This document shows positions 1 through 64,000 of a stretch of DNA of 64,000 nt, piece by piece. The notes under the pieces are model-generated. The model searched no databases. It was not told where the DNA came from and worked only from the letters and a program-made list of their open reading frames with translations. This DNA is from Haloarchaeobius salinus (GTDB lineage Archaea > Halobacteriota > Halobacteria > Halobacteriales > Natrialbaceae): the NCBI RefSeq assembly GCF_024464185.1, contig NZ_JANHAU010000007.1:124001-188000 (forward strand). The letters are read 5' to 3'. Position numbers and translations under genes: made by a program. The first letter of the stretch is position 1. Each line of letters opens with the position of its first letter.

Positions 1-1948
1 GAATTGAAGCACTATTTCCGATCTGTGACGGAGAGAGGTTCGATACGTTCTCTAGTTCCTGTCGGAGGTCCTCGTCAAACATGTACATCATACTTGAGGG
101 GGACGACGAGAACTCGATAATCCCTAAACCGACTCGATAGGTGTCTGGGTTACGACCCGCTCGACCGATTCGCTGGATTACACCTTCGTTCTTCCCCGGC
201 GGCAGCTTGTACTGAAGGACGGCTGCGACGCTATTCAGATCCACACCCATCTCAAGCGTCGATGTTGATAGGAGGAGTCGTTTCCCTCCATCTGGTGCAT
301 TGAACGAATCTTCGATTTGGTTCCGTTCCAGATCGTGAAGTTCGCTGGTGTGGGTTCCGATGCTGTCCGCAAACGCATTCATCGTATAGCTTTGAAAGTC
401 ACCACGAGTCGAACCATCCCAATCTGCAGATAAGAGTGGCTCCCAAGAAAAAGGATCATCCTGACTGTACTCCGAGTGTGTGTGTCGAACGACCTCTTCA
501 CCACGGTTCCCGTTCGGCGATAGGATATACTTCGCAATGTAACTGTACTGGCGGTTGATTTCGGCAATGCTGTCGATGAAGTTCAGTGCCCGATAATTTC
601 CTTTGGCGCACCAGAGGTTCAGACACTGGACCACCGCTTCATTTAGCGTCTCGACACTTCTATTCGGCGGTGGGAGAACGTAGTAATGGACCAGCTGGCG
701 TTCATCTTCGACGCCGGCCAATTCAAGGACCTCTGAATAGTCGACGTGAGCGACGGTCTCCCGATCTAACGTTGTGAGATTTTGCGCGAATTCGACCGGG
801 TTCGAAAGGGTTGCTGACGATAGTACGAATTGGGGAGTTTCGCCCTCAGTGCCTGCCTCCTTCAGCAGTTGGAGAATGTATTGAACATGGCCCCCCACAT
901 AATTTGTGTAAATATGAGCTTCGTCAAGTACGACATATTCTAGATCGTCATACCGAGTGGCGTTACTTCCTCGCGAACTGCGAAGGCGGTGATATACTGT
1001 CCAAACTGTACTCAACAAAATCGCCGGTGGCTCCTCGGCAATCGATCTCTTCGTTGGGAGTATATATTCGAACGCCTCATCACAGGCCGGGCACCGTACT
1101 TGTGGAACCCCTGTAACAGCATCAATGATAAGATCATTATCATCGGTCCCTGGGTCGCATCTTGGACAGGTAATTCCAAAGAAACTCTCTTCTTTTTTAT
1201 CAGAGCTGAGGTCATTTGGTGTATCACCATGATCGATGCCGACTGATATCGGCCGGTGGCCTATCTCTTCGAGACGGTTATTCAGACGGTCGAGCCTCGG
1301 CAGTAGCGTTGACAGCTGATCTCGAATTAATGCTTGCCGAGGGTATAATAGAAGCGACGACGTCTGAGTCCCCCCCTGATAGTCGAGTGAGTCGAGAGCG
1401 TGCTTAAACGATGGAATCGAGAAAGTAAGTGACTTCCCGGAAGCAGTTGGTCCGTCGAGCGTGAGGCATTTATTCGTTCCGTCGAGGATTTCTTCGATGG
1501 CTGTTGCCTGATGGCTTGACAGTCCATCGATTTCAGCATCATTCCCTTCAACAGCATGGGTGATAAGCTCGGCCCTTTCAGAGCTCACCCCTGCCTCACT
1601 GAGCACCTCAAAGAGTTCCCGCTCTCCGAAGTCGGGGACTTTCTCTGTCTCGATAGAGATTTCGGACTCAAAGACTAGCGGGTCGTTTTCGTATCGGTTC
1701 CTAATGTGCGAGAGCCTGTATAAGAGGTCGAAGTGGGTTGATCGATATCCAGCATCGAACTCTAGAAGCATGTCGTCGTCAAGTAAATCTTCTACCGAAG
1801 TTGCTCCTGCGAGACAGTCAGTGACCTCTCTCTCGGAAAGATACGTCTCCTCTGGAGAAAGCGATTCCCCATAGGTCCGATACAGTGACTCCTCGTGCTG
1901 GAGTATAGCTTGGTAACTTTCAATCGCCTCCGAATTTGGGGTTGTCAT
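1..1948 (-). CDS. DEAD/DEAH-box SF2 helicase, C-terminus beyond the window
   Basis: About 649 codons read from an ATG at 1948 to the left edge, so the C-terminus is missing. SF2 helicase motifs are visible: Walker A TASGKS near residue 170, a four-cysteine zinc-like insert (CPRC...CPAC) near residues 262-300, DEAH near 343, an SSATL motif III near 370, and QRIGRAGR motif VI near 590. The layout resembles the large defence helicases that often end in DUF1998, but that part is not visible. It starts 11 bp after the membrane protein gene ending at 1960 and is probably cotranscribed with it. Role in nucleic-acid remodelling for defence is inferred from family and location. The start is chosen because it is the first ATG after the upstream stop. 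Confidence 0.85.
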   Translation of the reverse strand, partial: MTTPNSEAIESYQAILQHEESLYRTYGESLSPEETYLSEREVTDCLAGATSVEDLLDDDMLLEFDAGYRSTHFDLLYRLSHIRNRYENDPLVFESEISIETEKVPDFGERELFEVLSEAGVSSERAELITHAVEGNDAEIDGLSSHQATAIEEILDGTNKCLTLDGPTASGKSLTFSIPSFKHALDSLDYQGGTQTSSLLLYPRQALIRDQLSTLLPRLDRLNNRLEEIGHRPISVGIDHGDTPNDLSSDKKEESFFGITCPRCDPGTDDNDLIIDAVTGVPQVRCPACDEAFEYILPTKRSIAEEPPAILLSTVWTVYHRLRSSRGSNATRYDDLEYVVLDEAHIYTNYVGGHVQYILQLLKEAGTEGETPQFVLSSATLSNPVEFAQNLTTLDRETVAHVDYSEVLELAGVEDERQLVHYYVLPPPNRSVETLNEAVVQCLNLWCAKGNYRALNFIDSIAEINRQYSYIAKYILSPNGNRGEEVVRHTHSEYSQDDPFSWEPLLSADWDGSTRGDFQSYTMNAFADSIGTHTSELHDLERNQIEDSFNAPDGGKRLLLSTSTLEMGVDLNSVAAVLQYKLPPGKNEGVIQRIGRAGRNPDTYRVGLGIIEFSSSPSSMMYMFDEDLRQELENVSNLSPSQIGNSASI

Positions 1949-1959
1949 GTTAGGTGTGG

Positions 1960-3783
1960 TTATCGTGGGCGTTGTGGGTCCTGAGACTGCGCTGTCGGAT
2001 GGAGTTTCGGCAGGATACGATCCGCGTGCTCATGCTCTCGGATGGGCTTAAATTCCGAAAGCCGGAGAAGTGGTTGGGGAAGAGTCGCTGTCCGACGTCG
2101 CCGGGTTCCTGTCTGCGGATACACTCGCTTGAATGCCTCTTCAACAGCGGATGGAGCATCTTCGTGCACTTGGGAGATGGTCTTTTGCCATTTCCTCACT
2201 GGGTCTGCTGACTGGTCACCGTCAGTCTTTACTGAAATCACGAACCCGGTCTCTATCAAGCCTCTGTAGAACGGGATTGCAGGTGCGGCTTCTAGCCGAC
2301 TCGCGGCCTGGGCGACACTTGACCAAGTTCGATGGAGTGTGGAAGGGGACACACACATATCCTGTTCTCCGGTGTCTGTGACCGCTAGTTCGGTAAGAGA
2401 GCACAGTAGCCGGAAGGTTGCAATGATTAGTGCCGTACGGGCAGCATACGAATCTAATTCTAAGTGCCAGAGATCGCGAATCTCCACGTCAGGGTCACCG
2501 GGACCAGAATCAATCGCGCTTCTCAGGATTCGAATTGCGGTCATGAAAGCACCCTCGAAGACAGAGTAATCGGCGTAAAACTCAGTCCTTTCCTCGTTTT
2601 CCAATAGGTTACGGTAGGATTCCAGCTCGGCCGCGAGAAAGCGATAGTGATCTTCTGAGTCGATTTTTGCGGTCTCTCGAAGCTCCACAAGTGCGAAATA
2701 CCAACTCATTAGTTCGAGTTCTGCAGAAACCGATGTCTCCGTCTCATCCCTGAGTGTTGTCCGGAAGCCTTCGTGACTAAGTCGGACTACCGCTTCCGAG
2801 CCGTATTCTAACCCCTGTTCGTGGGCTTCTCTGAGATGCTTTAGACACGTCAATGCTGCGTCTCCTGCATCCGATTCATCCGCCTTGCGAGCAAGTGTCG
2901 GAATAAATTCGACCAGGAGAGGTCGAAACAGCGACTCACCCGATATGCCCGCTTCATCAGGGAGTGGAACCAGTTCGGTACTGCATTCTACATTGTTTTG
3001 TTCTCGTACCTCTTCTTCCTGGGTCGTATCAATCCCCCGAATCAGGGGAAGATTCGCTGTCTGAGACCGATCAACAGTTTGTGTACTGGACGAATCTCCG
3101 AGCTGGGAATCAAGAACTGACCGGGTTATCTCCTCAGATTTTACCGTCATAACTTCGAATCCATTCGACAGCGTCGAATTTGAGCCGTCGTCGATTTGGG
3201 CACACAGAAACTCGTAAAATCCACGTAGGGGGTTCTCATCGATACGTCGAGATGTTCTTGTGTTCCGTATGTCACTGATGTATCTTTCCGGGGTGACCTT
3301 TGTTTGATAGGCAGCGATAACCCCCGACGGCGTGGCAAGTGTTAGGGAGCGGAGGGCGTACTCAGTGATAGCAGCAAAGCTTACTGCTGCTAGCACAATC
3401 ATTGATGCGACTGTAGCGAGCCGTAGCGTGGGAGGGATTAAACCCGACCCGACGAGAACCACGACATCGAGAAAAAGTGAAACACTGACAACTATCAGTG
3501 TCAGCTGAAGATGGCTATTTTCCGTGAATAGCCAGGTGAGTCTCGGTGAGTATTGAGGACTCGTCAACTGCACGCCGACATACGTCAGCGAGAACACAAT
3601 CGCAACAACACTCGCTTGGCTTGTGAACAGAACGTCTGCTAGTGTTCCAGGAGCCGTGGCCGAAATAATCGCGCCGCTGTGCTTAGCGGCCAGCCAACCG
3701 GTTAAGGAGACAAACCCGATGAGAGCCGCGCCTATTCCGAAAATAGAGCTTGTCTCACCAATCCGCTCGTTCCAACTTGTCAC
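1960..3783 (-). CDS. DUF2254-like multi-pass membrane protein with large cytosolic domain
   Basis: 607 residues. The first about 165 hold four hydrophobic segments, with a SLTYVGVQLTSPQYSPRL stretch that matches the conserved core of the DUF2254 membrane family (S-L-T-x-V-A-x-Q-x-x-S-x-x-x-S-P-R). The remaining about 440 residues are acidic, soluble-looking and rich in helices; I recognise no catalytic motif there. It lies 11 bp before a DEAH helicase gene and 146 bp after the DISARM-like operon, with its own TATA-like box upstream. DUF2254 proteins have no settled function. Being paired with a helicase in a defence island suggests a membrane-linked effector or anchor, but this is inference only. 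Confidence 0.75.
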   Translation of the reverse strand: MTSWNERIGETSSIFGIGAALIGFVSLTGWLAAKHSGAIISATAPGTLADVLFTSQASVVAIVFSLTYVGVQLTSPQYSPRLTWLFTENSHLQLTLIVVSVSLFLDVVVLVGSGLIPPTLRLATVASMIVLAAVSFAAITEYALRSLTLATPSGVIAAYQTKVTPERYISDIRNTRTSRRIDENPLRGFYEFLCAQIDDGSNSTLSNGFEVMTVKSEEITRSVLDSQLGDSSSTQTVDRSQTANLPLIRGIDTTQEEEVREQNNVECSTELVPLPDEAGISGESLFRPLLVEFIPTLARKADESDAGDAALTCLKHLREAHEQGLEYGSEAVVRLSHEGFRTTLRDETETSVSAELELMSWYFALVELRETAKIDSEDHYRFLAAELESYRNLLENEERTEFYADYSVFEGAFMTAIRILRSAIDSGPGDPDVEIRDLWHLELDSYAARTALIIATFRLLCSLTELAVTDTGEQDMCVSPSTLHRTWSSVAQAASRLEAAPAIPFYRGLIETGFVISVKTDGDQSADPVRKWQKTISQVHEDAPSAVEEAFKRVYPQTGTRRRRTATLPQPLLRLSEFKPIREHEHADRILPKLHPTAQSQDPQRPR

Positions 3784-3809
3784 CGAGATACAGCACTGTT
3801 TGGAACCAT

Positions 3810-3826
3810 CGGTAATAAATATGTTA
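3810..3826 (-). promoter_or_regulatory. TATA-like promoter for the membrane protein/helicase unit
   Basis: On the minus strand an AT-rich ATATTTATTA tract sits about 30-40 bp before the start at 3783, in a 146-bp gap after the larger operon. This suggests the two-gene unit is transcribed separately from the DISARM-like genes. Confidence 0.45.
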
Positions 3827-3929
3827 GTGAATCTAGCGAGCGGAGCGTATCGTCAGCTCCCGAGCTTGACCCGAACTATCGTCCACCCTTGCTTAGCTGT
3901 CCGGAATTGTCCTCAATTCTTCACCGTCT

Positions 3930-6900
3930 CTATATCGTCCGGAGCTTCTCTGCCACCTCCGTCGGCGACTCAATGCTGAAGTAACGATAGCCCAGTTGGA
4001 GCAACCGCTGTCGTTTCTCGTCATCTTGCTGGACGACATGTGCTTTGTCGTGGTCCGGGCCGTCGACGAAAACTATGACCGGCTGTGGACGAGAATCATC
4101 GTTGTAGTAGAAGTCGGCCTGCACCACCGGTTCATCGCCGTCGTAGATCGTCTCCTGGGCACTGTCCGGAAGTGGGTATCCTTCATCGCGGATAGCCGCC
4201 AACACCTCACGCTCCAGCTCGGACTCACAGCCGTCCTGAAGTGCTTCGAAATGGTCGTCATCTACACCACCATCAAGTGGCACCAGGGTCATTTCGCTCG
4301 CACCATACAGCCAGGGCATGACGAGTTCTCGGTCGAAGAGGGGGTGCTCGCGCTGGTTGTAGAACGACATCAAACACTCGTAGCAGGCACGCTCACACCC
4401 ATCAGGGTCATTCGCGTGAAGGACGTCGAGCGATTCCCGAATCGAGCGAGCGAATCGGTCCTTCTCTGGGTTGGTCAGCTCATGTAGCGCGCCGGCTCCA
4501 CCTTCGCTGGTTTCGTGGATGACGATGGTCATCGCCCGCTCGGATTTCGGATCGGGTTTGATGAACGTCGCGAGTTCTTCCTCGTCAAGATCGAACTCAA
4601 CGAGTACACCTTGATACAGCGCTTCCTTGAGGGTCCGGAAGAACGATTCGGCTTGGTCGTCGTCGACGTCGCCCGGAAGGGGCGTCGTGAGAGTGACCGT
4701 GTCGTGGTTCCCATCGGTGTACAGCTCGATTCCTTCTCGGATGGCCGCCATATCGGCATTTGCGTAGCACTTCCCGTCGACGTGCTCTTCGATTTGGTGG
4801 TGGCTCGTGAGCCAGCGCTTGCACTCCGTACACAGGGCAAAGCCCTGGAGTTCGTCATCATCGCGACCTCTGATGCCACTGTTGACTGTGACGATACGCG
4901 CGCTTGGCTCATAGGTCACGCGGGCTGAGACGCCATCGCCGTCGAGCTCGTAGGTATGGGGCTGTCGCTGTTCGTAGTACCGAGAGATTTCGTACCCTTC
5001 CCGGCGGCGCTCTTCGTCATCGCTGGTGATGTTCTCTTCGGGCTGTGCGCGCATATCCGGCAACTCCATCGTACTGGGGTTGGTGTGGATGCCGCTGAAT
5101 GACTCGCCACAGGTCGGACAGCCAGCGGCCTCCTGGGCGTCATCACCCATCAGAATCGTCTGACAGGCCGGACAGACGATTTTATGCCGAGTTACCGGCT
5201 CGGAGTCGCGGGTCTTCGGGCGGGCGTATTTGATGCCGTGGCGCTCGCCACGATAGTAGACACTATTCCCAGGAGCGAACTCACGGATTGCGCGGGTTTC
5301 GTCGCGCTGGATATCGTCCTCCATCGTCGTGAACCCGAGTGTGCAGCTCGTCCGTGGGAACCCATAGTTCGGAAGGAACCCTTGGGACCGGAGATACTGG
5401 TACGAGTAGAACCGCCGGCCGCCATTGCGCATGTCTTCGAGGCGTCGTTCAATCGCATCACGTTCCCGGCGTTCGAGGTACTCACCACTCTGGGCCTCCA
5501 ATTTCTTATTCAGTCGGCGGAGTTCGCGGGTGAGCCGAGTGTATTCGATCCGCCAGGCCTCAAAGGCGTCGTCAAGGGCGTCGACGAACCCATCGACCTG
5601 GGACTCGATGAACTCGCCCGTGAACCACTCCTGGTAGTCCTCACGGCTGCGTTCTCGTTCGAAGGCACCCTCAACGGCCGTGATGATCTCCTCACGGTGG
5701 TCCCGGACCGCTTCCCTGAGGTCCTTTTGATAGCTCTCGATGATCTCGTAGTCACCGCCGGATTCGATATTCAGGATTTGTTTGATCTTTCCGTAGAACT
5801 TGAAGTCGATGACCTCGAGGACGAGTGCATTGATGTGGGCCTCGATCAAATCCCGGTTGTTGAGCAGGAACGTCGGTGGCGAAATCTCCCCAGCGATAAT
5901 TCGCTGTGGGCGCTGGTAGAAGTACTGGTCGTGGGATGCACGCCCGAATCCGCTCCCACAGAATGTCGTCACCAGAGAGGGTTGATCCTGCCGACCGGCT
6001 CGCCCCGACCGCTGGGCGTAATTGCTCGGGTTCGGCGGAACGTTGCGCATAAACACGTTTGAGAGGTCGCCGATGTCGATTCCAAGTTCCATGGTCGGCG
6101 TACAGACTATCGTATTGAGATCATCACCCTCCCGGAACCGGGTTTCGAGCTCTTTGCGGATGTCACCCTCAATCTGGCCACTGTGTTCCGCCGCAAAAAT
6201 GTCGACCGCTTGGTCGAAGGGCTTCGTGTACAGGTCGTGGAAGTAGGAATCCTGCAGGTCAGTGTCCTCAGGGGTAACGTTGCCACAGCTGCTGTTCAAA
6301 CACATCTTCAGGTTCTTCCGGGTAACGACCGTCTTGCACTTCGGACAGACGGACACATCGCTTGCGTCGTGGGCCACTAGCCGGACGAAGCTCGGGTTGA
6401 GCATGTACGCCTGCCGGCCCCGGTAGACGTTATCCTCGATCAAGAGCGGGAGTTTGTCGGGATCTTTCAGGAGGTCTCTGACCGCCTCGACGATCGTGAT
6501 GGCACGGTCGACATCAACGTCAAACGCTCGCGTCGTCCACTTGACGTGACGAGAGCGGCGATTCGTGAAGCGATGGATTTGCTGAGTGTTGCTGGTGTCA
6601 GCGGTGTCGCTGAATCCCTCGGGGAAGCGGAAGTACTGCTGCTTGTGGAACATCGCCTCATCGTCAAGGGGATTGATCGTGTTCCGCCGGAAATCGCCGA
6701 AGTTGGTGAATATCTCGTGATTAATCGCTGCCGTCCGGCGGAACAGGTCGAGATAGCCCTTGCAGTACTCATGTCGAATCGCTGGCTCTGCATTGTCGAG
6801 TTCTGGGATACCTTCCCACTGCTCGTCTAGCTCGGCGAGCTGATCGAGGTTTTCGTACTCGACGTCAAGCAGCCCAACGTCTTCGAGGCTCTGCTGCCCA

Positions 6901-9221
6901 CGCTGCTGGCTCTTCTGCAGCTCTAGAAGGACGTGGAACTGTAGGTATTCGCTGAAGCGGGCCTTCTCGTCATCCGGGACCCCAAACATCGTCGTCTGGA
7001 GAGCATCGGGGAGTGCGTCCTGTTCGTCGAGCACGTCGAAAGTCCGATTGCCGATATCCGAGAGGCTCACTTTGTCACTGGCAGTGAGGGCATTGTACAG
7101 CGCCCGTCTAAACTTGACTCGCTGATAGAGATTATTGATGTGAGCCGCCTGTAGGGCGGTGTCCTGCCGGTTGTCACTGAATGCGATCGTCTTCTGTTGA
7201 TCGTCCGGGAGCTCCTGCATCGTCGACCCGATCAGGACGTCCGTCGCGGTCGACCGTCCGACCGTGCCGAACTTGAACAGCTTCGAGAGCTCCATTGCCC
7301 GCCCCAGTCGGGTGTGGCTCACACCACAGTTGCCACAGAAGAGGAACTCCGCCTGGCTCCACATTGCCTCGAGGCCTTGACTCGCGAAGCAGCCACACGC
7401 CAGTTGGCCGCTGGTACGGTGACCGTCAGTCAGTTTATTGTGCTCTGGGCAGTACGTGACCGGTTCCGGGACAGCGTCTTCCCATGTATCGCGGAGCCGG
7501 CCTTGGTCGTCGAACCAGTCGGCGGGAAGTGAGACTTCCTCCCGGTCCCAGTCACCCCGCATGATGTAGCCAGCGGTTGCACCATCGTCGACGCTGAGGT
7601 CGTCGACTTCTCGTTGGGTGAGATGGCCCCCTTCGGATCGCGTTACCGTGTAGTACTCCTGACCACAGGCCCGGCAGAACGTGATTGGGAACGCCCTGCG
7701 GCTACGATCATACTCGTCCGCACAATGCCGGCATTCGATGTCCCCAGCATCACTGAGGTGAGGGTCGTCTTCATTGAACGCCTCTGGCGTGAGACAGGCA
7801 ACGAGTCCGGAGCCCTGTGAGAAGAAAGAGTGGAGTTTCGGGACGAAAATCGGCTGCTGTTCACCCTGGACTTCCGTCGTCGCAACGGTCCCAACCAACA
7901 AGGCCGCCTGAAGTTCCCGCTGAGCTTCGGCAGCGCTCACGTCAGGACGGTACGCATCCTGATAGCGCTCGACGAGCGTGATTTCCTCCGCACCGTCGAC
8001 GTCACCCGATGGCTGTATCTGCTGACTTTCCGTGCTCAGTTGTTCATCGAGGAACGCAATCGTGGGATGGTTGAGGAGGACCTCACCGAGCGCGGCCGCG
8101 GATTCAGTTTCCTCTTTGCGAAGGGAGCGGGCAGTAAGTCGTTCTGCGAGTTTCGTCGCTTCGTCCGCCGTGCCGTCGAACCGGCGAATATCGTCTTCGC
8201 CGACTTCGACGGTGTCCGGAAGGGATTCGCCCCCAGTGAAGTGAATCGGGTAGTAGGTTTCTTCGATGACCCGCTCCGGCGGGACTTCGGAGCCGAAAAT
8301 TCGACCGGAGAACTCCGCAATTTCTTCTTCGGCTTCCCGGCCTTCCTCGCTTTGGACCGTTGCAGACGTCCCAATGCAAGTCAGCGACTCACCGGCATCC
8401 GTGTGTTCCCGGAGACGACGAATCAGTGCGGCGACGTCGGCACCCTGATGGCCGGTGTAAGTGTGAATCTCGTCCAGGACGAGATACTCAAGTGCGCCGG
8501 CATGCTCGGGCGGGAAGAGCTTCTTATCCTCGTGTCGCGTGAGGATGTAGTCGAGCATGACGTAGTTCGTCATCAGGATGTCCGGCGGGTCATCCTGCAT
8601 CTCCTCGCGGGAGATAACTTCGCAGTCGTAGGACTCTTTCCGGCCGAATTGCTGTAGGAATTCTGCCTCACTATCGGGGTTCGAAGGCGTGTCCCCAGTG
8701 TATAGGCCGAGGCGGAGCCCCGATTCGTCAAGACGTTCGGCAAACTCCTCGTACTGGGAGTTCGCCAGCGCGTTCATCGGATAGACGATGACCGCCTTGA
8801 CACCCTCTTCGCCACGAGCTTTTGACTCTAGGCAATGGGAGACAATCGGGATTCCAAAGGCGAAACTCTTCCCCGAGCCTGTGCCGGTCGAGACGATGGT
8901 GTTGCCCTCCTCGATCGCTTCGATCGCTTCGGACTGGTGTTTGTAAGGCTCAATCGGGTCGCCATCGTCGTCGTCGAAGACATTGAGAACACCCTGGTGG
9001 AGGCGTTCCTCTTCGACAAACTCCGTGAGTGGGCGGCCGTACTCGAATCGCTGGTTCAGTTCGACGAAGGGTTCCTTCCACAGCACTTTGCCGTCCTGGA
9101 TGCGCGAGTCGATCCAGGATTCGATTGTCTCGTCTTCGACGTTCTGGAACGTCTCGACGTAGTTGCGGTATGAGTTCTGGACTGTATCCAGAGCATCGAA
9201 GGGGTTAAGCGATGAGCTCAT
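3930..9221 (-). CDS. Helicase-DUF1998-nuclease fusion (DrmA/DrmB-like)
   Basis: 1763 residues. Visible in order: SF2 Walker A TGSGKS near residue 114; DEIH box near 249; GTSAT near 285; cysteine clusters near 500-530 (CRHC...CRAC) and near 640 (CGNC); helicase C-terminal motifs TMELGIDIGD and QRSGRAGR near 1050-1075; a DUF1998 region with CERACYECLMSFYNQREH near 1610; and a final about 98 residues with EREVL, QADF, VIVFVDGPDHD and DDEKRQRLLQLGY. That tail has the pattern of a Vsr/DUF559-type PD-(D/E)XK nuclease, with FVDG in place of the commoner ExDG. It overlaps the methylase gene by 4 bp. In class 1 DISARM, helicase (DrmA) and DUF1998 (DrmB) are separate proteins and DrmC is a phospholipase-D nuclease; here one chain seems to carry all three roles. 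A DruE-type relationship is the main alternative. Confidence 0.85.
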   Translation of the reverse strand: MSSSLNPFDALDTVQNSYRNYVETFQNVEDETIESWIDSRIQDGKVLWKEPFVELNQRFEYGRPLTEFVEEERLHQGVLNVFDDDDGDPIEPYKHQSEAIEAIEEGNTIVSTGTGSGKSFAFGIPIVSHCLESKARGEEGVKAVIVYPMNALANSQYEEFAERLDESGLRLGLYTGDTPSNPDSEAEFLQQFGRKESYDCEVISREEMQDDPPDILMTNYVMLDYILTRHEDKKLFPPEHAGALEYLVLDEIHTYTGHQGADVAALIRRLREHTDAGESLTCIGTSATVQSEEGREAEEEIAEFSGRIFGSEVPPERVIEETYYPIHFTGGESLPDTVEVGEDDIRRFDGTADEATKLAERLTARSLRKEETESAAALGEVLLNHPTIAFLDEQLSTESQQIQPSGDVDGAEEITLVERYQDAYRPDVSAAEAQRELQAALLVGTVATTEVQGEQQPIFVPKLHSFFSQGSGLVACLTPEAFNEDDPHLSDAGDIECRHCADEYDRSRRAFPITFCRACGQEYYTVTRSEGGHLTQREVDDLSVDDGATAGYIMRGDWDREEVSLPADWFDDQGRLRDTWEDAVPEPVTYCPEHNKLTDGHRTSGQLACGCFASQGLEAMWSQAEFLFCGNCGVSHTRLGRAMELSKLFKFGTVGRSTATDVLIGSTMQELPDDQQKTIAFSDNRQDTALQAAHINNLYQRVKFRRALYNALTASDKVSLSDIGNRTFDVLDEQDALPDALQTTMFGVPDDEKARFSEYLQFHVLLELQKSQQRGQQSLEDVGLLDVEYENLDQLAELDEQWEGIPELDNAEPAIRHEYCKGYLDLFRRTAAINHEIFTNFGDFRRNTINPLDDEAMFHKQQYFRFPEGFSDTADTSNTQQIHRFTNRRSRHVKWTTRAFDVDVDRAITIVEAVRDLLKDPDKLPLLIEDNVYRGRQAYMLNPSFVRLVAHDASDVSVCPKCKTVVTRKNLKMCLNSSCGNVTPEDTDLQDSYFHDLYTKPFDQAVDIFAAEHSGQIEGDIRKELETRFREGDDLNTIVCTPTMELGIDIGDLSNVFMRNVPPNPSNYAQRSGRAGRQDQPSLVTTFCGSGFGRASHDQYFYQRPQRIIAGEISPPTFLLNNRDLIEAHINALVLEVIDFKFYGKIKQILNIESGGDYEIIESYQKDLREAVRDHREEIITAVEGAFERERSREDYQEWFTGEFIESQVDGFVDALDDAFEAWRIEYTRLTRELRRLNKKLEAQSGEYLERRERDAIERRLEDMRNGGRRFYSYQYLRSQGFLPNYGFPRTSCTLGFTTMEDDIQRDETRAIREFAPGNSVYYRGERHGIKYARPKTRDSEPVTRHKIVCPACQTILMGDDAQEAAGCPTCGESFSGIHTNPSTMELPDMRAQPEENITSDDEERRREGYEISRYYEQRQPHTYELDGDGVSARVTYEPSARIVTVNSGIRGRDDDELQGFALCTECKRWLTSHHQIEEHVDGKCYANADMAAIREGIELYTDGNHDTVTLTTPLPGDVDDDQAESFFRTLKEALYQGVLVEFDLDEEELATFIKPDPKSERAMTIVIHETSEGGAGALHELTNPEKDRFARSIRESLDVLHANDPDGCERACYECLMSFYNQREHPLFDRELVMPWLYGASEMTLVPLDGGVDDDHFEALQDGCESELEREVLAAIRDEGYPLPDSAQETIYDGDEPVVQADFYYNDDSRPQPVIVFVDGPDHDKAHVVQQDDEKRQRLLQLGYRYFSIESPTEVAEKLRTI

Positions 9222-12200
9222 TCTTGAGACACCTCGGTCTCTGTCGTGATGTCCGGTGCCATCTCCTCGAAGCGTTCCTTGATCTCGTCGCGGGTTCGGT
9301 AGTGGCCGTACTCGTCGAGTTCTTCATCCCGAATCTGCTCGAAGGAGTCGAACAGCCGCTCGAAGTCATCGGCGTCGATGCCGTAGACGTGCGCCATGAG
9401 CGCCTCCAGCTCGAACCGGACATCTTCACGTTCGCGGCCGTTCGGCGTTGTGTAGGCGAACGGATCGCCATCGTAGCCGGCCTCACGAGCAAACTGATCA
9501 AGATCGGTTGCGTGGTAGGTCAGCTGCAAGGAGAGCTCCTTGATCCGGTCGCCGATCGGGGACCCGTCATACCTGAGTTCCTCGAAGCGGTCGGGGTCTG
9601 GGATTGGAAGTTGACGGGTGATGAAGTGACTGAGGTGGGTCCCGCCGACCTTCTGGCGGGCAGCAAAATCCTGGGTAAAGGAGTTGAAAGCAGCAATCAG
9701 CAGGAGTGCCTCTTCTGCGTTGGGGCCAGTGACGTGGTTGAGTGAATCGCCGCTAGCGGCCTTCGGAATTACGCTAAAGATTGCTGTTCGCCTGTTAGTT
9801 GCGTTGGTGATATCCCGAAGCGAGATATGCCAATCCCGTCCGGATTTGTCGTCGTACTCTTCCTTAGGAATCCAATATCGCGGCGTAGCTAACTTGGTGG
9901 GGTCATCGAGCTCAGCCTCGGTCAACTTTTGAGCATCTCCATCGTCGATTTCGTCGTCGGTCTGTCCTGCAAACGTCGAAAACCGATGGTTGTACTGATG
10001 GGTTAGCTTCGACTCGTACAGCCCGATTCGCGTTTCGTCGCCCCGAGTTAGGACTTGGTCGGACCTGTCCCAGTCTTCGTCACGAAGGTCGGCATAGCTG
10101 CGGAACATGCCTGAATCATCGGCCATGTTGTACATCCGGTGAACCGCCGCTTCCCAGGGATTCCCGTCGTCTTCTCCTTCGATGATGAACGCCTCGATAC
10201 CGTCGTAGATCTCGAGGACGAGTGCAGCGTCTTGTGCATTCTCGAACGTGGGGCAGTTCTTTGTGTTCGGATTGATTCGTTCGATTTCCTCGCGTGAGAG
10301 CCTGAACCGGTTATCGTCCTCATGCAACTGGTCGATCTCTGTAAGGTAGAACGCGAGCTCGAACTCTTCGTGTTGGAGATTGGCTCCTGTCTGTGTTAAA
10401 AGTGAGAACTTGAAGCTGCGGTGAACGGCCGGGAAAATCCCCTTTCTGTTCTCAAAGTCATAGAGAGAAGACAGCCGTCTCTCCTCAACGATTTTCTGGA
10501 AGTATGCCTGGGTCGTCGCGTCTGTTGCGATGCCGGTCGGGACGATCAGCCCGTTGTACCCGGTCGAATTGATATTACTCAGTGACCACTCAGCGAAAAG
10601 CGCGTACGTGTTGACGTGTCCCCGGCCAGTCAACTCATATCGGCCACTGTTCCGCATGTACGACATCGCGTCTTCGGAGCCTTCCGCCGCGGTGGTGTAC
10701 GCCTCGTAGAGTTCCGGGTCTTCGTCTTCGAGTGCCTCGATCATTTCGTCACGCTCGGCTGCCGTCGACGCGTTCGCGATATCGGGCCGGCTGACGGCGA
10801 AGAACTTCCGTGGCTCGAAATTGAGCTTCTCCCAGGGCGGGTTCCCGATCACACAGTCAAAGCCACCCGACTCTTCGTACACCAGTGGGAACTCAAGAGG
10901 CCAGTGGAAGAACGAGTGTGTCTCGCTGATTTCACGGGCCCGAGCACACATACGCCCGATGTCGTTGTTGGGATCGTCGAGCCCATGTGGCGCCTCCCGG
11001 CGGACACGCTCGATGGTCTCTGGCGAGGGGCACTCCTGAGCGGAGCCATCGAGCGGCCAGTAGTACGCAGCGGTCCAGACGTCATGCGCAAGCCGCTCGG
11101 TTTCAAGGCTTTCGGCGTGCTCGAAGGACTCGTAGAGCTCGGCTTTGCGATGGACGTCGTCGATCGCTTCTTCGTCGAGGTTTTCGAGCTGCTCGGCAAG
11201 GTCGACGTGGTCTGCCTGTTCGGTGTACTGCCAGTCGAGGCCGGCCTGGACCTGAGCTGAATCGTCGAGCTCACGGTTCTGACTTCGAACCCGCTTGCGG
11301 ACTTCGTTCCCGATGTGCCAGTCTCGGCCTCCGGACGTCTCGTATGCGTCCGCGGGGACGCCTTTCTCGATCAGCTCTGGCGTGGCGCCGATCAGGGAAT
11401 TTCCTTGCTTGATCCGGTGATCGAGGAAGCTGAGCGGTTGGTCCTTCACCGCGGAGTTAATCCAGAGACTGACTTTGGCCAGCTCCACAGCCATGGGGTT
11501 GAGGTCGACACCGTAGAGGCAGTGCTGGACGACGGAGCGACGGGCTTCCCGGACGGTCGATTCGTCGGGGTACTGTGACTCGCTTCGGATCTCCGCCAGA
11601 CGCTTCCCGAGGTAGTTGTTCGCGGCGATCAGGAAGGCACCACTCCCACATGCAGGGTCACAGACGTCGATGCTCAGCAGTGCCTCTTCCTGGGCTTCGG
11701 GCGAGGCATCGGCGTCGACGCGGTCGTCGACGAGCGGTTCGAGCGCACTATCGATGAGTTCGTCGACAAGCTCTGGCTTCGTATAGTAACTGCCCGTCTC
11801 TTTGCGCTCCATTCCACGGTCGTCGAGGTAGAACTCCCCGGCAGAGACTGACCGTTCTTCGAACTCGATAGCTGTCTCCGCGTATTGGGGCGTGAACTCG
11901 AGTAGGCTCTCGTAGACGGCGCCGATCTCGTCGACGCCCAAATCGGCGTAGGAGATGCGCTGCTGGTAGCCCTCTTGTTCGACATGGGTGAGGTTGTAAA
12001 TCGCTTCCAGGAGCGCATGGTTAGGGCAATCGGCCTCAGCGACGTATTCCAGACGGTCATCATCGAAGAGACCGCCGTTATAGCCTGGGACGTGGAGTAC
12101 CTCATCGTCAACCCCGTGACCAACCATGTCGAAGGTGACCTGTAGGCCCTCCCAGAGATCTATGTTGGGGTCTCGCCCATTGTGTTCCTCTGCACGGGTG

Positions 12201-13240
12201 CGGAGCTGGTTGATGCTGTAGTCTTCGGTGTAGAGGTCACCGCGATCAGCCATCATCCCTCGCTGCTCGGCGAACATGAGGAACAGCAGGCGGTAGACGA
12301 TCCGAAGGAGGTCTTGGTAGTACTGATCTTCAGCGTCCTGTCCCCCTTCCTGCAGAGCAGCTCGGATCTCGGGAGTGAGGAATCCGTTGCCGAGTGTCTC
12401 CAATGCGTCGACGACGTTCGACTGGAGGTCTTGCCCGACCTTGACGCCGGTCGCGAGTGCGACCTGATAGAGTGACTCTAACGGCGACTCATCATCTCTG
12501 GGTACGAACCGAGAGGCGTGCACGAGCCGGTAGAGGGCACGAAAGTCAGCATAGCTCCGATTGGTGAAGATGCTCTCAAGGTCAAACTCGACGTAGCCAC
12601 GAGCGTAGGTGTGATAGTAGTCCCGCAGGACACGGAGAGTGAGCCCATCGGTGACGACGCTCCACTCTATTGCTGCGTTCGCGTTGAGGTAGGTCTGCAG
12701 TTCGTCATGTGGGCTCTTTCGGCTCCCAATCGCTCCTCGATGGTCACCATCGTCAAGTCGTTGGTCCGGGTCAGGCCGAATCATATGCAGGACCGGCGGC
12801 GCCGTCGCAGGCACCTCAGCATCCGAGTTGATCGACTCCGGACTGGCCCACCCACGGTGGGAGAGGCTGGCCTCGATCCCATCAGCTTCGAGGTTCGATT
12901 GCTGATAGGCCGGGGCGAATCCGAGGGCCTCAAACAGCGGTAAGAGCCACTTGTTACGCACTGCGGAGACGTCCATCTCGAACACCTCGTTTGACCGGCT
13001 GATGTCGTCCCACCGCTCGACGAGATCGTCCCAAGCCTTGCTGATCTCGCCTTCCAATTGGCCGCTGGAATCCGGTGCGTCGACCTCAGGAAGTTCAAAC
13101 GTCTTTGGCTGAACAGCGTCTTCGGAGCAGCTCTCCTCTCTGAGCTTATAGAGCAGCTGTTCGGTTAGCAGACCGCCGCTGGTTTTGATGAAGCTGGTCT
13201 CCCGCTGGCGAGGGGCCTCTGTAGTAGATTCCGTGCTCAT
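9218..13240 (-). CDS. Eco57I-type adenine-specific DNA methyltransferase (DrmMI-like)
   Basis: 1340 residues. AdoMet-binding motif I DPACGSGAF lies near residue 528 and the catalytic NPPW of an N6-adenine methylase near 798. It is preceded by KETGSYYTKPELVDELI, typical of Eco57I/PglX-type enzymes. The N-terminal about 480 residues and C-terminal about 400 residues likely hold specificity or cofactor domains; no nuclease motif is obvious. It overlaps the SNF2 gene upstream and the helicase gene downstream by 4 bp each, so the three are probably translationally coupled. In class 1 DISARM the methylase marks host DNA. Expected product is N6-methyladenine at an unknown motif. Confidence 0.88.
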   Translation of the reverse strand: MSTESTTEAPRQRETSFIKTSGGLLTEQLLYKLREESCSEDAVQPKTFELPEVDAPDSSGQLEGEISKAWDDLVERWDDISRSNEVFEMDVSAVRNKWLLPLFEALGFAPAYQQSNLEADGIEASLSHRGWASPESINSDAEVPATAPPVLHMIRPDPDQRLDDGDHRGAIGSRKSPHDELQTYLNANAAIEWSVVTDGLTLRVLRDYYHTYARGYVEFDLESIFTNRSYADFRALYRLVHASRFVPRDDESPLESLYQVALATGVKVGQDLQSNVVDALETLGNGFLTPEIRAALQEGGQDAEDQYYQDLLRIVYRLLFLMFAEQRGMMADRGDLYTEDYSINQLRTRAEEHNGRDPNIDLWEGLQVTFDMVGHGVDDEVLHVPGYNGGLFDDDRLEYVAEADCPNHALLEAIYNLTHVEQEGYQQRISYADLGVDEIGAVYESLLEFTPQYAETAIEFEERSVSAGEFYLDDRGMERKETGSYYTKPELVDELIDSALEPLVDDRVDADASPEAQEEALLSIDVCDPACGSGAFLIAANNYLGKRLAEIRSESQYPDESTVREARRSVVQHCLYGVDLNPMAVELAKVSLWINSAVKDQPLSFLDHRIKQGNSLIGATPELIEKGVPADAYETSGGRDWHIGNEVRKRVRSQNRELDDSAQVQAGLDWQYTEQADHVDLAEQLENLDEEAIDDVHRKAELYESFEHAESLETERLAHDVWTAAYYWPLDGSAQECPSPETIERVRREAPHGLDDPNNDIGRMCARAREISETHSFFHWPLEFPLVYEESGGFDCVIGNPPWEKLNFEPRKFFAVSRPDIANASTAAERDEMIEALEDEDPELYEAYTTAAEGSEDAMSYMRNSGRYELTGRGHVNTYALFAEWSLSNINSTGYNGLIVPTGIATDATTQAYFQKIVEERRLSSLYDFENRKGIFPAVHRSFKFSLLTQTGANLQHEEFELAFYLTEIDQLHEDDNRFRLSREEIERINPNTKNCPTFENAQDAALVLEIYDGIEAFIIEGEDDGNPWEAAVHRMYNMADDSGMFRSYADLRDEDWDRSDQVLTRGDETRIGLYESKLTHQYNHRFSTFAGQTDDEIDDGDAQKLTEAELDDPTKLATPRYWIPKEEYDDKSGRDWHISLRDITNATNRRTAIFSVIPKAASGDSLNHVTGPNAEEALLLIAAFNSFTQDFAARQKVGGTHLSHFITRQLPIPDPDRFEELRYDGSPIGDRIKELSLQLTYHATDLDQFAREAGYDGDPFAYTTPNGREREDVRFELEALMAHVYGIDADDFERLFDSFEQIRDEELDEYGHYRTRDEIKERFEEMAPDITTETEVSQE

Positions 13241-16086
13241 TGTGCAGGGTAGTGGAGGCCAATTGTAAGCAGATCTCGACTCGCCACCGAGAGGTTATCG
13301 ATACCGGTCATCGACTCCCCATAGCCAGCCTCCTGAAGCGATTCACGCATCTCTCTTCGTTCCGCTTCGATCTCGCCACGGCGCTGGTCCGCTTGGACAC
13401 GAATCGAATCCTCGAGTGCGTCGTGGTTGATTGCTTGGGCAAGGTCTCGCTGCCACTCTTCTTCAGTCCGGTTCGCAGCGGTACTCTCAGCGTCTTGGAG
13501 TGCCTCCAATTCCTCAGCTGAGAGCGCTTCGTCACCGTAAAGCGGGAGTGCCATCTGGACGAGTTCCTCCATGACGGTGGGTTCGTCCCCTGTATGGGCG
13601 AAGTAACGGATTTTGAATGTATACACTGCCGTTGGGGAATCGACGGCGTCGGTCCCACGCATCGCGGTGCGGCCGTAGCGATCGTCGCTAGTGAGAGCGA
13701 CCTCTTTGACGGCCTCGATTAGGCGCTGGACGAGTGGGTGAGCGATGTCCAGCATCTCGGCGTCATCGTCTTCCGCCGCTCGATTAGGGTCGAAGGTCGC
13801 GCGTTCGTAGTGGTCTGCGACATCGTGACCACGGAGTTCGTCGGTAGTGATTTCGATCTCATAGGTGCTGTCGGCATTCATGGAGCGATTGCAGTCAAAT
13901 AGATCGAGCCCGCTGTTGACGAACTCCTTGAGTGCATTCGGCCCGCCCAACATCTTCTGTGTTTTCTCCTGGCGTTCCTTGACCTCGGAAAGGTCGACCT
14001 CTGTGTGATTGTAGAAGGACTCGTCTTTGATTCGGTCAAGGACTTCGTCATCGAACGCGCTCTCCTCGACGGCCTCCTGCCCATCACCAATAAAATCATG
14101 AAGCGTGTACTGGGGCATGAGGTGCTGCATCTCGTCGTTATCCAGCAACTGCAAGACCCCTTCATCATCACCCAGATACGGCGGAGAGAATCCATACTCG
14201 CTCCGAATTTCTTGTGCCTTCTCGATCAGTTTGGTGAGGACGGTCCGGTCCATCGGATCGTTGACCACCATCGTCCGGATGTAGACCGTCTCCGCCTTCT
14301 GACCGTAGCGGTCGACACGCCCGTTCCGTTGTTCCAACCGGTTCGGATTCCACGGGAGTTCGTAGTGGATGACCTGGTTCGCGGCGTACTGTAGGTTCAT
14401 CCCCTCGCTGATGACGTCGGTGGCGATTAGCACGCCGCGCTCGGAATCGGCGAACTCCTGAAACCGTTCGTTCCGTTCGGCCTCGCCCAGTTCCCCGTAG
14501 AGCGTATGGACACTCACTCGATCACCGAACTCGTCACGGACGTGTTCTTCGAGATACTCCAGCGTGTCCACGTATTTTGTGAAGACAATCGTCCCACCGC
14601 TGTTGAATCGGGCCGGAAGGGTTTGATCGAGCAGCCGCTGGAGTTTGCTGTCGCGAGTTTTCGTAACGCGGTTTGCTGCCTCAAGGGTTTCCTCGAGTGT
14701 TTCCAGCTCGACCTCAATCGCACGGCGGTCACCGGTGACTACTCGTTCGACACGCTGCCCGAGCTCGGTTTCGGAGTAGTCCTCACCAGGGTCGTTGTCC
14801 AACGCATTTGCCTGAGCCATCTCTTCTGAGATCCCTGCAGTCTCCTCAATGACGTCGTCGTCGGACTCGAGTTCATCAAGGCGATTCGTGAGCTTGTCCT
14901 TGCGGTTGCGTAGCGACCGACGCAGTGCCTCGGGGCTCGAAAGGGCTCGCTTGAGGAAGTGCACGACGGTCCACTGGGCAAGCGTGCGGTTGTCTGAATG
15001 CTGGGCGGCTTCGACTAGCGCATCCCCGTAGTCTCGAACGGCATCGTAAGCGGTCGTCTCGTAGTCAGTCGGATTCACCTCGACCGTTTGCTGATCACGA
15101 TCCGGGAAGGGGTTTTCGTCGTCGTCACCGAACCACTGTTCAACGTCTTCCCGACGCCGCTGGACGACGTGACGCTTTGCGATATCCCGGTTGATTTGAG
15201 GGTCGTGCTGGTCCCCAGAGACGATATCCGGGTTGACCATATTCAGCAGGCTCGCGTAGCTGTCGGTGTACCCGTTATGCGGTGTCGCGGTCAGCAGCAG
15301 GGCGTGGGTCGCTGCGTCCGTGATATCCTGTGCAAACTCCCATCGCTGTTTCGAGGGACTAGCGCTCGCAGACACCGTGTGCGGGCGGGCCGCCTGATGA
15401 GCTTCGTCGATGATGACCATGTCCCAGTCCTGACTCAAGATCTGGTTCCGGATATGCGACTGTTTGGCGTAATCGATCGAGACGATATGCTTCGAGTAGT
15501 AATCCCAGACGCTGGTTCCCGGCGGGACGTCTTTCTCCATCGCCCTCCGACTACGACGGTCAGTAATTTGGGCGTCGATGTGGAAGAAGTGCTCAAAGGT
15601 CTCTCGCCACTGGTCACGAAGGTTCGCGGGTGTAACGATCAGAATCCGGTCGGCCCGGTTCCGTGCCAGCAGCTCGCTTGTGATCAGCCCTGCTTCGATC
15701 GTCTTCCCGAGCCCAACGTCATCAGCCAGCATCAGGCGCACTTCTGGCATATCCAAGGCCATGACGACCGGCGTCAGCTGGTACTCAGTCGGTATCACGC
15801 GCGAGCGCTGGAGGCTCATCAGTGGGGCCGTTCCGTGCAGCATCGACAGCCGGTTGGACTGAATGAGGAGGTCCTGGAACTGCGGGTTCCCCATCCGGTC
15901 GGTATCGGGGGCAGGCAGGCTCCCCTTCTCGATGCTTTCGATAGGGGCGTAGAATCGGTGTGTCGTGGTAGGACCGTCAAGAGCCGTTGCGGAGACAACT
16001 TCGCCGTCGACGCTGTCGACACGCCAAAGGCGGTTCCGGTTCCGGATGACCTCACCCGGGAGGAGGTTACTCGTGTCCACACTCAT
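13237..16086 (-). CDS. SNF2-family helicase (DrmD-like)
   Basis: 949 residues. Swi2/Snf2 ATPase motifs are complete: Walker A DVGLGKT near residue 122, DEAH near 227, TATPHNG near 267, and helicase C motifs DVISEGMNLQYA and RNGRVDRYGQ near 560-590. The N-terminal GEVIRNRNRLWRVDSVDG segment looks like a small beta-rich domain. It is the first gene of a three-gene operon with the methylase and the helicase/DUF1998 protein, the same order (drmD, drmMI, drmA) as class 1 DISARM. Likely an ATP-driven DNA translocase acting with the methylase. The ATG at 16086 follows a TATA-like tract about 55-65 bp upstream. Confidence 0.87.
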   Translation of the reverse strand: MSVDTSNLLPGEVIRNRNRLWRVDSVDGEVVSATALDGPTTTHRFYAPIESIEKGSLPAPDTDRMGNPQFQDLLIQSNRLSMLHGTAPLMSLQRSRVIPTEYQLTPVVMALDMPEVRLMLADDVGLGKTIEAGLITSELLARNRADRILIVTPANLRDQWRETFEHFFHIDAQITDRRSRRAMEKDVPPGTSVWDYYSKHIVSIDYAKQSHIRNQILSQDWDMVIIDEAHQAARPHTVSASASPSKQRWEFAQDITDAATHALLLTATPHNGYTDSYASLLNMVNPDIVSGDQHDPQINRDIAKRHVVQRRREDVEQWFGDDDENPFPDRDQQTVEVNPTDYETTAYDAVRDYGDALVEAAQHSDNRTLAQWTVVHFLKRALSSPEALRRSLRNRKDKLTNRLDELESDDDVIEETAGISEEMAQANALDNDPGEDYSETELGQRVERVVTGDRRAIEVELETLEETLEAANRVTKTRDSKLQRLLDQTLPARFNSGGTIVFTKYVDTLEYLEEHVRDEFGDRVSVHTLYGELGEAERNERFQEFADSERGVLIATDVISEGMNLQYAANQVIHYELPWNPNRLEQRNGRVDRYGQKAETVYIRTMVVNDPMDRTVLTKLIEKAQEIRSEYGFSPPYLGDDEGVLQLLDNDEMQHLMPQYTLHDFIGDGQEAVEESAFDDEVLDRIKDESFYNHTEVDLSEVKERQEKTQKMLGGPNALKEFVNSGLDLFDCNRSMNADSTYEIEITTDELRGHDVADHYERATFDPNRAAEDDDAEMLDIAHPLVQRLIEAVKEVALTSDDRYGRTAMRGTDAVDSPTAVYTFKIRYFAHTGDEPTVMEELVQMALPLYGDEALSAEELEALQDAESTAANRTEEEWQRDLAQAINHDALEDSIRVQADQRRGEIEAERREMRESLQEAGYGESMTGIDNLSVASRDLLTIGLHYPAQ

Positions 16087-16263
16087 ATTGTGTCACGCTC
16101 AGCAGTTGGGAGAGACTTTTGAAGCATCTGCGGGATGGGAGTAAATATAGCTGGCAGGATTTATACGTTGTCCTGTTTCCAAGAAAAGCCCGGGACGGAA
16201 TCGGGGATGATCGTCTAGTCACCAGAGGTGAATTTATGTGTCCCGGAACCACCACTGTATGCA
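16087..16263. promoter_or_regulatory. Divergent promoter region between DISARM-like operon and mcrBC
   Basis: A 177-bp gap separates the two divergent defence operons. For the plus strand, TTTATGT at about 16233-16239 lies 25-31 bp before an ATG at 16264, fitting a leaderless haloarchaeal promoter. For the minus strand, TATATTTAC at about 16141-16149 is the best TATA candidate. No clear palindromic operator was seen. Confidence 0.5.
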
Positions 16264-18789
16264 ATGACGCCTGGTGTCGTCCTCGCTTCAGCGACTAGCC
16301 CGACGGAACAGGCCGTTTTCGACGAACTCGTCTATCAGGGTGTCAAGCGCTCTCGACTCAGTTCGTATCGCCCTCCGGGTGACAGTCGAATCGTGCACTC
16401 GTGGCCGCTCCCACTCGCGGATCACGTCGATACCTCTGACCTTACTGCTGGTGACTACGTGCTCTTTTACCGCGGCCACAATCGGTACAGCTGGGCAGCA
16501 GAAATCACAGCGGTCGAAACCGATACCGACGAAATCGGCGATGTTCTCACGGGGCTTGTTGCTACCCGAGGGCCGCAGAACATCCAGCCCGATGACGAGT
16601 TTAGCGATGCGGTTCTGTTCCTGGACATTCCGGTCCCAATCGAGCTCGAGAGCTATCGCCTGCATGACCTCCTCGGAATCGATCAAGAGGCGCTGACGAG
16701 AACCATCATCCCCGGTAGCGATGCTACCGCAAACCTTCAAGACGAGTTTGGCTCCCTAGAAGAGATGATTCGAACGACGCGGAAGAGCCCCTCTGCGTTT
16801 ATCGAGGTCACATCAGTCAAAGATAAGCCCTACAAAGAGCCTGATGGAGAGTTCCCGCTGGGGTCAGCAGTGTTCTCGCGGAGCCAAGGGGCCGATGGTC
16901 GGAGGATATACGAGACACTCCGTGACCCCGAGGTTGGAGACCTCGTTCTACACATCCGAAAAGACAGTCGAGAGCTCGTCGGGGTGTCGACGGTCGCGTC
17001 GACGCTGCAGGAGGATTTCGAGGGGCCGCCAGACGACTCCTGGCCTCAGGAGGAACGTGGTGAAGGATACTTTCGCCCGCTCGGGAACTACGTGGCCTTC
17101 GAAGACCCGCCTAATATTGATCAGGACTTGCTCCAGAACGAGGACTATCGGGAACGGCTTCAGCAGATCTATGACTCGACGGAGAAGCTCTTTTACGACA
17201 GGAATTTCGAGCTTGCGCAGGGCGCATACTTCACCGAGTCGCCACTGGATTTTCTGTATCTTTGTATCGCTGAGGAGCCGACACTTGTGCAAATCGCTGA
17301 AGACCGGTTCTGGTCAATCCCGAGGCCTGACGCAGTCAGTCAGTATGACACAGTAACGGATGCGGTCGTCGACGTTAGAACGAAACTGCCGTTCGATGAA
17401 CGAGACCGGGATTGGTTCCTCGATGTCTTTACTGAAGTCGTCATTCGAGACCTTACCAACGCCCTCTCGAAAGTCGAGCCTGACGCTGAGTTGACCGAAC
17501 GGGAAGCTGCATTCATCTCGCTGGTCAAAGAGATGTATGAGAGCCGTGTGGACGAATTCGAAGTTGCAGCTGATCGACTCGGGATTGGTCGTACTAACCA
17601 CGTTTCGCCAGCAGAGACGCTGTTTTTCGTGCTGTTCCGGGTACTGCAGTCCCGGGTCGGCGTGTCCCCGAACATGAACCAGGTGAAGGCCAAGGTTATC
17701 ATCAACGACGAGTACGACGTCGAAGCGCCGACACCGGAGTTCGATCCAGACGACGAGACCGAGCCGCTGTCAGCTCGACCGATGCCTGATCGTGGGGAGG
17801 ACATCGCCCGCCAGCTCCTCGATGTCGGACAAATGGTGTTCTACGGGCCACCCGGGACCGGCAAGACGTACACTGCCGAGCAGTTCGCTCGGTGGTGGCT
17901 GAATCAACAACCTGACGTCGAGCCCACGACGGGGCAGCTCGAGACGGTGACGTTCCATCCCTCGTTCACCTACGAGGACTTCATCGAGGGGTTGAGCGTC
18001 GACACGAACGAGGAAGGACAGGTTCGGTATGACGAACAGCCCGGTGTCTTCCTGGAGTTCGCGGAACGAGCACGCCAGGCCTACTACGCAGCTGGGGAAT
18101 CTGAACCTGCACCGCGATACGTCATGATCATCGACGAGATCAACCGCGGGAACCTCGCCCAGATCTTCGGCGAAATGATCACCGCTCTCGAGATAGACAA
18201 ACGACTTGATGCCGAGAGCGAGGTTTCAATTTCGCTGGCCCACTCCGGGAATTCGTTCTCGATTCCACCGAATCTCTACCTCATCGGGACGATGAACACC
18301 GCCGATCGGTCGATTGCACTCGTCGACGCCGCGTTGCGACGTCGCTTCCGGTTCCTTTCGTTCCCCCCGAATCTCGATCGTGCCCGGGAGGACCACGGCT
18401 TCGACAGTTGGGACGCTGTTGAAGACGCTGCTCGGACGACGGGGGATAATCGACTGCTTGCCCAGTCCCTAATTGCGGTTCAGGTACTGAATGAACGGAT
18501 TCGTGATCAGCCTGATCTCGGTCGAGGCAAGCAAATCGGGCATTCATTCTTCTACGGGGTGTCGGACGAACAAGACGTCGTCGACATGTGGCGGTTCGAA
18601 ATTCTCCCCCTGCTCGAGGAGTACCTGTTCGGGCAGTACGCGCGGATTCGCGACGCCCTGTTCTCCGGGCATGGCGAGCAGCTGTTTGACTGGGAACATC
18701 AGCAGATCAAAGCATTCGACGCCGCTGCCCTGGAGTCGGCACTGGGTTCGTTTGTCAGAGACTACGTCGAGGATACGGAGGCAGACTAG
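16264..18789 (+). CDS. mcrB: McrB-like AAA+ restriction ATPase/GTPase
   Basis: About 841 residues from the ATG at 16264; an in-frame ATG at 16228 exists, but the TATA-like box fits 16264. The N-terminal half has an EVE/PUA-like stretch (GDLVLHIRKDSRELVGVSTV) that may recognise modified bases. The C-terminal half is the McrB AAA+ module: Walker A GPPGTGKT near residue 530, then FHPSFTYEDFIEGL, Walker B IIDEINRG near 620 and the McrB signature TMNTADRS near 675. McrB moves DNA using GTP and activates McrC. The mcrC gene starts 8 bp after its stop. Expected role is cutting foreign DNA with modified bases. It is divergent from the DISARM-like operon. Confidence 0.88.
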   Translation: MTPGVVLASATSPTEQAVFDELVYQGVKRSRLSSYRPPGDSRIVHSWPLPLADHVDTSDLTAGDYVLFYRGHNRYSWAAEITAVETDTDEIGDVLTGLVATRGPQNIQPDDEFSDAVLFLDIPVPIELESYRLHDLLGIDQEALTRTIIPGSDATANLQDEFGSLEEMIRTTRKSPSAFIEVTSVKDKPYKEPDGEFPLGSAVFSRSQGADGRRIYETLRDPEVGDLVLHIRKDSRELVGVSTVASTLQEDFEGPPDDSWPQEERGEGYFRPLGNYVAFEDPPNIDQDLLQNEDYRERLQQIYDSTEKLFYDRNFELAQGAYFTESPLDFLYLCIAEEPTLVQIAEDRFWSIPRPDAVSQYDTVTDAVVDVRTKLPFDERDRDWFLDVFTEVVIRDLTNALSKVEPDAELTEREAAFISLVKEMYESRVDEFEVAADRLGIGRTNHVSPAETLFFVLFRVLQSRVGVSPNMNQVKAKVIINDEYDVEAPTPEFDPDDETEPLSARPMPDRGEDIARQLLDVGQMVFYGPPGTGKTYTAEQFARWWLNQQPDVEPTTGQLETVTFHPSFTYEDFIEGLSVDTNEEGQVRYDEQPGVFLEFAERARQAYYAAGESEPAPRYVMIIDEINRGNLAQIFGEMITALEIDKRLDAESEVSISLAHSGNSFSIPPNLYLIGTMNTADRSIALVDAALRRRFRFLSFPPNLDRAREDHGFDSWDAVEDAARTTGDNRLLAQSLIAVQVLNERIRDQPDLGRGKQIGHSFFYGVSDEQDVVDMWRFEILPLLEEYLFGQYARIRDALFSGHGEQLFDWEHQQIKAFDAAALESALGSFVRDYVEDTEAD

Positions 18790-18797
18790 AGGCCTTC

Positions 18798-20063
18798 ATG
18801 TCGATCCCCGTTCCACGCGGTGAAGCCGAAGTCACCGCCGATATCGAGCTCGGAGAGTACGAGGAGTCCGACCCAATCGAGCTGAGCGAACAGGCTGCGC
18901 GGATGCTGACCCAGGACGTCAACGGGGGGACAGACCGAGATGGGGACCGGATCAATCTGCGGTACACCCGGGATGGAAAGGCTATCCTCAAAGCGACCCA
19001 GTATGTCGGCATCGTCTCACTTCTCGATGGGCCAGTTATCCAAGTTAGTCCGAAAGCTGCAGGAACGAATTTGTTGTATTTACTCCAATACGCACAGGAC
19101 ACGACCCCGACAACTTTTGCGTCAGAGACGCCGTTCCAGCGAGGCCCAACGTTTCTCGACGCGTTCGGGGCACTATTCGAAGCCGAGCTCCGGGAGGTGT
19201 TGAATCGTGGTCTCCAGACTGATTATCGACGCGTTGCCGGGACGGAACCCCATCTTCGTGGCCAGTTGAACATTCAGCAGCAGCTCCAACGCCACCCGCC
19301 CACCCCGACGAAGTTCGAGTGTACCTACGACGAACTCACGCATGACACAACTGCCAACCGGGCCATTCTCTACGCGACGTCGGTGTTACTCGGGACGGTG
19401 TCGGATCGATCAATCACCCAGACCCTTCGACAACACCAACAATTGCTCCGGCGGCGGGTTGAACTGACACCCGTCACAGGTGCCGAGCTTGATGGAATTC
19501 AGTTAACGCGGCTTTCCGAACATTACGAGGACATCCTTCGACTCTCACGGTTAGTGATCGAGAACGCGTTCGTCTCGGAGTTGACCGCAGGAAGTAGCAC
19601 GTCCTTCGCGCTGATGGTGAACATGAATACGGTCTTCGAGAACGCCATTGAACGGGCTGTCACCACGGTTTCAGAACAGCGTGGATGGACGGTCAAACCG
19701 CAGGAGAAAACCCAATCCCTGTTGACTGGCGGTAAGCACAACGTGACGCTAAAGCCCGATGTGACCATCTATGAAGGCCATGAGCAACCGCTGATCGTCG
19801 GTGATGCGAAGTGGAAGATTGATACGCCCTCGAACAGCGACTACTACCAGCTCACGTCGTACATGCTGGGTCGTGACGCACCGGGGATTCTGTTTTATCC
19901 CGATTGTGACGGTGATAATGCGACGACCGCAGAGGTCGCTGGACAGTTCCCGCTTGAGATCGTCGAGCTGCCGACGGCCGCTGCCGTCGACGACTTCGAT
20001 GAGTTCGTTGATCAGTTCGAGGCTGCTGTTATGATAGCAATCGACTCTCTCCTTGAATATTAA
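18798..20063 (+). CDS. mcrC: McrC-like nuclease subunit
   Basis: 421 residues. The C-terminal part carries the PD-(D/E)XK pattern LKPDVTIYEG followed by VGDAKWK, with acidic and lysine residues in the expected places for the McrC endonuclease. The N-terminal region (ILKATQYVGIVSLLDGPVIQVSPKA) matches the McrC beta-rich domain that contacts McrB. It follows mcrB by 8 bp and is followed 8 bp later by a 75-codon gene, so three genes likely form one transcript. Confidence 0.87.
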   Translation: MSIPVPRGEAEVTADIELGEYEESDPIELSEQAARMLTQDVNGGTDRDGDRINLRYTRDGKAILKATQYVGIVSLLDGPVIQVSPKAAGTNLLYLLQYAQDTTPTTFASETPFQRGPTFLDAFGALFEAELREVLNRGLQTDYRRVAGTEPHLRGQLNIQQQLQRHPPTPTKFECTYDELTHDTTANRAILYATSVLLGTVSDRSITQTLRQHQQLLRRRVELTPVTGAELDGIQLTRLSEHYEDILRLSRLVIENAFVSELTAGSSTSFALMVNMNTVFENAIERAVTTVSEQRGWTVKPQEKTQSLLTGGKHNVTLKPDVTIYEGHEQPLIVGDAKWKIDTPSNSDYYQLTSYMLGRDAPGILFYPDCDGDNATTAEVAGQFPLEIVELPTAAAVDDFDEFVDQFEAAVMIAIDSLLEY

Positions 20064-20071
20064 ACAAGAAA

Positions 20072-20299
20072 ATGACAGAACACAGCATTGAGGTTGGAGA
20101 CCGTGTTCGAATCGATATCCCTGATGAGACGGATCCAGATCATGACCAACTCCATGGACGCTACGGCAAGATCATCACGATTTTCGAGGACGACGCCAAC
20201 GACGTAACAGGTGATGATCGTGATGCTGTACTGTACCGGATTCAGCTAGACGACGGGACAGAGACCGATGTCCGGTGGCGCGATCTCCGACCACCGTAA
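20072..20299 (+). CDS. Small SH3/KOW-like protein in the mcrBC operon
   Basis: 75 residues. The pattern VGDRVRID...HGRYGKIITI...YRIQLDDGTETDVRWRDLRPP is that of a small SH3-like beta barrel (KOW/chromo-like). No catalytic residues are seen. The 8-bp gap after mcrC suggests cotranscription. It may bind McrBC or DNA, or be a passenger; the sequence does not decide. Directly downstream lie a polymerase fragment and a transposon relic. Confidence 0.6.
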   Translation: MTEHSIEVGDRVRIDIPDETDPDHDQLHGRYGKIITIFEDDANDVTGDDRDAVLYRIQLDDGTETDVRWRDLRPP

Positions 20300-20370
20300 G
20301 CAATCGAACTATTAGTCCTGTTCCCGGCAGTTTCAATAGAGATCGGACTGGTTGATTTCTGGCTCCGACA

Positions 20371-20460
20371 CGTGTTGGCGACCACAATCTTGCCATCGAC
20401 TCTGGTTAGGATATCGTGGACGAGCTCATCGACGATGAGAATACAGTTCGTCGAAGCTTT
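20371..20460 (+). pseudogene. Tiny relic of DNA polymerase B C-terminus
   Basis: Translation in one frame gives DHNLAIDSG-stop-DIVDELIDDENT, which aligns with DQDLAVHPGQDIEYVVVDDEKT in the larger polymerase fragment at 37.6 kb; the glutamine codon has become TAG. About 30 codons survive beside the IS1595-type relic. It is the shortest of three such fragments in the window. Confidence 0.5.
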
Positions 20461-20599
20461 CCATTCTGCGCTGGGGTGAGATGGCGTGATTCGGTGAGCT
20501 CTCACCTAGACCTAGCTACCAGTGTTGACGACAGTCCCGAACAGGAAACAGTGTCGCTCTTATGTAGAACTGTGGAACGAGTCGATCGCAACGCTATCA

Positions 20600-21545
20600 A
20601 CGAGTGTCAATACCGGTGCGCTCACGCGGTTTAATGACATGGACCAATCCGAAGGTATGAGCGGCCTGTTCCAAGCCCTGCTTGGACAGACCGCGGAACT
20701 TCCGCAGCCACGGATGAATCACCGACCAGAGGCTCTCGACGTGGTTAATGTGGACGCCGTCTGGCGAAACATACCGCTCGTCGTGCATCACAACTCGATG
20801 ATCATAGTCGAGTCTCCGATACGCTTGCAACCCATCGGTCCAGACCTCTCCCAGCGGCTGGGAGAGGTCTTCAGCTTCCTGGATCACGCTGAGAAGATCA
20901 CTCTCGAAGCGTATGCCTTTCTTCGCCCGTATCACGGTGAGCTCGTTGCGGCGGGCCGCGACGAGCGTTAGCTGATTGCCGTGGCGACCCTTCCATCGAG
21001 TACGTCCTCTACGCGACGATCCCCCACGAGAGCGGCTCTTTCGTGGAGGATTTTGTCCTTTGTAGCCCGACAGACTTTGCCGCTCTCGTCGACTTCAGTC
21101 GGACCGAACACCGTTTGCTGGATCCGTGCCCATATGGAGGGGAAGCCGCGAGAGATCGCGGCTTCCACGTCTCGAATCGCGTAATAGACGGTCTTGTACG
21201 TGCGGTCAAACAAGACCGCATTCTGTGAGATGCTCAACAGCGTATCAGCATACAGAACATACGCGAGAAGCACCTCACCACCGAAGAGGTGCTTCTCGTG
21301 GAACGGCGTTCCATACGTGTGTACTGGTCGAAAATCACAGTTCCGACACCAGACACGGTCGAGGCCGTCCCAGACGCGAATGCTCTGATGCTCCAGTGTG
21401 GACAAGTAGCGTCCGCCCAGAACTGCTTGAGTCGCTGCTCGATACGGGCGTCGAGCGGCTCGGTCCGAAGGGCTAAGACCTCTAAGTCCACTAGTTGACA
21501 TAGCATCCTGCCGAAGGTTGGAATGGTACTGGACATACCTCCAAA
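20600..21545 (-). mobile_element. Decayed IS1595-type insertion sequence (transposase broken by frameshifts)
   Basis: Three minus-strand frames together spell one transposase: an N-terminal part (ARIEQRLKQFWADA) at about 21530-21430, a central part from about 21420 with zinc-like CRNC and VDES, and a C-terminal part at 20597-20935 with WTDGLQAYRR and INHVESLWSVIHPWLRKFRG. The VDES...D...HINHVES pattern is the DDE-type signature of IS1595-family elements. At least two frameshifts separate the parts, so it is inactive. An 11-bp inverted repeat GCATCCTGCCG/CGGCAGGATGC lies at its upstream side (about 21503-21562). I did not find clear terminal inverted repeats. Confidence 0.65.
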
Positions 21546-21616
21546 TTCGCGGCAGGATGCTGTAACTCTACGTCTGAGAACCGTCTTTCCGCAACTCTAC
21601 ATAAGAGCGAAAAGCC

Positions 21617-21645
21617 TTAACCAACAAGTCCGAATTGTTGGTTAA
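21617..21645. repeat. TTAACCAACAA palindrome, copy 1
   Basis: Perfect 11-bp arms TTAACCAACAA and TTGTTGGTTAA separated by 7 bp. Related palindromes occur at 42525-42565 and 46861-46912. Here it stands alone, between the IS relic and the 3' end of the SF1 helicase gene. Confidence 0.8.
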
Positions 21646-21719
21646 TGTTGTGCCGATCGAATTCGGAGTAATAGAGCCAAGGGAACGGACGGGCGCACGT
21701 GGATAGCATCAGAGCCACG

Positions 21720-21736
21720 CCCCTCTATCGATGTGT
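21720..21736 (+). repeat. 17-bp dispersed repeat, copy 1
   Basis: CCCCTCTATCGATGTGT occurs here and again, exactly, at 35133-35149. Both copies lie in gene-free DNA next to transposon scars. Function unknown. Confidence 0.7.
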
Positions 21737-21863
21737 GATCATCAGTTGGTTCATCTCGCACACGTGGTCCCCTTTGATCGCCAACTGCTAGTACGGCACC
21801 GAACTCACGACTGAGCAAATGGAGCGGGGAGTTCCACCGACTCGCCAGACGATTCTTATAGAG

Positions 21864-24737
21864 CTACTCTATCTCTCCTGCCAGATACTGGGTCGCTTTG
21901 TTTGTGTGCTGAATCTTGTGATTGGAATCCCGTTGATAGTACTCACGAAGCTCCGAGCTCAGATAGTCCCATGCTTCTTTCCCGTTTTTCATCTCCCATG
22001 CGTCGGCCAATTCGGAGTTTGACGTCGGTGTCAGGTTGACGAGCGACTTAATCCGGGTATATTTTTCCACATCAAAGTTGGCATTCGAAATTCCTTCTCC
22101 AGTGTCGGTTTCCTTGTCAGGGCCATCGGAGTCAGTTACATCGTTCCCGCTACTCGGTGAATTCCCAGAGTCAGGTCCCACCTCCGATGAAGGATCGTTT
22201 CCGGAACTGGGACCATTGATCTCTCCGAGGGGAACTCCGTCAACCCAAGTTCCAGATTGCCAGTCATAGACTCCGCCTCTGTCTGCCACATAGTTGAGAA
22301 ACTTCTTGAGTGTATTCCCAACCGGCGCATTTTCCTTAATCGCTGACAAATTACCTACCATGATGAAGCGCGACTTGGGACGGGTCGAGGCAACGTTAAA
22401 CCGATTTGGGTTCCCAGAAAAGCGGAGGCCGCTCTTTTCAGTATTGACGGCACTGAAGATGATTGTATCGCGTTCTCGACCTTGGAAACCATCCACGGTG
22501 GAAACTTCCACGCCACCGTATTTCGGAAGTTCGTCAGCAATTAGACTCCGCTGTCCGCGAAACGGAGTGATGACACCAAGCTGGTCTTCAGAGACATCCG
22601 TGCTATCGATAAAGTGACTCACGAGCTTGGTAACAGCTTCTATCTCTGATTTGTTGACTGATCCACTGAAGCGCTTCCGCCAGGCTTCCTCACCGTCGAC
22701 ATCAACGAACACAACAGGAGGGCCAGCAGCAACTTCGGCAGCGTTCGACGCTGTTCCAGTTGTCTGATCCAAGGTCGTACCATCTGGGCACGACTCGGCG
22801 ACTGAGATTTGATCGTTGTAGATGTGCTTTTTTGCGAATCCAATGATGTCTTCGTGGCTCCGGTAGTGGTGTTCGAGCCAGCGTTCAATGTCATAGCGAT
22901 TTCTGAGGAACGAGAAGATTGATGCCTCATCCGGTGGGCTACCGTCTCTGGTTTTTATCGTTTTCAGAACGGGTTGGAGCTGATTATGGTCACCGACAAC
23001 GACCCACTTTTTCGCAGAAACCATGCCCAGAAGCCCGAGTGGTACCGGGATTTGGCTTGCTTCGTCAATAATCACTGTATCAAAATCGACTTGCGCGAGG
23101 CCACCGAGATGAGCACGAATGATCGTCGACCCAGTGATGTCGGCGTTGCTGATGGAGGTTGCCTCAGCTTCCTCTTGGAGTTCTTGAATCCGGCGTTGGA
23201 TATCGGTCAGCTCCACCTGCTTGGCGTCAATTGTCTCAGTGACATCAGTAACGTTAGTTAAACTACTTGGGCCAGTTTCTGCTGCGTTTTCCAGAACTGA
23301 CCGGTCCTGTTTTAGATTCTGGACTTTGGAGTTGAGATTGCTGATATTGGATTTCAGTTCTTCCGCAGTTTGAAGAAGGTCTGTGACAGTCTCGTCGGTG
23401 CTGTCTTCCATTACCTTCGACAGCATGAGTCTCTTCGTGCCTTTCGAGAGTTTTGCGGGGCGACCCACTCGAACTACTTTATGTGTATCCTGCGTAGCGA
23501 GTTTTTCGATTACGTTATCGACCGCAATATTGGTGTGAGAGGCTACCAGAACACGTTCACCCGTAGCGGCGAGTTCGTAGGCTGCTTTCGCGATTACCTC
23601 GGTTTTCCCCGAACCTGGTGGGCCAACTACGAGCGAGAGGTCTCCGGAATTCAATCCAAGTATATCGGATAGCACCTCCTTTTGTGACTCATCGAGTTCG
23701 AACCCATCGAGACTCATCCAGTTTGTTGGCTCACTTTGATCCGGTCTGCTGAGAGTACGCTTATCAAAGGTCTCGAACAAACGGGGCGCGTTGGTCGCGA
23801 GCTTCTCGACGGTTGCATCCTCACTGCTGGAATTGCGCCAGCCGGAGAAACCACGACGAGCTTCATAGAGGAACCCAGACTGTTGGGTCATAGCAATACT
23901 AGACTCTGAACTACAGACCGTGATCTGTTGGCCTTCCTTCAGCGCAGCGGCTGAGGTGTTTTCATAGTCCACGTGGATATCTCTCCCGTCGGTGTTGACC
24001 ACTTTCCCCATGAATTTGAGACTGGAGTCTCTAATCTGACCGATCTGACCACCTTCCTCAATCCAACCTGGGAGCGAACTCTCAGCCCGCAATACGATGA
24101 AGTGTTTTGTTCTATTTTGGCTGAGTACCGTAACGTCCAACTGTTCGCGCCATTTCGATTTACTCTCTTCTTCAACTTCGTCGTAGAGGAGGGCGGGCCA
24201 CCCGGGGAAGCGGGCCTCACAGGATTCACACTGATAGACAAATGGCGTCGAGAGTTGGACTCCACAGCTGTCGCAATACGAGTGAGTCTCTTCGTCCCCG
24301 TCATGGGAGTCTTCGATCCGTTTCAACTGTTGTTTGTTGTCTGCGAAGTGAGTACGGACTTTGTCTACCTCTGATTGGATTTGGGGTGTTTGCACAGTTT
24401 CTTTGAGATATTCGTCAATGTGCGAGGCGAGAATCGCGAAGCCAATAGCAAGATCTGAATCCGTGTAGTCGACTACTTCTGCACCAACGCAGCGAAGAAT
24501 CGCGGCAATTCCAGCGTCGGAGCCATAGGTGTCCTTGCAGAACTCAACGCCCTCTGCTGGATTGTCCTCAAGCCACGCCTGGTTCGAACGAAACCGGTCG
24601 GGAGATTCAACATTGAGGAATGGGGGATGATTCGTGACCAGATATCTACAATCTGTGAGAATATTGAGGAGGTGCATCCTCTCGCTGGAAACACCTAGCT
24701 CGTTGGCGATTTTTTGATACAGATGCCAGGAAGTCAT
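21864..24737 (-). CDS. UPF1/Dna2-like SF1 helicase with zinc finger
   Basis: 957 residues. The N-terminal about 350 residues include a four-cysteine finger CDSCGV...CESC near 155-172 and a beta-rich segment before the motor. SF1B motifs follow: Walker A GPPGSGKT near 372, SHTNIAVDN near 400, IIDEAS near 557, GDHNQLQP near 580, and TVDGFQGRERD near 752 with NVASTRPKSRF after it. Residues about 840-880 are a Ser/Gly/Asp-rich linker, and the last about 65 form a small separate domain. It resembles UPF1/SMUBP2 and Dna2 helicases, but no nuclease domain is visible. It is divergent from the lipoprotein gene at 24941. A defence or DNA-repair role is inferred from location. Confidence 0.85.
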   Translation of the reverse strand: MTSWHLYQKIANELGVSSERMHLLNILTDCRYLVTNHPPFLNVESPDRFRSNQAWLEDNPAEGVEFCKDTYGSDAGIAAILRCVGAEVVDYTDSDLAIGFAILASHIDEYLKETVQTPQIQSEVDKVRTHFADNKQQLKRIEDSHDGDEETHSYCDSCGVQLSTPFVYQCESCEARFPGWPALLYDEVEEESKSKWREQLDVTVLSQNRTKHFIVLRAESSLPGWIEEGGQIGQIRDSSLKFMGKVVNTDGRDIHVDYENTSAAALKEGQQITVCSSESSIAMTQQSGFLYEARRGFSGWRNSSSEDATVEKLATNAPRLFETFDKRTLSRPDQSEPTNWMSLDGFELDESQKEVLSDILGLNSGDLSLVVGPPGSGKTEVIAKAAYELAATGERVLVASHTNIAVDNVIEKLATQDTHKVVRVGRPAKLSKGTKRLMLSKVMEDSTDETVTDLLQTAEELKSNISNLNSKVQNLKQDRSVLENAAETGPSSLTNVTDVTETIDAKQVELTDIQRRIQELQEEAEATSISNADITGSTIIRAHLGGLAQVDFDTVIIDEASQIPVPLGLLGMVSAKKWVVVGDHNQLQPVLKTIKTRDGSPPDEASIFSFLRNRYDIERWLEHHYRSHEDIIGFAKKHIYNDQISVAESCPDGTTLDQTTGTASNAAEVAAGPPVVFVDVDGEEAWRKRFSGSVNKSEIEAVTKLVSHFIDSTDVSEDQLGVITPFRGQRSLIADELPKYGGVEVSTVDGFQGRERDTIIFSAVNTEKSGLRFSGNPNRFNVASTRPKSRFIMVGNLSAIKENAPVGNTLKKFLNYVADRGGVYDWQSGTWVDGVPLGEINGPSSGNDPSSEVGPDSGNSPSSGNDVTDSDGPDKETDTGEGISNANFDVEKYTRIKSLVNLTPTSNSELADAWEMKNGKEAWDYLSSELREYYQRDSNHKIQHTNKATQYLAGEIE

Positions 24738-24940
24738 ATTGCGAAAATGTCCTTACACACATATGTAATTCAGCCAAAAGGCTCATACCTGATGTTACGT
24801 CACCGGAATTTGCCACCTCCTCAGGAGTATATCGATTAATTCGAGTTGTGGTCCGATCAGTGACTCGCCGTTTGGAGAACAGAATCTGATACTGACACTG
24901 TAGCCAAAACCGTTATAGCATCAATCTGGTAATAATTCAC

Positions 24941-26341
24941 ATGGACCGCCGTGACTACATTGCAGGTCTGACCCTCCCAATCACGACATGTATCGCTGGT
25001 TGTTCTTCTATCCTTTCTGAAACTGAGGACTCAACAACTGATTCCGATGGTGACGGAGTTCCAGATAAACACGACTACGCGCCTCGAGACCCGGATGTAC
25101 AATCTGAGGGCGACGTCGTCGGTAGAACGACTACCGCGGAACTTTCCAACGTTTCCGAATTCGATCTGGAGACAGAGACCACACCAGCACCAACAACAAA
25201 CTCTGTGATTATCGACGACGAAGAGACCTTTGCAACAACGGAACCGACAACAACCAGACCCACGACAACACCGACGACGACACCGACTGAAACCCTCCCG
25301 ACGAACGAGGTGTCAGCTGACGCTGCTCCGATTTCAGACCGAACCTCTCATTTCACGGCGTACTCGATGCAAGACGCCAGAGTTCGGCTTGTCTCGGAGA
25401 CAATCGACCGAAGTTATCCTGATGGTGGTCGCTTGCTCGTCGTTGCTGGGGCCTACCCCGATGAGATAATGGCAGAGGAGGGTGCTCACGGCTACGGGCT
25501 TAGCGATGCCTTCGTGCCGGAGCAAACGATGGAGCAGACCGTCCCACTAACGTTTGAACGTGTCCCAGATACCTCATTCTACCTGCAAACGTATCTCGTT
25601 CCTGGTGACGCAACGATCGAGACGCTTGAGCTCGAAGATGCTGAGTACCTTTGCGAGACGAACCGGCTTCGACTCTCAGGTGGACGTCTCACAACGGAAG
25701 AGCCCCTCCCGAGCGTAGGCGACTTCGAAGCAACGGGATTCGCCCGTAGGAGTGCAGAGGGGTGTTATCTGCTGGAGTTCAACGGCAGAATCAGCGGGAG
25801 GAATTGGAACGCCAATCTAATCGCATACAAATCCACATATGTGCAGGCCTCGGAAGCAGTTCGGTCACGCGACCGCGGAGAGTATGTCCAAATCGCGCAA
25901 GAGTCCGGTCTCGCAGATAATCTCGCCACAATTCTAGCGGAGGAAGCAGCGGCGAATGGCTACACGACACAACAGGAGCAGGTCCGGTTCGTGATTCGCT
26001 TCGTTCAGGACCTCCCGTACGTCCCCGACGATGTGAGTACGGGCTACGACGACTACACGAAATCCGTCACGGAAACGCTCGTTGAGGGTGGTGGGGACTG
26101 CGAGGACTCCGCTATCATGATGGCATCTGTTCTCCAGGCAGAGACGTTCAACTACGACTGTATCCTCATTCAACCACCACAGCACATGGCAGTGGGAGTA
26201 TACGGAAACGATCTCCCAGGAACCTATTGGGAGTACAACGGTCGACGCTATTACTATCTCGAAACGACGGGTAATGGGTGGACTGTTGGTGAATTACCAC
26301 CCGAGTATGAGGGAGAAGACGCCTATCTGTACGATGTGTAG
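24941..26341 (+). CDS. Lipoprotein with transglutaminase-like domain
   Basis: 466 residues. An N-terminal signal ends in a lipobox (CIAGC near residue 20), followed by a calcium-binding-like DSDGDGVPDKHDYAPRD repeat and a Thr/Pro-rich linker, as in surface-anchored haloarchaeal proteins. The C-terminal part has a transglutaminase-like triad pattern: GGGDCEDSA near 384, QHMAVGVYG near 414 and YLETTGNG near 439, with Glu where Asp is usual. Likely an extracytoplasmic thiol hydrolase or peptidase-like protein. TATA-like GTTATAGC at about 24911 fits the ATG at 24941. Its stop codon lies exactly where an IS relic begins. Confidence 0.75.
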   Translation: MDRRDYIAGLTLPITTCIAGCSSILSETEDSTTDSDGDGVPDKHDYAPRDPDVQSEGDVVGRTTTAELSNVSEFDLETETTPAPTTNSVIIDDEETFATTEPTTTRPTTTPTTTPTETLPTNEVSADAAPISDRTSHFTAYSMQDARVRLVSETIDRSYPDGGRLLVVAGAYPDEIMAEEGAHGYGLSDAFVPEQTMEQTVPLTFERVPDTSFYLQTYLVPGDATIETLELEDAEYLCETNRLRLSGGRLTTEEPLPSVGDFEATGFARRSAEGCYLLEFNGRISGRNWNANLIAYKSTYVQASEAVRSRDRGEYVQIAQESGLADNLATILAEEAAANGYTTQQEQVRFVIRFVQDLPYVPDDVSTGYDDYTKSVTETLVEGGGDCEDSAIMMASVLQAETFNYDCILIQPPQHMAVGVYGNDLPGTYWEYNGRRYYYLETTGNGWTVGELPPEYEGEDAYLYDV

Positions 26342-26505
26342 CGTCCGGCCAGAATTGATTGAGTCGCTGTTCGATGGGAACATCGAGTGGGCGGGTCTGA
26401 GGAGCAAAGACGTATAGGTTCAATAGTTGTCGGTGCAACCTGCCGAGGTCTGGAGCGGTACTGGATATAGCTTCCACTCGCCGGAAAACTCCGTATGAGA
26501 CATCG
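26340..26505 (-). mobile_element. Second IS1595-type relic (5' end of transposase only)
   Basis: About 165 bp aligns with 21406-21560 of the first relic: both read PLD..IEQRLxQFWxDAT on the minus strand and share the flanking GGTACTGGATAT-like stretch upstream. Only the N-terminal coding part remains. It sits between the lipoprotein stop and the sacsin-like gene start. Confidence 0.6.
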
Positions 26506-26520
26506 GAGGGGGATCAACCC

Positions 26521-29500
26521 ATGACTTCACGGTTATCGACAGCGCTGCCATGGCACTTATCTACGAGTTCCGCATCTGTCGATAGCATGGCAAGTCAATC
26601 GACGGTCGTAGACCACCTAACGGAAGCGGAACTCTTCGAACGGTGGAGCGATCGTTGGGACCATTTCCTCGATGACTTTTCTGCGGCGTCGTCCTCAGCC
26701 ACAGTTTCTGAACGCCTCCGAGATAAAGTGAAAAGTGGTAACGCAGAGCGAGCGATCGCTGGTGGTCACGAAGGGCGAGAAATCCTTGAACTCCTCCAGA
26801 ACGCCCGTGACGCAATTCCTGGGGAAACCGATGGTGGGCGTGTCTACGTTGGAGTGTACGACGAAGGCGTTCTCGTGGCGAACACTGGCCACCCCTTCGA
26901 TATGTTTGACCCGGATGTCGAGGACGCCGTCACGATGATCGGCGAATCCTCGAAGGGGAACAGCGACCAAGAAATCGGACACAAGGGTGTTGGCCTGAAG
27001 TCAATTCTCGCTACTGGGGATGCATTCGAAATCTGGACGCGCCACGAGAGTGCTACAAATGAAACGCTTCGCGTCAGACTTAGTCGGTCGTATGTCACTG
27101 CAGCGTTGCTCTCATCGTTAGGGTACGATACGTCTGCGTTCGATCTTCGTGGTGCTGTATCGAACGAGGCGATTCAATCGCTCACCACGACTTCGAATGC
27201 CGATCAGCGAACCGAGGATCTGACCCAAGACGCTCGAGAGGACATCGGCAAGCTCCCGCTCTTCGATTTTCCGGTCCCCCTGACGACAGCTTCTGGAGCA
27301 GACGATCCTGTTGCAGACCGGGCATCGGCGCTCATCACCGGCGATGTCGACGAATGGTACGGTGATCCCTTCCGAACGGCTGTCTTCGTTGAGTACGAGG
27401 ATACGGAGTGGCGGGACATCCTCAAGGAGTTCAACATTCCACAACCTGAATCGTCCGACGGAGACAGTGCTGGTCGGGCCGAGCGGCTCTGGTCGTATCT
27501 CTCGAAGGAGGCTGACGGCGAAGACGCGACGAGTGAAACGCTGACACCCGAGACACTCATTCAGTTTGGTGGAATAGAGACATTGCTGCTCGAACGCGTG
27601 GGTGGCACGGATCAACCAAGCCGGGAGCGGTGGGACGTCGACCGTACCCCTGGGCCACTCGATAGCGAGACAGTGCGTCATGAGACAGTTACGGTGGCTG
27701 TCGAGGGAACGGACGCATCATTTGCGGACGAGCAGTTTGACCAATTCGGGTTTGCTGATGCCGACGCACCCACGCAGTTGCTCGTTCCGCAGACGAGGAC
27801 CGAACGAGAGCGGCCACAGGAGTATCCGCTGTATCTCTACTATCCGATCGAGAATACACGGGACGTTTCCCTTCCGTTCTGTCTCCATGGGCACTTCACG
27901 GTTGAGACGAATCGGAAGGATCTCAGTCTCAACAGCCTCGATGATAATCAGGCAGTCCTCGAACGAGGAGTGGAGCTCGTTGCTCGAGTTGCCGAGGCAG
28001 CAGGAGGGAGCAACTTTGGCGGCCGCTATCCGTGGATCCTCCTCCCGCCCCCACCGAAGAGTTACCCGGACAACCCGAGTTCACAGGCGAGCTTGCTCAC
28101 ATGGTTCCGTGCCGCAGTCTATGAGGAACTCCGTGAGCGGCCGTGTGTTCCCACAGTTAGCGACGTAGACGGGTTATCGACACCCGTTGTACCCAGCGAG
28201 TCGCTTCTTCACTGGGACGGCACAGTGCGTGGTGGCTTCCTCGCACTGTTCGAGGTGATGGACTCGCTTGGTGAATCAGTTTCTGACGCTGTCGTCGACC
28301 GTTACTTCCCGACGAGGGATACACTCGAAGGTTGTCGTTCCGTCCCAGCCACATGGGATGAGAGAATCGAGGCGCTCCTCTGGGTTGACGATGTAGAACA
28401 GTTCTCAACCGAGATTGCCCGCTCATGGGGCGCTATCCTTGGCAGCCACCTCGACCGACGAACGATCGGTCAAGATACGTCACATCTCGTCTGTGACTCC
28501 AGTACTGCTCGGGCACTGTTTGTCGGTACTATCGAGACGATACTCCGCTCTGGCTCGAACGACGATGAGCTGTCAGCAACTCTCGACATGCTCTCCTCGC
28601 ACCTGGAGGGCGTATATCTCCTGCCCTGCCGTCGCACGAGCAAAAGCGGGGTAGTCGGTGACGACGCCGAAGAACCACGCTCTGAGAGTGATCCGGCGGA
28701 TAGTACCCTGCTTGTTCCCATCGAGGCACGGTCGGGACCAAATCCGAACGAGCGTGGGACGAGCCGCACACGGTCAGTCATCTGGGACGTCAACTCTCCG
28801 GAACGAGACACCCAACCGCCTGAAGTACCGCGTGAGAAGTCGAGTTTCCGAGTCTACTTCTTGGATCGGGCGGTCGAACAGAACGAACGGGCCCGTCGCG
28901 TTCTTGACCTCGCTGGTCGACCGTGGGGAGTCCGTGTCTACGATGGCACGCCGAGCTACTTCCGCGAACTCCTGGACACATTCGCGATGGATGACTCGGC
29001 GCGTGTGAAGCCACTAGACTTCTACTTCCTCGCAAAGCAGATCAACAAACTCGGGAGCGAGTCGACGGATCTTCAGACAGACGAGGGGTCGTTTGTTCCG
29101 ACTGAATACGTGAAATCAGCGGTTGCACGGTCAGATGGCGACCAGCGGCAAAACCTCCGTCGACGCCTGAACCTCCGAAATAATCGTCTCACCCTCCCGC
29201 GAGAGGGAGGCACTCATACTATACGGGAAACGATACTCGACGACGATTGGCAGCGTATCCGGGCGCTAGCCCACAGAGAGGATGCAACTGAAGACTGGGA
29301 CACGTTCGATGGGGATGCAAGTACGACATGGCCAGCGCCGACTGAAGAGGCGTGGGTTCCTATTGCCGATGCACTTGAGACAGACGACGCTCACGAACGA
29401 ATCGCGAAAACACTCTCGTTGTTCGGTGTCTCAGTGCTTCCCAATATCCGGACGGTGTGGATGTATGGGTCCGGGCATCCACGAACCCGAGGCGACGCAT

Positions 29501-32500
29501 CCTGGGATCCCGTCGAGTGGTCTGCAGACGACTTTTTGGCAGGTGACGGCGTTCCGGAGAGTGCTGGTGCACTCCAGCGTTCTCTAGCAGACGCAGAAAA
29601 CGTCTATCAACAGTGGATCACGGCGCCGGGAAGACATCCACAGGCGACTGCCGAGCACTCGAGCAAATGTAACGTCAAGACGGATGGCGTCCTCAGAGAC
29701 GTCTTCCTCGCAACGTGGATCTGGTTTGACGACCTAGACGCAGTTCAGCAGCTCGGCGAAGAGAATCTCCTCGAACTTCTTCACCGATACGAAGGCCAGT
29801 TCACCAAGTCCATACTTGAGACGGGATGGACCTGCTCGCATGGTCACCAACGTGACGGCTACGGATGGTCGAAGTCGGTCCCGACGCTCCTGAACTGGCA
29901 GCTTCGCCAGCTGGCAGTCTGGGACTCGACCGTAACAGCGAATCCAGAACTCCAAGACCGCTGGGGAGATGACGCTTCCCGATTTGCCTACACAGTCGTA
30001 AAGACAGGGTCACGTGGAGCCCGGGCCTCGCGACTCTTCCCGCACATCGATCCTGACGACCTCGATCTCTCTGAAGAGCTGCTCCGAAAGCTGGGAGTGA
30101 AACCAGTCAATTCGTTCGATGCTACTGAAGCTGCGTGGCACCTGCACCGACTCCTCGAAGTCCTCGCCGTCGACGGCCCACACGAGGAGCCAGTCGCTCT
30201 CGATATCCCTGACGACCGGGATAATGATTGGAACGCGGCCTATACGGCGCTCCTGGAACCGATTCTACGCCAGCTGCCTGCAGAGGACCCAGCAGCGGAA
30301 GACGTCGACTTGCCGTTCCTGTCTCACCTCCCAATTATGCGTAGCGGTGAGTGGCAAGTGGCGTCACTAGAGTGGCTGGCAGAGAATGCCGACAAGGGTC
30401 GCTACTACGAGGATCAGTCACCGAAGCCGTGGGAGCGCCGTGCCGTCGAGCAGGGAGGTCATTGGCTCCTTCCCCGAACTGCGTCAGGGCCGTTTACTCG
30501 GCTCACCAACGCTCTCGAGATTGCGCGGGTCGACGCGTCGAAGCCAATCTTCGAAGCGGACGAGTTGACATTCACGGACGAGTCAGTCGCCGAATTCCGT
30601 TCGGCGCTCCGTGATCGGATGATGCTCCTCGTTGCATCACTCGAACAGCGGAGTGAGGACCGTATCCGCGAATTTGCAGATGATTTAGACGCCGCAATCG
30701 CAGATCTTCGAGTGGCTGAACAGTTCCCCGAGGTTATCGAGGACGATCTTGACGCCCCGAAGTCGGGCCTCTACGCGCCTCGAGACGGTGAAGAAGCCTT
30801 CGTGTTCAATTCAGCAGCCTTCGACGACGGGCTCACCCTCGACGGGCTCGCGAACGCTGTCTCGCTCCTTGCCGAACAACCGACGACCATCGCGACGTTC
30901 CGAGAGGCACTTGACGAGGATCTCTCTCCGGCAGAACTCACGAAGCGTTGGCAGCGGCGAACCTTCCCCGTCGATGACGTCGCACGCATTCTAGGTACGA
31001 GACGGCGTAGAGACCTCCGGCAACGGCTTGACGCCATTGTCGCATTGGTTGAGCGCTTCGACGGTGTGGTCGCTCCGACAGTCGACGAAGTCGTTGAATC
31101 GATCGAGCGCGAGGACGACACTGCTGTTCAAGAATTCAAGCGGGCTTTGTGCGGTGATGACGCCACTACTCTAGATGGGATGTCGCCCCAGGGAACGTTT
31201 GTTCGCGACGTTCGCGAGAGTCTTCCTCACGAGCTTTCATTCGTTCTCAATCGGCTCTTTGGCGAGGATCGACAGCCATGGCGAGAAGTGATCTTGGAGT
31301 CCGAAAGCGGGCACGAATCGGAGGTGATTGACTGGTTGGCGAAGAACGCGAGAGCGCTCGACGCGACAGCGTGTTTCCCACAGTCAGTTCCGTCCGCCTA
31401 CGTCCGTGTGCTCGCTGTAATGAACGTCTGGGATCGGACGGAGGCGACGGATCTCAACGACGTCGATGTGTGGCGCTCGCGGCTTCGCGCCTTATCGACG
31501 GAGTCAAACGTTGAGTGGGTGGACCGACTCCCCGACCGATTACAGAATGAGGATGCAGACGGGGAGCTGTTATTCTACTATTCCCCCGAAGATCGGCTCC
31601 AGTCGCAGGTCGTCACTCCCTTCCTTGAGGGACTCTCCGGGGCTATCGCAAGCGAAACCACAAATCTGGAGACAATGCTCCGGCAGTATATCCTTGAGGG
31701 AGAGTTACCGGAAGATGAAGCGACTGTCTCCGCTGCCGACCACCAGGACGGCGCACTTGCTGACCTCCAGTCTGCGGCCATGAGTGGACAGCAATTCTCA
31801 ACCGAGAGCCTTCTCGACGCAGGGTTCGAGGTACAAAGCGCCTCGACGCGGACGACTGGCAGTAACGGCGGTGGTGGTAGCACGCAGTATCGTGGTCGCG
31901 GTCAGCAAGGCGAGGCCGCGACGCTCGTAGCGATGCTGGATGATGCTGCAACCTGGCTTGACGACCAACCCATCGGAATGATTCGAACGGTCCGCTCGAC
32001 GTTCCGGACGCTGCACGACGATCAGCAGAACGGGAATCACAGCTGGCACCTCGACCGAGTCTGGGAGCAGGAACTACTGCCGCTCTTGTCGGGCGGTGGG
32101 TTAACGCGGGAATCTATCGTCGACTGGCGTGATCACCTTGAAGATGGACGGCTTCGGGATCACCCATTGGTCAGGCTCTGTAACGTCACGCTTGAACAGG
32201 GGCCCGGGTTCGACGTGATCGACCCGTTCGGTCCAGTGTCAGGTCCACGACGAGAATTCGATATCGGCCAGTTCGTTCCCGTCGAGGTGAAGGCGGTCGG
32301 CGGCCGCACCCCACCGTTCCACTTCCGACTAACGACCAACGAGTACCGTCGCTGCAAGGCATTTCTCCGAGAAGATCGCTCGTACGTGATTCGGCTCGTC
32401 CACGTTCCTGAGCCAGGGACACCCAACTGGGCGTCAGAGACGCGGTTCGTCTCTGAGATAGTACTCGAAGATGTGTCGGACGCTGAATCCCTGGTTCGTG

Positions 32501-32559
32501 GGAACCCCTTCGAGGAAGTCGTTAAAGGCGGCTACATGAATATGAGTGTAGATCAGTGA
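26521..32559 (+). CDS. Giant sacsin-like HATPase protein with C-terminal DUF3883
   Basis: 2012 residues. The N-terminal about 200 carry a GHKL/Hsp90-type ATPase fold as in sacsin: ELLQNARDA near residue 88 (metal-binding Asn), VANTGHPFD near 120 and HKGVGLKSI near 153. The middle about 1600 residues are helical and unassigned. The C-terminus (VEVKAVGGRTPPFHFRLTTNEYRRC near 1920) matches DUF3883, a PD-(D/E)XK-like domain common in restriction-type systems. An ATG at 26587 is an alternative start; GGAGGGGG about 12 bp upstream supports 26521. Proteins with this pairing turn up in defence islands; ATP-driven sensing plus DNA cleavage is inferred. It appears to be a single-gene unit, with no partner within 300 bp. 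Confidence 0.8.
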   Translation: MTSRLSTALPWHLSTSSASVDSMASQSTVVDHLTEAELFERWSDRWDHFLDDFSAASSSATVSERLRDKVKSGNAERAIAGGHEGREILELLQNARDAIPGETDGGRVYVGVYDEGVLVANTGHPFDMFDPDVEDAVTMIGESSKGNSDQEIGHKGVGLKSILATGDAFEIWTRHESATNETLRVRLSRSYVTAALLSSLGYDTSAFDLRGAVSNEAIQSLTTTSNADQRTEDLTQDAREDIGKLPLFDFPVPLTTASGADDPVADRASALITGDVDEWYGDPFRTAVFVEYEDTEWRDILKEFNIPQPESSDGDSAGRAERLWSYLSKEADGEDATSETLTPETLIQFGGIETLLLERVGGTDQPSRERWDVDRTPGPLDSETVRHETVTVAVEGTDASFADEQFDQFGFADADAPTQLLVPQTRTERERPQEYPLYLYYPIENTRDVSLPFCLHGHFTVETNRKDLSLNSLDDNQAVLERGVELVARVAEAAGGSNFGGRYPWILLPPPPKSYPDNPSSQASLLTWFRAAVYEELRERPCVPTVSDVDGLSTPVVPSESLLHWDGTVRGGFLALFEVMDSLGESVSDAVVDRYFPTRDTLEGCRSVPATWDERIEALLWVDDVEQFSTEIARSWGAILGSHLDRRTIGQDTSHLVCDSSTARALFVGTIETILRSGSNDDELSATLDMLSSHLEGVYLLPCRRTSKSGVVGDDAEEPRSESDPADSTLLVPIEARSGPNPNERGTSRTRSVIWDVNSPERDTQPPEVPREKSSFRVYFLDRAVEQNERARRVLDLAGRPWGVRVYDGTPSYFRELLDTFAMDDSARVKPLDFYFLAKQINKLGSESTDLQTDEGSFVPTEYVKSAVARSDGDQRQNLRRRLNLRNNRLTLPREGGTHTIRETILDDDWQRIRALAHREDATEDWDTFDGDASTTWPAPTEEAWVPIADALETDDAHERIAKTLSLFGVSVLPNIRTVWMYGSGHPRTRGDASWDPVEWSADDFLAGDGVPESAGALQRSLADAENVYQQWITAPGRHPQATAEHSSKCNVKTDGVLRDVFLATWIWFDDLDAVQQLGEENLLELLHRYEGQFTKSILETGWTCSHGHQRDGYGWSKSVPTLLNWQLRQLAVWDSTVTANPELQDRWGDDASRFAYTVVKTGSRGARASRLFPHIDPDDLDLSEELLRKLGVKPVNSFDATEAAWHLHRLLEVLAVDGPHEEPVALDIPDDRDNDWNAAYTALLEPILRQLPAEDPAAEDVDLPFLSHLPIMRSGEWQVASLEWLAENADKGRYYEDQSPKPWERRAVEQGGHWLLPRTASGPFTRLTNALEIARVDASKPIFEADELTFTDESVAEFRSALRDRMMLLVASLEQRSEDRIREFADDLDAAIADLRVAEQFPEVIEDDLDAPKSGLYAPRDGEEAFVFNSAAFDDGLTLDGLANAVSLLAEQPTTIATFREALDEDLSPAELTKRWQRRTFPVDDVARILGTRRRRDLRQRLDAIVALVERFDGVVAPTVDEVVESIEREDDTAVQEFKRALCGDDATTLDGMSPQGTFVRDVRESLPHELSFVLNRLFGEDRQPWREVILESESGHESEVIDWLAKNARALDATACFPQSVPSAYVRVLAVMNVWDRTEATDLNDVDVWRSRLRALSTESNVEWVDRLPDRLQNEDADGELLFYYSPEDRLQSQVVTPFLEGLSGAIASETTNLETMLRQYILEGELPEDEATVSAADHQDGALADLQSAAMSGQQFSTESLLDAGFEVQSASTRTTGSNGGGGSTQYRGRGQQGEAATLVAMLDDAATWLDDQPIGMIRTVRSTFRTLHDDQQNGNHSWHLDRVWEQELLPLLSGGGLTRESIVDWRDHLEDGRLRDHPLVRLCNVTLEQGPGFDVIDPFGPVSGPRREFDIGQFVPVEVKAVGGRTPPFHFRLTTNEYRRCKAFLREDRSYVIRLVHVPEPGTPNWASETRFVSEIVLEDVSDAESLVRGNPFEEVVKGGYMNMSVDQ

Positions 32560-32649
32560 AACATCTCCGCCAGTAGGCTGGTGGAAACGACTCCGCTCGC
32601 ACCCGTTCTCAAGGTACAGTCCAGAGAGACGTCCCGCTGCGAATACATC

Positions 32650-32870
32650 GGCGCTCATGATGGTGGCGATCTCGGCGTGTGTCGAGATTCCGCTCGAACA
32701 TGGAGCCCGGTACGACTTTGTGGCGTTCGTGCCGCAACGCGAAAGCGACGCTGGCGTACTGACGAAGTATTTCGGAAAAGTAGCTGGCGACGACGAGTCC
32801 AAGGTCAGGGGGATCGAAGCTCGGCAGCGCTCGATCCCGCCACTGATCGAGGTACTGTCTTCTAAGTGTT
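32650..32870 (+). pseudogene. DNA polymerase B fragment (near C-terminus)
   Basis: About 65 codons (YDFVAFVPQRESDAG, LTKYFGKVAG, RGIEARQRSIPP) align closely with the fragment at 37.2 kb. Both ends of the gene are missing. It lies right after the sacsin-like gene and just before origin A, suggesting that a polymerase gene once flanked the origin. Confidence 0.7.
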
Positions 32871-32957
32871 ATAGCCCGTTATCGAGGAAAGTCGTACACG
32901 AGGTTCTGATTCGGTCTTCTCGTGGAGGAACTGAATGGGCTATACCAGGCGGGAACC

Positions 32958-33341
32958 CTCCACCGTTTCCTAAGCTATGAACGAAGGACGAAAGACCACA
33001 CCCTCACTCCACCGTTTCCTAAGCTATCCGTATGAAAGAGAAGGTGCTAGGAAAGAACCCGGAACGGTTTGCCGGGTTCACTCTAGTTAGAATGATATAT
33101 AAAATTATGATAATTTCTATCCTAGTCTATTGCGGTTATTGTTTTGTGGCCTCTATATTAATTCTTTCTCCATAAATAGGGGACTAGTGAGGGGGCCCCG
33201 TACATACATACTATAGCTTAGGAAACGGTGGAGTGAGGGTGTTTTATAAGTTACCTGAGCTTGGGAACCATCGGTTAGCGTCTCCTTATAAATCAACGAG
33301 CTTCGGACGCTTCGGAAGCTAAGGAAGGGGTGGTTTTATAA
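32958..33341. other. Putative replication origin A upstream of orc
   Basis: Two direct copies of CTCCACCGTTTCCTAAGCT (32958, 33007) face an inverted copy at 33213-33233 across an AT-rich tract (about 33085-33180). G-rich ends point outward. A weaker copy, AAGCTAAGGAAGGGGTGG, is at 33315-33332 next to the TATA-like TTTTATAAT at 33334-33342 of the orc gene. Inverted origin-recognition boxes around an AT tract beside orc1/cdc6 is the standard haloarchaeal origin layout. Confidence 0.75.
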
Positions 33342-33365
33342 TGAGTGACTGTGTGGGTCTTCGCC

Positions 33366-34622
33366 ATGGGGATGTTTCAGCGGGACGATCAGGTATTCGC
33401 GGATGCTGAACCCCTCGACGACTCATATGAACCCGAGGATATTCGCGAGCGGGATGAGGAGCTCGAAAAATACCAGCGAGCACTCCAACCGATAATCGAC
33501 AACCGGCCGACCTCGAACACCTTCCTGTATGGGAAGACGGGGACCGGAAAAACGGTTGCGACGAAGTTTATGTTATCACACCTGGAATCAGATGCGGAGG
33601 AGTACGACGACGTCGATCTCTCCACCGTCTGGGTCAGCTGTGAGAATCTCTCCTCCTCGTACCAGGTCGCCGTCGCACTGGCCAACGAACTTCGACAGAA
33701 CCAGAGCAAGGATCGGATCAGTACCACGGGCTACTCTCAACAGCGAGTCTTCGACATTCTCTACGAGGAACTTGACGCTCTCGGCGGAACCGTCGTGATT
33801 GTACTCGACGAGATCGACAATATCGGTGACTCGGACGACATCTTGTATGGACTGCCGCGGGCTCGCTCGAACGGATATGTCGAAGAGGTTCGTCCCGTGA
33901 TTGTTGGTATCAGCAACGACTTCCAGTTCCGAGATAACCTCTCGCCCAAAGTCAAGGACACACTCGCCGAGAAAGAGATTCTCTTCCCGCCGTACGATGC
34001 GAATCAGCTTCGATCAATTTTGAATCCCCGTGCGGAGAAAGCATTCCACGATGGCATCCTCGAGGAGGAGGTCGTTCCACTTTGCGCCGCGTTTGCTGCT
34101 CAGGACACGGGATCTGCACGCCAGGCGATTCGTCTCCTTCGGGAGGCTGGAGAACTTGCCCAGGCAGATGAAGCTGAGTCTGTGACGGAGAATCATGTCC
34201 GGGCTGCTCAGGACGAGCTCGAGAAGAACCAGCTGTATGAGGGCATGCAGGAACTCACGACACAGGGCCACGCCGTCCTCTGTGCACTAGCATACTATCA
34301 GGCTGGTGGTGAAGTCCCCATCCGTTCTCGAAGTCTGTACGAGCGGTACGTGAAAATCTGCGACCGGCTTGACGCTGATAGTGTGAGCGAACGTCGGGTT
34401 CGAGACCACCTGTCCGATATGAATATGCTCGGGCTCATCAGCGTCTACGAACGAAACGAGGGACTGTCGGCTGGCCGGTACCATGAATACGAACTTGATG
34501 TCCCGCTAGATGCGGTTCTTGAGGTTCTACTTTCGACTAATCGGTTCGAAGACGTCGCGAACATTATCCAGTCGACAGCGACCGACAATAACCGTCTTCA
34601 GTCCGGGCTCTCTGATTATTAG
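33366..34622 (+). CDS. orc1/cdc6: Orc1/Cdc6 replication initiator
   Basis: 418 residues from the ATG at 33366; a GTG at 33345 would add seven codons, but the TTTTATAAT box at 33334 fits a leaderless start at 33366. AAA+ motifs: Walker A GKTGTGKT near residue 55, Walker B VLDEIDNIG near 146, and arginine-rich sensor region RAEKAFHDG...QDTGSARQAIRLLREAG. A winged-helix domain (RRVRDHLSDMNMLGLI) closes the protein. It should bind the repeats of origin A on both sides of the gene. It is only distantly similar to the second orc gene at 38-39.4 kb. Confidence 0.9.
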   Translation: MGMFQRDDQVFADAEPLDDSYEPEDIRERDEELEKYQRALQPIIDNRPTSNTFLYGKTGTGKTVATKFMLSHLESDAEEYDDVDLSTVWVSCENLSSSYQVAVALANELRQNQSKDRISTTGYSQQRVFDILYEELDALGGTVVIVLDEIDNIGDSDDILYGLPRARSNGYVEEVRPVIVGISNDFQFRDNLSPKVKDTLAEKEILFPPYDANQLRSILNPRAEKAFHDGILEEEVVPLCAAFAAQDTGSARQAIRLLREAGELAQADEAESVTENHVRAAQDELEKNQLYEGMQELTTQGHAVLCALAYYQAGGEVPIRSRSLYERYVKICDRLDADSVSERRVRDHLSDMNMLGLISVYERNEGLSAGRYHEYELDVPLDAVLEVLLSTNRFEDVANIIQSTATDNNRLQSGLSDY

Positions 34623-34666
34623 AGAGAAATACTGGTCTGAAACAAAATATAGTATTGAAGGCCAGA

Positions 34667-35054
34667 AAAGCTTAGGAAGCGATGGAGGGGGTGCGGGATA
34701 GCTTAGGAAATTGTGGAGGGGGTGTTCCGTCATCGGACCACCGCTGAAGTCATCGGCTTTCGTCTCGATTATCTCTGCGCTCGCAGCTGGAGTGACATAT
34801 AATCAAGCGCATGCCCCCGTCTTCAGGCGCGTGGAGGATGTCAAAACCTAACGCGTACAGTGTTGGAAGACCAGTTCGTCAAAATCATCAGGTGAAGCTC
34901 CGGAAATGGTGGAGGGATATCCTAATGCTCTCCATTGATCTCCTTCCTAACTCGCTCCCTGACCCCAACCAATACCTACCCCAAGAAACCAGCTGAAAAG
35001 CTTAGGAAACGGTGGAGGGTTAGGCTCAGTTAGCTTAGGAAATGGTGGAGGGGG
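34667..35054 (-). repeat. Origin A repeats downstream of orc
   Basis: Four good reverse copies of the origin A box (consensus AGCTTAGGAAACGGTGGAG) lie at 34667-34691, 34698-34722, 34998-35019 and 35031-35054, with a weaker one at 34895-34916. All point the same way and end in a G run. Together with the upstream set, they bracket the orc gene. Confidence 0.75.
34811..34846 (+). mobile_element. Solo right-end remnant of an IS200/IS605-type element
   Basis: CGTCTTCAGGCGCGTGGAGG followed by ATGTCAA matches the hairpin and GGAGGATGTCAA end of the intact TnpB element (40830-40857). No transposase is attached. Confidence 0.45.
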
Positions 35055-35132
35055 ACGGTCGAAATTGGTTCGTCTTAGAGGGTGAAACTGAGCGGCTGCA
35101 GTTAATCTACTTCCAAACTCTCTATGCAGACA

Positions 35133-35149
35133 CCCCTCTATCGATGTGT
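35133..35149 (+). repeat. 17-bp dispersed repeat, copy 2
   Basis: Exact second copy of the element at 21720-21736, in the gene-free stretch between the origin A repeats and the gene ending at 35262. Confidence 0.7.
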
Positions 35150-35261
35150 TCACGAAAAGTTAGTGAGGACACGAAGGGATGGTGAGTGGCGGAGAGAGTA
35201 GTAAACTACCGAGACGACCCACCCTGATGAGTGTGTAATCGAGCGAGTAGGGCTGGATAGT

Positions 35262-36062
35262 TCACCGTGCCCCACTCGCTTCCCACTCCGGACGTGGTGT
35301 AGGGGACGGGAGTTTGTCAACCACAGTTCGAAGTTCGTCCTCTGTCGTCCACGGGAAGCATCGATCGTGGGGTTCGAATTTGCGGAACTTGTTGAGATGG
35401 ACCCAACGGTACGTTGTTGGCTCTGCTCCCTCATCTGTCCGGTCGTCGATCACGTCCCAAACCTCCTGCTCGTTGATGCCAAGACCGCTATCTTGGGCGC
35501 GATCAACGAGGGCACCAACCTTTGATTGGACCTCATTCACCGACAAATCGTCTGCGAACGCGACTTCGAGGGCGGCCTGAATGACGTGCCGTGTCGAGTC
35601 AAGGTTCTCGTCAGTCGCCCACGCGTAATCACGCGGGAACACGTACGACTTGTCGAAATACGGTTGGTCATCGATCTCGCCCAGTTCAGGAGCCTCACCA
35701 CCACTCTCCTTCTCGAAGACACCGACGATGTAGTCGCTGTATGTCGCCAGCAACGAAAACATGATATCGAACGTATTGAGCCGGTCAGTGGGGAGCTCAA
35801 GGAGATCACCCATGATGAATGGATAGGCACCGAGCTGCTTTGCGAGTTCGTTCTGGACGGCCCGGAGACGGCGAATGTAGGGATCGCGGTAGCTCCCGAG
35901 GATGAAATACGACGTCCGCTGACTCCAGAGATACGGCAGTTCGCGCTGCGTGAACCGCCAGATCTCCCGTTTCTCCGCTGGTTCAAGCTCGATCCCCCCG
36001 ACAGCCTCGTGAACAACTGTCATAATGTCCGCAGCGTCTGGCGGAGGGCTTGGGTCGGTCAT
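35262..36062 (-). CDS. Rossmann-like protein of unknown function, paralogue A
   Basis: 266 residues from ATG 36062; ATG 36089 is also possible. Core: TSYFILGSYRDPYIRRLRAVQNEL, then a predicted strand YPFIMGD, then FDIMFSLLATYSDYIVGVFEKESGGEAPELGEI. The strand-GSY-helix opening and the later G-x-x-x-E-L-G pattern recall nucleoside 2-deoxyribosyltransferase/TIR-like Rossmann folds, but that is inference. The protein at 46288-46836 shares YFxLGxY, PIRRL, a middle helix and VGVxEKE. Each gene is divergent from a winged-helix gene of one family. The C-terminal about 100 residues are specific to this copy. No operon partner lies downstream. Confidence 0.7.
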   Translation of the reverse strand: MTDPSPPPDAADIMTVVHEAVGGIELEPAEKREIWRFTQRELPYLWSQRTSYFILGSYRDPYIRRLRAVQNELAKQLGAYPFIMGDLLELPTDRLNTFDIMFSLLATYSDYIVGVFEKESGGEAPELGEIDDQPYFDKSYVFPRDYAWATDENLDSTRHVIQAALEVAFADDLSVNEVQSKVGALVDRAQDSGLGINEQEVWDVIDDRTDEGAEPTTYRWVHLNKFRKFEPHDRCFPWTTEDELRTVVDKLPSPTPRPEWEASGAR

Positions 36063-36177
36063 TGACTGCTGATTCGAACCACAACACATTACCTCTTCTG
36101 AACTACTTTGGTTAATCCGTAAATTACCAACTTGGTTGACCCTAACTGTTATGGCGACGCTTCTTGTAGAGACACGT
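36063..36177. promoter_or_regulatory. Divergent promoter with imperfect GGTTAAT palindrome
   Basis: TTTGGTTAAT and ATTACCAACTT around 36108-36131 form an imperfect inverted repeat between the two divergent starts. TGTTATGG at about 36147-36154 lies about 27 bp before the ATG at 36178 and fits a TATA box. The winged-helix product is the likely ligand. Confidence 0.45.
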
Positions 36178-36666
36178 ATGAGCGAGAGTCACAGCGGAAC
36201 CGCTGATGCGGGACCGTTCGCGGAACAGCAGCGGCTTTTCAAGCTGCTGTCCCAGGATACGCGCCACCTCATCATCCAAGAGCTTCTCGGCCATCCCGCC
36301 CATCTCATGTCGCTCGCCGAACTCGAGTACATGACTGGGAAGAGCCAGGCAGCCATCAAAGACCAGCTTGAGACGCTGACCGACGCCGGGCTCCTCGCAC
36401 GCTACACGCACGAACCAAGTGAGGGAAAACGCAATCTCCCCTCGCAGTTCTACGGGTTCACCGAGCGAGGCGTCGAGGTCCTCCACGACTACAAGTATCT
36501 CCGTGGCCTCCCGGTCGCTCGCGCCCTCTACGAGAACACGCGAAAGACTGAGAAAATTGAACGGCACGAATCGGCACCGCGACCGGAACTTCCAGAAGCT
36601 GTTGCGGAGGCACTCGAGTTTGACGAACCCGACCTCGACGCCGGCGACACCAACTCGAAGCAATAG
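36178..36666 (+). CDS. PhiH1-repressor-like winged-helix regulator, paralogue A
   Basis: 162 residues from ATG 36178; 36136 would extend it by 14. A winged-helix core (LLSQDTRHLIIQELLGHP, SLAELEYMTGKSQAAIKDQLETLTDAGLL) is followed by FYGFTERGVEVL and a conserved tail KxExxxxAPRPE. The protein at 45746-46159 has the same order of motifs, so the two are paralogues. It is divergent from the unknown-function gene at 36062. It likely represses one or both genes of the pair. Confidence 0.8.
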   Translation: MSESHSGTADAGPFAEQQRLFKLLSQDTRHLIIQELLGHPAHLMSLAELEYMTGKSQAAIKDQLETLTDAGLLARYTHEPSEGKRNLPSQFYGFTERGVEVLHDYKYLRGLPVARALYENTRKTEKIERHESAPRPELPEAVAEALEFDEPDLDAGDTNSKQ

Positions 36667-36716
36667 ATTCCCCTGTAGGAAGAGTATAGAAATTCTGATC
36701 TAGAATATTATTCGGA

Positions 36717-36840
36717 TACTGGATCCTTGTAGTCCCAGTTGAGACTGTCTCCCTGTCGACGGACGATGTACTTGTAGGGGCCATGCAGTTCGCCGGACTG
36801 GCACTTCAGTTGTCCTTGCCACAACTAACCTTCTTGATCA
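36717..36840 (-). pseudogene. Relic of a small CGK...C.C zinc-motif protein (DUF6788-like)
   Basis: The minus strand reads VSCGKDN, a frameshift, then CQSGELHGPYKYIVRRQGD and DYKDPVSE-stop. This is the pattern of small proteins with CGKxNCxC...HGPYxY motifs. The intact gene at 42187-42510 has a similar end (YYYWQWREGEKIRSQYKGPV), so this may be a decayed relative. Confidence 0.45.
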
Positions 36841-36843
36841 GGT

Positions 36844-37067
36844 ACACCGGTCTGCAAGTGTTCTGAACCAGGCAAAGGCCAGAGCTACGTAACCTCTCAC
36901 ACCACCTTGCAAGTGTTTTATTTTGGTCGCTGCTTCGGTAGCTGTCCCAGGATACACCACCGTGCAAGTGTTTTGAAGCGGTCATCGATCCAGGACCGCC
37001 ACCTCACACACCACCGTGCAAGTGTTCTTAGTGGACGTCCGACCCTACACCACCGTGCAAGTGTTTT
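36844..37067 (+). repeat. Iteron array B: five CACCACCGTGCAAGTGTTTT repeats
   Basis: Copies start at about 36844, 36898-36900, 36954, 37008 and 37047. The first four are spaced 54 bp apart, about five DNA turns; the last gap is 39 bp. All are direct. Sequences between repeats are unrelated. The CCACCGT half is shared with the origin A box. Likely an initiator-binding or replication-control array. Confidence 0.8.
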
Positions 37068-37074
37068 CCCGATG

Positions 37075-37195
37075 ACTCCAGTTGGCTCTGGTGAATCGCC
37101 ATACTGCGCTTGATTTTCGCTACCTCACGACGTTGCTTCTCGTAGTTTGACGACTCCTTCTGCTTACGAGACAGCTTACGTTGCTCGCGACGGAG
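37075..37195 (-). pseudogene. TnpB (IS1341-type) fragment
   Basis: The minus strand encodes REQRKLSRKQKESSNYEKQR and REVAKI, the central region of IS200/IS605-type TnpB proteins. About 40 codons remain, fused at one end to the iteron array and at the other to the polymerase fragment. Confidence 0.6.
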
Positions 37196-37840
37196 ATCAC
37201 GGAACGCGTCGAGATTCGGCTCGAACACGAAGCCCACTACGACTGGGTGGCGTTCGTGCCGCAGCGCGAGAGCGACGCCGGCGCGTTGACGAAGTACTTC
37301 GGGAAAGTCGCCGGCGCCGGCGACTTCAAAATCAGAGGTATCGAAGCCCGACAGCGTTCGACCCCGCCGTTCATCGATAAGGTCCAGCGGGACTGTCTCG
37401 AACAGTTCGGCGCGACTCGGTCGCCTGACGCGGTACGAGATCGTCTTCAGGACGCCGTCACACGTCTCCATGCTGGACCGGTCCCAGTCGAGTACCTCGT
37501 CGAACGGAATCGCGTCTCCAAGCCGCCGGAGGGGTACACGCAGAACACTCAGAACTTGGCGGCCCTGAAACGGGCTCGCGACCAGGACCTCGCCGTACAT
37601 CCCGGACAGGATATCGAGTACGTGGTCGTCGACGACGAGAAGACCTCTCGAGAACGGGTCGCCCTCGCCCACGAGGAGATCGAGACCTACGACGCCTCGT
37701 ACTATGAGACGCAGCTCGTCCGAGCTGTCGAGAGCGTGCTGTCACCACTCTGCTGGGATCGGACTGAACTTCAGCGGGAACTCGCCACGATGGAAAACGC
37801 CACGTTGAGTTCATTCGAGCCCACCAGCGATATGTCGTAG
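37190..37840 (+). pseudogene. DNA polymerase B C-terminal fragment (PolB2-like)
   Basis: About 215 codons. YDWVAFVPQRESDAGALTKYF, RGIEARQRSTPPFI and LAVHPGQDIEYVVVDDEKTS, then YYETQLVRAVESVL, are typical of the thumb and C-terminus of the second B-family DNA polymerase found on haloarchaeal plasmids and proviruses. The polymerase and exonuclease active-site parts are absent and a TnpB scar replaces the 5' part, so it cannot be functional. Two smaller fragments of the same gene occur at 20.4 and 32.7 kb. Confidence 0.8.
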
Positions 37841-37929
37841 CCGACTAACCCATCATCCTACGTTTTCGTTGTGTTTTTCAACTATTTCGTTCCTTAATAT
37901 AACTGATGCGATTGTGCCTATTCTTCCAT

Positions 37930-37955
37930 CAATTGCGGACGTGCCCGGGGGTGGG
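37930..37955 (+). repeat. Origin C box downstream of the second orc
   Basis: AATTGCGGACG followed by a CCCGGGGGTGGG run, matching the three boxes at 40960-41492. It lies about 30 bp past the orc stop codon, on the convergent side. Confidence 0.7.
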
Positions 37956-37983
37956 TAACGAACGGCTGACAATCTGACCGTAG

Positions 37984-39363
37984 CTACCCCAGCGTCTGCT
38001 GTTCGTTCAGCCAGTTCTTTGCAAGTTCGTTGAAGTCAACCGCGTCGAATCGAGAGACAGCCTCGAGCACCTCGATAGCCGTCGATGGCTCGACGCGGAG
38101 TTCGAACGTGTAGGCCTCGCCGCCGACAGAGCCGGAGGCGGATTTCCGTGCGCGAATTATACTCAACATATCGAGTTCGATGAGATGGTCACGCATCCGA
38201 CGCTGAGCTAGACGGTCCGCATCAATGTGGTCTGAAAGGGACCGATAGACATCATAGACATCACGAGTCCGAATCTCGGAATGGCCCGCGAGTTCCAGAA
38301 TCGTCACTGCTGCCAGCGCAAGGTGACCCTGCGTCGTGAGCTGTTCCATCCCCTCGATAATGAGTTCTCGCTCAGCTTCGCCCTGGGCCGTTCGGACGTG
38401 TTGTTCGTTGACACGGGCATCGCCCTCGGATTCGGCGATTGCGGCAGCTTTTCGGAGGTACTTGATTGCTTGGCGGGCGCTCCCTTTGTCCTGTGCAGCG
38501 TACGCAGCACAGAGCGGAATTACCTCGTCGGTCAGGACGTCTGAATCGATACGGAGGAGCGTGCAATCGGTTCGATCAACGTCCTTTTCGTTGAAGGGCT
38601 TGGCAAGTGAGCCGTCGTCGTCATCTAAATCGATATTGATCTCAAGCTCCTCGCCTTTTGGTGTCTCATAGACGAGCGATGTTTGTCGGAACGCCTTGCT
38701 CGCACGGCGGGAGAGGATGTCGCGGAGTTCGTTCGCGTCGTAGGGCGCAAAGAAAATTGAGTCGTCGTAGAGGCTATCCTTCGCTGCAGGGTCGAGATTA
38801 TCACGCCACTGGAGGTCGTTGCTGATGCCGATTATCGACGGATAGACGTCGTCGTTGACGTAGTCCTTGTCGCGTGCTCGAGGGAGGGAGTAGAGGATTT
38901 TGTCGTCCGTTCCGAGATTGTCGATTTCGTCGAGGACGATGATTATGGTCCCTCCGATCTCGTTCATCGCGTCCCAGAGATGGTCGAGTACCTTCTGCAT
39001 CGGATGTCCATTGGGGTTCTCGCCTCCGAGTTCCTCGCAGAGTCCACACGCGAGCGTGTAACTCGAAGAGATTCCCTCACAAGAGAAGAACACCGTTGTC
39101 AGGTCGAGATTCTGAGCGTCAGCAAACGCTTCCAGTTCAGCCAGTTCTGCCTTCGCGGCCGCCGTCTTCCCCTGACCAGCCTTTCCCGAGAGGAACGTGT
39201 TCTCGGCGCCGGCGCCACGGGCGGCAGGCTTCAACGAACGGCGGAGCTTCAAGATTTCGTCCTGTCGCTCCGGCAGCGTCGTCGGCGTGTGACCCTCTTT
39301 CAGGTAGTCCTCGCCGCCGACCGCAAAGATTTCCGAGGTCGTCGAGTACGGGGACGAGTCCAT
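37984..39363 (-). CDS. orc1/cdc6: Orc1/Cdc6 replication initiator, second copy
   Basis: 459 residues from ATG 39363; the open frame runs up to 39465, but TTTATG-like AT sequence about 27 bp before 39363 supports this start. AAA+ motifs: Walker A SGKAGQGKT near residue 58, Walker B VLDEIDNLG near 144. The extended insertion (LEINIDLDDDDGSLAKPFNE near 300) is not in the first orc. A winged helix (RRMRDHLIELDMLSII) closes it. Origin C boxes lie downstream (37930) and beyond the TnpB element (40960-41492). A partial GTCCGGAATT match is at about 39442-39451 upstream of the start. This orc likely serves origin C. Confidence 0.88.
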   Translation of the reverse strand: MDSSPYSTTSEIFAVGGEDYLKEGHTPTTLPERQDEILKLRRSLKPAARGAGAENTFLSGKAGQGKTAAAKAELAELEAFADAQNLDLTTVFFSCEGISSSYTLACGLCEELGGENPNGHPMQKVLDHLWDAMNEIGGTIIIVLDEIDNLGTDDKILYSLPRARDKDYVNDDVYPSIIGISNDLQWRDNLDPAAKDSLYDDSIFFAPYDANELRDILSRRASKAFRQTSLVYETPKGEELEINIDLDDDDGSLAKPFNEKDVDRTDCTLLRIDSDVLTDEVIPLCAAYAAQDKGSARQAIKYLRKAAAIAESEGDARVNEQHVRTAQGEAERELIIEGMEQLTTQGHLALAAVTILELAGHSEIRTRDVYDVYRSLSDHIDADRLAQRRMRDHLIELDMLSIIRARKSASGSVGGEAYTFELRVEPSTAIEVLEAVSRFDAVDFNELAKNWLNEQQTLG

Positions 39364-39532
39364 CGTGCGTACGTCGTGTGGTCTAACCACATAAACCCCC
39401 GTGTCCGTAATGTCCGCCTTGTCCGAATAACCCCCCACCTTGTCCGGAATTATTCTGACCGGCAATCCACCGACGGCATTCCAGCCGGATATTCCAAGCC
39501 CGGTCGTTTATTTTAATAAGAACTCTCCCATA

Positions 39533-40810
39533 ATGTATTATGAGGCCAGTTCGATGCTGGAGACAACCCGCACCTACATCGCACGCATCACGAACCACCC
39601 ACAGGTTCGTGACGATCTCGACCAGTGCGGGTTCTCCGCGTCGAAACTGTGGAACGTCGGCCGCTACTACATCCAACAGCGGTGGGGCGACGACGGTGAG
39701 ATACCTGACGAAGCCGAACTGAAATCGGAGTTGAAAAACCATGAACGCTATAGTGACCTGCATTCTCAGTCAAGTCAGCGAGTTCTCGAAGAGCTTGCTG
39801 AGGCGTTCACTGGTTGGTACAGGTCGGACGACGGTAACAACCCACCGGGCTACCGGAAACGTGGCGACCGACACCCTCGCTCCACCGTCACATGGAAGAA
39901 ACGAGCTATCAAGCACGACGATAAACACGGCCAACTTCGCCTCTCGAAAGGCTTCAACCTGAAAGAAAGTCGGTCAGACTTCATCCTTGCAGAGTACGAA
40001 ACTCGCCCTGACGTAGAAGTCGAGAACATCCAGCAGGTGCGTGCCGTCTGGAACGGCGACGAGTGGGAACTACACATCGTCTGTAAGAAAGAGATTCCAG
40101 TCGAAGACGCACCTGGTGACAAGACGGCGGGTATCGACCTCGGAATCAGCAACTACCTCGCGATCGACTACGAGGACGCCCCCTCGGAGTTGTATCCGGG
40201 GAACGTGCTGAAAGAGGACAAGCACTACTTTACCAGCGAGGAGTACCAGACCGAAGGTGAGAACGGGCCGTCGAAGCGAGCGCGGAAGGCTCGGCAGAAG
40301 CTCTCCCGACGCAAAGACCACTTCCTTCACACCCTCAGCAAGCACATCGTTGAGCGGTGTGTTGAAGACAGCGTGGAGAAGATAGCGATTGGCGACCTCA
40401 GTGACATCCGCGAGGATGAGAACGGTGACTCACGGAACTGGGGTGCGTCGGGGAACAAGAAGTTGCACGGCTGGGAGTTCGACCGATTCGCCCGTCTACT
40501 CGAATACAAGGCCGAGGAACACGGCATCCTCGTTGACCGTGTAGACGAGAAGAACACCTCGAAGACGTGTTCGTATTGCGGGGAGATTCGAGAGGCAAAC
40601 CGCGTGGAGCGCGGTCTGTACGTCTGTTCGTCGTGCGAGACAACCATGAATGCAGATGTGAATGGTGCGGTGAACATCAGGAGAAAGATAACTCAGAGTC
40701 CCCCGACGGGGGATATGAGTAACGGCTGGTTGGCACAGCCCGGAGTCTTCCTGTTCGACCGCGAGAGCGGACGGTTCACACCGAGAGAACAGGGAGACTG
40801 CAAACCCTAA
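39533..40810 (+). CDS. tnpB: TnpB RNA-guided nuclease
   Basis: About 425 residues; ATG 39533 is chosen because of the AT-rich GTTTATTTTAATAAG about 15-30 bp upstream, with ATG 39554 as alternative. The RuvC site looks intact: GIDLG (Asp), IGDLSD after a helix (the Glu position lies in the conserved EKIAIGDL segment) and NADVNGAVNI (Asp). The zinc ribbon CSYCG...CSSC is complete. TnpB cuts DNA next to a transposon-adjacent motif, guided by an RNA from the element's right end. Length is normal for the family, so it may be active. Confidence 0.85.
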   Translation: MYYEASSMLETTRTYIARITNHPQVRDDLDQCGFSASKLWNVGRYYIQQRWGDDGEIPDEAELKSELKNHERYSDLHSQSSQRVLEELAEAFTGWYRSDDGNNPPGYRKRGDRHPRSTVTWKKRAIKHDDKHGQLRLSKGFNLKESRSDFILAEYETRPDVEVENIQQVRAVWNGDEWELHIVCKKEIPVEDAPGDKTAGIDLGISNYLAIDYEDAPSELYPGNVLKEDKHYFTSEEYQTEGENGPSKRARKARQKLSRRKDHFLHTLSKHIVERCVEDSVEKIAIGDLSDIREDENGDSRNWGASGNKKLHGWEFDRFARLLEYKAEEHGILVDRVDEKNTSKTCSYCGEIREANRVERGLYVCSSCETTMNADVNGAVNIRRKITQSPPTGDMSNGWLAQPGVFLFDRESGRFTPREQGDCKP

Positions 40811-40857
40811 TATCCCAACGCTCGGGATTCCTCCGGCTTCAGCCGGAGGAGGATGTC
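40690..40857 (+). ncRNA. Probable TnpB guide RNA (omega/reRNA) region
   Basis: In this family the guide RNA overlaps the end of tnpB and runs through the right end. The terminal hairpin at 40830-40849 and GGAGGATGTCAA end are present; the guide would be the next about 16-20 bases from about 40858. Boundaries are estimates. Confidence 0.5.
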
Positions 40858-40959
40858 AACTGCGTTTCGCTGGCACTATGGTATTGAGAATAGTGGAACT
40901 ACCCACACTTTTGGCTTTGAGAGGATGTCGATCGCTTCAGTTTCACGGTTGGACAGAAA

Positions 40960-41492
40960 CCCACCCGGGCCCCCGGGGTCGTCCGCAATTATTCAGGGAA
41001 CCGTAGGGAGGGGGATAGTTCGGTTATTCCGACTGATTTTTGGAGGGATTGTTAATCTAGTGCGGTTAATACGGGATGCTGCTAATCATATATTATAAAT
41101 TTTTCTATTAGAAGTAGTAAGTAGTAGTTAGAGGAATCAATTCGCTGGTGTAGACCGACGCTATCTTTTATTTATATGTCACAGCCGTTGTGTTGCCTGA
41201 GCTTCGAGACACTTCTTCCGTGGAATTGCGGACGACCCCGGGGGCGGGGGTTAGGTTCGTTTCCTCTTTTTCCCGTAGCTGGACTGAACGTGTTCCATCG
41301 GACCTACGTGGGGACGGCAGGCACGGTGTCGAAGGAGGTGGTTGAACGGTATATCGAGGAGACTGAACATTAGAGCGAGTGTCGGGCTTCACCGCCGCCC
41401 ACGATGGGGTGGGGAACTCGACCTCTCAAGTTACAGATGATCCCCTCTCCTACACTTCGTGGGTGAATTGCGGACGCCCCCGGGGGTGGGGG
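40960..41492. other. Putative replication origin C
   Basis: A reverse box (40960-40990) and two forward boxes (41223-41250, 41465-41492), each with AATTGCGGACG joined to a CCCCGGGGG/GGGG run, flank an AT-rich tract at about 41035-41180. G-rich ends point outward, the same geometry as origin A. The same box lies at 37930-37955 past the second orc gene. I see no convincing gene in 40858-41620. Confidence 0.65.
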
Positions 41493-41622
41493 ACTGTGGA
41501 GTCAAGTTGCTCGATGAGTATCGTCAGCAGTGTCGAAGTGTTAATGTCCGGTATTTTGGATGGGAGGGCTTAGTGAATTTTCAACTCAACCGAGCACAGA
41601 TTTCCTCATATTTCGGACACCC

Positions 41623-41970
41623 CTACTCAAGAACTTGTACACTAACGTCGTCCACCTCAAATAGTAACGTTTCTTCTTTGTTTCCACGATCGTACAACCA
41701 TTTCACCTCAACTGTCCAGCCTGTGGGTGTTCGTCTCGCCTTAACGCTACCTGAGCCCTCAACATGGTCTGGTGGTTCGATCGAATTCTCTTCGGTGAGT
41801 ATCTTGATGAGACGGCCATCATCAACATCAGTAGTGAACCCTTCAGCCCACTCCTCACCAAACTCGACGCGTACTCTCTGCACTCCGGTAATTCCCCATT
41901 CGTCTCCTTGGATGCGATTACTGCTCATAACGGTTGTACGAAAGCTCGGGGTTTGATTCTTTCCCGTCAA
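41623..41970 (-). CDS. Hypothetical protein
   Basis: 115 residues, or 101 if it starts at the ATG at 41928. Acidic and beta-rich (VQRVRVEFGEEWAEGF, GWTVEVKWLYDRG, LLFEVDDVSVQVLE) with no motif I recognise. The amino-acid make-up is haloarchaeal, which favours a real gene. No close neighbour on the same strand. Confidence 0.45.
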   Translation of the reverse strand: MTGKNQTPSFRTTVMSSNRIQGDEWGITGVQRVRVEFGEEWAEGFTTDVDDGRLIKILTEENSIEPPDHVEGSGSVKARRTPTGWTVEVKWLYDRGNKEETLLFEVDDVSVQVLE

Positions 41971-42069
41971 GAAATGTCAGAGCCTATATTTTGGTTAAGT
42001 CGATAATCTTTGTATGGCGGTAAGCAGTCGTTCTTTCATACTCTATGTTGGATATTGAATTGCACCCTA

Positions 42070-42163
42070 CTCCACTATTTCCTGAGCTTTGGTGGTTGAA
42101 AGGGGTAACATACACCACCATTTCCTAAGCTACCGAAGCAATACATCACCATCTCCTAAGCTT
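42070..42163 (+). repeat. Three degenerate origin A boxes
   Basis: CTCCACTATTTCCTGAGCT at 42070, CACCACCATTTCCTAAGCT at 42113 and ATCACCATCTCCTAAGCT at 42145. They are direct repeats about 30-45 bp apart, 7 kb from the other origin A boxes, just past the end of the small gene at 42187. Confidence 0.65.
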
Positions 42164-42186
42164 CCTGTGCGGATCTCGCTCCAACA

Positions 42187-42510
42187 CTACTTGTCTGGAT
42201 TGACCGGGCCCTTGTACTGAGAACGAATCTTCTCTCCCTCCCGCCATTGCCAGTAGTAGTAGCGGTTGTCGTTAATCTCCTTGATCGTGACCGTCGCTTT
42301 GGCCGGGACGTCGTCCGGGAGATTGTCTGGTCGCTCTTCGACCTCTTCTTGATCTGCCGACTCCTCGAGACGCGCCTCTCGTTCCTTGTGCTCGGCGAGC
42401 GCTTCAGCGTACGTAGCAATATCTCGGAGCTGCTCCGGGTCCGACTCGTTGAGCGTGTTGATGATCTCCGTCGGGAGGTTCGCCGGTGGGGTCGGGGATT
42501 CGTAGGACAT
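42187..42510 (-). CDS. Small conserved plasmid protein, DUF6788-like C-terminus
   Basis: 107 residues from ATG 42510 (an upstream ATG at 42537 lies inside the palindrome). The N-terminal half is a charged helix (EQLRDIATYAEALAEHKERE); the C-terminal half reads VTIKEINDNRYYYWQWREG and EKIRSQYKGPV, as in small DUF6788-type proteins, but lacks the CGKxNC part seen in the relic at 36.7 kb. The palindrome at 42525-42565 lies 15 bp before the start and may control it. Divergent from the regulator at 42649. Confidence 0.65.
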   Translation of the reverse strand: MSYESPTPPANLPTEIINTLNESDPEQLRDIATYAEALAEHKEREARLEESADQEEVEERPDNLPDDVPAKATVTIKEINDNRYYYWQWREGEKIRSQYKGPVNPDK

Positions 42511-42524
42511 CGGGTGCTCTCGTG

Positions 42525-42565
42525 TTAACCAACACAACCGGCGAATCCATAGTTTTGTTGGTTAA
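42525..42565. promoter_or_regulatory. TTAACCAACA palindrome, copy 2
   Basis: Arms TTAACCAACACAAC and GTTTTGTTGGTTAA (13 of 14 paired) with a 13-bp spacer, between the divergent starts at 42510 and 42649. Related to 21617-21645 and 46861-46912. Its position suits an operator. Confidence 0.7.
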
Positions 42566-42617
42566 GACGGTGGGGACGGCTCTCGTGCCTGCTGACTGTA
42601 ACACTACTCGAAACTTC

Positions 42618-42625
42618 TTTATATA
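42618..42625 (+). promoter_or_regulatory. TATA box of the two-winged-helix regulator gene
   Basis: TTTATATA lies 24-31 bp before the GTG at 42649, which decides that start as leaderless. Confidence 0.6.
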
Positions 42626-42648
42626 CAAGTTTCGTACTATGTTACAAC

Positions 42649-43572
42649 GTGCTCCGGCGCATCGAACTCGAGGTCCTCGCCACGGTCTACCCCGGCGACA
42701 CGATCTCCGAGCTCGCGACGAAGCTCGACCACAGCGAGAGCTACCTCTCTCGTGCCGTCGCCGACCTCGTCGAGAAGGGGCTCGTCTACACGGAACGCGA
42801 CGGCCGTCGAAAACGCATCGTCCCGTCGGATGCTCGCGCCGTCGAGCTCTATCAGGACCTCGTCCGCCAGCACTCCCACATCGAGTTCCCTGAACTGCTG
42901 ACCGGGAAAGCACTCGAGGTGCTGTACTACCTCGACCAGCCGCGAACCGTCTCCGAGATCGCCGACCGGAGCGACAATTACCGCAACACGGTCAACCGCG
43001 TCCTCAAGCGGTTTCGCGACCGTGGGCTCGTCGGGACGGCCGACGGCCGCTATGACTTCAACGCGGACTTCGACAGCCTCCACGAGTTCGCCCGTGAACT
43101 CGCACACCATCTACATCGTCAACGCCTCGAATCGGTCGCCCCGAAGGGCACGATTCTCTGGGAGGACTACGACGAATTCCTCGCCCAGGCTGAGACGGAG
43201 ATCGAGGCAGAGGGGTTCCACGAAACCGGACTCGCTCGATTCGCGGCCTTCGACCTCCAGTTCCTGCTCACCGGCCACCGCTACTACGTCTACTCCGAGA
43301 ATCTCGACGCAGTCTCGCCGGCGGAGCTCTGCTGTCACACGCTGCTGATCGACGACGGCAGCCGCCACCGCTCGTACTGTCTCCTCCTGCTCAGCCACGT
43401 CGACGTCGACGAGGCGGCCCTCCGAGAGCAGGCGGCGAAGTATGGCCTCGAAGAGGAAATCGACGTCTTGCTGCGCTACCTCGAGACGCACGGCGAGGTC
43501 GACGACAACCGTCTCGTGGAGTGGGACGAGTTCCAGGAGCTGGCGGCTGACTACGAGGTGCGACTATCCTGA
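42649..43572 (+). CDS. Transcription regulator with two winged-helix domains
   Basis: 307 residues with a GTG start at 42649 set by the TATA box at 42618. Two MarR-like winged helices follow each other: residues about 1-60 (ISELATKLDHSESYLSRAVADLVEKGLV) and about 80-140 (TVSEIADRSDNYRNTVNRVLKRFRDRGLV). The last about 160 residues form an acidic domain of unknown fold with several Cys and His (ELCCHTLLIDDGSRHR). Such proteins are common on haloarchaeal plasmids. It may act on the palindrome just upstream. The vapBC pair follows convergently. Confidence 0.8.
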   Translation: MLRRIELEVLATVYPGDTISELATKLDHSESYLSRAVADLVEKGLVYTERDGRRKRIVPSDARAVELYQDLVRQHSHIEFPELLTGKALEVLYYLDQPRTVSEIADRSDNYRNTVNRVLKRFRDRGLVGTADGRYDFNADFDSLHEFARELAHHLHRQRLESVAPKGTILWEDYDEFLAQAETEIEAEGFHETGLARFAAFDLQFLLTGHRYYVYSENLDAVSPAELCCHTLLIDDGSRHRSYCLLLLSHVDVDEAALREQAAKYGLEEEIDVLLRYLETHGEVDDNRLVEWDEFQELAADYEVRLS

Positions 43573-43609
43573 GACCAAACATCGTCAGCAGCCGTGCCGT
43601 CTGCCAGCG

Positions 43610-44044
43610 TCAATTCGGATCGTAGGGATTCGTTGCTGTTTCGAGTCGATAGACATCCTCGACAGCGTCAAAATCGTCGTCGAGCGCATACAGGTAGCCG
43701 AGCCCCTCGGTTTGCATATACGCGACAATGCAGGCGTCGACGAAGGAGAGCGGTTCGTGTTGGCGAAAGAGGGCCTTCCCTGTCGCGAGGGCGTCGGTGG
43801 TGAGTGAGTTGATGTGGAAGCGGGCGTTTTCTTCGATGCGATCGAGAAGATCGACAGCTGCGTCGTGGCCGGCGTGGGTCGTGAGGCCGTTGAGCGTTTC
43901 CGCGAGGACGTAATCCAAGACGACTGCCTCCGGGAGCGTTCCATTGTCGATGCCCTGCAGCACGGGAAGCGCGGCATCGTGTGAACTATCTCGTCGGTAT
44001 GCGGCAGCAAAGAGGACTGTCGTATCGATGAGTGCACGGGGCAT
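43610..44044 (-). CDS. vapC: VapC-type PIN-domain toxin
   Basis: 144 residues. PIN-domain acidic residues are present: LIDTTVL at the start, LAETLNGL near residue 48, SFVDACIVAYM near 100 and YALDDDFD near 120. VapC toxins are magnesium-dependent RNases that cut tRNA or rRNA. It follows the antitoxin gene directly, with no gap. The pair probably stabilises the replicon. Confidence 0.88.
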   Translation of the reverse strand: MPRALIDTTVLFAAAYRRDSSHDAALPVLQGIDNGTLPEAVVLDYVLAETLNGLTTHAGHDAAVDLLDRIEENARFHINSLTTDALATGKALFRQHEPLSFVDACIVAYMQTEGLGYLYALDDDFDAVEDVYRLETATNPYDPN

Positions 44045-44296
44045 TTACTCGACGTCGACGCCCCAGGCGTCGTGTTCGCTCATTACGTCGGTCGGTTCCT
44101 CACCAGCGTAGCCGTCGAAGTCGGCGAACGTGCCTGTTTGCTGTTGGATGACGTGGACCCGAATGCTCCCGTCGTCTTCGAGCTGCCAGCGGAGTTGATC
44201 ACCATCGTCAATATTGAGTTCACGCCGAATCCGGGCGGGGATGTTTGCCTGGTTTCCAGACACCTTGCTTTCGGCGTCGATTCTATCGCTGCTCAT
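44045..44296 (-). CDS. vapB: VapB-type AbrB/SpoVT antitoxin
   Basis: 83 residues from ATG 44296. N-terminal AbrB swapped-hairpin domain (KVSGNQANIPARIRRELNIDDGDQLRW) followed by an acidic tail that should bind the toxin. The frame runs further upstream but the AbrB domain and GGGAGGT before the ATG favour this start. Its stop codon is immediately followed by the vapC start. Such antitoxins bind their own promoter. Confidence 0.85.
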   Translation of the reverse strand: MSSDRIDAESKVSGNQANIPARIRRELNIDDGDQLRWQLEDDGSIRVHVIQQQTGTFADFDGYAGEEPTDVMSEHDAWGVDVE

Positions 44297-44327
44297 ACCT
44301 CCCGGTATGTGACCGGCCGTGAAAAGC

Positions 44328-44452
44328 CTAGTGTGCCGCCACACTACCCAGTACCAGAAGAGTGATTCCGACGAAGAGGATAGTGATCTCCCCCGAGTTC
44401 GTTGGAAGCCAGTCGTCTGATAGAGGTGCGAGCGCATAGTACCGTCTTCAGG
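44328..44452 (-). pseudogene. C-terminal fragment of a membrane protein
   Basis: The minus strand reads YALAPLSDDWLPTNSGEITI and LFVGITLLVLGSVAAH-stop, one transmembrane helix at a C-terminus. The 5' part is cut by a transposon scar near 44450. Parent family not recognised. Confidence 0.35.
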
Positions 44453-44599
44453 CGGAGGTTGAGCGACACTCGGCCGCCGACCTTCCATCGGAATCTCTCT
44501 GCTGTGGCCCAACGTAACACGGAATGCGACGGATTCGGTGAGATGCCGTCCCCAAACCACGAGGGGTGGCGAACCAGCGGTGGTTCGCACGGCGATGAC

Positions 44600-44775
44600 A
44601 CGGAATCCGGCGGGGCCTCATTGGCCGGGCCACAGCCCTACGAGGGAGATAAACGAGAGTTCCCCCGGTGTGTCGCCGGTTCCCTCCGAGTGCGGGTTGG
44701 AACCGAAAGGCGACGACCGCCCGAATCCGATGGTCGGATTCCACGTCCTTCAGGGCGTGGAGGAGGTCAATGGGA
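44600..44775 (+). mobile_element. IS200/IS605-type right-end relic with hairpins
   Basis: GAATCCGA-TGG-TCGGATTC (44723-44741) is followed by CCACGTCCTTCAGGGCGTGG and AGGAGGTCAA, the right-end layout of IS1341-type elements. The upstream 44470-44700 stretch looks like decayed coding DNA, but I could not assign it. Confidence 0.5.
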
Positions 44776-44870
44776 ACGCGGCCCTGTTTGAATTTGTATT
44801 CGACGCGACGCCGATGCTTAGAGCCGCCTTGGGGTGAGTGCTGCTGCCAGTCAGGAGAGTTGACACCCTC
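44770..44870 (-). pseudogene. Decayed SWIM zinc-finger gene fragment
   Basis: The minus strand reads SPDWQQHSPQGGSKHRRRVE and YKFKQGRVP, which aligns with CPDWQQRSPEGSCKHLRRVD and REIKRGRVP of the gene at 46914. The zinc cysteines are lost here. Confidence 0.6.
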
Positions 44871-45053
44871 CCCGTCCTGAACAGTAGACGCTGAATCAAA
44901 TCGAGGCCGGTGGAGGATCATTTCCTTCAACAGCTCAGTTGGGGCGAATCCGAAACGGAGACCGAGGGACCGCCGCCGACCGGCGGCGGTCCCGAGCGTT
45001 GCCACTCAGTTGGGGCGTTCTGACCGGCCGTCCCGGTTGGTGTGACTCAGCCG

Positions 45054-45735
45054 CTAGTCGTAGTCTGTCGAGAGGACGAACGTCCGGAAGATTCGCGTTG
45101 AGAGTGGCGGTTTCGTCGGGATCGTTCCACCCGAGAGGAGGACGTTCGCCAACACCCACAGGTTGTACAGTGAGACCGCAAACAGAAAGTAGAACAATCG
45201 TACCGAGAACGTCGGCGACGACGTTCTCGGCAGGAAGTCGCCGATCTGGCGATACGATGTCTCGATACCCCAGCGGCGGCGGAACGCCGCCGCGTACGCT
45301 CTTGCTGTCTCACTTTCTACGTCAAGGTTCGTGACGAACCAGATGTGTTCATCCTCGCTCGTTCGATGAGGTACGGCGAAGACGGTGACGTCAACCGACG
45401 CTGTTGGCTGGCGCTTACGCTGCATCCGATAGGCATCGACGACCGTCTCAGCGCCGGCGCTGAGACGGGCTTTCATCCCCGTACTCGGTCGGGCACGCAC
45501 GATGAAGTCGACCTCTAGCTGTTCCAACTCCGCCACGACGTGAACCTGGTAGAAGCCCCGGTCGAGATAGACGTTCTTCTCTCGTGTAGGTTCCACACGG
45601 CTTCCTGTCGAAATCGAGCGCCGGATACACCAACGTTGAGGCCGCCCGACAGACCTGTTTTGCTTCGGCTGTCTCGACCATTCCTGAGACTACGAACCGC
45701 AGCCTCAGTTAGGTTCGGCAACTACTGTTCACGGC
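45054..45735 (-). mobile_element. Truncated IS4-type (ISH) transposase
   Basis: An intact C-terminal frame (45054-45596) reads KNVYLDRGFYQVHVVAELEQ, FIVRARPSTGMKARL and RRRWGIETSYRQIGDFLPRT, the end of a DDE transposase with the Y-R-E-like region of IS4-type elements. N-terminal pieces in other frames reach about 45720. Frameshifted and truncated, so inactive. A GGGGAGGATGTCA sequence at 45739-45751 marks another IS605-type scar at its edge. Confidence 0.65.
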
Positions 45736-45745
45736 GGGGAGGATG

Positions 45746-46159
45746 TCACGCTTCTTCCGGACGGGGAGCGTTCTCGTACTTGACCATCTTCTCGGGCTTG
45801 TCGGAGATGGTGTCGTAGATCTGCTGGAGGGTCTTCTCCGCGGCGAGCAGGTTGTGGTCGTCGAGGAACTCCCGCCCCGTTTCGGTGAGCCCGTAGAACT
45901 TCCAGGGGTAGCCCTGACGGCGCTGGTCATCGTTCAGGGAGACTTCCTTGACGATACCGACGTCGATGAGCTTCTGGATATGCTTGTAGACGGTCGCGTC
46001 GCTCACGCTGGGGTTGAGCTCCTCGAGTTCGTACATCGATGGGAGCTGGTCGGGGTGTTGAAGGATGTTGTTGATGAGAGAGAATCGTGTCTGCTGAGTG
46101 ACGAAGTGGATCAGTTCGCGAGACTCCATCTCCTCAGCAGTCCCAAGGTCGGTGCTCAT
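45746..46159 (-). CDS. PhiH1-repressor-like winged-helix regulator, paralogue B
   Basis: 137 residues from ATG 46159; the frame extends to 46273 but the family start and the TATA-like AT tract near 46187-46193 favour 46159. Winged-helix core VTQQTRFSLINNILQHPDQL, SMYELEELNPSVSDATVYKH, IQKLIDVGIV, then FYGLTETGREFL and KYENAPRPEEA. Same motif order as 36178-36666. The palindrome GTTTTACTCAAGGGTAAAC overlaps its promoter, suggesting autorepression. Divergent from 46288. Confidence 0.8.
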   Translation of the reverse strand: MSTDLGTAEEMESRELIHFVTQQTRFSLINNILQHPDQLPSMYELEELNPSVSDATVYKHIQKLIDVGIVKEVSLNDDQRRQGYPWKFYGLTETGREFLDDHNLLAAEKTLQQIYDTISDKPEKMVKYENAPRPEEA

Positions 46160-46287
46160 ACCGTACAGTACACGACGAAGCGGCAAGTAGTTTACCCTTG
46201 AGTAAAACACCCTGGAGTGAACCACAACCACTTGAGTGAGTGATTTACTCCATAAACCATACCTCTCCACCATGAGAAACTCGCAGT
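46160..46287. promoter_or_regulatory. Divergent operator region of module B
   Basis: GTTTACCCTTGAGTAAAAC (about 46189-46207) is a near-palindrome over the leftward promoter. GAGTGATTTACTCC (about 46235-46250), with the same TTTACTC half-site, lies just before the rightward TATA-like CATAAACC at 46250-46257. Shared half-sites suggest one repressor controls both genes. Confidence 0.55.
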
Positions 46288-46836
46288 ATGCCTGATGAGG
46301 AGTCGCCTGTTCCTGATGACGTTCTCAAAAGTGCCAAAGACCAGCTTGAAGATGAGGAAATAACGCTGGCCGACAACGAGGAGGTCCTCCACGCCTTGAG
46401 CGAGTTGACTCCGGTCTACGAGAACGACCGGTCGTACTTCGTCCTCGGGAACTACGACCGGGAGCCAATCCGACGGCTGAACCTGGTAGTGGACCGTCTC
46501 AACCGTCGCACCGACGCATACGCGTTCCGAATGGTCGATATCCGTGGAGAATGGGACAACAGTATCCAGAAGTTCTGCCTGATCGCCGATATCGTGACGT
46601 ATCTCGTCGGTGTCGCCGAGAAGGAGCCAAGTGACTTCCTCGTCGAACAGGGATTGCTCGTCGGTACAACCGAGTTCTTCGCGAAAAGTCACGTCCTCAA
46701 GCGGGAGTACGAGGACGAGGACCACCCGTTCGGTTGGATGCAGGACGGTGTCTTCGAACTATTTGACCAGGAAGGACGGCTCTACTGCTGGCGAACCGAG
46801 GAGGACCTCGTTGACGTGACTGGTGAGCTGCCGTAA
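46288..46836 (+). CDS. Rossmann-like protein of unknown function, paralogue B
   Basis: 182 residues. RSYFVLGNYDREPIRRLNLV, then AYAFRMVDI, then CLIADIVTYLVGVAEKE and FLVEQGLLVGT parallel the core of the protein at 35262-36062, but this copy lacks the extra C-terminal about 80 residues. The late E-x-G pattern after the VGVAEKE strand recalls NAD-cleaving or deoxyribosyltransferase-like folds (inference). It is divergent from a regulator paralogous to that at 36178, so the gene pair is duplicated as a unit. Confidence 0.7.
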   Translation: MPDEESPVPDDVLKSAKDQLEDEEITLADNEEVLHALSELTPVYENDRSYFVLGNYDREPIRRLNLVVDRLNRRTDAYAFRMVDIRGEWDNSIQKFCLIADIVTYLVGVAEKEPSDFLVEQGLLVGTTEFFAKSHVLKREYEDEDHPFGWMQDGVFELFDQEGRLYCWRTEEDLVDVTGELP

Positions 46837-46860
46837 CAACGGGTGGGACGATCGATACTG

Positions 46861-46912
46861 CCTGAGTTAACCAACGCAAGCGCGGTCTGGAGAGTCCTGT
46901 TGGTTAATCAGG
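46861..46912. repeat. TTAACCAAC palindrome, copy 3
   Basis: CCTGAGTTAACCAAC and GTTGGTTAATCAGG pair across about 23 bp, between the stop codons of two convergent genes (46836 and 46914). Here it could act as a terminator-like hairpin. It shares the TTAACCAAC core with the other two copies. Confidence 0.7.
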
Positions 46913-46913
46913 T

Positions 46914-47132
46914 TTAGTCCGGGTCAGCTGGGAGCCGGCCGTCTGGGCGGGGAACGCGGCCCCGTTTGATCTCGCGATCGACGCGACGCAGGTGCTTGCA
47001 GCTGCCTTCGGGTGAGCGCTGCTGCCAGTCGGGACAGGTACACGATTCGTCGACGACGTCGACTTCGTACCTGTTACCGGACGCGGACTGTACTTCGTAG
47101 CGGCCACCTTTCGAGAGGAGTGAGTCGTCCAT
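46914..47132 (-). CDS. SWIM zinc-finger protein, possibly 5' truncated
   Basis: 72 residues from ATG 47132; the frame is open upstream to about 47262 and reads RTKRAVAEAM just before, as in longer family members, so the true start may be further up or lost. The SWIM motif is complete: CTCPDWQQ...SCKHLRRV (C-x-C-x(n)-C-x-H). SWIM domains bind DNA or protein. A decayed second copy is at 44770-44870. Confidence 0.6.
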   Translation of the reverse strand: MDDSLLSKGGRYEVQSASGNRYEVDVVDESCTCPDWQQRSPEGSCKHLRRVDREIKRGRVPRPDGRLPADPD

Positions 47133-47243
47133 CGCTTCGGCGACGGCACGCTTCGTGCGGGGCTCGGGATCGTTCTGCGACTGTTCGTTCTCGTCGACGA
47201 CCAGCCGGTCGCGACCGTAGTCCGTCGGCCACCGTCCGTAGCT

Positions 47244-47590
47244 ACGGCTTCCGCAGAGCCACTAAGCCGCTCGTGGAGCACTTCCTACACCGGATGGCAT
47301 TGACGACCCCATCAAAGACGTACGGGTAGGTGGGCCAGCCCGGTCGCGACGGAAGTCTGGTCATGGCCTCGGCGGCAAGGCGGCAGTCGTAGCAGTCGAC
47401 ATCAGTCCGAACGGACAGTGGAGCGTCGGTTCCCTCGCCCCCGAACAGGTGGCGCCACTCGGCGTCGATGTAACTTCGATCTTGAGGTAGATCTCCTTGG
47501 TGATCGCGTTCCGAGATCCAAGTTATTCGAACGAGATGGAGTCTTCCGCCGGGATGAAGTAGTTAATGCTGGAATTCGATGCCAGTACAG
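47244..47590 (-). pseudogene. Frameshifted coding relics of unknown family
   Basis: One minus frame reads SYIDAEWRHLFGGEG, then DVDCYDCRLAAEAMTRLPSR and YVFDGVVNAIRCRKC, with CxxC pairs; another reads INYFIPAEDSISFE-stop. The parts are out of frame and lack starts. They look like decayed protein-coding DNA. Confidence 0.35.
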
Positions 47591-47647
47591 GGCTTTCTCC
47601 GGATTCTATTTCTGGCTGATGGAGTCACCGAATTCATAATTTACTTG

Positions 47648-48223
47648 TTAAGTGGTTGCTTGTCTCCGGTTCTTCCGGCCTACTATACTGACGACATATA
47701 CCCCGACATCTGTTTCTGATTCTTGGTTGCTAATGTTCAGGATTTCTGAGCCACCTGGTTTTTCAGAGACTATCTCGAAATTGATGTCGAACATCGGGGT
47801 TGCGTTAATGAATAACCGTCCAGCGTTAGGTCTCGAGCTGACATCATCAACTCCTCCTCGACTGATAGAGCGAAGGCGGTCTTCGATATGCTCTTTCTCA
47901 TCCTTTGAAAGCTGGTAGTAAGTTTCTGCAGCTCTATCGCTTGCATATACCGATAGAGTGCCTTCTAAACCAAGCTCGCGCAAATCTTCTTTCTCAAGCA
48001 GACTCTGGTCCTGGAATTCATAGAGTTTTTCAGCGACTGTATCTTCGTTACTTGCTTGATTACTGGTAAGAACTGTTGCGATGCTAATTGCAGCCCCGAT
48101 AATCGTTAAGCTTGAGAACAGCAGGTAAAATGGGTACTGAGTCGATTTGGAGACGACGAATGAGACAGCTGCTGTTAAAGCAAGGATTAGAAGGGCTGTC
48201 ACGGCAATCTTCAGACGACTCAT
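47648..48223 (-). CDS. Membrane-anchored hypothetical protein
   Basis: 191 residues. Two N-terminal transmembrane helices (IAVTALLILALTAAVSFVV, FYLLFSSLTIIGAAISIATV) are followed by a soluble part ending in GRLFINATPMFDINFEIV and DVGVYVVSIVGRK. That tail has a weak ParE/RelE-like beta pattern, but no catalytic residues can be named. The third-position bases are less GC-rich than in neighbours, suggesting transfer. Confidence 0.6.
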   Translation of the reverse strand: MSRLKIAVTALLILALTAAVSFVVSKSTQYPFYLLFSSLTIIGAAISIATVLTSNQASNEDTVAEKLYEFQDQSLLEKEDLRELGLEGTLSVYASDRAAETYYQLSKDEKEHIEDRLRSISRGGVDDVSSRPNAGRLFINATPMFDINFEIVSEKPGGSEILNISNQESETDVGVYVVSIVGRKNRRQATT

Positions 48224-48285
48224 AACTATTCGACTGATACGTTCGAGTGGTTTGGTTATTCCTCTTCTGGAAGATTAAGTCAGCT

Positions 48286-48418
48286 TCTATCAGAGTTTTC
48301 GTATGCGTTAACGACCTCGTCCTTGTGTTCGGTGAGTTTGTGAACCGTATAGTGATCCCACTGAACGTTGTCGAAGACGCCGATGTGTCGTTTGAATCTA
48401 CCGAACGGCTATTCCAGC
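48286..48418 (-). pseudogene. Short C-terminal coding relic
   Basis: The minus strand reads FKRHIGVFDNVQWDHYTVHK and LTEHKDEVVNAYENSDRS-stop, with an in-frame TAG just upstream and no start. It has natural-looking codon use. Family not recognised. Confidence 0.3.
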
Positions 48419-48461
48419 GAGACAAATTGGAACGATAGGATTTCAACAGAGCTGGAAACAT

Positions 48462-49568
48462 CTACACGGTAGAATTCCCACGTCTAAAATTCTCGCTCCA
48501 GATCCCAAGATCAGTGAGGAGCGATTCAGAGTCTGAGACCAGATTTGACCGTGCTTCGTCAGTGATCTCATAACCCTCGTCAACTCGCCTGGCTAATCCT
48601 TTACTATAAAGATGTTCAAGGTGTGCGAACGCCTCACCGGGCCCATGTAAGATATGAATTCCTGACAGATTACCAAATAGATTCTCGCTTATGTGCCACG
48701 CAGTTGATGGACCCTCTTGATTGAGGATATTAAGAATCTGGATTGCGCGGGCCTCATGGTGTTTAAGGATCTCGATTGCTCGTTCAGTTGGATTTCTAAG
48801 AACACCGCGATGTCCTGGATATGCGACATCGAGATTCATCTGAATAATATTGTAGAGGGTTTGGACATACTCTTCCAGCGGATTGTCCATTCGGACGTCG
48901 GCACCACCGACATTTGGTGTATATTTCGGCAATAATGCATCCCCAGATATGAACGACCTCTCCCCATCTTTAGTGAAATAAAATCCAGAGAGTCCAGCTG
49001 TGTGACCCGGCGAATGTACGACTTCAAACGTCCATGACTCGACCTCGAAGCGATCTCCTCCAACAAATGTTTTGACATTCATCCCGTATTGGTTGGAGTC
49101 ACTGGTCTGAAGAAATGATAGTAATTCTTTCTGGGGCGACGTTGGTACTCCCCATTCTCTGAATCGCTTTTTGTATATATGTGACATTTGTTTAAAAGCA
49201 CTCGATGAGTGAGAAACAAGTGCTGCATCTTCCTCGTGAATATAAATTTCTGCACCACTTTCTTTTTGAATATTTTTCGCTAATCCAATGTGATCTTGAT
49301 GCCAATGAGTGAGGAATATACGTTCAATGTCTGAAAGCTCCAACCCGAACTCCGTTAGTGATCTCACTAACGTCGCTTCAACTTCCCTGGATGCGACACC
49401 TGTGTCAATTAGAGTGGGTGACTCCTCGATGTCAAAAAGATAGATGTTATTATTGCCCTCAAATTCGTCATTTTCAAGGTTGATCTGCTCCATTACCCCG
49501 TCTTTGTGTTTTGGACGCATAATCATATGGGGCGACATTATGGCCGTTGTTCGTTTAGAGAGTTCCAT
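48462..49568 (-). CDS. MBL-fold metallohydrolase
   Basis: About 368 residues from ATG 49568; ATGs up to 49637 are open, with a TTATAC box about 46 bp before 49568. Metal ligands of the metallo-beta-lactamase fold are complete: THWHQDH, HSPGHTAG, SGDALLP and a later YPGHRG. A C-terminal winged-helix-like part (HHEARAIQILNILNQEG) is as in LACTB2/glyoxalase-type hydrolases. Likely a zinc hydrolase of thioesters or similar. Base composition is AT-richer than the next gene. Not clearly in an operon with 49691-50821. Confidence 0.8.
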   Translation of the reverse strand: MELSKRTTAIMSPHMIMRPKHKDGVMEQINLENDEFEGNNNIYLFDIEESPTLIDTGVASREVEATLVRSLTEFGLELSDIERIFLTHWHQDHIGLAKNIQKESGAEIYIHEEDAALVSHSSSAFKQMSHIYKKRFREWGVPTSPQKELLSFLQTSDSNQYGMNVKTFVGGDRFEVESWTFEVVHSPGHTAGLSGFYFTKDGERSFISGDALLPKYTPNVGGADVRMDNPLEEYVQTLYNIIQMNLDVAYPGHRGVLRNPTERAIEILKHHEARAIQILNILNQEGPSTAWHISENLFGNLSGIHILHGPGEAFAHLEHLYSKGLARRVDEGYEITDEARSNLVSDSESLLTDLGIWSENFRRGNSTV

Positions 49569-49690
49569 CAGAGAGAGAAGCTTGTGTTGGCTCTCTGACC
49601 GCATTTTCGTATAAGTTGGTTTACTGGATACAATCAATCCTACTTTACTTCATAGTACGTTCGACATTTAACCGCTGGAAGAAGTCAAGC

Positions 49691-50821
49691 TTAGTCTACG
49701 CGGTATTGAGCGACTGCGTCTCTGTCAAGAGTCACTCCAAGTCCGGCAGTATCGGGTACAGTAAACGTCCCGGTCTCCGGTGTCCATTGTGCCTGCTCTT
49801 GGACGAGAGTATCGGTAGCATGGACGTGGAGTGCGCCTGTGGGATAGGTGATGTTGGGACAAGAAGCAGCGAAATGTGCGTTTGCGGCAGCACCGACGCC
49901 GAGTTCGAGCATACCGCCCATGAAACAGGGAAGTCCATGGGCATCAGCTACTGTCGCAACGTCACTAGCACGACTGAACCCTCCCGCCTTCCCGAGTTTG
50001 ACATTCACGATATCGCAGGCGTCCGCGCGAGCGAGGGTCGCAACACTTCGAGGACCGAAACAGGCCTCGTCGGCGAGGATTGGCGGGGAAACACTTCCCC
50101 GGAGACGGGCCATCCCGGCGATGTTATCATAGTCAATCGGCTGTTCGACCAACACGAGACCGCCAGCAGCGTCGTCGAGAATCGGAATACGGCGGAGTGC
50201 TTCGGGGACTGTCCAACCTTGATTCGCATCGATTCGGATTCGGGTGTCGGGTGCTGCCTCAGCGATCGCGGTAATCGCCTCGCGTTCAATCGCGAAATCG
50301 GGGCCGCCAACTTTTATTTTGATTGCCGAGTAGCCCGCATCAGTCGCCTTTTTAACATCGCTCCGGACTTTCCTCGGTTCTTTGATGCCGATTGTATAGT
50401 GGAGGTCTATCGAGGGTCTCTCGTTCGCTGGCCCACCAAGGAGATCATATACAGGGAGGTCACGTGCCTTTCCCAGTGCGTCCCAGAGTGCCATATCGAT
50501 GCCACAGAGGGGGAACGGTTCACCAGGAAGAGCCTGCCAGCAATCGTCGATGATGCGAGGGATGTTCTCAAGTCGTCGTCCTTCGACGACTGGTGCGAGC
50601 GTCTCTTCAATGAGTGAATTGACAGCTCCTTGTGAAAGACCGTGCGGCCATGAGGAGAGTGGAGCGGATTCACCAAGTCCAGTTACACCAGCGTCGGTTT
50701 CGATCTGGACAAGAACGTGTTCGAATTTATGTTCGGCTTCGGATGCGAGTGAGAGGCTAGTCTTGTATGCCGTTTCAGCGGGAACAGAGACTGGGATGGT
50801 CTTGACAGCTGTGACTTTCAT
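49691..50821 (-). CDS. Enolase-superfamily enzyme (muconate lactonizing/dipeptide epimerase type)
   Basis: 376 residues. MLE-subgroup residues are present: KIKVG (second Lys as base) near 167, DANQGW near 198, EQP near 228, DEA near 248 for the metal ligands, and NVKLGKAGG (Lys) near 272. This pairs two lysines across the active site, as in muconate cycloisomerase, o-succinylbenzoate synthase and dipeptide epimerases. Substrate unknown. The nearby peptide-type ABC binding protein and ornithine-cyclodeaminase-like gene make an amino-acid or dipeptide derivative plausible. Confidence 0.85.
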   Translation of the reverse strand: MKVTAVKTIPVSVPAETAYKTSLSLASEAEHKFEHVLVQIETDAGVTGLGESAPLSSWPHGLSQGAVNSLIEETLAPVVEGRRLENIPRIIDDCWQALPGEPFPLCGIDMALWDALGKARDLPVYDLLGGPANERPSIDLHYTIGIKEPRKVRSDVKKATDAGYSAIKIKVGGPDFAIEREAITAIAEAAPDTRIRIDANQGWTVPEALRRIPILDDAAGGLVLVEQPIDYDNIAGMARLRGSVSPPILADEACFGPRSVATLARADACDIVNVKLGKAGGFSRASDVATVADAHGLPCFMGGMLELGVGAAANAHFAASCPNITYPTGALHVHATDTLVQEQAQWTPETGTFTVPDTAGLGVTLDRDAVAQYRVD

Positions 50822-52414
50822 ATCGACACCAATTTCTCGAACTGCGGTTTGACAATGCCGTTGGGAAAACTGTAGTGGGTTCTCGTTCGAAAACGACTTT
50901 GGGATTTCACACCTTAATGGTAGCAGGTTCAGTCTAAAAATACCCCCTCACAAGGGTGGACCTGAGACGAGGCCGATATAGATTGGAATGATCGAATTGA
51001 TGGACGTCACAATGAAAAACAGGGCCTCATCGATCGGACACAATAAATAAGTGAGGAGAGATAACTGAATCGATGTAATCAGTTGGAGTACCTCGATTAC
51101 ATATCCCTGTTTTGTGGTAAGGTACGGTGAATCGCGTATTCTGAGCCACAAATTGGGCTGGAGTCGGATAATCAGCACAGGGTGTGCGGCGATCTGTGGA
51201 CCGGGCCGAACCCGCATCGTCGACGTGGTCGAATGGCAGCACGGGACCGCGTCTGGAAGCGTGCTGCAGTTACACTCCTCCGTCGCAGAATTCCACGTAC
51301 ACCATCGCTGACCCTGCTCCATCGCCTGTCGCGACGGTGACGTCGAGGTTTCGTTACGGCCGATTTTGGGCTAAACGACCTAGTGGATTCATCCGTCCCG
51401 GCTCCCGCTAACGCGTGTCCTTGCGTTCTCCGTCTCTGGAACTACGCTCACAGTGTCAACGACCCGCTTTAGGATAATGTTGTATAATGTTAGTAGATAT
51501 CCGGGCCAACTGTGTATCTCGATAACCAATCGACTGAACACATAACAAATAGTCTTAATATATGTAAATTTTATATTATCTAGTTAAGGGCCTCGGCGGC
51601 TGGCGGTCATCTCACCGAGTGTTTCAATCGGTTTTTGATGCTTATAGTATTGTGAAAAATATAAAAATTCTGTGTGCGCTTGTCCGACTACAATCCAAGA
51701 AAGATGGGACCACCAGATCAGAAATTTAGAGGTGAGAAGTCAATTTTCGATGAGATTGTGTCCGGGCAACCCAATTTAACTCTCAACTCCCCTAAAATGG
51801 TCTACTACGCCCTAATACCTATAATGTGGTCAAGGGAAATGCCACCTTGGAGAGACCGTTTCTCTCGGAGTTGCTGCAGGAAGGTAGCTGGTGGATCGGT
51901 GCTGTGATGGCCGAATGATTGGGCGTCCATACTCAACTTTGCACTCGAATATATTGTTGTATATCATCAATACTATTGCCGGTGATTCTGATTGCAGTCG
52001 AGCTTAAATACTCAACTAGCTATGAGCCGTTGTTCCCCTTTGAATACTTGATCAGTGGATGGAAACGGCAGCAACGGCCGCAACGGCCGCAACGGCGTCA
52101 CCGTCTTTTTTCTCCAAATCTTCATCAAAACCGGTGTTGGGGATCTCCCTGAACATGTCTGCGAGCATTTGACCAAATCAACTCAACGCCCCGCCCACTC
52201 CCCAATCTGACTTATCTATACAGTGCCGGGCAATCAATGATAAATCTGATAAATAACTAAAACAGTAATATTCTATACTATATCAATCGAACTGGGTTTG
52301 GACAACCGAAACAGGGTTGCAAATCATGGTTTTATGAGGCTGATCGTCCAAATTGAATATCGCCGTCCTCAGAACCGTAGGATAAAGTATTGTCTTTGTG
52401 TAGCCACCTATAAC
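50822..52414. other. Gene-poor stretch
   Basis: About 1.6 kb with no convincing gene on either strand. 50950-51420 has haloarchaeal-like GC content and a short minus-strand stretch (VTVATGDGAGSAMVYVEF) that may be a relic. 51480-52300 is AT-rich with only chance open frames. The end carries the rdfA promoter: GATAAAGTA at about 52380-52388, 27-35 bp before the ATG at 52415. Confidence 0.6.
52067..52095 (+). repeat. Short tandem repeat (CAACGGCCG)n
   Basis: About three tandem units of a 9-bp CAACGGCCG-type repeat in otherwise AT-rich gene-free DNA. Confidence 0.6.
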
Positions 52415-53041
52415 ATGGTACCACCGAACCGATCGGGATCGTCCGCTTCGGGGCGTCGATTGAAAGTCGTACGACTGATTGACGAGTACGATCTATACGG
52501 GGTGGGTGACACGCTGGAAGAACAGTGGACCGCTGAGGAAAACCGCTTGAGTCTTCGGAAGCTAGCTGACTATTTCAATGAGGAACTGATACGAAGCGAA
52601 TTGGAGCGGGCTGACACCCAGCTGCTCAACGGCGAGGTCGAAAACATCTATAGGCTACTCACGGACGATACGGTGAGCAGCGCGGAGCGGACGCGGGGAC
52701 GGCGACGGTTAGAACAGGCAGGCGTCGATGTCGACGAGCTAGAGAGCGACTTTGTTACCTATCAGGCGATCCGGACGTACCTCTTGGAACACAGGGAGGC
52801 AGCCTACGAACGCAGAGACGTGGATCCAATTGAACGCGAGGTGACGAACCTCCAACAACTTCGGGGTCGTGTCGTCTCAGTCGCCGATGGGAAAGTCAAG
52901 AAGCTCCGCGACAACGGAGAGCTCACGCTGGGAGAGTTCAAGACGATGGTAAACATCCAGATCCTCTGTGAGGAGTGCAACGCCCGGTTCGACGTGTTCG
53001 AACTACTCGAACGCGGTGGTTGCCGCTGTGAGGAAGAATAA
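52415..53041 (+). CDS. rdfA: RdfA-family protein (rod-determining factor)
   Basis: 208 residues from ATG 52415; the open frame begins at 52298, but the TATA-like tract at 52380 fits 52415. The family pattern is clear: GRRLKVVRLIDEYDLYGVGD, LRKLADYFNEELI, VENIYRLLTDDTVSSAERTR and a zinc-like C-terminus CEECNARFDVF...CRCEEE. RdfA proteins affect rod/disc cell shape in Haloferax; plasmid copies often sit beside an SMC-related gene, as here (53460). Confidence 0.82.
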   Translation: MVPPNRSGSSASGRRLKVVRLIDEYDLYGVGDTLEEQWTAEENRLSLRKLADYFNEELIRSELERADTQLLNGEVENIYRLLTDDTVSSAERTRGRRRLEQAGVDVDELESDFVTYQAIRTYLLEHREAAYERRDVDPIEREVTNLQQLRGRVVSVADGKVKKLRDNGELTLGEFKTMVNIQILCEECNARFDVFELLERGGCRCEEE

Positions 53042-53344
53042 GCGTCGTTGAGGCCATCTAACCAGTGAGATTCTCATAATCGGCATGGCTGCCATCGAGT
53101 AGTGCTCCGGCAATGTATTCGAACCACTTTTACTAGCAAGAGACTGTAACGATAATCGCAGCACTCGAAAAACTCTGCCGTATTCCGTTCAATTACGACC
53201 AGTGCTGTTCTATCGACGCTGGTGTCCTCGATTCGGAATTATACGTCCGCGATGTAGGAAGGCACTTCTAACCATGATGGCGCTTGCTGCCGGGGGTACA
53301 ACTGCTCCCCACTCCTCGCTCGATTGAGAGGAGAGAACAGATAT

Positions 53345-53406
53345 AACAGTATTAATTTTGTTATGGCAGTTGATCCCTGGATTAGGATAACAAAATTAAT
53401 GCTGTT
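53345..53406. promoter_or_regulatory. Long near-perfect palindrome before the SMC-related gene
   Basis: AACAGTATTAATTTTGTTAT (53345-53364) pairs with ATAACAAAATTAATGCTGTT (53387-53406), 19 of 20, across 22 bp. It ends 53 bp before the ATG at 53460. Probably an operator, or a DNA site bound by one of the two flanking gene products. Confidence 0.75.
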
Positions 53407-53459
53407 AGTGTACCGCGTGGCACCACAGTGTTAATGTAGGGTCTGGGAGAGAGGGGAGT

Positions 53460-55409
53460 ATGATGACTGAACACGTCCAATCTGACGTGAAGTTAAAAAT
53501 CAGAAACATTGGCGGAATCGACTCGGCGGAGTTCACTTTCGAGCCGGGTGTCACTGTACTGGCGGGACGCAACGCGACGAACCGGACTTCTCTGCTCCAG
53601 GCTATTATGGCCGCCAACGGGAGTGAAAATTTCTCGATCAAGGCAAACGCTGATCGAGCGTCCGTCGAAATGACGATAGACAGTGAAACATACGAGCGGA
53701 CGCTAGTCCGGAAGAACGGAACGATTCGCACCTCTGGCAACCCTTACCTCTCGGATGCGACGCTCGCGGACCTATTCGCGTTTCTCTTGGAGTCAAATCC
53801 AGCACGGAGGGCGATCGTCACGGAGGCCGACCTCCGGGAAATCATCATGCGCCCAGTCGACACTGAGGAGATCCAACAGGAGATTGACCGTCTACTGGAG
53901 AGGCGGCGCGAGGTCTCTCAACAGCTCGATGATCTCGACGATCTCAAGAGGCGACTCCCATCACTCGAACAGGAGCGAACGGAGCTCCAAGAACAGATTG
54001 AGGAAACGAAAGCGGAGCTACAGGAGGTTGAGGCGGAGATTCAGAACCACGACGCCACTGTTGAGGAAAGTCGCGGGGAGACAAATGAAGTCGAACAGCG
54101 GTTAGAAGCTCTCCGCGAGAAGCGATCGTCGCTCGAAGACGTCCGGTACGAGCTGGAAACTGAACAGAATAGCCTCGGCTCACTCCGGCGTGAAAAGCAG
54201 GAGGTACAGCGAGAACTGGAGGAGCTCCCTGAGGCGTCATCCGAGTCGGTGACCGACCTCGAATCGAGGATTAGTGCCCTACGATCGGAAAAGCAGGATT
54301 TAGAAGCCGAACTGAACAAAGTTCAGAGTGCGATTGGCTTTAACGAGGAACGGTTGAAAGACGGGAACGAGTCCTCCTTACAGGCAGTCCTTGATGACGA
54401 TGAAGACGGGGGGACCGTCACGGACGAACTGCTCCCCGACAGTACGATTACATGCTGGACCTGCGGGAGCGAGGTCGAGAAGAGCCAGATTGAGACGACC
54501 GTCGAGACGCTACAAGAAGTCAGTCAGGACCTGGTTGCACGGACCAGCGACTTCGACGATGAAATCGCCAAACTCTCTGACCGAAAGAACGAACTCCAGA
54601 AGCAGAAGCGGCGGAGAGAACGACTGACTGAACGGTTGAAGGAACTCGATACTGAAATCGACGAGACCCAAAGCCGAATCGAGACGCTCACCGAGCGGCG
54701 AGAGACGCTTCAGGAGGCAGTTGAGGCACTCGAATCGGAGGTCACAGAGCTTGAAAACGAAGCGTACGAGGAGGTGCTCGACCTTCACAAAGAGGCCAAC
54801 CAGCTGGAGTACGACCTCGGACAGCTCGAGACCGACCTCGAGCGCGTAACCGACAACGTCAGCAGCATTGAGGAGCGTCTAGGACGAGAAGAAGATCTAC
54901 AAAAGCAGCATGAGGAGCTAAACGGGGACATCAAAGATCTGCGAACGCGAATCGACAGGATTGAACGACAGGCGATCGAGCAGTTCAACGAACACATGGA
55001 AGAGATTCTAAAGCTCTTGGAGTACAATAACTTGGACCGCATCTGGCTCAAGCGACGTGAGACCGAGGTCCGAGAGGGCCGCCAGAAGGTAACCAAAACT
55101 GTGTTCGACCTGCACGTCGTTCGACAGACCGAAAACGGTACCAGCTACGAGGATACGGTTGAGAATCTGAGCGAGAGCGAACGGGAAGTGACTGGTCTGA
55201 TATTCGCCCTCTCAGGGTACTTCGCCCACGACGTGTACGAGACGGTCCCGTTCATGTTACTGGACTCAGTCGAGGCGATCGACGCAGACCGGATCGCGAC
55301 GCTCGTTGAATATCTCGACGGGTACAGTGAGTGCCTCGTCGTTGCGTTGTTGCCCGAAGACGCTGCCGCACTCGACGAGTACCCTCACCTGACCCCTGCC
55401 GACAGGTAG
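53460..55409 (+). CDS. Archaea-specific SMC-related protein
   Basis: 649 residues. N-terminal ATPase head with a variant Walker A GRNATNRTSLL near residue 35, a long coiled coil (about 140-560) interrupted near residue 330 by a CWTCG pair that looks like half of a zinc hook, and a C-terminal head with LSESEREVTGLIFALSGYF (signature) and MLLDSVEAID (Walker B). These features fit the halophile SMC-like/Rad50-like family often encoded next to rdfA. It likely tethers or compacts DNA. It is 418 bp after rdfA, with its own regulatory palindrome. Confidence 0.85.
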   Translation: MMTEHVQSDVKLKIRNIGGIDSAEFTFEPGVTVLAGRNATNRTSLLQAIMAANGSENFSIKANADRASVEMTIDSETYERTLVRKNGTIRTSGNPYLSDATLADLFAFLLESNPARRAIVTEADLREIIMRPVDTEEIQQEIDRLLERRREVSQQLDDLDDLKRRLPSLEQERTELQEQIEETKAELQEVEAEIQNHDATVEESRGETNEVEQRLEALREKRSSLEDVRYELETEQNSLGSLRREKQEVQRELEELPEASSESVTDLESRISALRSEKQDLEAELNKVQSAIGFNEERLKDGNESSLQAVLDDDEDGGTVTDELLPDSTITCWTCGSEVEKSQIETTVETLQEVSQDLVARTSDFDDEIAKLSDRKNELQKQKRRRERLTERLKELDTEIDETQSRIETLTERRETLQEAVEALESEVTELENEAYEEVLDLHKEANQLEYDLGQLETDLERVTDNVSSIEERLGREEDLQKQHEELNGDIKDLRTRIDRIERQAIEQFNEHMEEILKLLEYNNLDRIWLKRRETEVREGRQKVTKTVFDLHVVRQTENGTSYEDTVENLSESEREVTGLIFALSGYFAHDVYETVPFMLLDSVEAIDADRIATLVEYLDGYSECLVVALLPEDAAALDEYPHLTPADR

Positions 55410-55490
55410 CGCCTTAGCGGAGAGACCCGATTGCAGTGAGGATTGGAACAGATCGTCGGGAGACTGGAACCCTTCCTCGAGGAGCCACGA

Positions 55491-56285
55491 TTATCGCTGG
55501 TCGCTTTCGAACAGGGGGCCCTTGTCGGGATGTGCGCGGATATTGATCTCGAGTTCGTTCGCCGCTCCGAGGACCTTCTGTTTCAGATCTGTCTGGAGCC
55601 TTTCTTTGGAAAGCCGGTGTGCCGGGCCAGAGACGCTGATAGCCCCGAGTATCCTGTTTTCACCTTGGATGGGGGCACTGATTGCGTGCAGACCCTCGAC
55701 TGACTCCTCTAGGTTGAACGCAACGCCGCGCTCCCGAACCTCTTCCAGTTCTGACTTTAACTCGGCCTGGTCAGTGATTGTGTATTGCGTGTATTGAGGC
55801 AGCCCTTCCGATTCGACAATCTCTTCGACCCGCCCGGCTGGCAACTGTGAAAGGATCGCCTTTCCTGCAGCGAGATGATGGAGATGGGTCCGGTGACCGA
55901 TGCTCGTGTAAGTCTTGATGGATCGGTCACCCTGGGAACCGTACACGTACACTGCTTGTCTGTTCTCTTCGACGATTCCCCAAGTTTTTTCGTCGGTCTC
56001 AGCCGCTAACTCGTCAATCACACCTTTTCCGAAGGCGTACAACTCCTGCTGTCGTTGTGCCTCAGTCCCGTACTCGAGGAACTTCAACCCCAGATGATAC
56101 CCATCTTGTGTTTTCCGCGCGTACCCAGCCTGTTCGAGCGTGACCAGGTGTGAATGGACCGAACTGTTTGCAAGGTCAACTTTTTCAGCTATTTCGGTGA
56201 TCCGTATACCGTTGTTCTCTCGGAGGATCGCCATGATCTCGAACAGCCTTTCGTCCGATTGTACCGTTCGCCCTTCTTTTGTCAT
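55491..56285 (-). CDS. IclR-family transcription regulator
   Basis: 264 residues. N-terminal winged helix (ILRENNGIRITEIAEKVDLA and NSSVHSHLVTLEQAGYARK, about residues 20-62) and the IclR effector-binding domain (HLHHLAAGKAILSQLP, GLHAISAPI, LGAISVSGP). It lies at the edge of a catabolic gene set and likely controls it in response to a substrate. A repeated GTTGGCGGGG motif next to three promoters of the set is a candidate site. Confidence 0.88.
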   Translation of the reverse strand: MTKEGRTVQSDERLFEIMAILRENNGIRITEIAEKVDLANSSVHSHLVTLEQAGYARKTQDGYHLGLKFLEYGTEAQRQQELYAFGKGVIDELAAETDEKTWGIVEENRQAVYVYGSQGDRSIKTYTSIGHRTHLHHLAAGKAILSQLPAGRVEEIVESEGLPQYTQYTITDQAELKSELEEVRERGVAFNLEESVEGLHAISAPIQGENRILGAISVSGPAHRLSKERLQTDLKQKVLGAANELEINIRAHPDKGPLFESDQR

Positions 56286-56856
56286 CCCTATAGGGTCTAT
56301 TGTAGATGACTATATATGACAATTTCGGTGTGACCGAATGGAGTACTGGGAGTCCCGCGGGAAAATAATCGTTAAGCAAATTAATTCACGAAGAAACCAC
56401 TTGTCTAAACAGAATAATGGCTTTCTCAGGGGCTCTAACCGATCTTATGGTGGTTTAAGCACTAGACTTCGTCCATGGGGAATATTAACAATCGACTAGC
56501 TCTCTCTGAGAAAAGTTTAAACACAAGTAAACATCATAGGCATTTCCTTGATTCGTGGCTGTCAGTGCAGACCATGATAGCTGTTCACATAATGCACTTC
56601 TGGGCTAATCTTCCGGATTTGTTCGGCAGTACCAACGAACTGTGGTATCTATGCTGCAGATTCGTGGTGTAATTAATCTGTTGTCTACGAGGAGAGAGGT
56701 AGTTATCCGAGCTGTTCCTTGTCTCTGCCCCCGGAAATACTCCACCTCGTATGAAGCATGATAGATGACGTGGGATTGTCTGAGGGTAGTTGTAAACCGG
56801 GTCAGACACTTGACCACGGAAACCATTATTACGTGCGGGATTAATTACCAAGTCGC
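56286..56856. other. Gene-free promoter region
   Basis: 571 bp with no convincing gene. It holds the promoters of the divergent iclR and cupin genes. GTTAAGCAAATTAATT near 56370 is the most AT-rich block; I see no clear operator. Confidence 0.5.
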
Positions 56857-57399
56857 ATGGCAAGTGAGATTGACTACAGCGTCCTCCCGAACCAGCAGGC
56901 ATACAAAGTAAAAGCGGAGGACTGCCCGGTGATCGGCGAGCCCGGATCGGTTTCGAACGAGGAGAACAGCCAAGAGATACGGGAAACAGTCATCACGAAC
57001 GATTTCCACGTAACTTTCACTACCGGCGAGCCAGGAGACATCATTCCCTGGCACACGCACATGCCGAGCCTCTACCAGGTCCTATTCACGATGGAGGGAG
57101 AGTGTATCTGGCACTACAAGGATAACGAGGGGAATGAGCAGTCGATTAGAGCGGGACCGGGCGACGTTGTGTACCTCCCGGGAGGCGCGCAGAATAAGGT
57201 TGAAGTCGTCGGTGACGAGTCCCACACGCACATGGGTATCTATCCGAAGGTGCCGATCCCGCGCGTAGAACAACTCGTGGGCGAGGCTGAGAATACCTAC
57301 GACCCCTGGGAACTGTCGGAGTCCCATGTCGGCTTGCGGATTGACACGGACAACGATGAGGTTCGCCACATGGACGATGATGCTGTCTCAACCGAGTAA
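56857..57399 (+). CDS. Cupin-domain protein 1
   Basis: 180 residues, one cupin barrel. Motif 1 PGDIIPWHTHMPSLYQVLFT (metal-binding HTH) and motif 2 GPGDVVYLPGGAQNKVE...SHTHMG are present. Small cupins bind metals and act as isomerases, dioxygenases or sugar-binding proteins; the reaction cannot be told here. About 60 percent similar by eye to the next gene, which lies 211 bp downstream, indicating local duplication. Confidence 0.82.
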   Translation: MASEIDYSVLPNQQAYKVKAEDCPVIGEPGSVSNEENSQEIRETVITNDFHVTFTTGEPGDIIPWHTHMPSLYQVLFTMEGECIWHYKDNEGNEQSIRAGPGDVVYLPGGAQNKVEVVGDESHTHMGIYPKVPIPRVEQLVGEAENTYDPWELSESHVGLRIDTDNDEVRHMDDDAVSTE

Positions 57400-57610
57400 C
57401 TCCCGAAGCTGTTCGGAGTCTGCCAACCGTGCGCTCCACCTCTTGCAGGGGTCGGCGAACGGCTTGGAAACGTAGAGACACTCGAAACACGCGTAACTGC
57501 CAGCACTGTCCGCACTGCCCAACAGGCGGCCACTTAGATTCATCTAACCAATTTATTTCCGCCTCCAACCAATAGAATTATATACTTCTGAAGCAGTACG
57601 ATTTATTGTA

Positions 57611-58141
57611 ATGGCTCAAATAGACTACTCTGCGCTGCCTAAGCAGAAAGCGTATCGAATCAACGTCGATGAGGCACCGATAATCGACGAGTCAGGCGAC
57701 ATGGACGAGGACGACGAAGGTGCAGCCGCGATACGGACCCCGATCCTCACCAACGACAACATCATCACGTGGACGACGGGGCAACCCGGCGACGTCATCC
57801 CGTGGCACACGCACAGCCCGGAGATGTACCAGATTCTGATTAACATCGAAGGGCGCTGCGTCTGGCACTACAAGGACAACGACGGAAACGAACAGTCCAT
57901 CGAGGGTGGACCTGGTGACATCATCTATCTTCCTGCCGGCGCTGAGAACAAGGTCGAAGTCGTCGGTGACGAACCTCACACCCACATCGGTGTACTCCGC
58001 CGGCCGCGGGTCCCGCGAATCGAGCAACTCCTCGGGGAGACCGAAGGCGTGTATGACCACCGTGAGTTCCCCGCGGCGTTCGTCTACGACGACATGAACG
58101 ACAAGGTCGTCCGCATGGACGAAAACGCGGTCTCCGAGTAA
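57611..58141 (+). CDS. Cupin-domain protein 2
   Basis: 176 residues, paralogue of the preceding gene. PGDVIPWHTHSPEMYQILIN and GPGDIIYLPAGAENKVE...PHTHIG keep all expected metal-binding His. It has an extra acidic loop near residue 30 (DMDEDDEG). Convergent with the ThDP enzyme gene. The two may act together or on different substrates. Confidence 0.82.
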   Translation: MAQIDYSALPKQKAYRINVDEAPIIDESGDMDEDDEGAAAIRTPILTNDNIITWTTGQPGDVIPWHTHSPEMYQILINIEGRCVWHYKDNDGNEQSIEGGPGDIIYLPAGAENKVEVVGDEPHTHIGVLRRPRVPRIEQLLGETEGVYDHREFPAAFVYDDMNDKVVRMDENAVSE

Positions 58142-58303
58142 CCCGAAACAAACGCTGGCTACTGTCACCCACTCAGACTGACGGCGGCGGATACATCTGT
58201 GCGGTTCCGCCGTAGTCTCACATCCACATTCTATTGCATGTTACGGCACTTGGACGGACGTCAGCGCCGGCGAACAAAGTCCCCCGGGAGTGAGCTCAGT
58301 CGG

Positions 58304-60004
58304 TCACTCATGGAGGCCGCCACTCATTGATCGATAGAAGGAGGACTGCAGTCCGTCGTCGCCGAAGACATCGTGCTCGCCCTCGATGCGGACGTCCAGG
58401 ACAGTCGCAACGTCGCTTGCCATGGCATCTTCCAGTGCAGGTTCGAGTTCGGACGGCTCCGTGATTGAGACGCCGTTCGCGCCGAATGATTTGACCGTCT
58501 CGGCGTACTCAATCCGGTTGAAACGCACACCATGAATGCTGCCTCGCTGGGTCTCGAAGTCACGGACCGAGCCGAGTGCGGCGTCATTGAGCACGAGGAA
58601 TGTCGGCGCAACATCCAGTTCGACAGCGGTCTCGACAGCAGTCATCGTCATTGCGAATCCCCCATCACCGGAAACGCTTACCACGTCGTTTTCGGTGGTC
58701 AGTGCCAGCGCAACCGCTGCTGGTGCGGACCAGCCCATAACGCCAAGACCGCCCGGACCGAAGAAGGTCCGTGGCGACTTCGACTTGAAGTAGTTGAACA
58801 GCCACATCCGGTTATTGCCGGCATCGGAGCAAACGTACGTATCTTCGTCAACCACTGATTCAATGGCTTTTACAGCGGTCGTCGGCACGAGCTCGTCCAC
58901 GTTGTCGATGTTCGGTTCGAATGATGCCTTTGCCTCTGTCGCACGCTCGCTAGCATCGTCATCTGTTCGTTCTCCAAGAGCAACGAGTTCGCGAAGGGAT
59001 TCGGCGGCATCACCGATCAGCCCGACATCGGCTGGGTACACCCAGCCCGCATTCCGAGAGTCGATGTCTGCGTGAATAATCGTCTGTTCTTCCGGACGGA
59101 TGAACGAAGGTGCACCCCAGTTGACGTCATTAGGGTTGAGGCGACAACCGACGACAAGAAGTACGTCAGCGTCGCTGACGAGCTGGTTCGCCCCCTCCTG
59201 TCCGAACGCGCCGATGACGCCGCCAGCAAGGTCATGAGTCTCCGCAATGGTCGATTTACCGAGAAAAGACGTCGTTACGGCGCAGTCGTAGGCCTCGGCA
59301 ACGGCGGCAAGCTCCTCGTGTGCGCCGCTGGCGTGAACGCCGTTCCCCGCGATAATGACTGGTCGATCAGCAGTTTCGAGCGCGGATACAGCGGCGTCAA
59401 GGTCACTTTTGAGCGGGCGTGAGCGCCAGTTCCGCGTCTGGCTCGCTGGATCCCACAGCTGCGGTATCGAATCCTCCGGCAGATCGGCACCGACGGCGGA
59501 GCCATCGAGTATCACTGCCGTTGGTCCTGGTCGCCCGGCTGTCGCGTGTTTGTATGCAAGTTGGGTACACCGAATCGCGTCGGCCCCTGAGTTTGCGTAC
59601 CACCACTCTTTCGTGAATGAATCGAAGATCTTTGGCAGGGACATTCCACCGTAATCTCCTCGCGACTGTTGGTATGGGGATAGCGGTGCGTAGTCACCTC
59701 GCTCCGACGCATCCGTGATTATCAGGAGTGGCGAGGAGCCGAAGTGCGCCTCCATCGCTCCCTGAGCACCGGTCGAACCAATCCAAGGTCCTTGCCCAGT
59801 CAGAACAGCCGGCTTTCCGTGAATGCGACCATACGCCTCCGCCATGAAACTTGCTTCGCGTTCGTCTCTTGCCCGAACGAATGTGATCTCTGAAGAAGAG
59901 AGCTCTTCTATGAATTCGATGACTCGTCCTCCAGGGAATCCGAACGCGTACTCGATTCCCATTTTTTCGAGGTCCGATACGAGCCTCTCGATAACATCGG
60001 TCAT
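58304..60004 (-). CDS. ThDP-dependent acetolactate-synthase-like enzyme
   Basis: 566 residues, normal for the family. Domains in order: Pyr domain with the cofactor-activating Glu in RDEREASFMAEAYG (Glu48), central domain, and PP domain with GDGGFAM...LVLND (GDG-x(n)-N metal site near 445-475). Resembles IlvB, pyruvate oxidase and related decarboxylases, but no small-subunit gene is near, so acetolactate synthesis is not assured. A decarboxylase or carboligase step in the catabolic set is likely. Confidence 0.85.
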   Translation of the reverse strand: MTDVIERLVSDLEKMGIEYAFGFPGGRVIEFIEELSSSEITFVRARDEREASFMAEAYGRIHGKPAVLTGQGPWIGSTGAQGAMEAHFGSSPLLIITDASERGDYAPLSPYQQSRGDYGGMSLPKIFDSFTKEWWYANSGADAIRCTQLAYKHATAGRPGPTAVILDGSAVGADLPEDSIPQLWDPASQTRNWRSRPLKSDLDAAVSALETADRPVIIAGNGVHASGAHEELAAVAEAYDCAVTTSFLGKSTIAETHDLAGGVIGAFGQEGANQLVSDADVLLVVGCRLNPNDVNWGAPSFIRPEEQTIIHADIDSRNAGWVYPADVGLIGDAAESLRELVALGERTDDDASERATEAKASFEPNIDNVDELVPTTAVKAIESVVDEDTYVCSDAGNNRMWLFNYFKSKSPRTFFGPGGLGVMGWSAPAAVALALTTENDVVSVSGDGGFAMTMTAVETAVELDVAPTFLVLNDAALGSVRDFETQRGSIHGVRFNRIEYAETVKSFGANGVSITEPSELEPALEDAMASDVATVLDVRIEGEHDVFGDDGLQSSFYRSMSGGLHE

Positions 60005-60209
60005 CGTTCATTCCTCCGCGGTCCAGACCTGTGAACTGCGAGACTATCACGGAGTACGGTTGGTTCTACCATCGGCTGCTGGCCGAAATTCTGCACCTTC
60101 ATTTGCCATGTGTGAACATACCGTGATGTTAGAAAACTGTTTCGCAATGTCATCTGACATACCGGGCCGTAGATGGACGCGAACCTACGTTTACAAACCG
60201 CGCATTGTC

Positions 60210-61190
60210 TCAGAAACCGAGTAAATCCTGAGGATTCTCGTAGACGACGTTTCGGATGTCTGAATGGGAGACCCCAAGCCGGGAAAGGTCCAAGATAAGG
60301 CGCTTCATTGTGTAGGGATCGTGTTTCATCGCACCGAGCATGTCGGTGTCGACGATAATCCGCTCGGAGCCGTATTCCTCAATGACGCTGGCGACAAGGT
60401 TCGCGTCTACACCTCTGAACCAGGGGGAACCGACGCTAAATCCGAGATAGCAGTTGGTCCCTTCGAGGACGTCAGCAACAATCGTCTCGTCGGCGTGGTC
60501 TATGAGCACTCGCTCTTCAGAGATCCCGACCTCGTCGACGAGTTCGAGGTCGATCCCGAGCGCTGCGCGCTTTGCAGTCTCCGGCTCGAAGTGCGCTGCC
60601 GGAAAGTCCGCGTCAAGTTCCTCGTAGTAGTCTGTGTACTGATCGCTAACGGTGTCTTTTCCACCTGGTGTGTGAACGATGACGGGAAGTCCGGCGTCGT
60701 CGGCGATACTGAACTGTTCTCTGACGACTGCGCGTTGTTCATCTAGATCCCACTGGAGGGTGTGCTGGGAGGAATCAATCCCTGTCTCACCGACGGCGAC
60801 GACAGCGTCTAGGTCACAGTAATCAGGGAGGTGAGCGAGCGCGGACTCCGGGTTGGTGACGCGTGACCAAGTGTGGATACCAATTGCGAGGTATTGCTCG
60901 TAGAAGTGCGAGTCGTTGAATCGGGCCGCCCGGCGGATTGCGTCGTCCCAGAGAAAGCGGACATCTTCGGCGGAGACGGGACGGTATGGTGACCAGTAGT
61001 AACTTGCCGCAATCATCACTGTGGCACGACAGCCGCTGATGTCGAACGCTTCCCTCTCATTCCAGGTGAGCGACTGCGTGTGCTGATGGACGTCGATCCA
61101 GGGGATTGTGGTACTTGAGCACACCGAGTCGTCCGATTCCGATACAGGATATACGCCGATAGGCTCCTTCGTTGGCGGGGTCCCGTCCAT
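60210..61190 (-). CDS. TatD-like metal-dependent hydrolase
   Basis: 326 residues. TIM-barrel amidohydrolase motifs in TatD order: DVHQH near the start, VGETGID, VIVHTPGG, LIDHADE and IIVDTD. The His and Asp ligands for two metals are present. The length is greater than typical TatD nucleases and the context is catabolic, so it may be a lactonase or amidase rather than a DNase. A TATTTAATATTAT tract at 61211-61223 fits a promoter for ATG 61190. Confidence 0.8.
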   Translation of the reverse strand: MDGTPPTKEPIGVYPVSESDDSVCSSTTIPWIDVHQHTQSLTWNEREAFDISGCRATVMIAASYYWSPYRPVSAEDVRFLWDDAIRRAARFNDSHFYEQYLAIGIHTWSRVTNPESALAHLPDYCDLDAVVAVGETGIDSSQHTLQWDLDEQRAVVREQFSIADDAGLPVIVHTPGGKDTVSDQYTDYYEELDADFPAAHFEPETAKRAALGIDLELVDEVGISEERVLIDHADETIVADVLEGTNCYLGFSVGSPWFRGVDANLVASVIEEYGSERIIVDTDMLGAMKHDPYTMKRLILDLSRLGVSHSDIRNVVYENPQDLLGF

Positions 61191-61202
61191 GCTAGCATAT
61201 CT

Positions 61203-61335
61203 CGAAGTCTGTATTTAATATTATCCCGCGTTGGCGGGGCATCGGTATACAATCAAGCCGCGTTTAATCTGAGCGCACTTGATAACCGATTCAGCCAATA
61301 AACCCGCCAACCCAGGGGAAAGATTATTATAGAGT
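61203..61335. promoter_or_regulatory. Divergent promoters with GTTGGCGGGG motifs
   Basis: GTTGGCGGGG at 61230-61239 lies just upstream of the leftward TATA-like tract; CCCGCCAAC at 61303-61311 lies just upstream of the rightward TATA-like TTATTATAG (about 61324). A third copy is at 61171-61180 in the coding region. Likely regulator-binding sites for the divergent genes. Confidence 0.5.
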
Positions 61336-61353
61336 GATAGTATCTATCGTGGT

Positions 61354-63039
61354 ATGGTCCAACAGACAACGGATCGTCGATCGTTGCTCAAGTACGGTGG
61401 ACTGGTCGGCTCAGTGATGGTTGCCGGCTGTTCTGGTGGTGGCGACGACAATGGTGACGATAATGGCAACGACGATGGGAATGGTAACGGCAATGGTGAC
61501 GACAATGGAAATAACGACGGCAACGGAGGGGGTCAAGAGACCTTCTACTACACCTCCGAGGCGACGCTCGAGACACTCGATCCTCGGGACATCACCCAGA
61601 CGACGGGACACGCTTGGAAGTTCCTCTCGTATAATTCACTCCTGAAGGTCGCGTGGGATTCTGAAGAGGAGCAGGAGTACATCACGGGCGACCTTGCGGA
61701 GGACTGGGAGTGGCTTGAGCAGGATGGTGAGACAATTGTCCAGTTCCAAATTCGCGACGGAATCGAGTTCCAGAACGGCGACGCGGTTGACGCACAGCTC
61801 CTTGCAGACGAGGTGAACTACTGGCTGGATCCCGAAACAGAGTCTGCTCAGGGCCAACAGACGTTCGTCGCGGGCGGTTTGGAGCGAGCGTCAGTCGACA
61901 ATGATTCGACGCTCAACTTCCACCTCGAGGACATATGGGCTCCTCTCGAGCAGTACGTCGCATATTACATGCCGCTTGCGAACCCTAACGTACGGGAGGA
62001 AGTCGGCCCCGACAGTTTTGGAACGGAGGGGCACCCGGGCGGCAGCGGACCCTACGAGATCGTCGAGTGGAGCGAAGGTGATCAACTGGTCCTCGAACGG
62101 TACGACAACTACCACGAGGAGGGTCTTCCCAACTTTGAGCGCGTCGAGGTCGATATCCTCCCCGAAGCGAGTACGCGGTCGGCCCGCCTCGAGACCGGTG
62201 AGCTTCACCTCGACCCGTTCATCAATGCAGCGACACTGGTCAACCTTGAGGATACCGATGGCGTCGTGACTGATACCCGCGCGTCGCCGATGTTCCTGTT
62301 CTCGGCGTTGGACCACAGCGTTGAGCCGTTGGGCGACAACCGTGTGCGGCGCGCCCTTCGGAAGGCCGTCGACGCAGAGGCGCTGATTCAGACGGCATAC
62401 GAAGGATTCGGGTCGCCAACGTCGACTGTCGGACGACCGGGTTCGTGGTACTACTATGAGGATATCGACCAGATGAACCGCTACGACCCGGAAGGTGCCC
62501 AGCAGCTCCTTGAGGAGGCTGGGTACGGCGATGGGTTCGAACTCACGATGCACGCCGCGACACTCCAAACCTACGAGACCATGGCTCAGGTCGTCCAATC
62601 AATGTGGGGTGAGATCGGTGTAGACCTCTCGCTGCAAAGCACCGAGTACTCCGCCATGTATGGTGACATCGCGGAGGGTAACTTCACTTCAAACATTGGC
62701 GAGTATCGTAACGACGACGACCCAGACAACATGGCTTGGCAGTCGATCCATGAGAACGGTCGGTGGGCAAACTTCAGCCGTGGATGGGAGGAACAGGATC
62801 CGGAATCGTATAACGCCTACATCGAGAGTATGGTTGAGGGCCGGTCTGTCGCCGACCCCCAGGAGCGTCGCGAAAATTACCGCGAAGCGTACCAAATCTT
62901 CGCCGAGGAGATGCCAATGCTCGTGTACGGTGTCGTCGACAGTATGATGGCCTACCGCGCGGAGCTGGGTGATGTTTGGCACCATCCGCGCGCCCAGAAC
63001 CCCGGCGAAGCGCTCAGAGAGCTCAGCTGGCAGGGATAA
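61354..63039 (+). CDS. Peptide/nickel-type ABC transporter substrate-binding lipoprotein
   Basis: 561 residues. Tat signal RRSLLK and lipobox VAGC, then a Gly/Asp/Asn-rich linker (residues about 30-65), then an SBP family 5 domain (YTSEATLETLDPRDITQTTG; GSGPYEIVEWSEGDQLVLER; RRALRKAVDAEALIQTAYEG). It would capture a peptide-like or other small ligand outside the cell. The permease and ATPase genes are not in this window and may lie further right. A TATA-like box near 61324 suits ATG 61354. Confidence 0.88.
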   Translation: MVQQTTDRRSLLKYGGLVGSVMVAGCSGGGDDNGDDNGNDDGNGNGNGDDNGNNDGNGGGQETFYYTSEATLETLDPRDITQTTGHAWKFLSYNSLLKVAWDSEEEQEYITGDLAEDWEWLEQDGETIVQFQIRDGIEFQNGDAVDAQLLADEVNYWLDPETESAQGQQTFVAGGLERASVDNDSTLNFHLEDIWAPLEQYVAYYMPLANPNVREEVGPDSFGTEGHPGGSGPYEIVEWSEGDQLVLERYDNYHEEGLPNFERVEVDILPEASTRSARLETGELHLDPFINAATLVNLEDTDGVVTDTRASPMFLFSALDHSVEPLGDNRVRRALRKAVDAEALIQTAYEGFGSPTSTVGRPGSWYYYEDIDQMNRYDPEGAQQLLEEAGYGDGFELTMHAATLQTYETMAQVVQSMWGEIGVDLSLQSTEYSAMYGDIAEGNFTSNIGEYRNDDDPDNMAWQSIHENGRWANFSRGWEEQDPESYNAYIESMVEGRSVADPQERRENYREAYQIFAEEMPMLVYGVVDSMMAYRAELGDVWHHPRAQNPGEALRELSWQG

Positions 63040-63070
63040 TCGACTCTCCGAGTCGTCGGCGCGGCTTTCC

Positions 63071-63088
63071 GTTGGTGGGGTTTATATT
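63071..63088 (+). promoter_or_regulatory. Promoter of the ornithine-cyclodeaminase-like gene with GTTGGTGGGG motif
   Basis: TTTATATT at 63081-63088 lies 22-29 bp before ATG 63110, and GTTGGTGGGG directly precedes it. This repeats the motif-TATA arrangement seen at 61.2-61.3 kb. Confidence 0.55.
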
Positions 63089-63109
63089 GTTTCGGCATGT
63101 TCAGTGGAT

Positions 63110-64000
63110 ATGGTTGCAACTGAAGCGACGCCACTGTTTCTCGCAGGGGATGACATCGCAGAGTACCTTGAGCCGGAACGTTGCATTGAGGCCACGATCG
63201 ACGCGTTCGAAGACAGGGGCCGGGGCGGTGATGCAGCACCACGACTCTCGCTTCGTCGAGACGACCCCGTCGGGAAGCTGGACAGCTATTTCGCGCTCCT
63301 TCCGCGAGAGGGCGTTATGGGTGGGTACGTGTATGCCGCCGGGTTCACCTCAGGGGGCCCCTGGTTTCTTACTCCGCTGTTTGACGCCGAGAGCGGGAAA
63401 CCTCTCGCGTTGATCGACGGAGCGGCGATGAATCCACCGAAGACCGCCGCTGCTGGTGCGGTTGGCATTGATGCGCTCGCTCGCGAGGATGCGAACACGC
63501 TCGCGATATTTGGCTCCGGGGGGCAGGCTGCCGCACAGCTCAGGGCCGCCGCGCATGTCCGGGACCTCGACGCGGTGAGAGTGTACTCGCCGACGCCCGA
63601 GAACCGCGCTACGTTCGCCTCGGAGTTCGACGAGGCGTTGGACGCGGCTGTCGAGGCTGTCGAATCACCCGCAGCGGCGTTGGACGCGGCCGACATCGTC
63701 ATTACGGCAACGCGTTCGCCCGACCCAGTGTTCGATGGGGCGCTCCTCGAACCTGGGACCCACGTCACGGCGATGGGTCAGTACTCCCCGTACAGTCGCG
63801 AACTCGACTCCGAGACTATCGCCCGCTCCCGGTATGTGCCCGACCTGCGTGCACGGGCATTCCAAGACGCCGGCTCTTTCCTCGCCGCAAAGGATGCTGG
63901 TGTCGTCACTGACGCGCACGTCCACGCTGAGATCGGTGAGGTCATCGCCGGGAAGGTGCCTGGCAGGACGGATTCCGAACAAATCACCGTCTTTGACAGC
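63110..64000 (+). CDS. Ornithine cyclodeaminase/mu-crystallin-family protein, cut by window edge
   Basis: 297 codons, open to the right edge, so the last few dozen residues are missing. FALLPREGVMGGYVYAAGF and ALIDGAAMNPPKTAAAGAVG match the family's substrate domain; IFGSGGQAAAQLRAA near residue 134 is the NAD(P)-binding loop; ADIVITATRSPDPVF follows. Members include ornithine cyclodeaminase, alanine dehydrogenase and ketimine reductases. Start chosen from the TATA box at 63081. The substrate is probably an amino acid or imine linked to the neighbouring transporter. Confidence 0.85.
   Translation, partial: MVATEATPLFLAGDDIAEYLEPERCIEATIDAFEDRGRGGDAAPRLSLRRDDPVGKLDSYFALLPREGVMGGYVYAAGFTSGGPWFLTPLFDAESGKPLALIDGAAMNPPKTAAAGAVGIDALAREDANTLAIFGSGGQAAAQLRAAAHVRDLDAVRVYSPTPENRATFASEFDEALDAAVEAVESPAAALDAADIVITATRSPDPVFDGALLEPGTHVTAMGQYSPYSRELDSETIARSRYVPDLRARAFQDAGSFLAAKDAGVVTDAHVHAEIGEVIAGKVPGRTDSEQITVFDS

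Follow-up and report, generated by a model that had tools for sequence, protein, structure and literature searches.

Examination of the 64,000-nucleotide window analysed here, part of a plasmid-like region on a 218-kb contig (C7) of a 3.85-Mb haloarchaeal genome, revealed two pairs of genes at 35262-36666 and 45746-46836. Each pair combines a winged-helix regulator (H) with a divergently oriented protein of a second family, the effector family (P), as the first-pass annotation had described (Table 1). A search of the genome found these two copies of P, both on the same contig, and no further ones. Pairwise comparison gave 31% identity over 143 aa for P1 and P2 (E 7e-14) and 32% over 133 aa for H1 and H2 (E 2e-20), in both cases far above chance. 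The motifs noted earlier as common to the copies are largely present: FYGxTExG appears as FYGFTERG and FYGLTETG in the regulators, both of which carry APRPE, and the partners P1 and P2 read YFILGSY and YFVLGNY, and VGVFEKE and VGVAEKE. PIRRL holds for P2 only, the corresponding stretch of P1 being YIRRL. The conserved GVFEKESGGEAPELG is present in P1. A toxin-antitoxin pair of the PIN/MazE type is located 1.4 kb away from the second H-P pair.

Table 1. Features of the two H-P pairs in the window
Feature	Coordinates	Strand	Remarks
P1 effector-family protein, 266 aa	35262..36062	-	start inferred from relatives
Intergenic control region 1, 115 bp	36063..36177		TTGGTT/AACCAA half-sites
H1 winged-helix regulator, 162 aa	36178..36666	+	APRPE motif close to C-terminus
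H2 winged-helix regulator, 137 aa	45746..46159	-	C-terminal end APRPEEA; without cysteine
Intergenic control region 2, 128 bp	46160..46287		core conserved among 37 distinct aligned sequences
P2 effector-family protein, 182 aa	46288..46836	+	compact Rossmann-like core

The extent of the control regions depends on the choice of start codons. The open reading frame of P1 reaches an ATG at 36089, but its relatives, which begin MTDPSP, suggest a start at ATG 36062; that of H1 reaches a TTG at 36136 and its start is probably ATG 36178, so that gap 1 is 115 bp long. The H2 frame extends to ATG 46273; since relatives start at the position of ATG 46159, which yields 137 aa, gap 2 is 128 bp. Mechanical calling of open reading frames thus overstated both regulators.

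P is annotated as a hypothetical protein. Searched singly and across 41-45 diverse members, it belongs to no family in Pfam, NCBIfam, PHROG or PADLOC above noise, which bears out the earlier remark that the pair matches no named system. No solved structure is related to it by sequence, the best hmmsearch match in the PDB being an unrelated enzyme at E 0.08, and our literature search, which could not reach many subscription papers, did not find the pair described; the family therefore appears undescribed in the sources searched. P is common all the same: a sample of 292 haloarchaeal genomes contained 180 with a match (64 of 77 genera), and further searches placed P at 103 loci of the genome collection and in 65-96 plasmid records, the number varying with the query. 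In the genomes searched it is restricted to Halobacteria, where it lies mostly on plasmids or secondary replicons, and none was found outside its order among 295 genomes of the phylum. Halobacterium salinarum NRC-1, for example, carries one such pair on pNRC200 (VNG_RS11970/11975). A viral origin was considered and rejected, as no relative was confirmed among 2.9 million viral contigs.

The first-pass annotation had proposed that the regulator is tightly coupled to one effector and that the two families should co-occur genome-wide. Both expectations were borne out when 59 haloarchaeal genomes were searched with H and P profiles: each of the 46 intact P genes lies beside a divergently oriented H, across a gap of 83-359 bp that in many cases measures 119-147 bp. 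Six P remnants were found in these genomes, and the four without a nearby H are all truncated. The converse does not hold, since 18 of 65 H genes, counting a match of E <= 1e-21 as strong, stand without an intact P, and 17 of the 18 are free of stops inside the match. In a wider, uncurated set of loci, complete P genes with and without H numbered 111 and 2, and incomplete ones 5 and 11. Curation by hand moved L107 and L128, two divergent members of full length that the profile had not covered to their ends, to the complete class, giving 113/2 against 3/11 (Fisher p = 1e-11, a guide only in view of the manual reassignment and the kinship among loci). Neither of the two exceptions is clean: at L096 H is broken by a run of N at an assembly gap, and at L077 the start codon and control region are lost and P is fused to an H remnant. 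At L037 and other loci where H has been lost, P is truncated. A single clade (L107-L109/L128) has H upstream of P on the same strand. The H tree matches the P tree: over 44 pairs the mirror-tree r is 0.82, while none of 2000 permutations exceeded 0.18, and the two families have thus co-diversified. Two pairs also occur together at L044, L053, L100 and L190. We conclude with high confidence that H and P form a genuine two-gene module, nameless in the libraries searched.

Palindromes had been reported in both gaps, and each gap indeed contains inverted and direct repeats that are conserved across orthologues. Gap 1 carries CCAACTTGG at 36127-36135, which is palindromic at every position but the central one, and TTGGTTAATCC at 36108-36118; alignment of 12 distinct pair-1 gaps gave the common core ATAACAGTTAGGGTCA.CCAAGTTGGTT......AACCAAAG.GATTCAGAA. 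In gap 2, GTAGTTTAC (46187-46195) faces GTAAAACAC (46202-46210), GTGAACCAC lies at 46217-46225, and GTGATTTAC (46240-46248) faces ATAAACCATA (46252-46261). The 37 distinct pair-2 gaps have a conserved core in common, CAAGTAGTTTACYCTTGAGTAAATCACTCTAGAGTAAAC...GGTAATTTACTCCATAAACCATA, in which half-sites are arrayed as inverted and direct repeats. These gaps hold 3.4 half-sites each, as against 0.22 in dinucleotide shuffles, an excess that is descriptive since the pattern was picked after viewing the sequences; conservation across species is the stronger evidence. The gap 2 of the window is a weaker example, with two exact half-sites (shuffle frequency 0.0175). We regard the repeats as a conserved, multi-site putative operator, and because they adjoin both start codons, probably overlapping the promoters, they suggest that both genes are controlled from the gap. 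Position and putative operators together point to H as the predicted regulator of P. The half-sites are specific to each subfamily, GTTTAC/GTAAAC for pair 2 and TTGGTT/AACCAA for pair 1, and because the putative operators differ, the two pairs of the window probably work independently.

The earlier description of the partner as Rossmann-like is backed by AlphaFold2 models, which support that fold class. The model of P2 (39 sequences; mean pLDDT 80, pTM 0.76) has strands alternating with helices, and that of P1 (45 sequences; pLDDT 86) a Rossmann-like core with a helical insertion. Foldseek against the PDB gave only two matches to P2 with E < 0.001, one being the retron-Ec86 (Eco1) effector. 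Nucleoside 2'-deoxyribosyltransferases (NDT), DNPH1 and TIR domains follow further down with probability near 1, these and the retron match at TM 0.4-0.66, in a mixed list that also includes GTPases and flavodoxins. For P1 no protein in the Foldseek list stood out as a clear neighbour, with the retron effector in second place at TM 0.30, and the P1 model added no strength to an NDT/TIR call. G54, E111, E120 and K133 of P2 are invariant in a 41-member alignment; E111 and E120 (P2 numbering), in the context GVxE...GGxxxExG, are invariant in a 45-member alignment as well. An invariant glutamate of P2, set in GGxxxExG, directly follows strand 105-110, in resemblance to the motif GVGYELG of L142, a haloarchaeal NDT-family homologue. 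The likeness to the retron effector, NDT, DNPH1 and TIR lies at the level of the fold of the P2 model, whereas none of them has significant sequence homology to P, the regulator here is a separate divergent gene, and a reverse transcriptase is not among the conserved neighbours of P. Homology to NDT or TIR was also sought by sequence profile and rejected, as hhalign against haloarchaeal NDT and TIR alignments did no better than an unrelated control. The NDT/TIR assignment is thus a lead given by the P2 model, and an enzymatic activity of P a working hypothesis.

Two known arrangements offer useful comparisons. In the rac prophage of E. coli, the transcriptional regulator RacR represses the divergent toxins YdaS and YdaT; RacR is necessary because these are toxic, and the set has been described as a possibly atypical toxin-antitoxin system (PMC5700377). 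H-P likewise consists of a regulator, predicted in the case of H to bind DNA, divergent to its partner on mobile DNA. The protein families are however presumably unrelated, RacR faces two toxins in one operon whereas H faces one effector, and toxicity is demonstrated for YdaST but only presumed for P. Type II toxin-antitoxin systems resemble H-P as mobile, plasmid-rich two-gene units with operator-like repeats at the promoter of the predicted DNA-binding partner itself, and in the asymmetry by which intact P is not found without H and orphan H is tolerated. They differ in that P belongs to no known toxin family and in the divergent order of H and P, with co-directional genes confined to the clade mentioned above; protein toxin-antitoxin pairs seldom have this arrangement, which counts against reading P as a toxin.

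Taken together, the asymmetry, mobility, co-diversification and self-directed putative operators are best fitted by a toxin held by a repressor or antitoxin, each pair forming a self-contained, toxin-antitoxin-like module of haloarchaeal plasmids. H, which has no obvious ligand or metal domain, would bind several half-sites in the shared gap of 115-128 bp and repress P and probably itself, and might also neutralise P directly. P, at best guess a nucleotide- or NAD-type glycosidase with a fold related to NDT/TIR, would harm the cell once H is missing or inactivated, and this harm would stabilise the replicon or oppose incoming elements. The first-pass annotation had suggested immunity, a toxin-antitoxin-like system or superinfection control, ideas that gain indirect backing from the asymmetry within the pair, from its distribution on mobile DNA and from the putative operators. 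Our confidence in the toxin is evenly balanced, because a regulator required as an activator would give the same asymmetry and because HTH pairs can mimic toxin-antitoxin modules. Against the toxin also stand the open-frame H orphans, the NDT/TIR profiles at control level and the lack of a clear neighbour for P1. Moreover, a repressor acting on transcription alone cannot give post-segregational killing.

A different reading makes P a non-toxic enzyme that produces or breaks down a small molecule, in stress or detoxification for instance, with H as its activator or as a ligand-responsive repressor. The dependence of P on H is what an activator would produce, and H resembles ArsR and PadR regulators, the copies of the window giving weak, below-cut-off matches to the ArsR (HTH_5), PadR and HTH_20 models. 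The pair ArsR-COG3832 has been listed among HTH pairs that can look like toxin-antitoxin systems yet may be generic regulators (Makarova et al. 2009, PMC2701414), and there too an ArsR-like HTH protein is strictly paired with a single non-HTH family. COG3832 however is of the START-superfamily/Aha1 type and mostly chromosomal, whereas P is Rossmann-like, haloarchaeal and plasmid-rich. The properties of H itself fit this enzyme reading poorly, as there is no conserved cysteine (alignment A4) and most members have no extra ligand domain. Metal or thiol sensing by H was rejected for want of conserved cysteines, and an ArsR metalloregulator was rejected on this ground together with the below-cut-off HTH matches. 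The orphan H genes, near which no replacement effector is consistent across loci, suggest that H has some role without P, and such persistence is unexpected of an obligate dedicated activator. The distribution, patchy and plasmid-rich with chromosomal copies that have no conserved neighbours, is a further point against a regulated enzyme, which we regard as unlikely.

Alternatively, the pair might serve anti-element defence or exclusion, with the entry of a virus or plasmid derepressing P and leading to abortive infection or to the blocking of a rival plasmid. TIR and NDT effectors are common in abortive defence, and the fold of P2 hints at such effectors. The other end of the window is rich in defence genes, and a plasmid-borne repressor would entail zygotic induction. 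PADLOC however gave no convincing match to P across 45 members, and no defence genes are conserved next to the pair, its association being with replication genes instead, which leaves this explanation quite improbable.

The association with replication genes is seen at 41 loci with orc1/cdc6, 19 with DNA polymerase B and 7 with ParA, all within 8 kb of P, and in the window the first pair is flanked by two orc1/cdc6 genes (33345-34622 and 37984-39465). Across 29 genomes orc1/cdc6 gave about 225 matches, a background of around one per 400 kb, and the excess near P is partly due to plasmid location. Control of replication or copy number of orc1/cdc6 replicons, with H regulating origin activity and P as its modulator, would account for these neighbours and for the orphan H genes beside orc1/cdc6 at L198 and L208, but it is the least probable of the alternatives, as chromosomal copies share no neighbour, orc1/cdc6 included, the conserved putative operator sits in the H-P gap, and one replicon carries two different pairs. 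While the chromosomal copies hence give no functional hint through their neighbours, this very lack argues that the pair acts as an independent module, moving alone.

Returning to the regulated toxin, a more specific and rather unlikely version would be an addiction or exclusion module particular to haloarchaea, in which an N-glycosidase of NDT/TIR fold, unrecognisable by sequence, is restrained by a divergent repressor-antitoxin, and operators have diverged so that modules coexist on one plasmid. If P is a regulated toxin, the pairs would represent a common principle of plasmid maintenance or exclusion in haloarchaea, would explain why several of them lie on plasmid backbones, and may connect archaeal plasmid biology with TIR/NDT effectors.

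The pairing of the winged-helix regulator (H) with its Rossmann-like partner (P) is kept in five loci (L188, L189, L190, L118 and L120) where H measures 367-390 aa and bears a long C-terminal extension beyond the APRP region. The window encodes a double winged-helix protein with an HVO_2833_C domain, and in 14 loci relatives of this protein are found close to P.

The PIN-domain gene and the antitoxin gene upstream of it, which adjoin the second H-P module, form a VapBC-like pair of ordinary type. Between the two orc1/cdc6 genes, three copies of a short repeat are possibly origin elements, and the polymerase fragment adjoining these genes is apparently a gene remnant. The sot0042 RNA overlaps the 3' side of the TnpB gene. 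Elsewhere, three large genes constitute, as judged from their model matches, a putative Druantia- or DISARM-like defence operon.

Features of the window
Feature	Position	Strand	Match
Three large genes	3930-16086	-	DruE, DrmMI/type IIG methyltransferase, DrmD/SNF2 helicase models
2012-aa protein	26521-32559	+	PADLOC TmtA, almost full-length
Repeats around TGCAAGTGTT(T/C)T	36840-36980		
Family-B DNA polymerase fragment	37181-37840	+	PF00136
TnpB gene, IS605-type	39440-40810	+	
sot0042 RNA	40686-40850	+	Rfam
Double winged-helix protein	42649-43572	+	HVO_2833_C domain
PIN-domain protein	43610-44044	-	PF01850
MazE/AbrB-type antitoxin	44048-44350	-	PF04014
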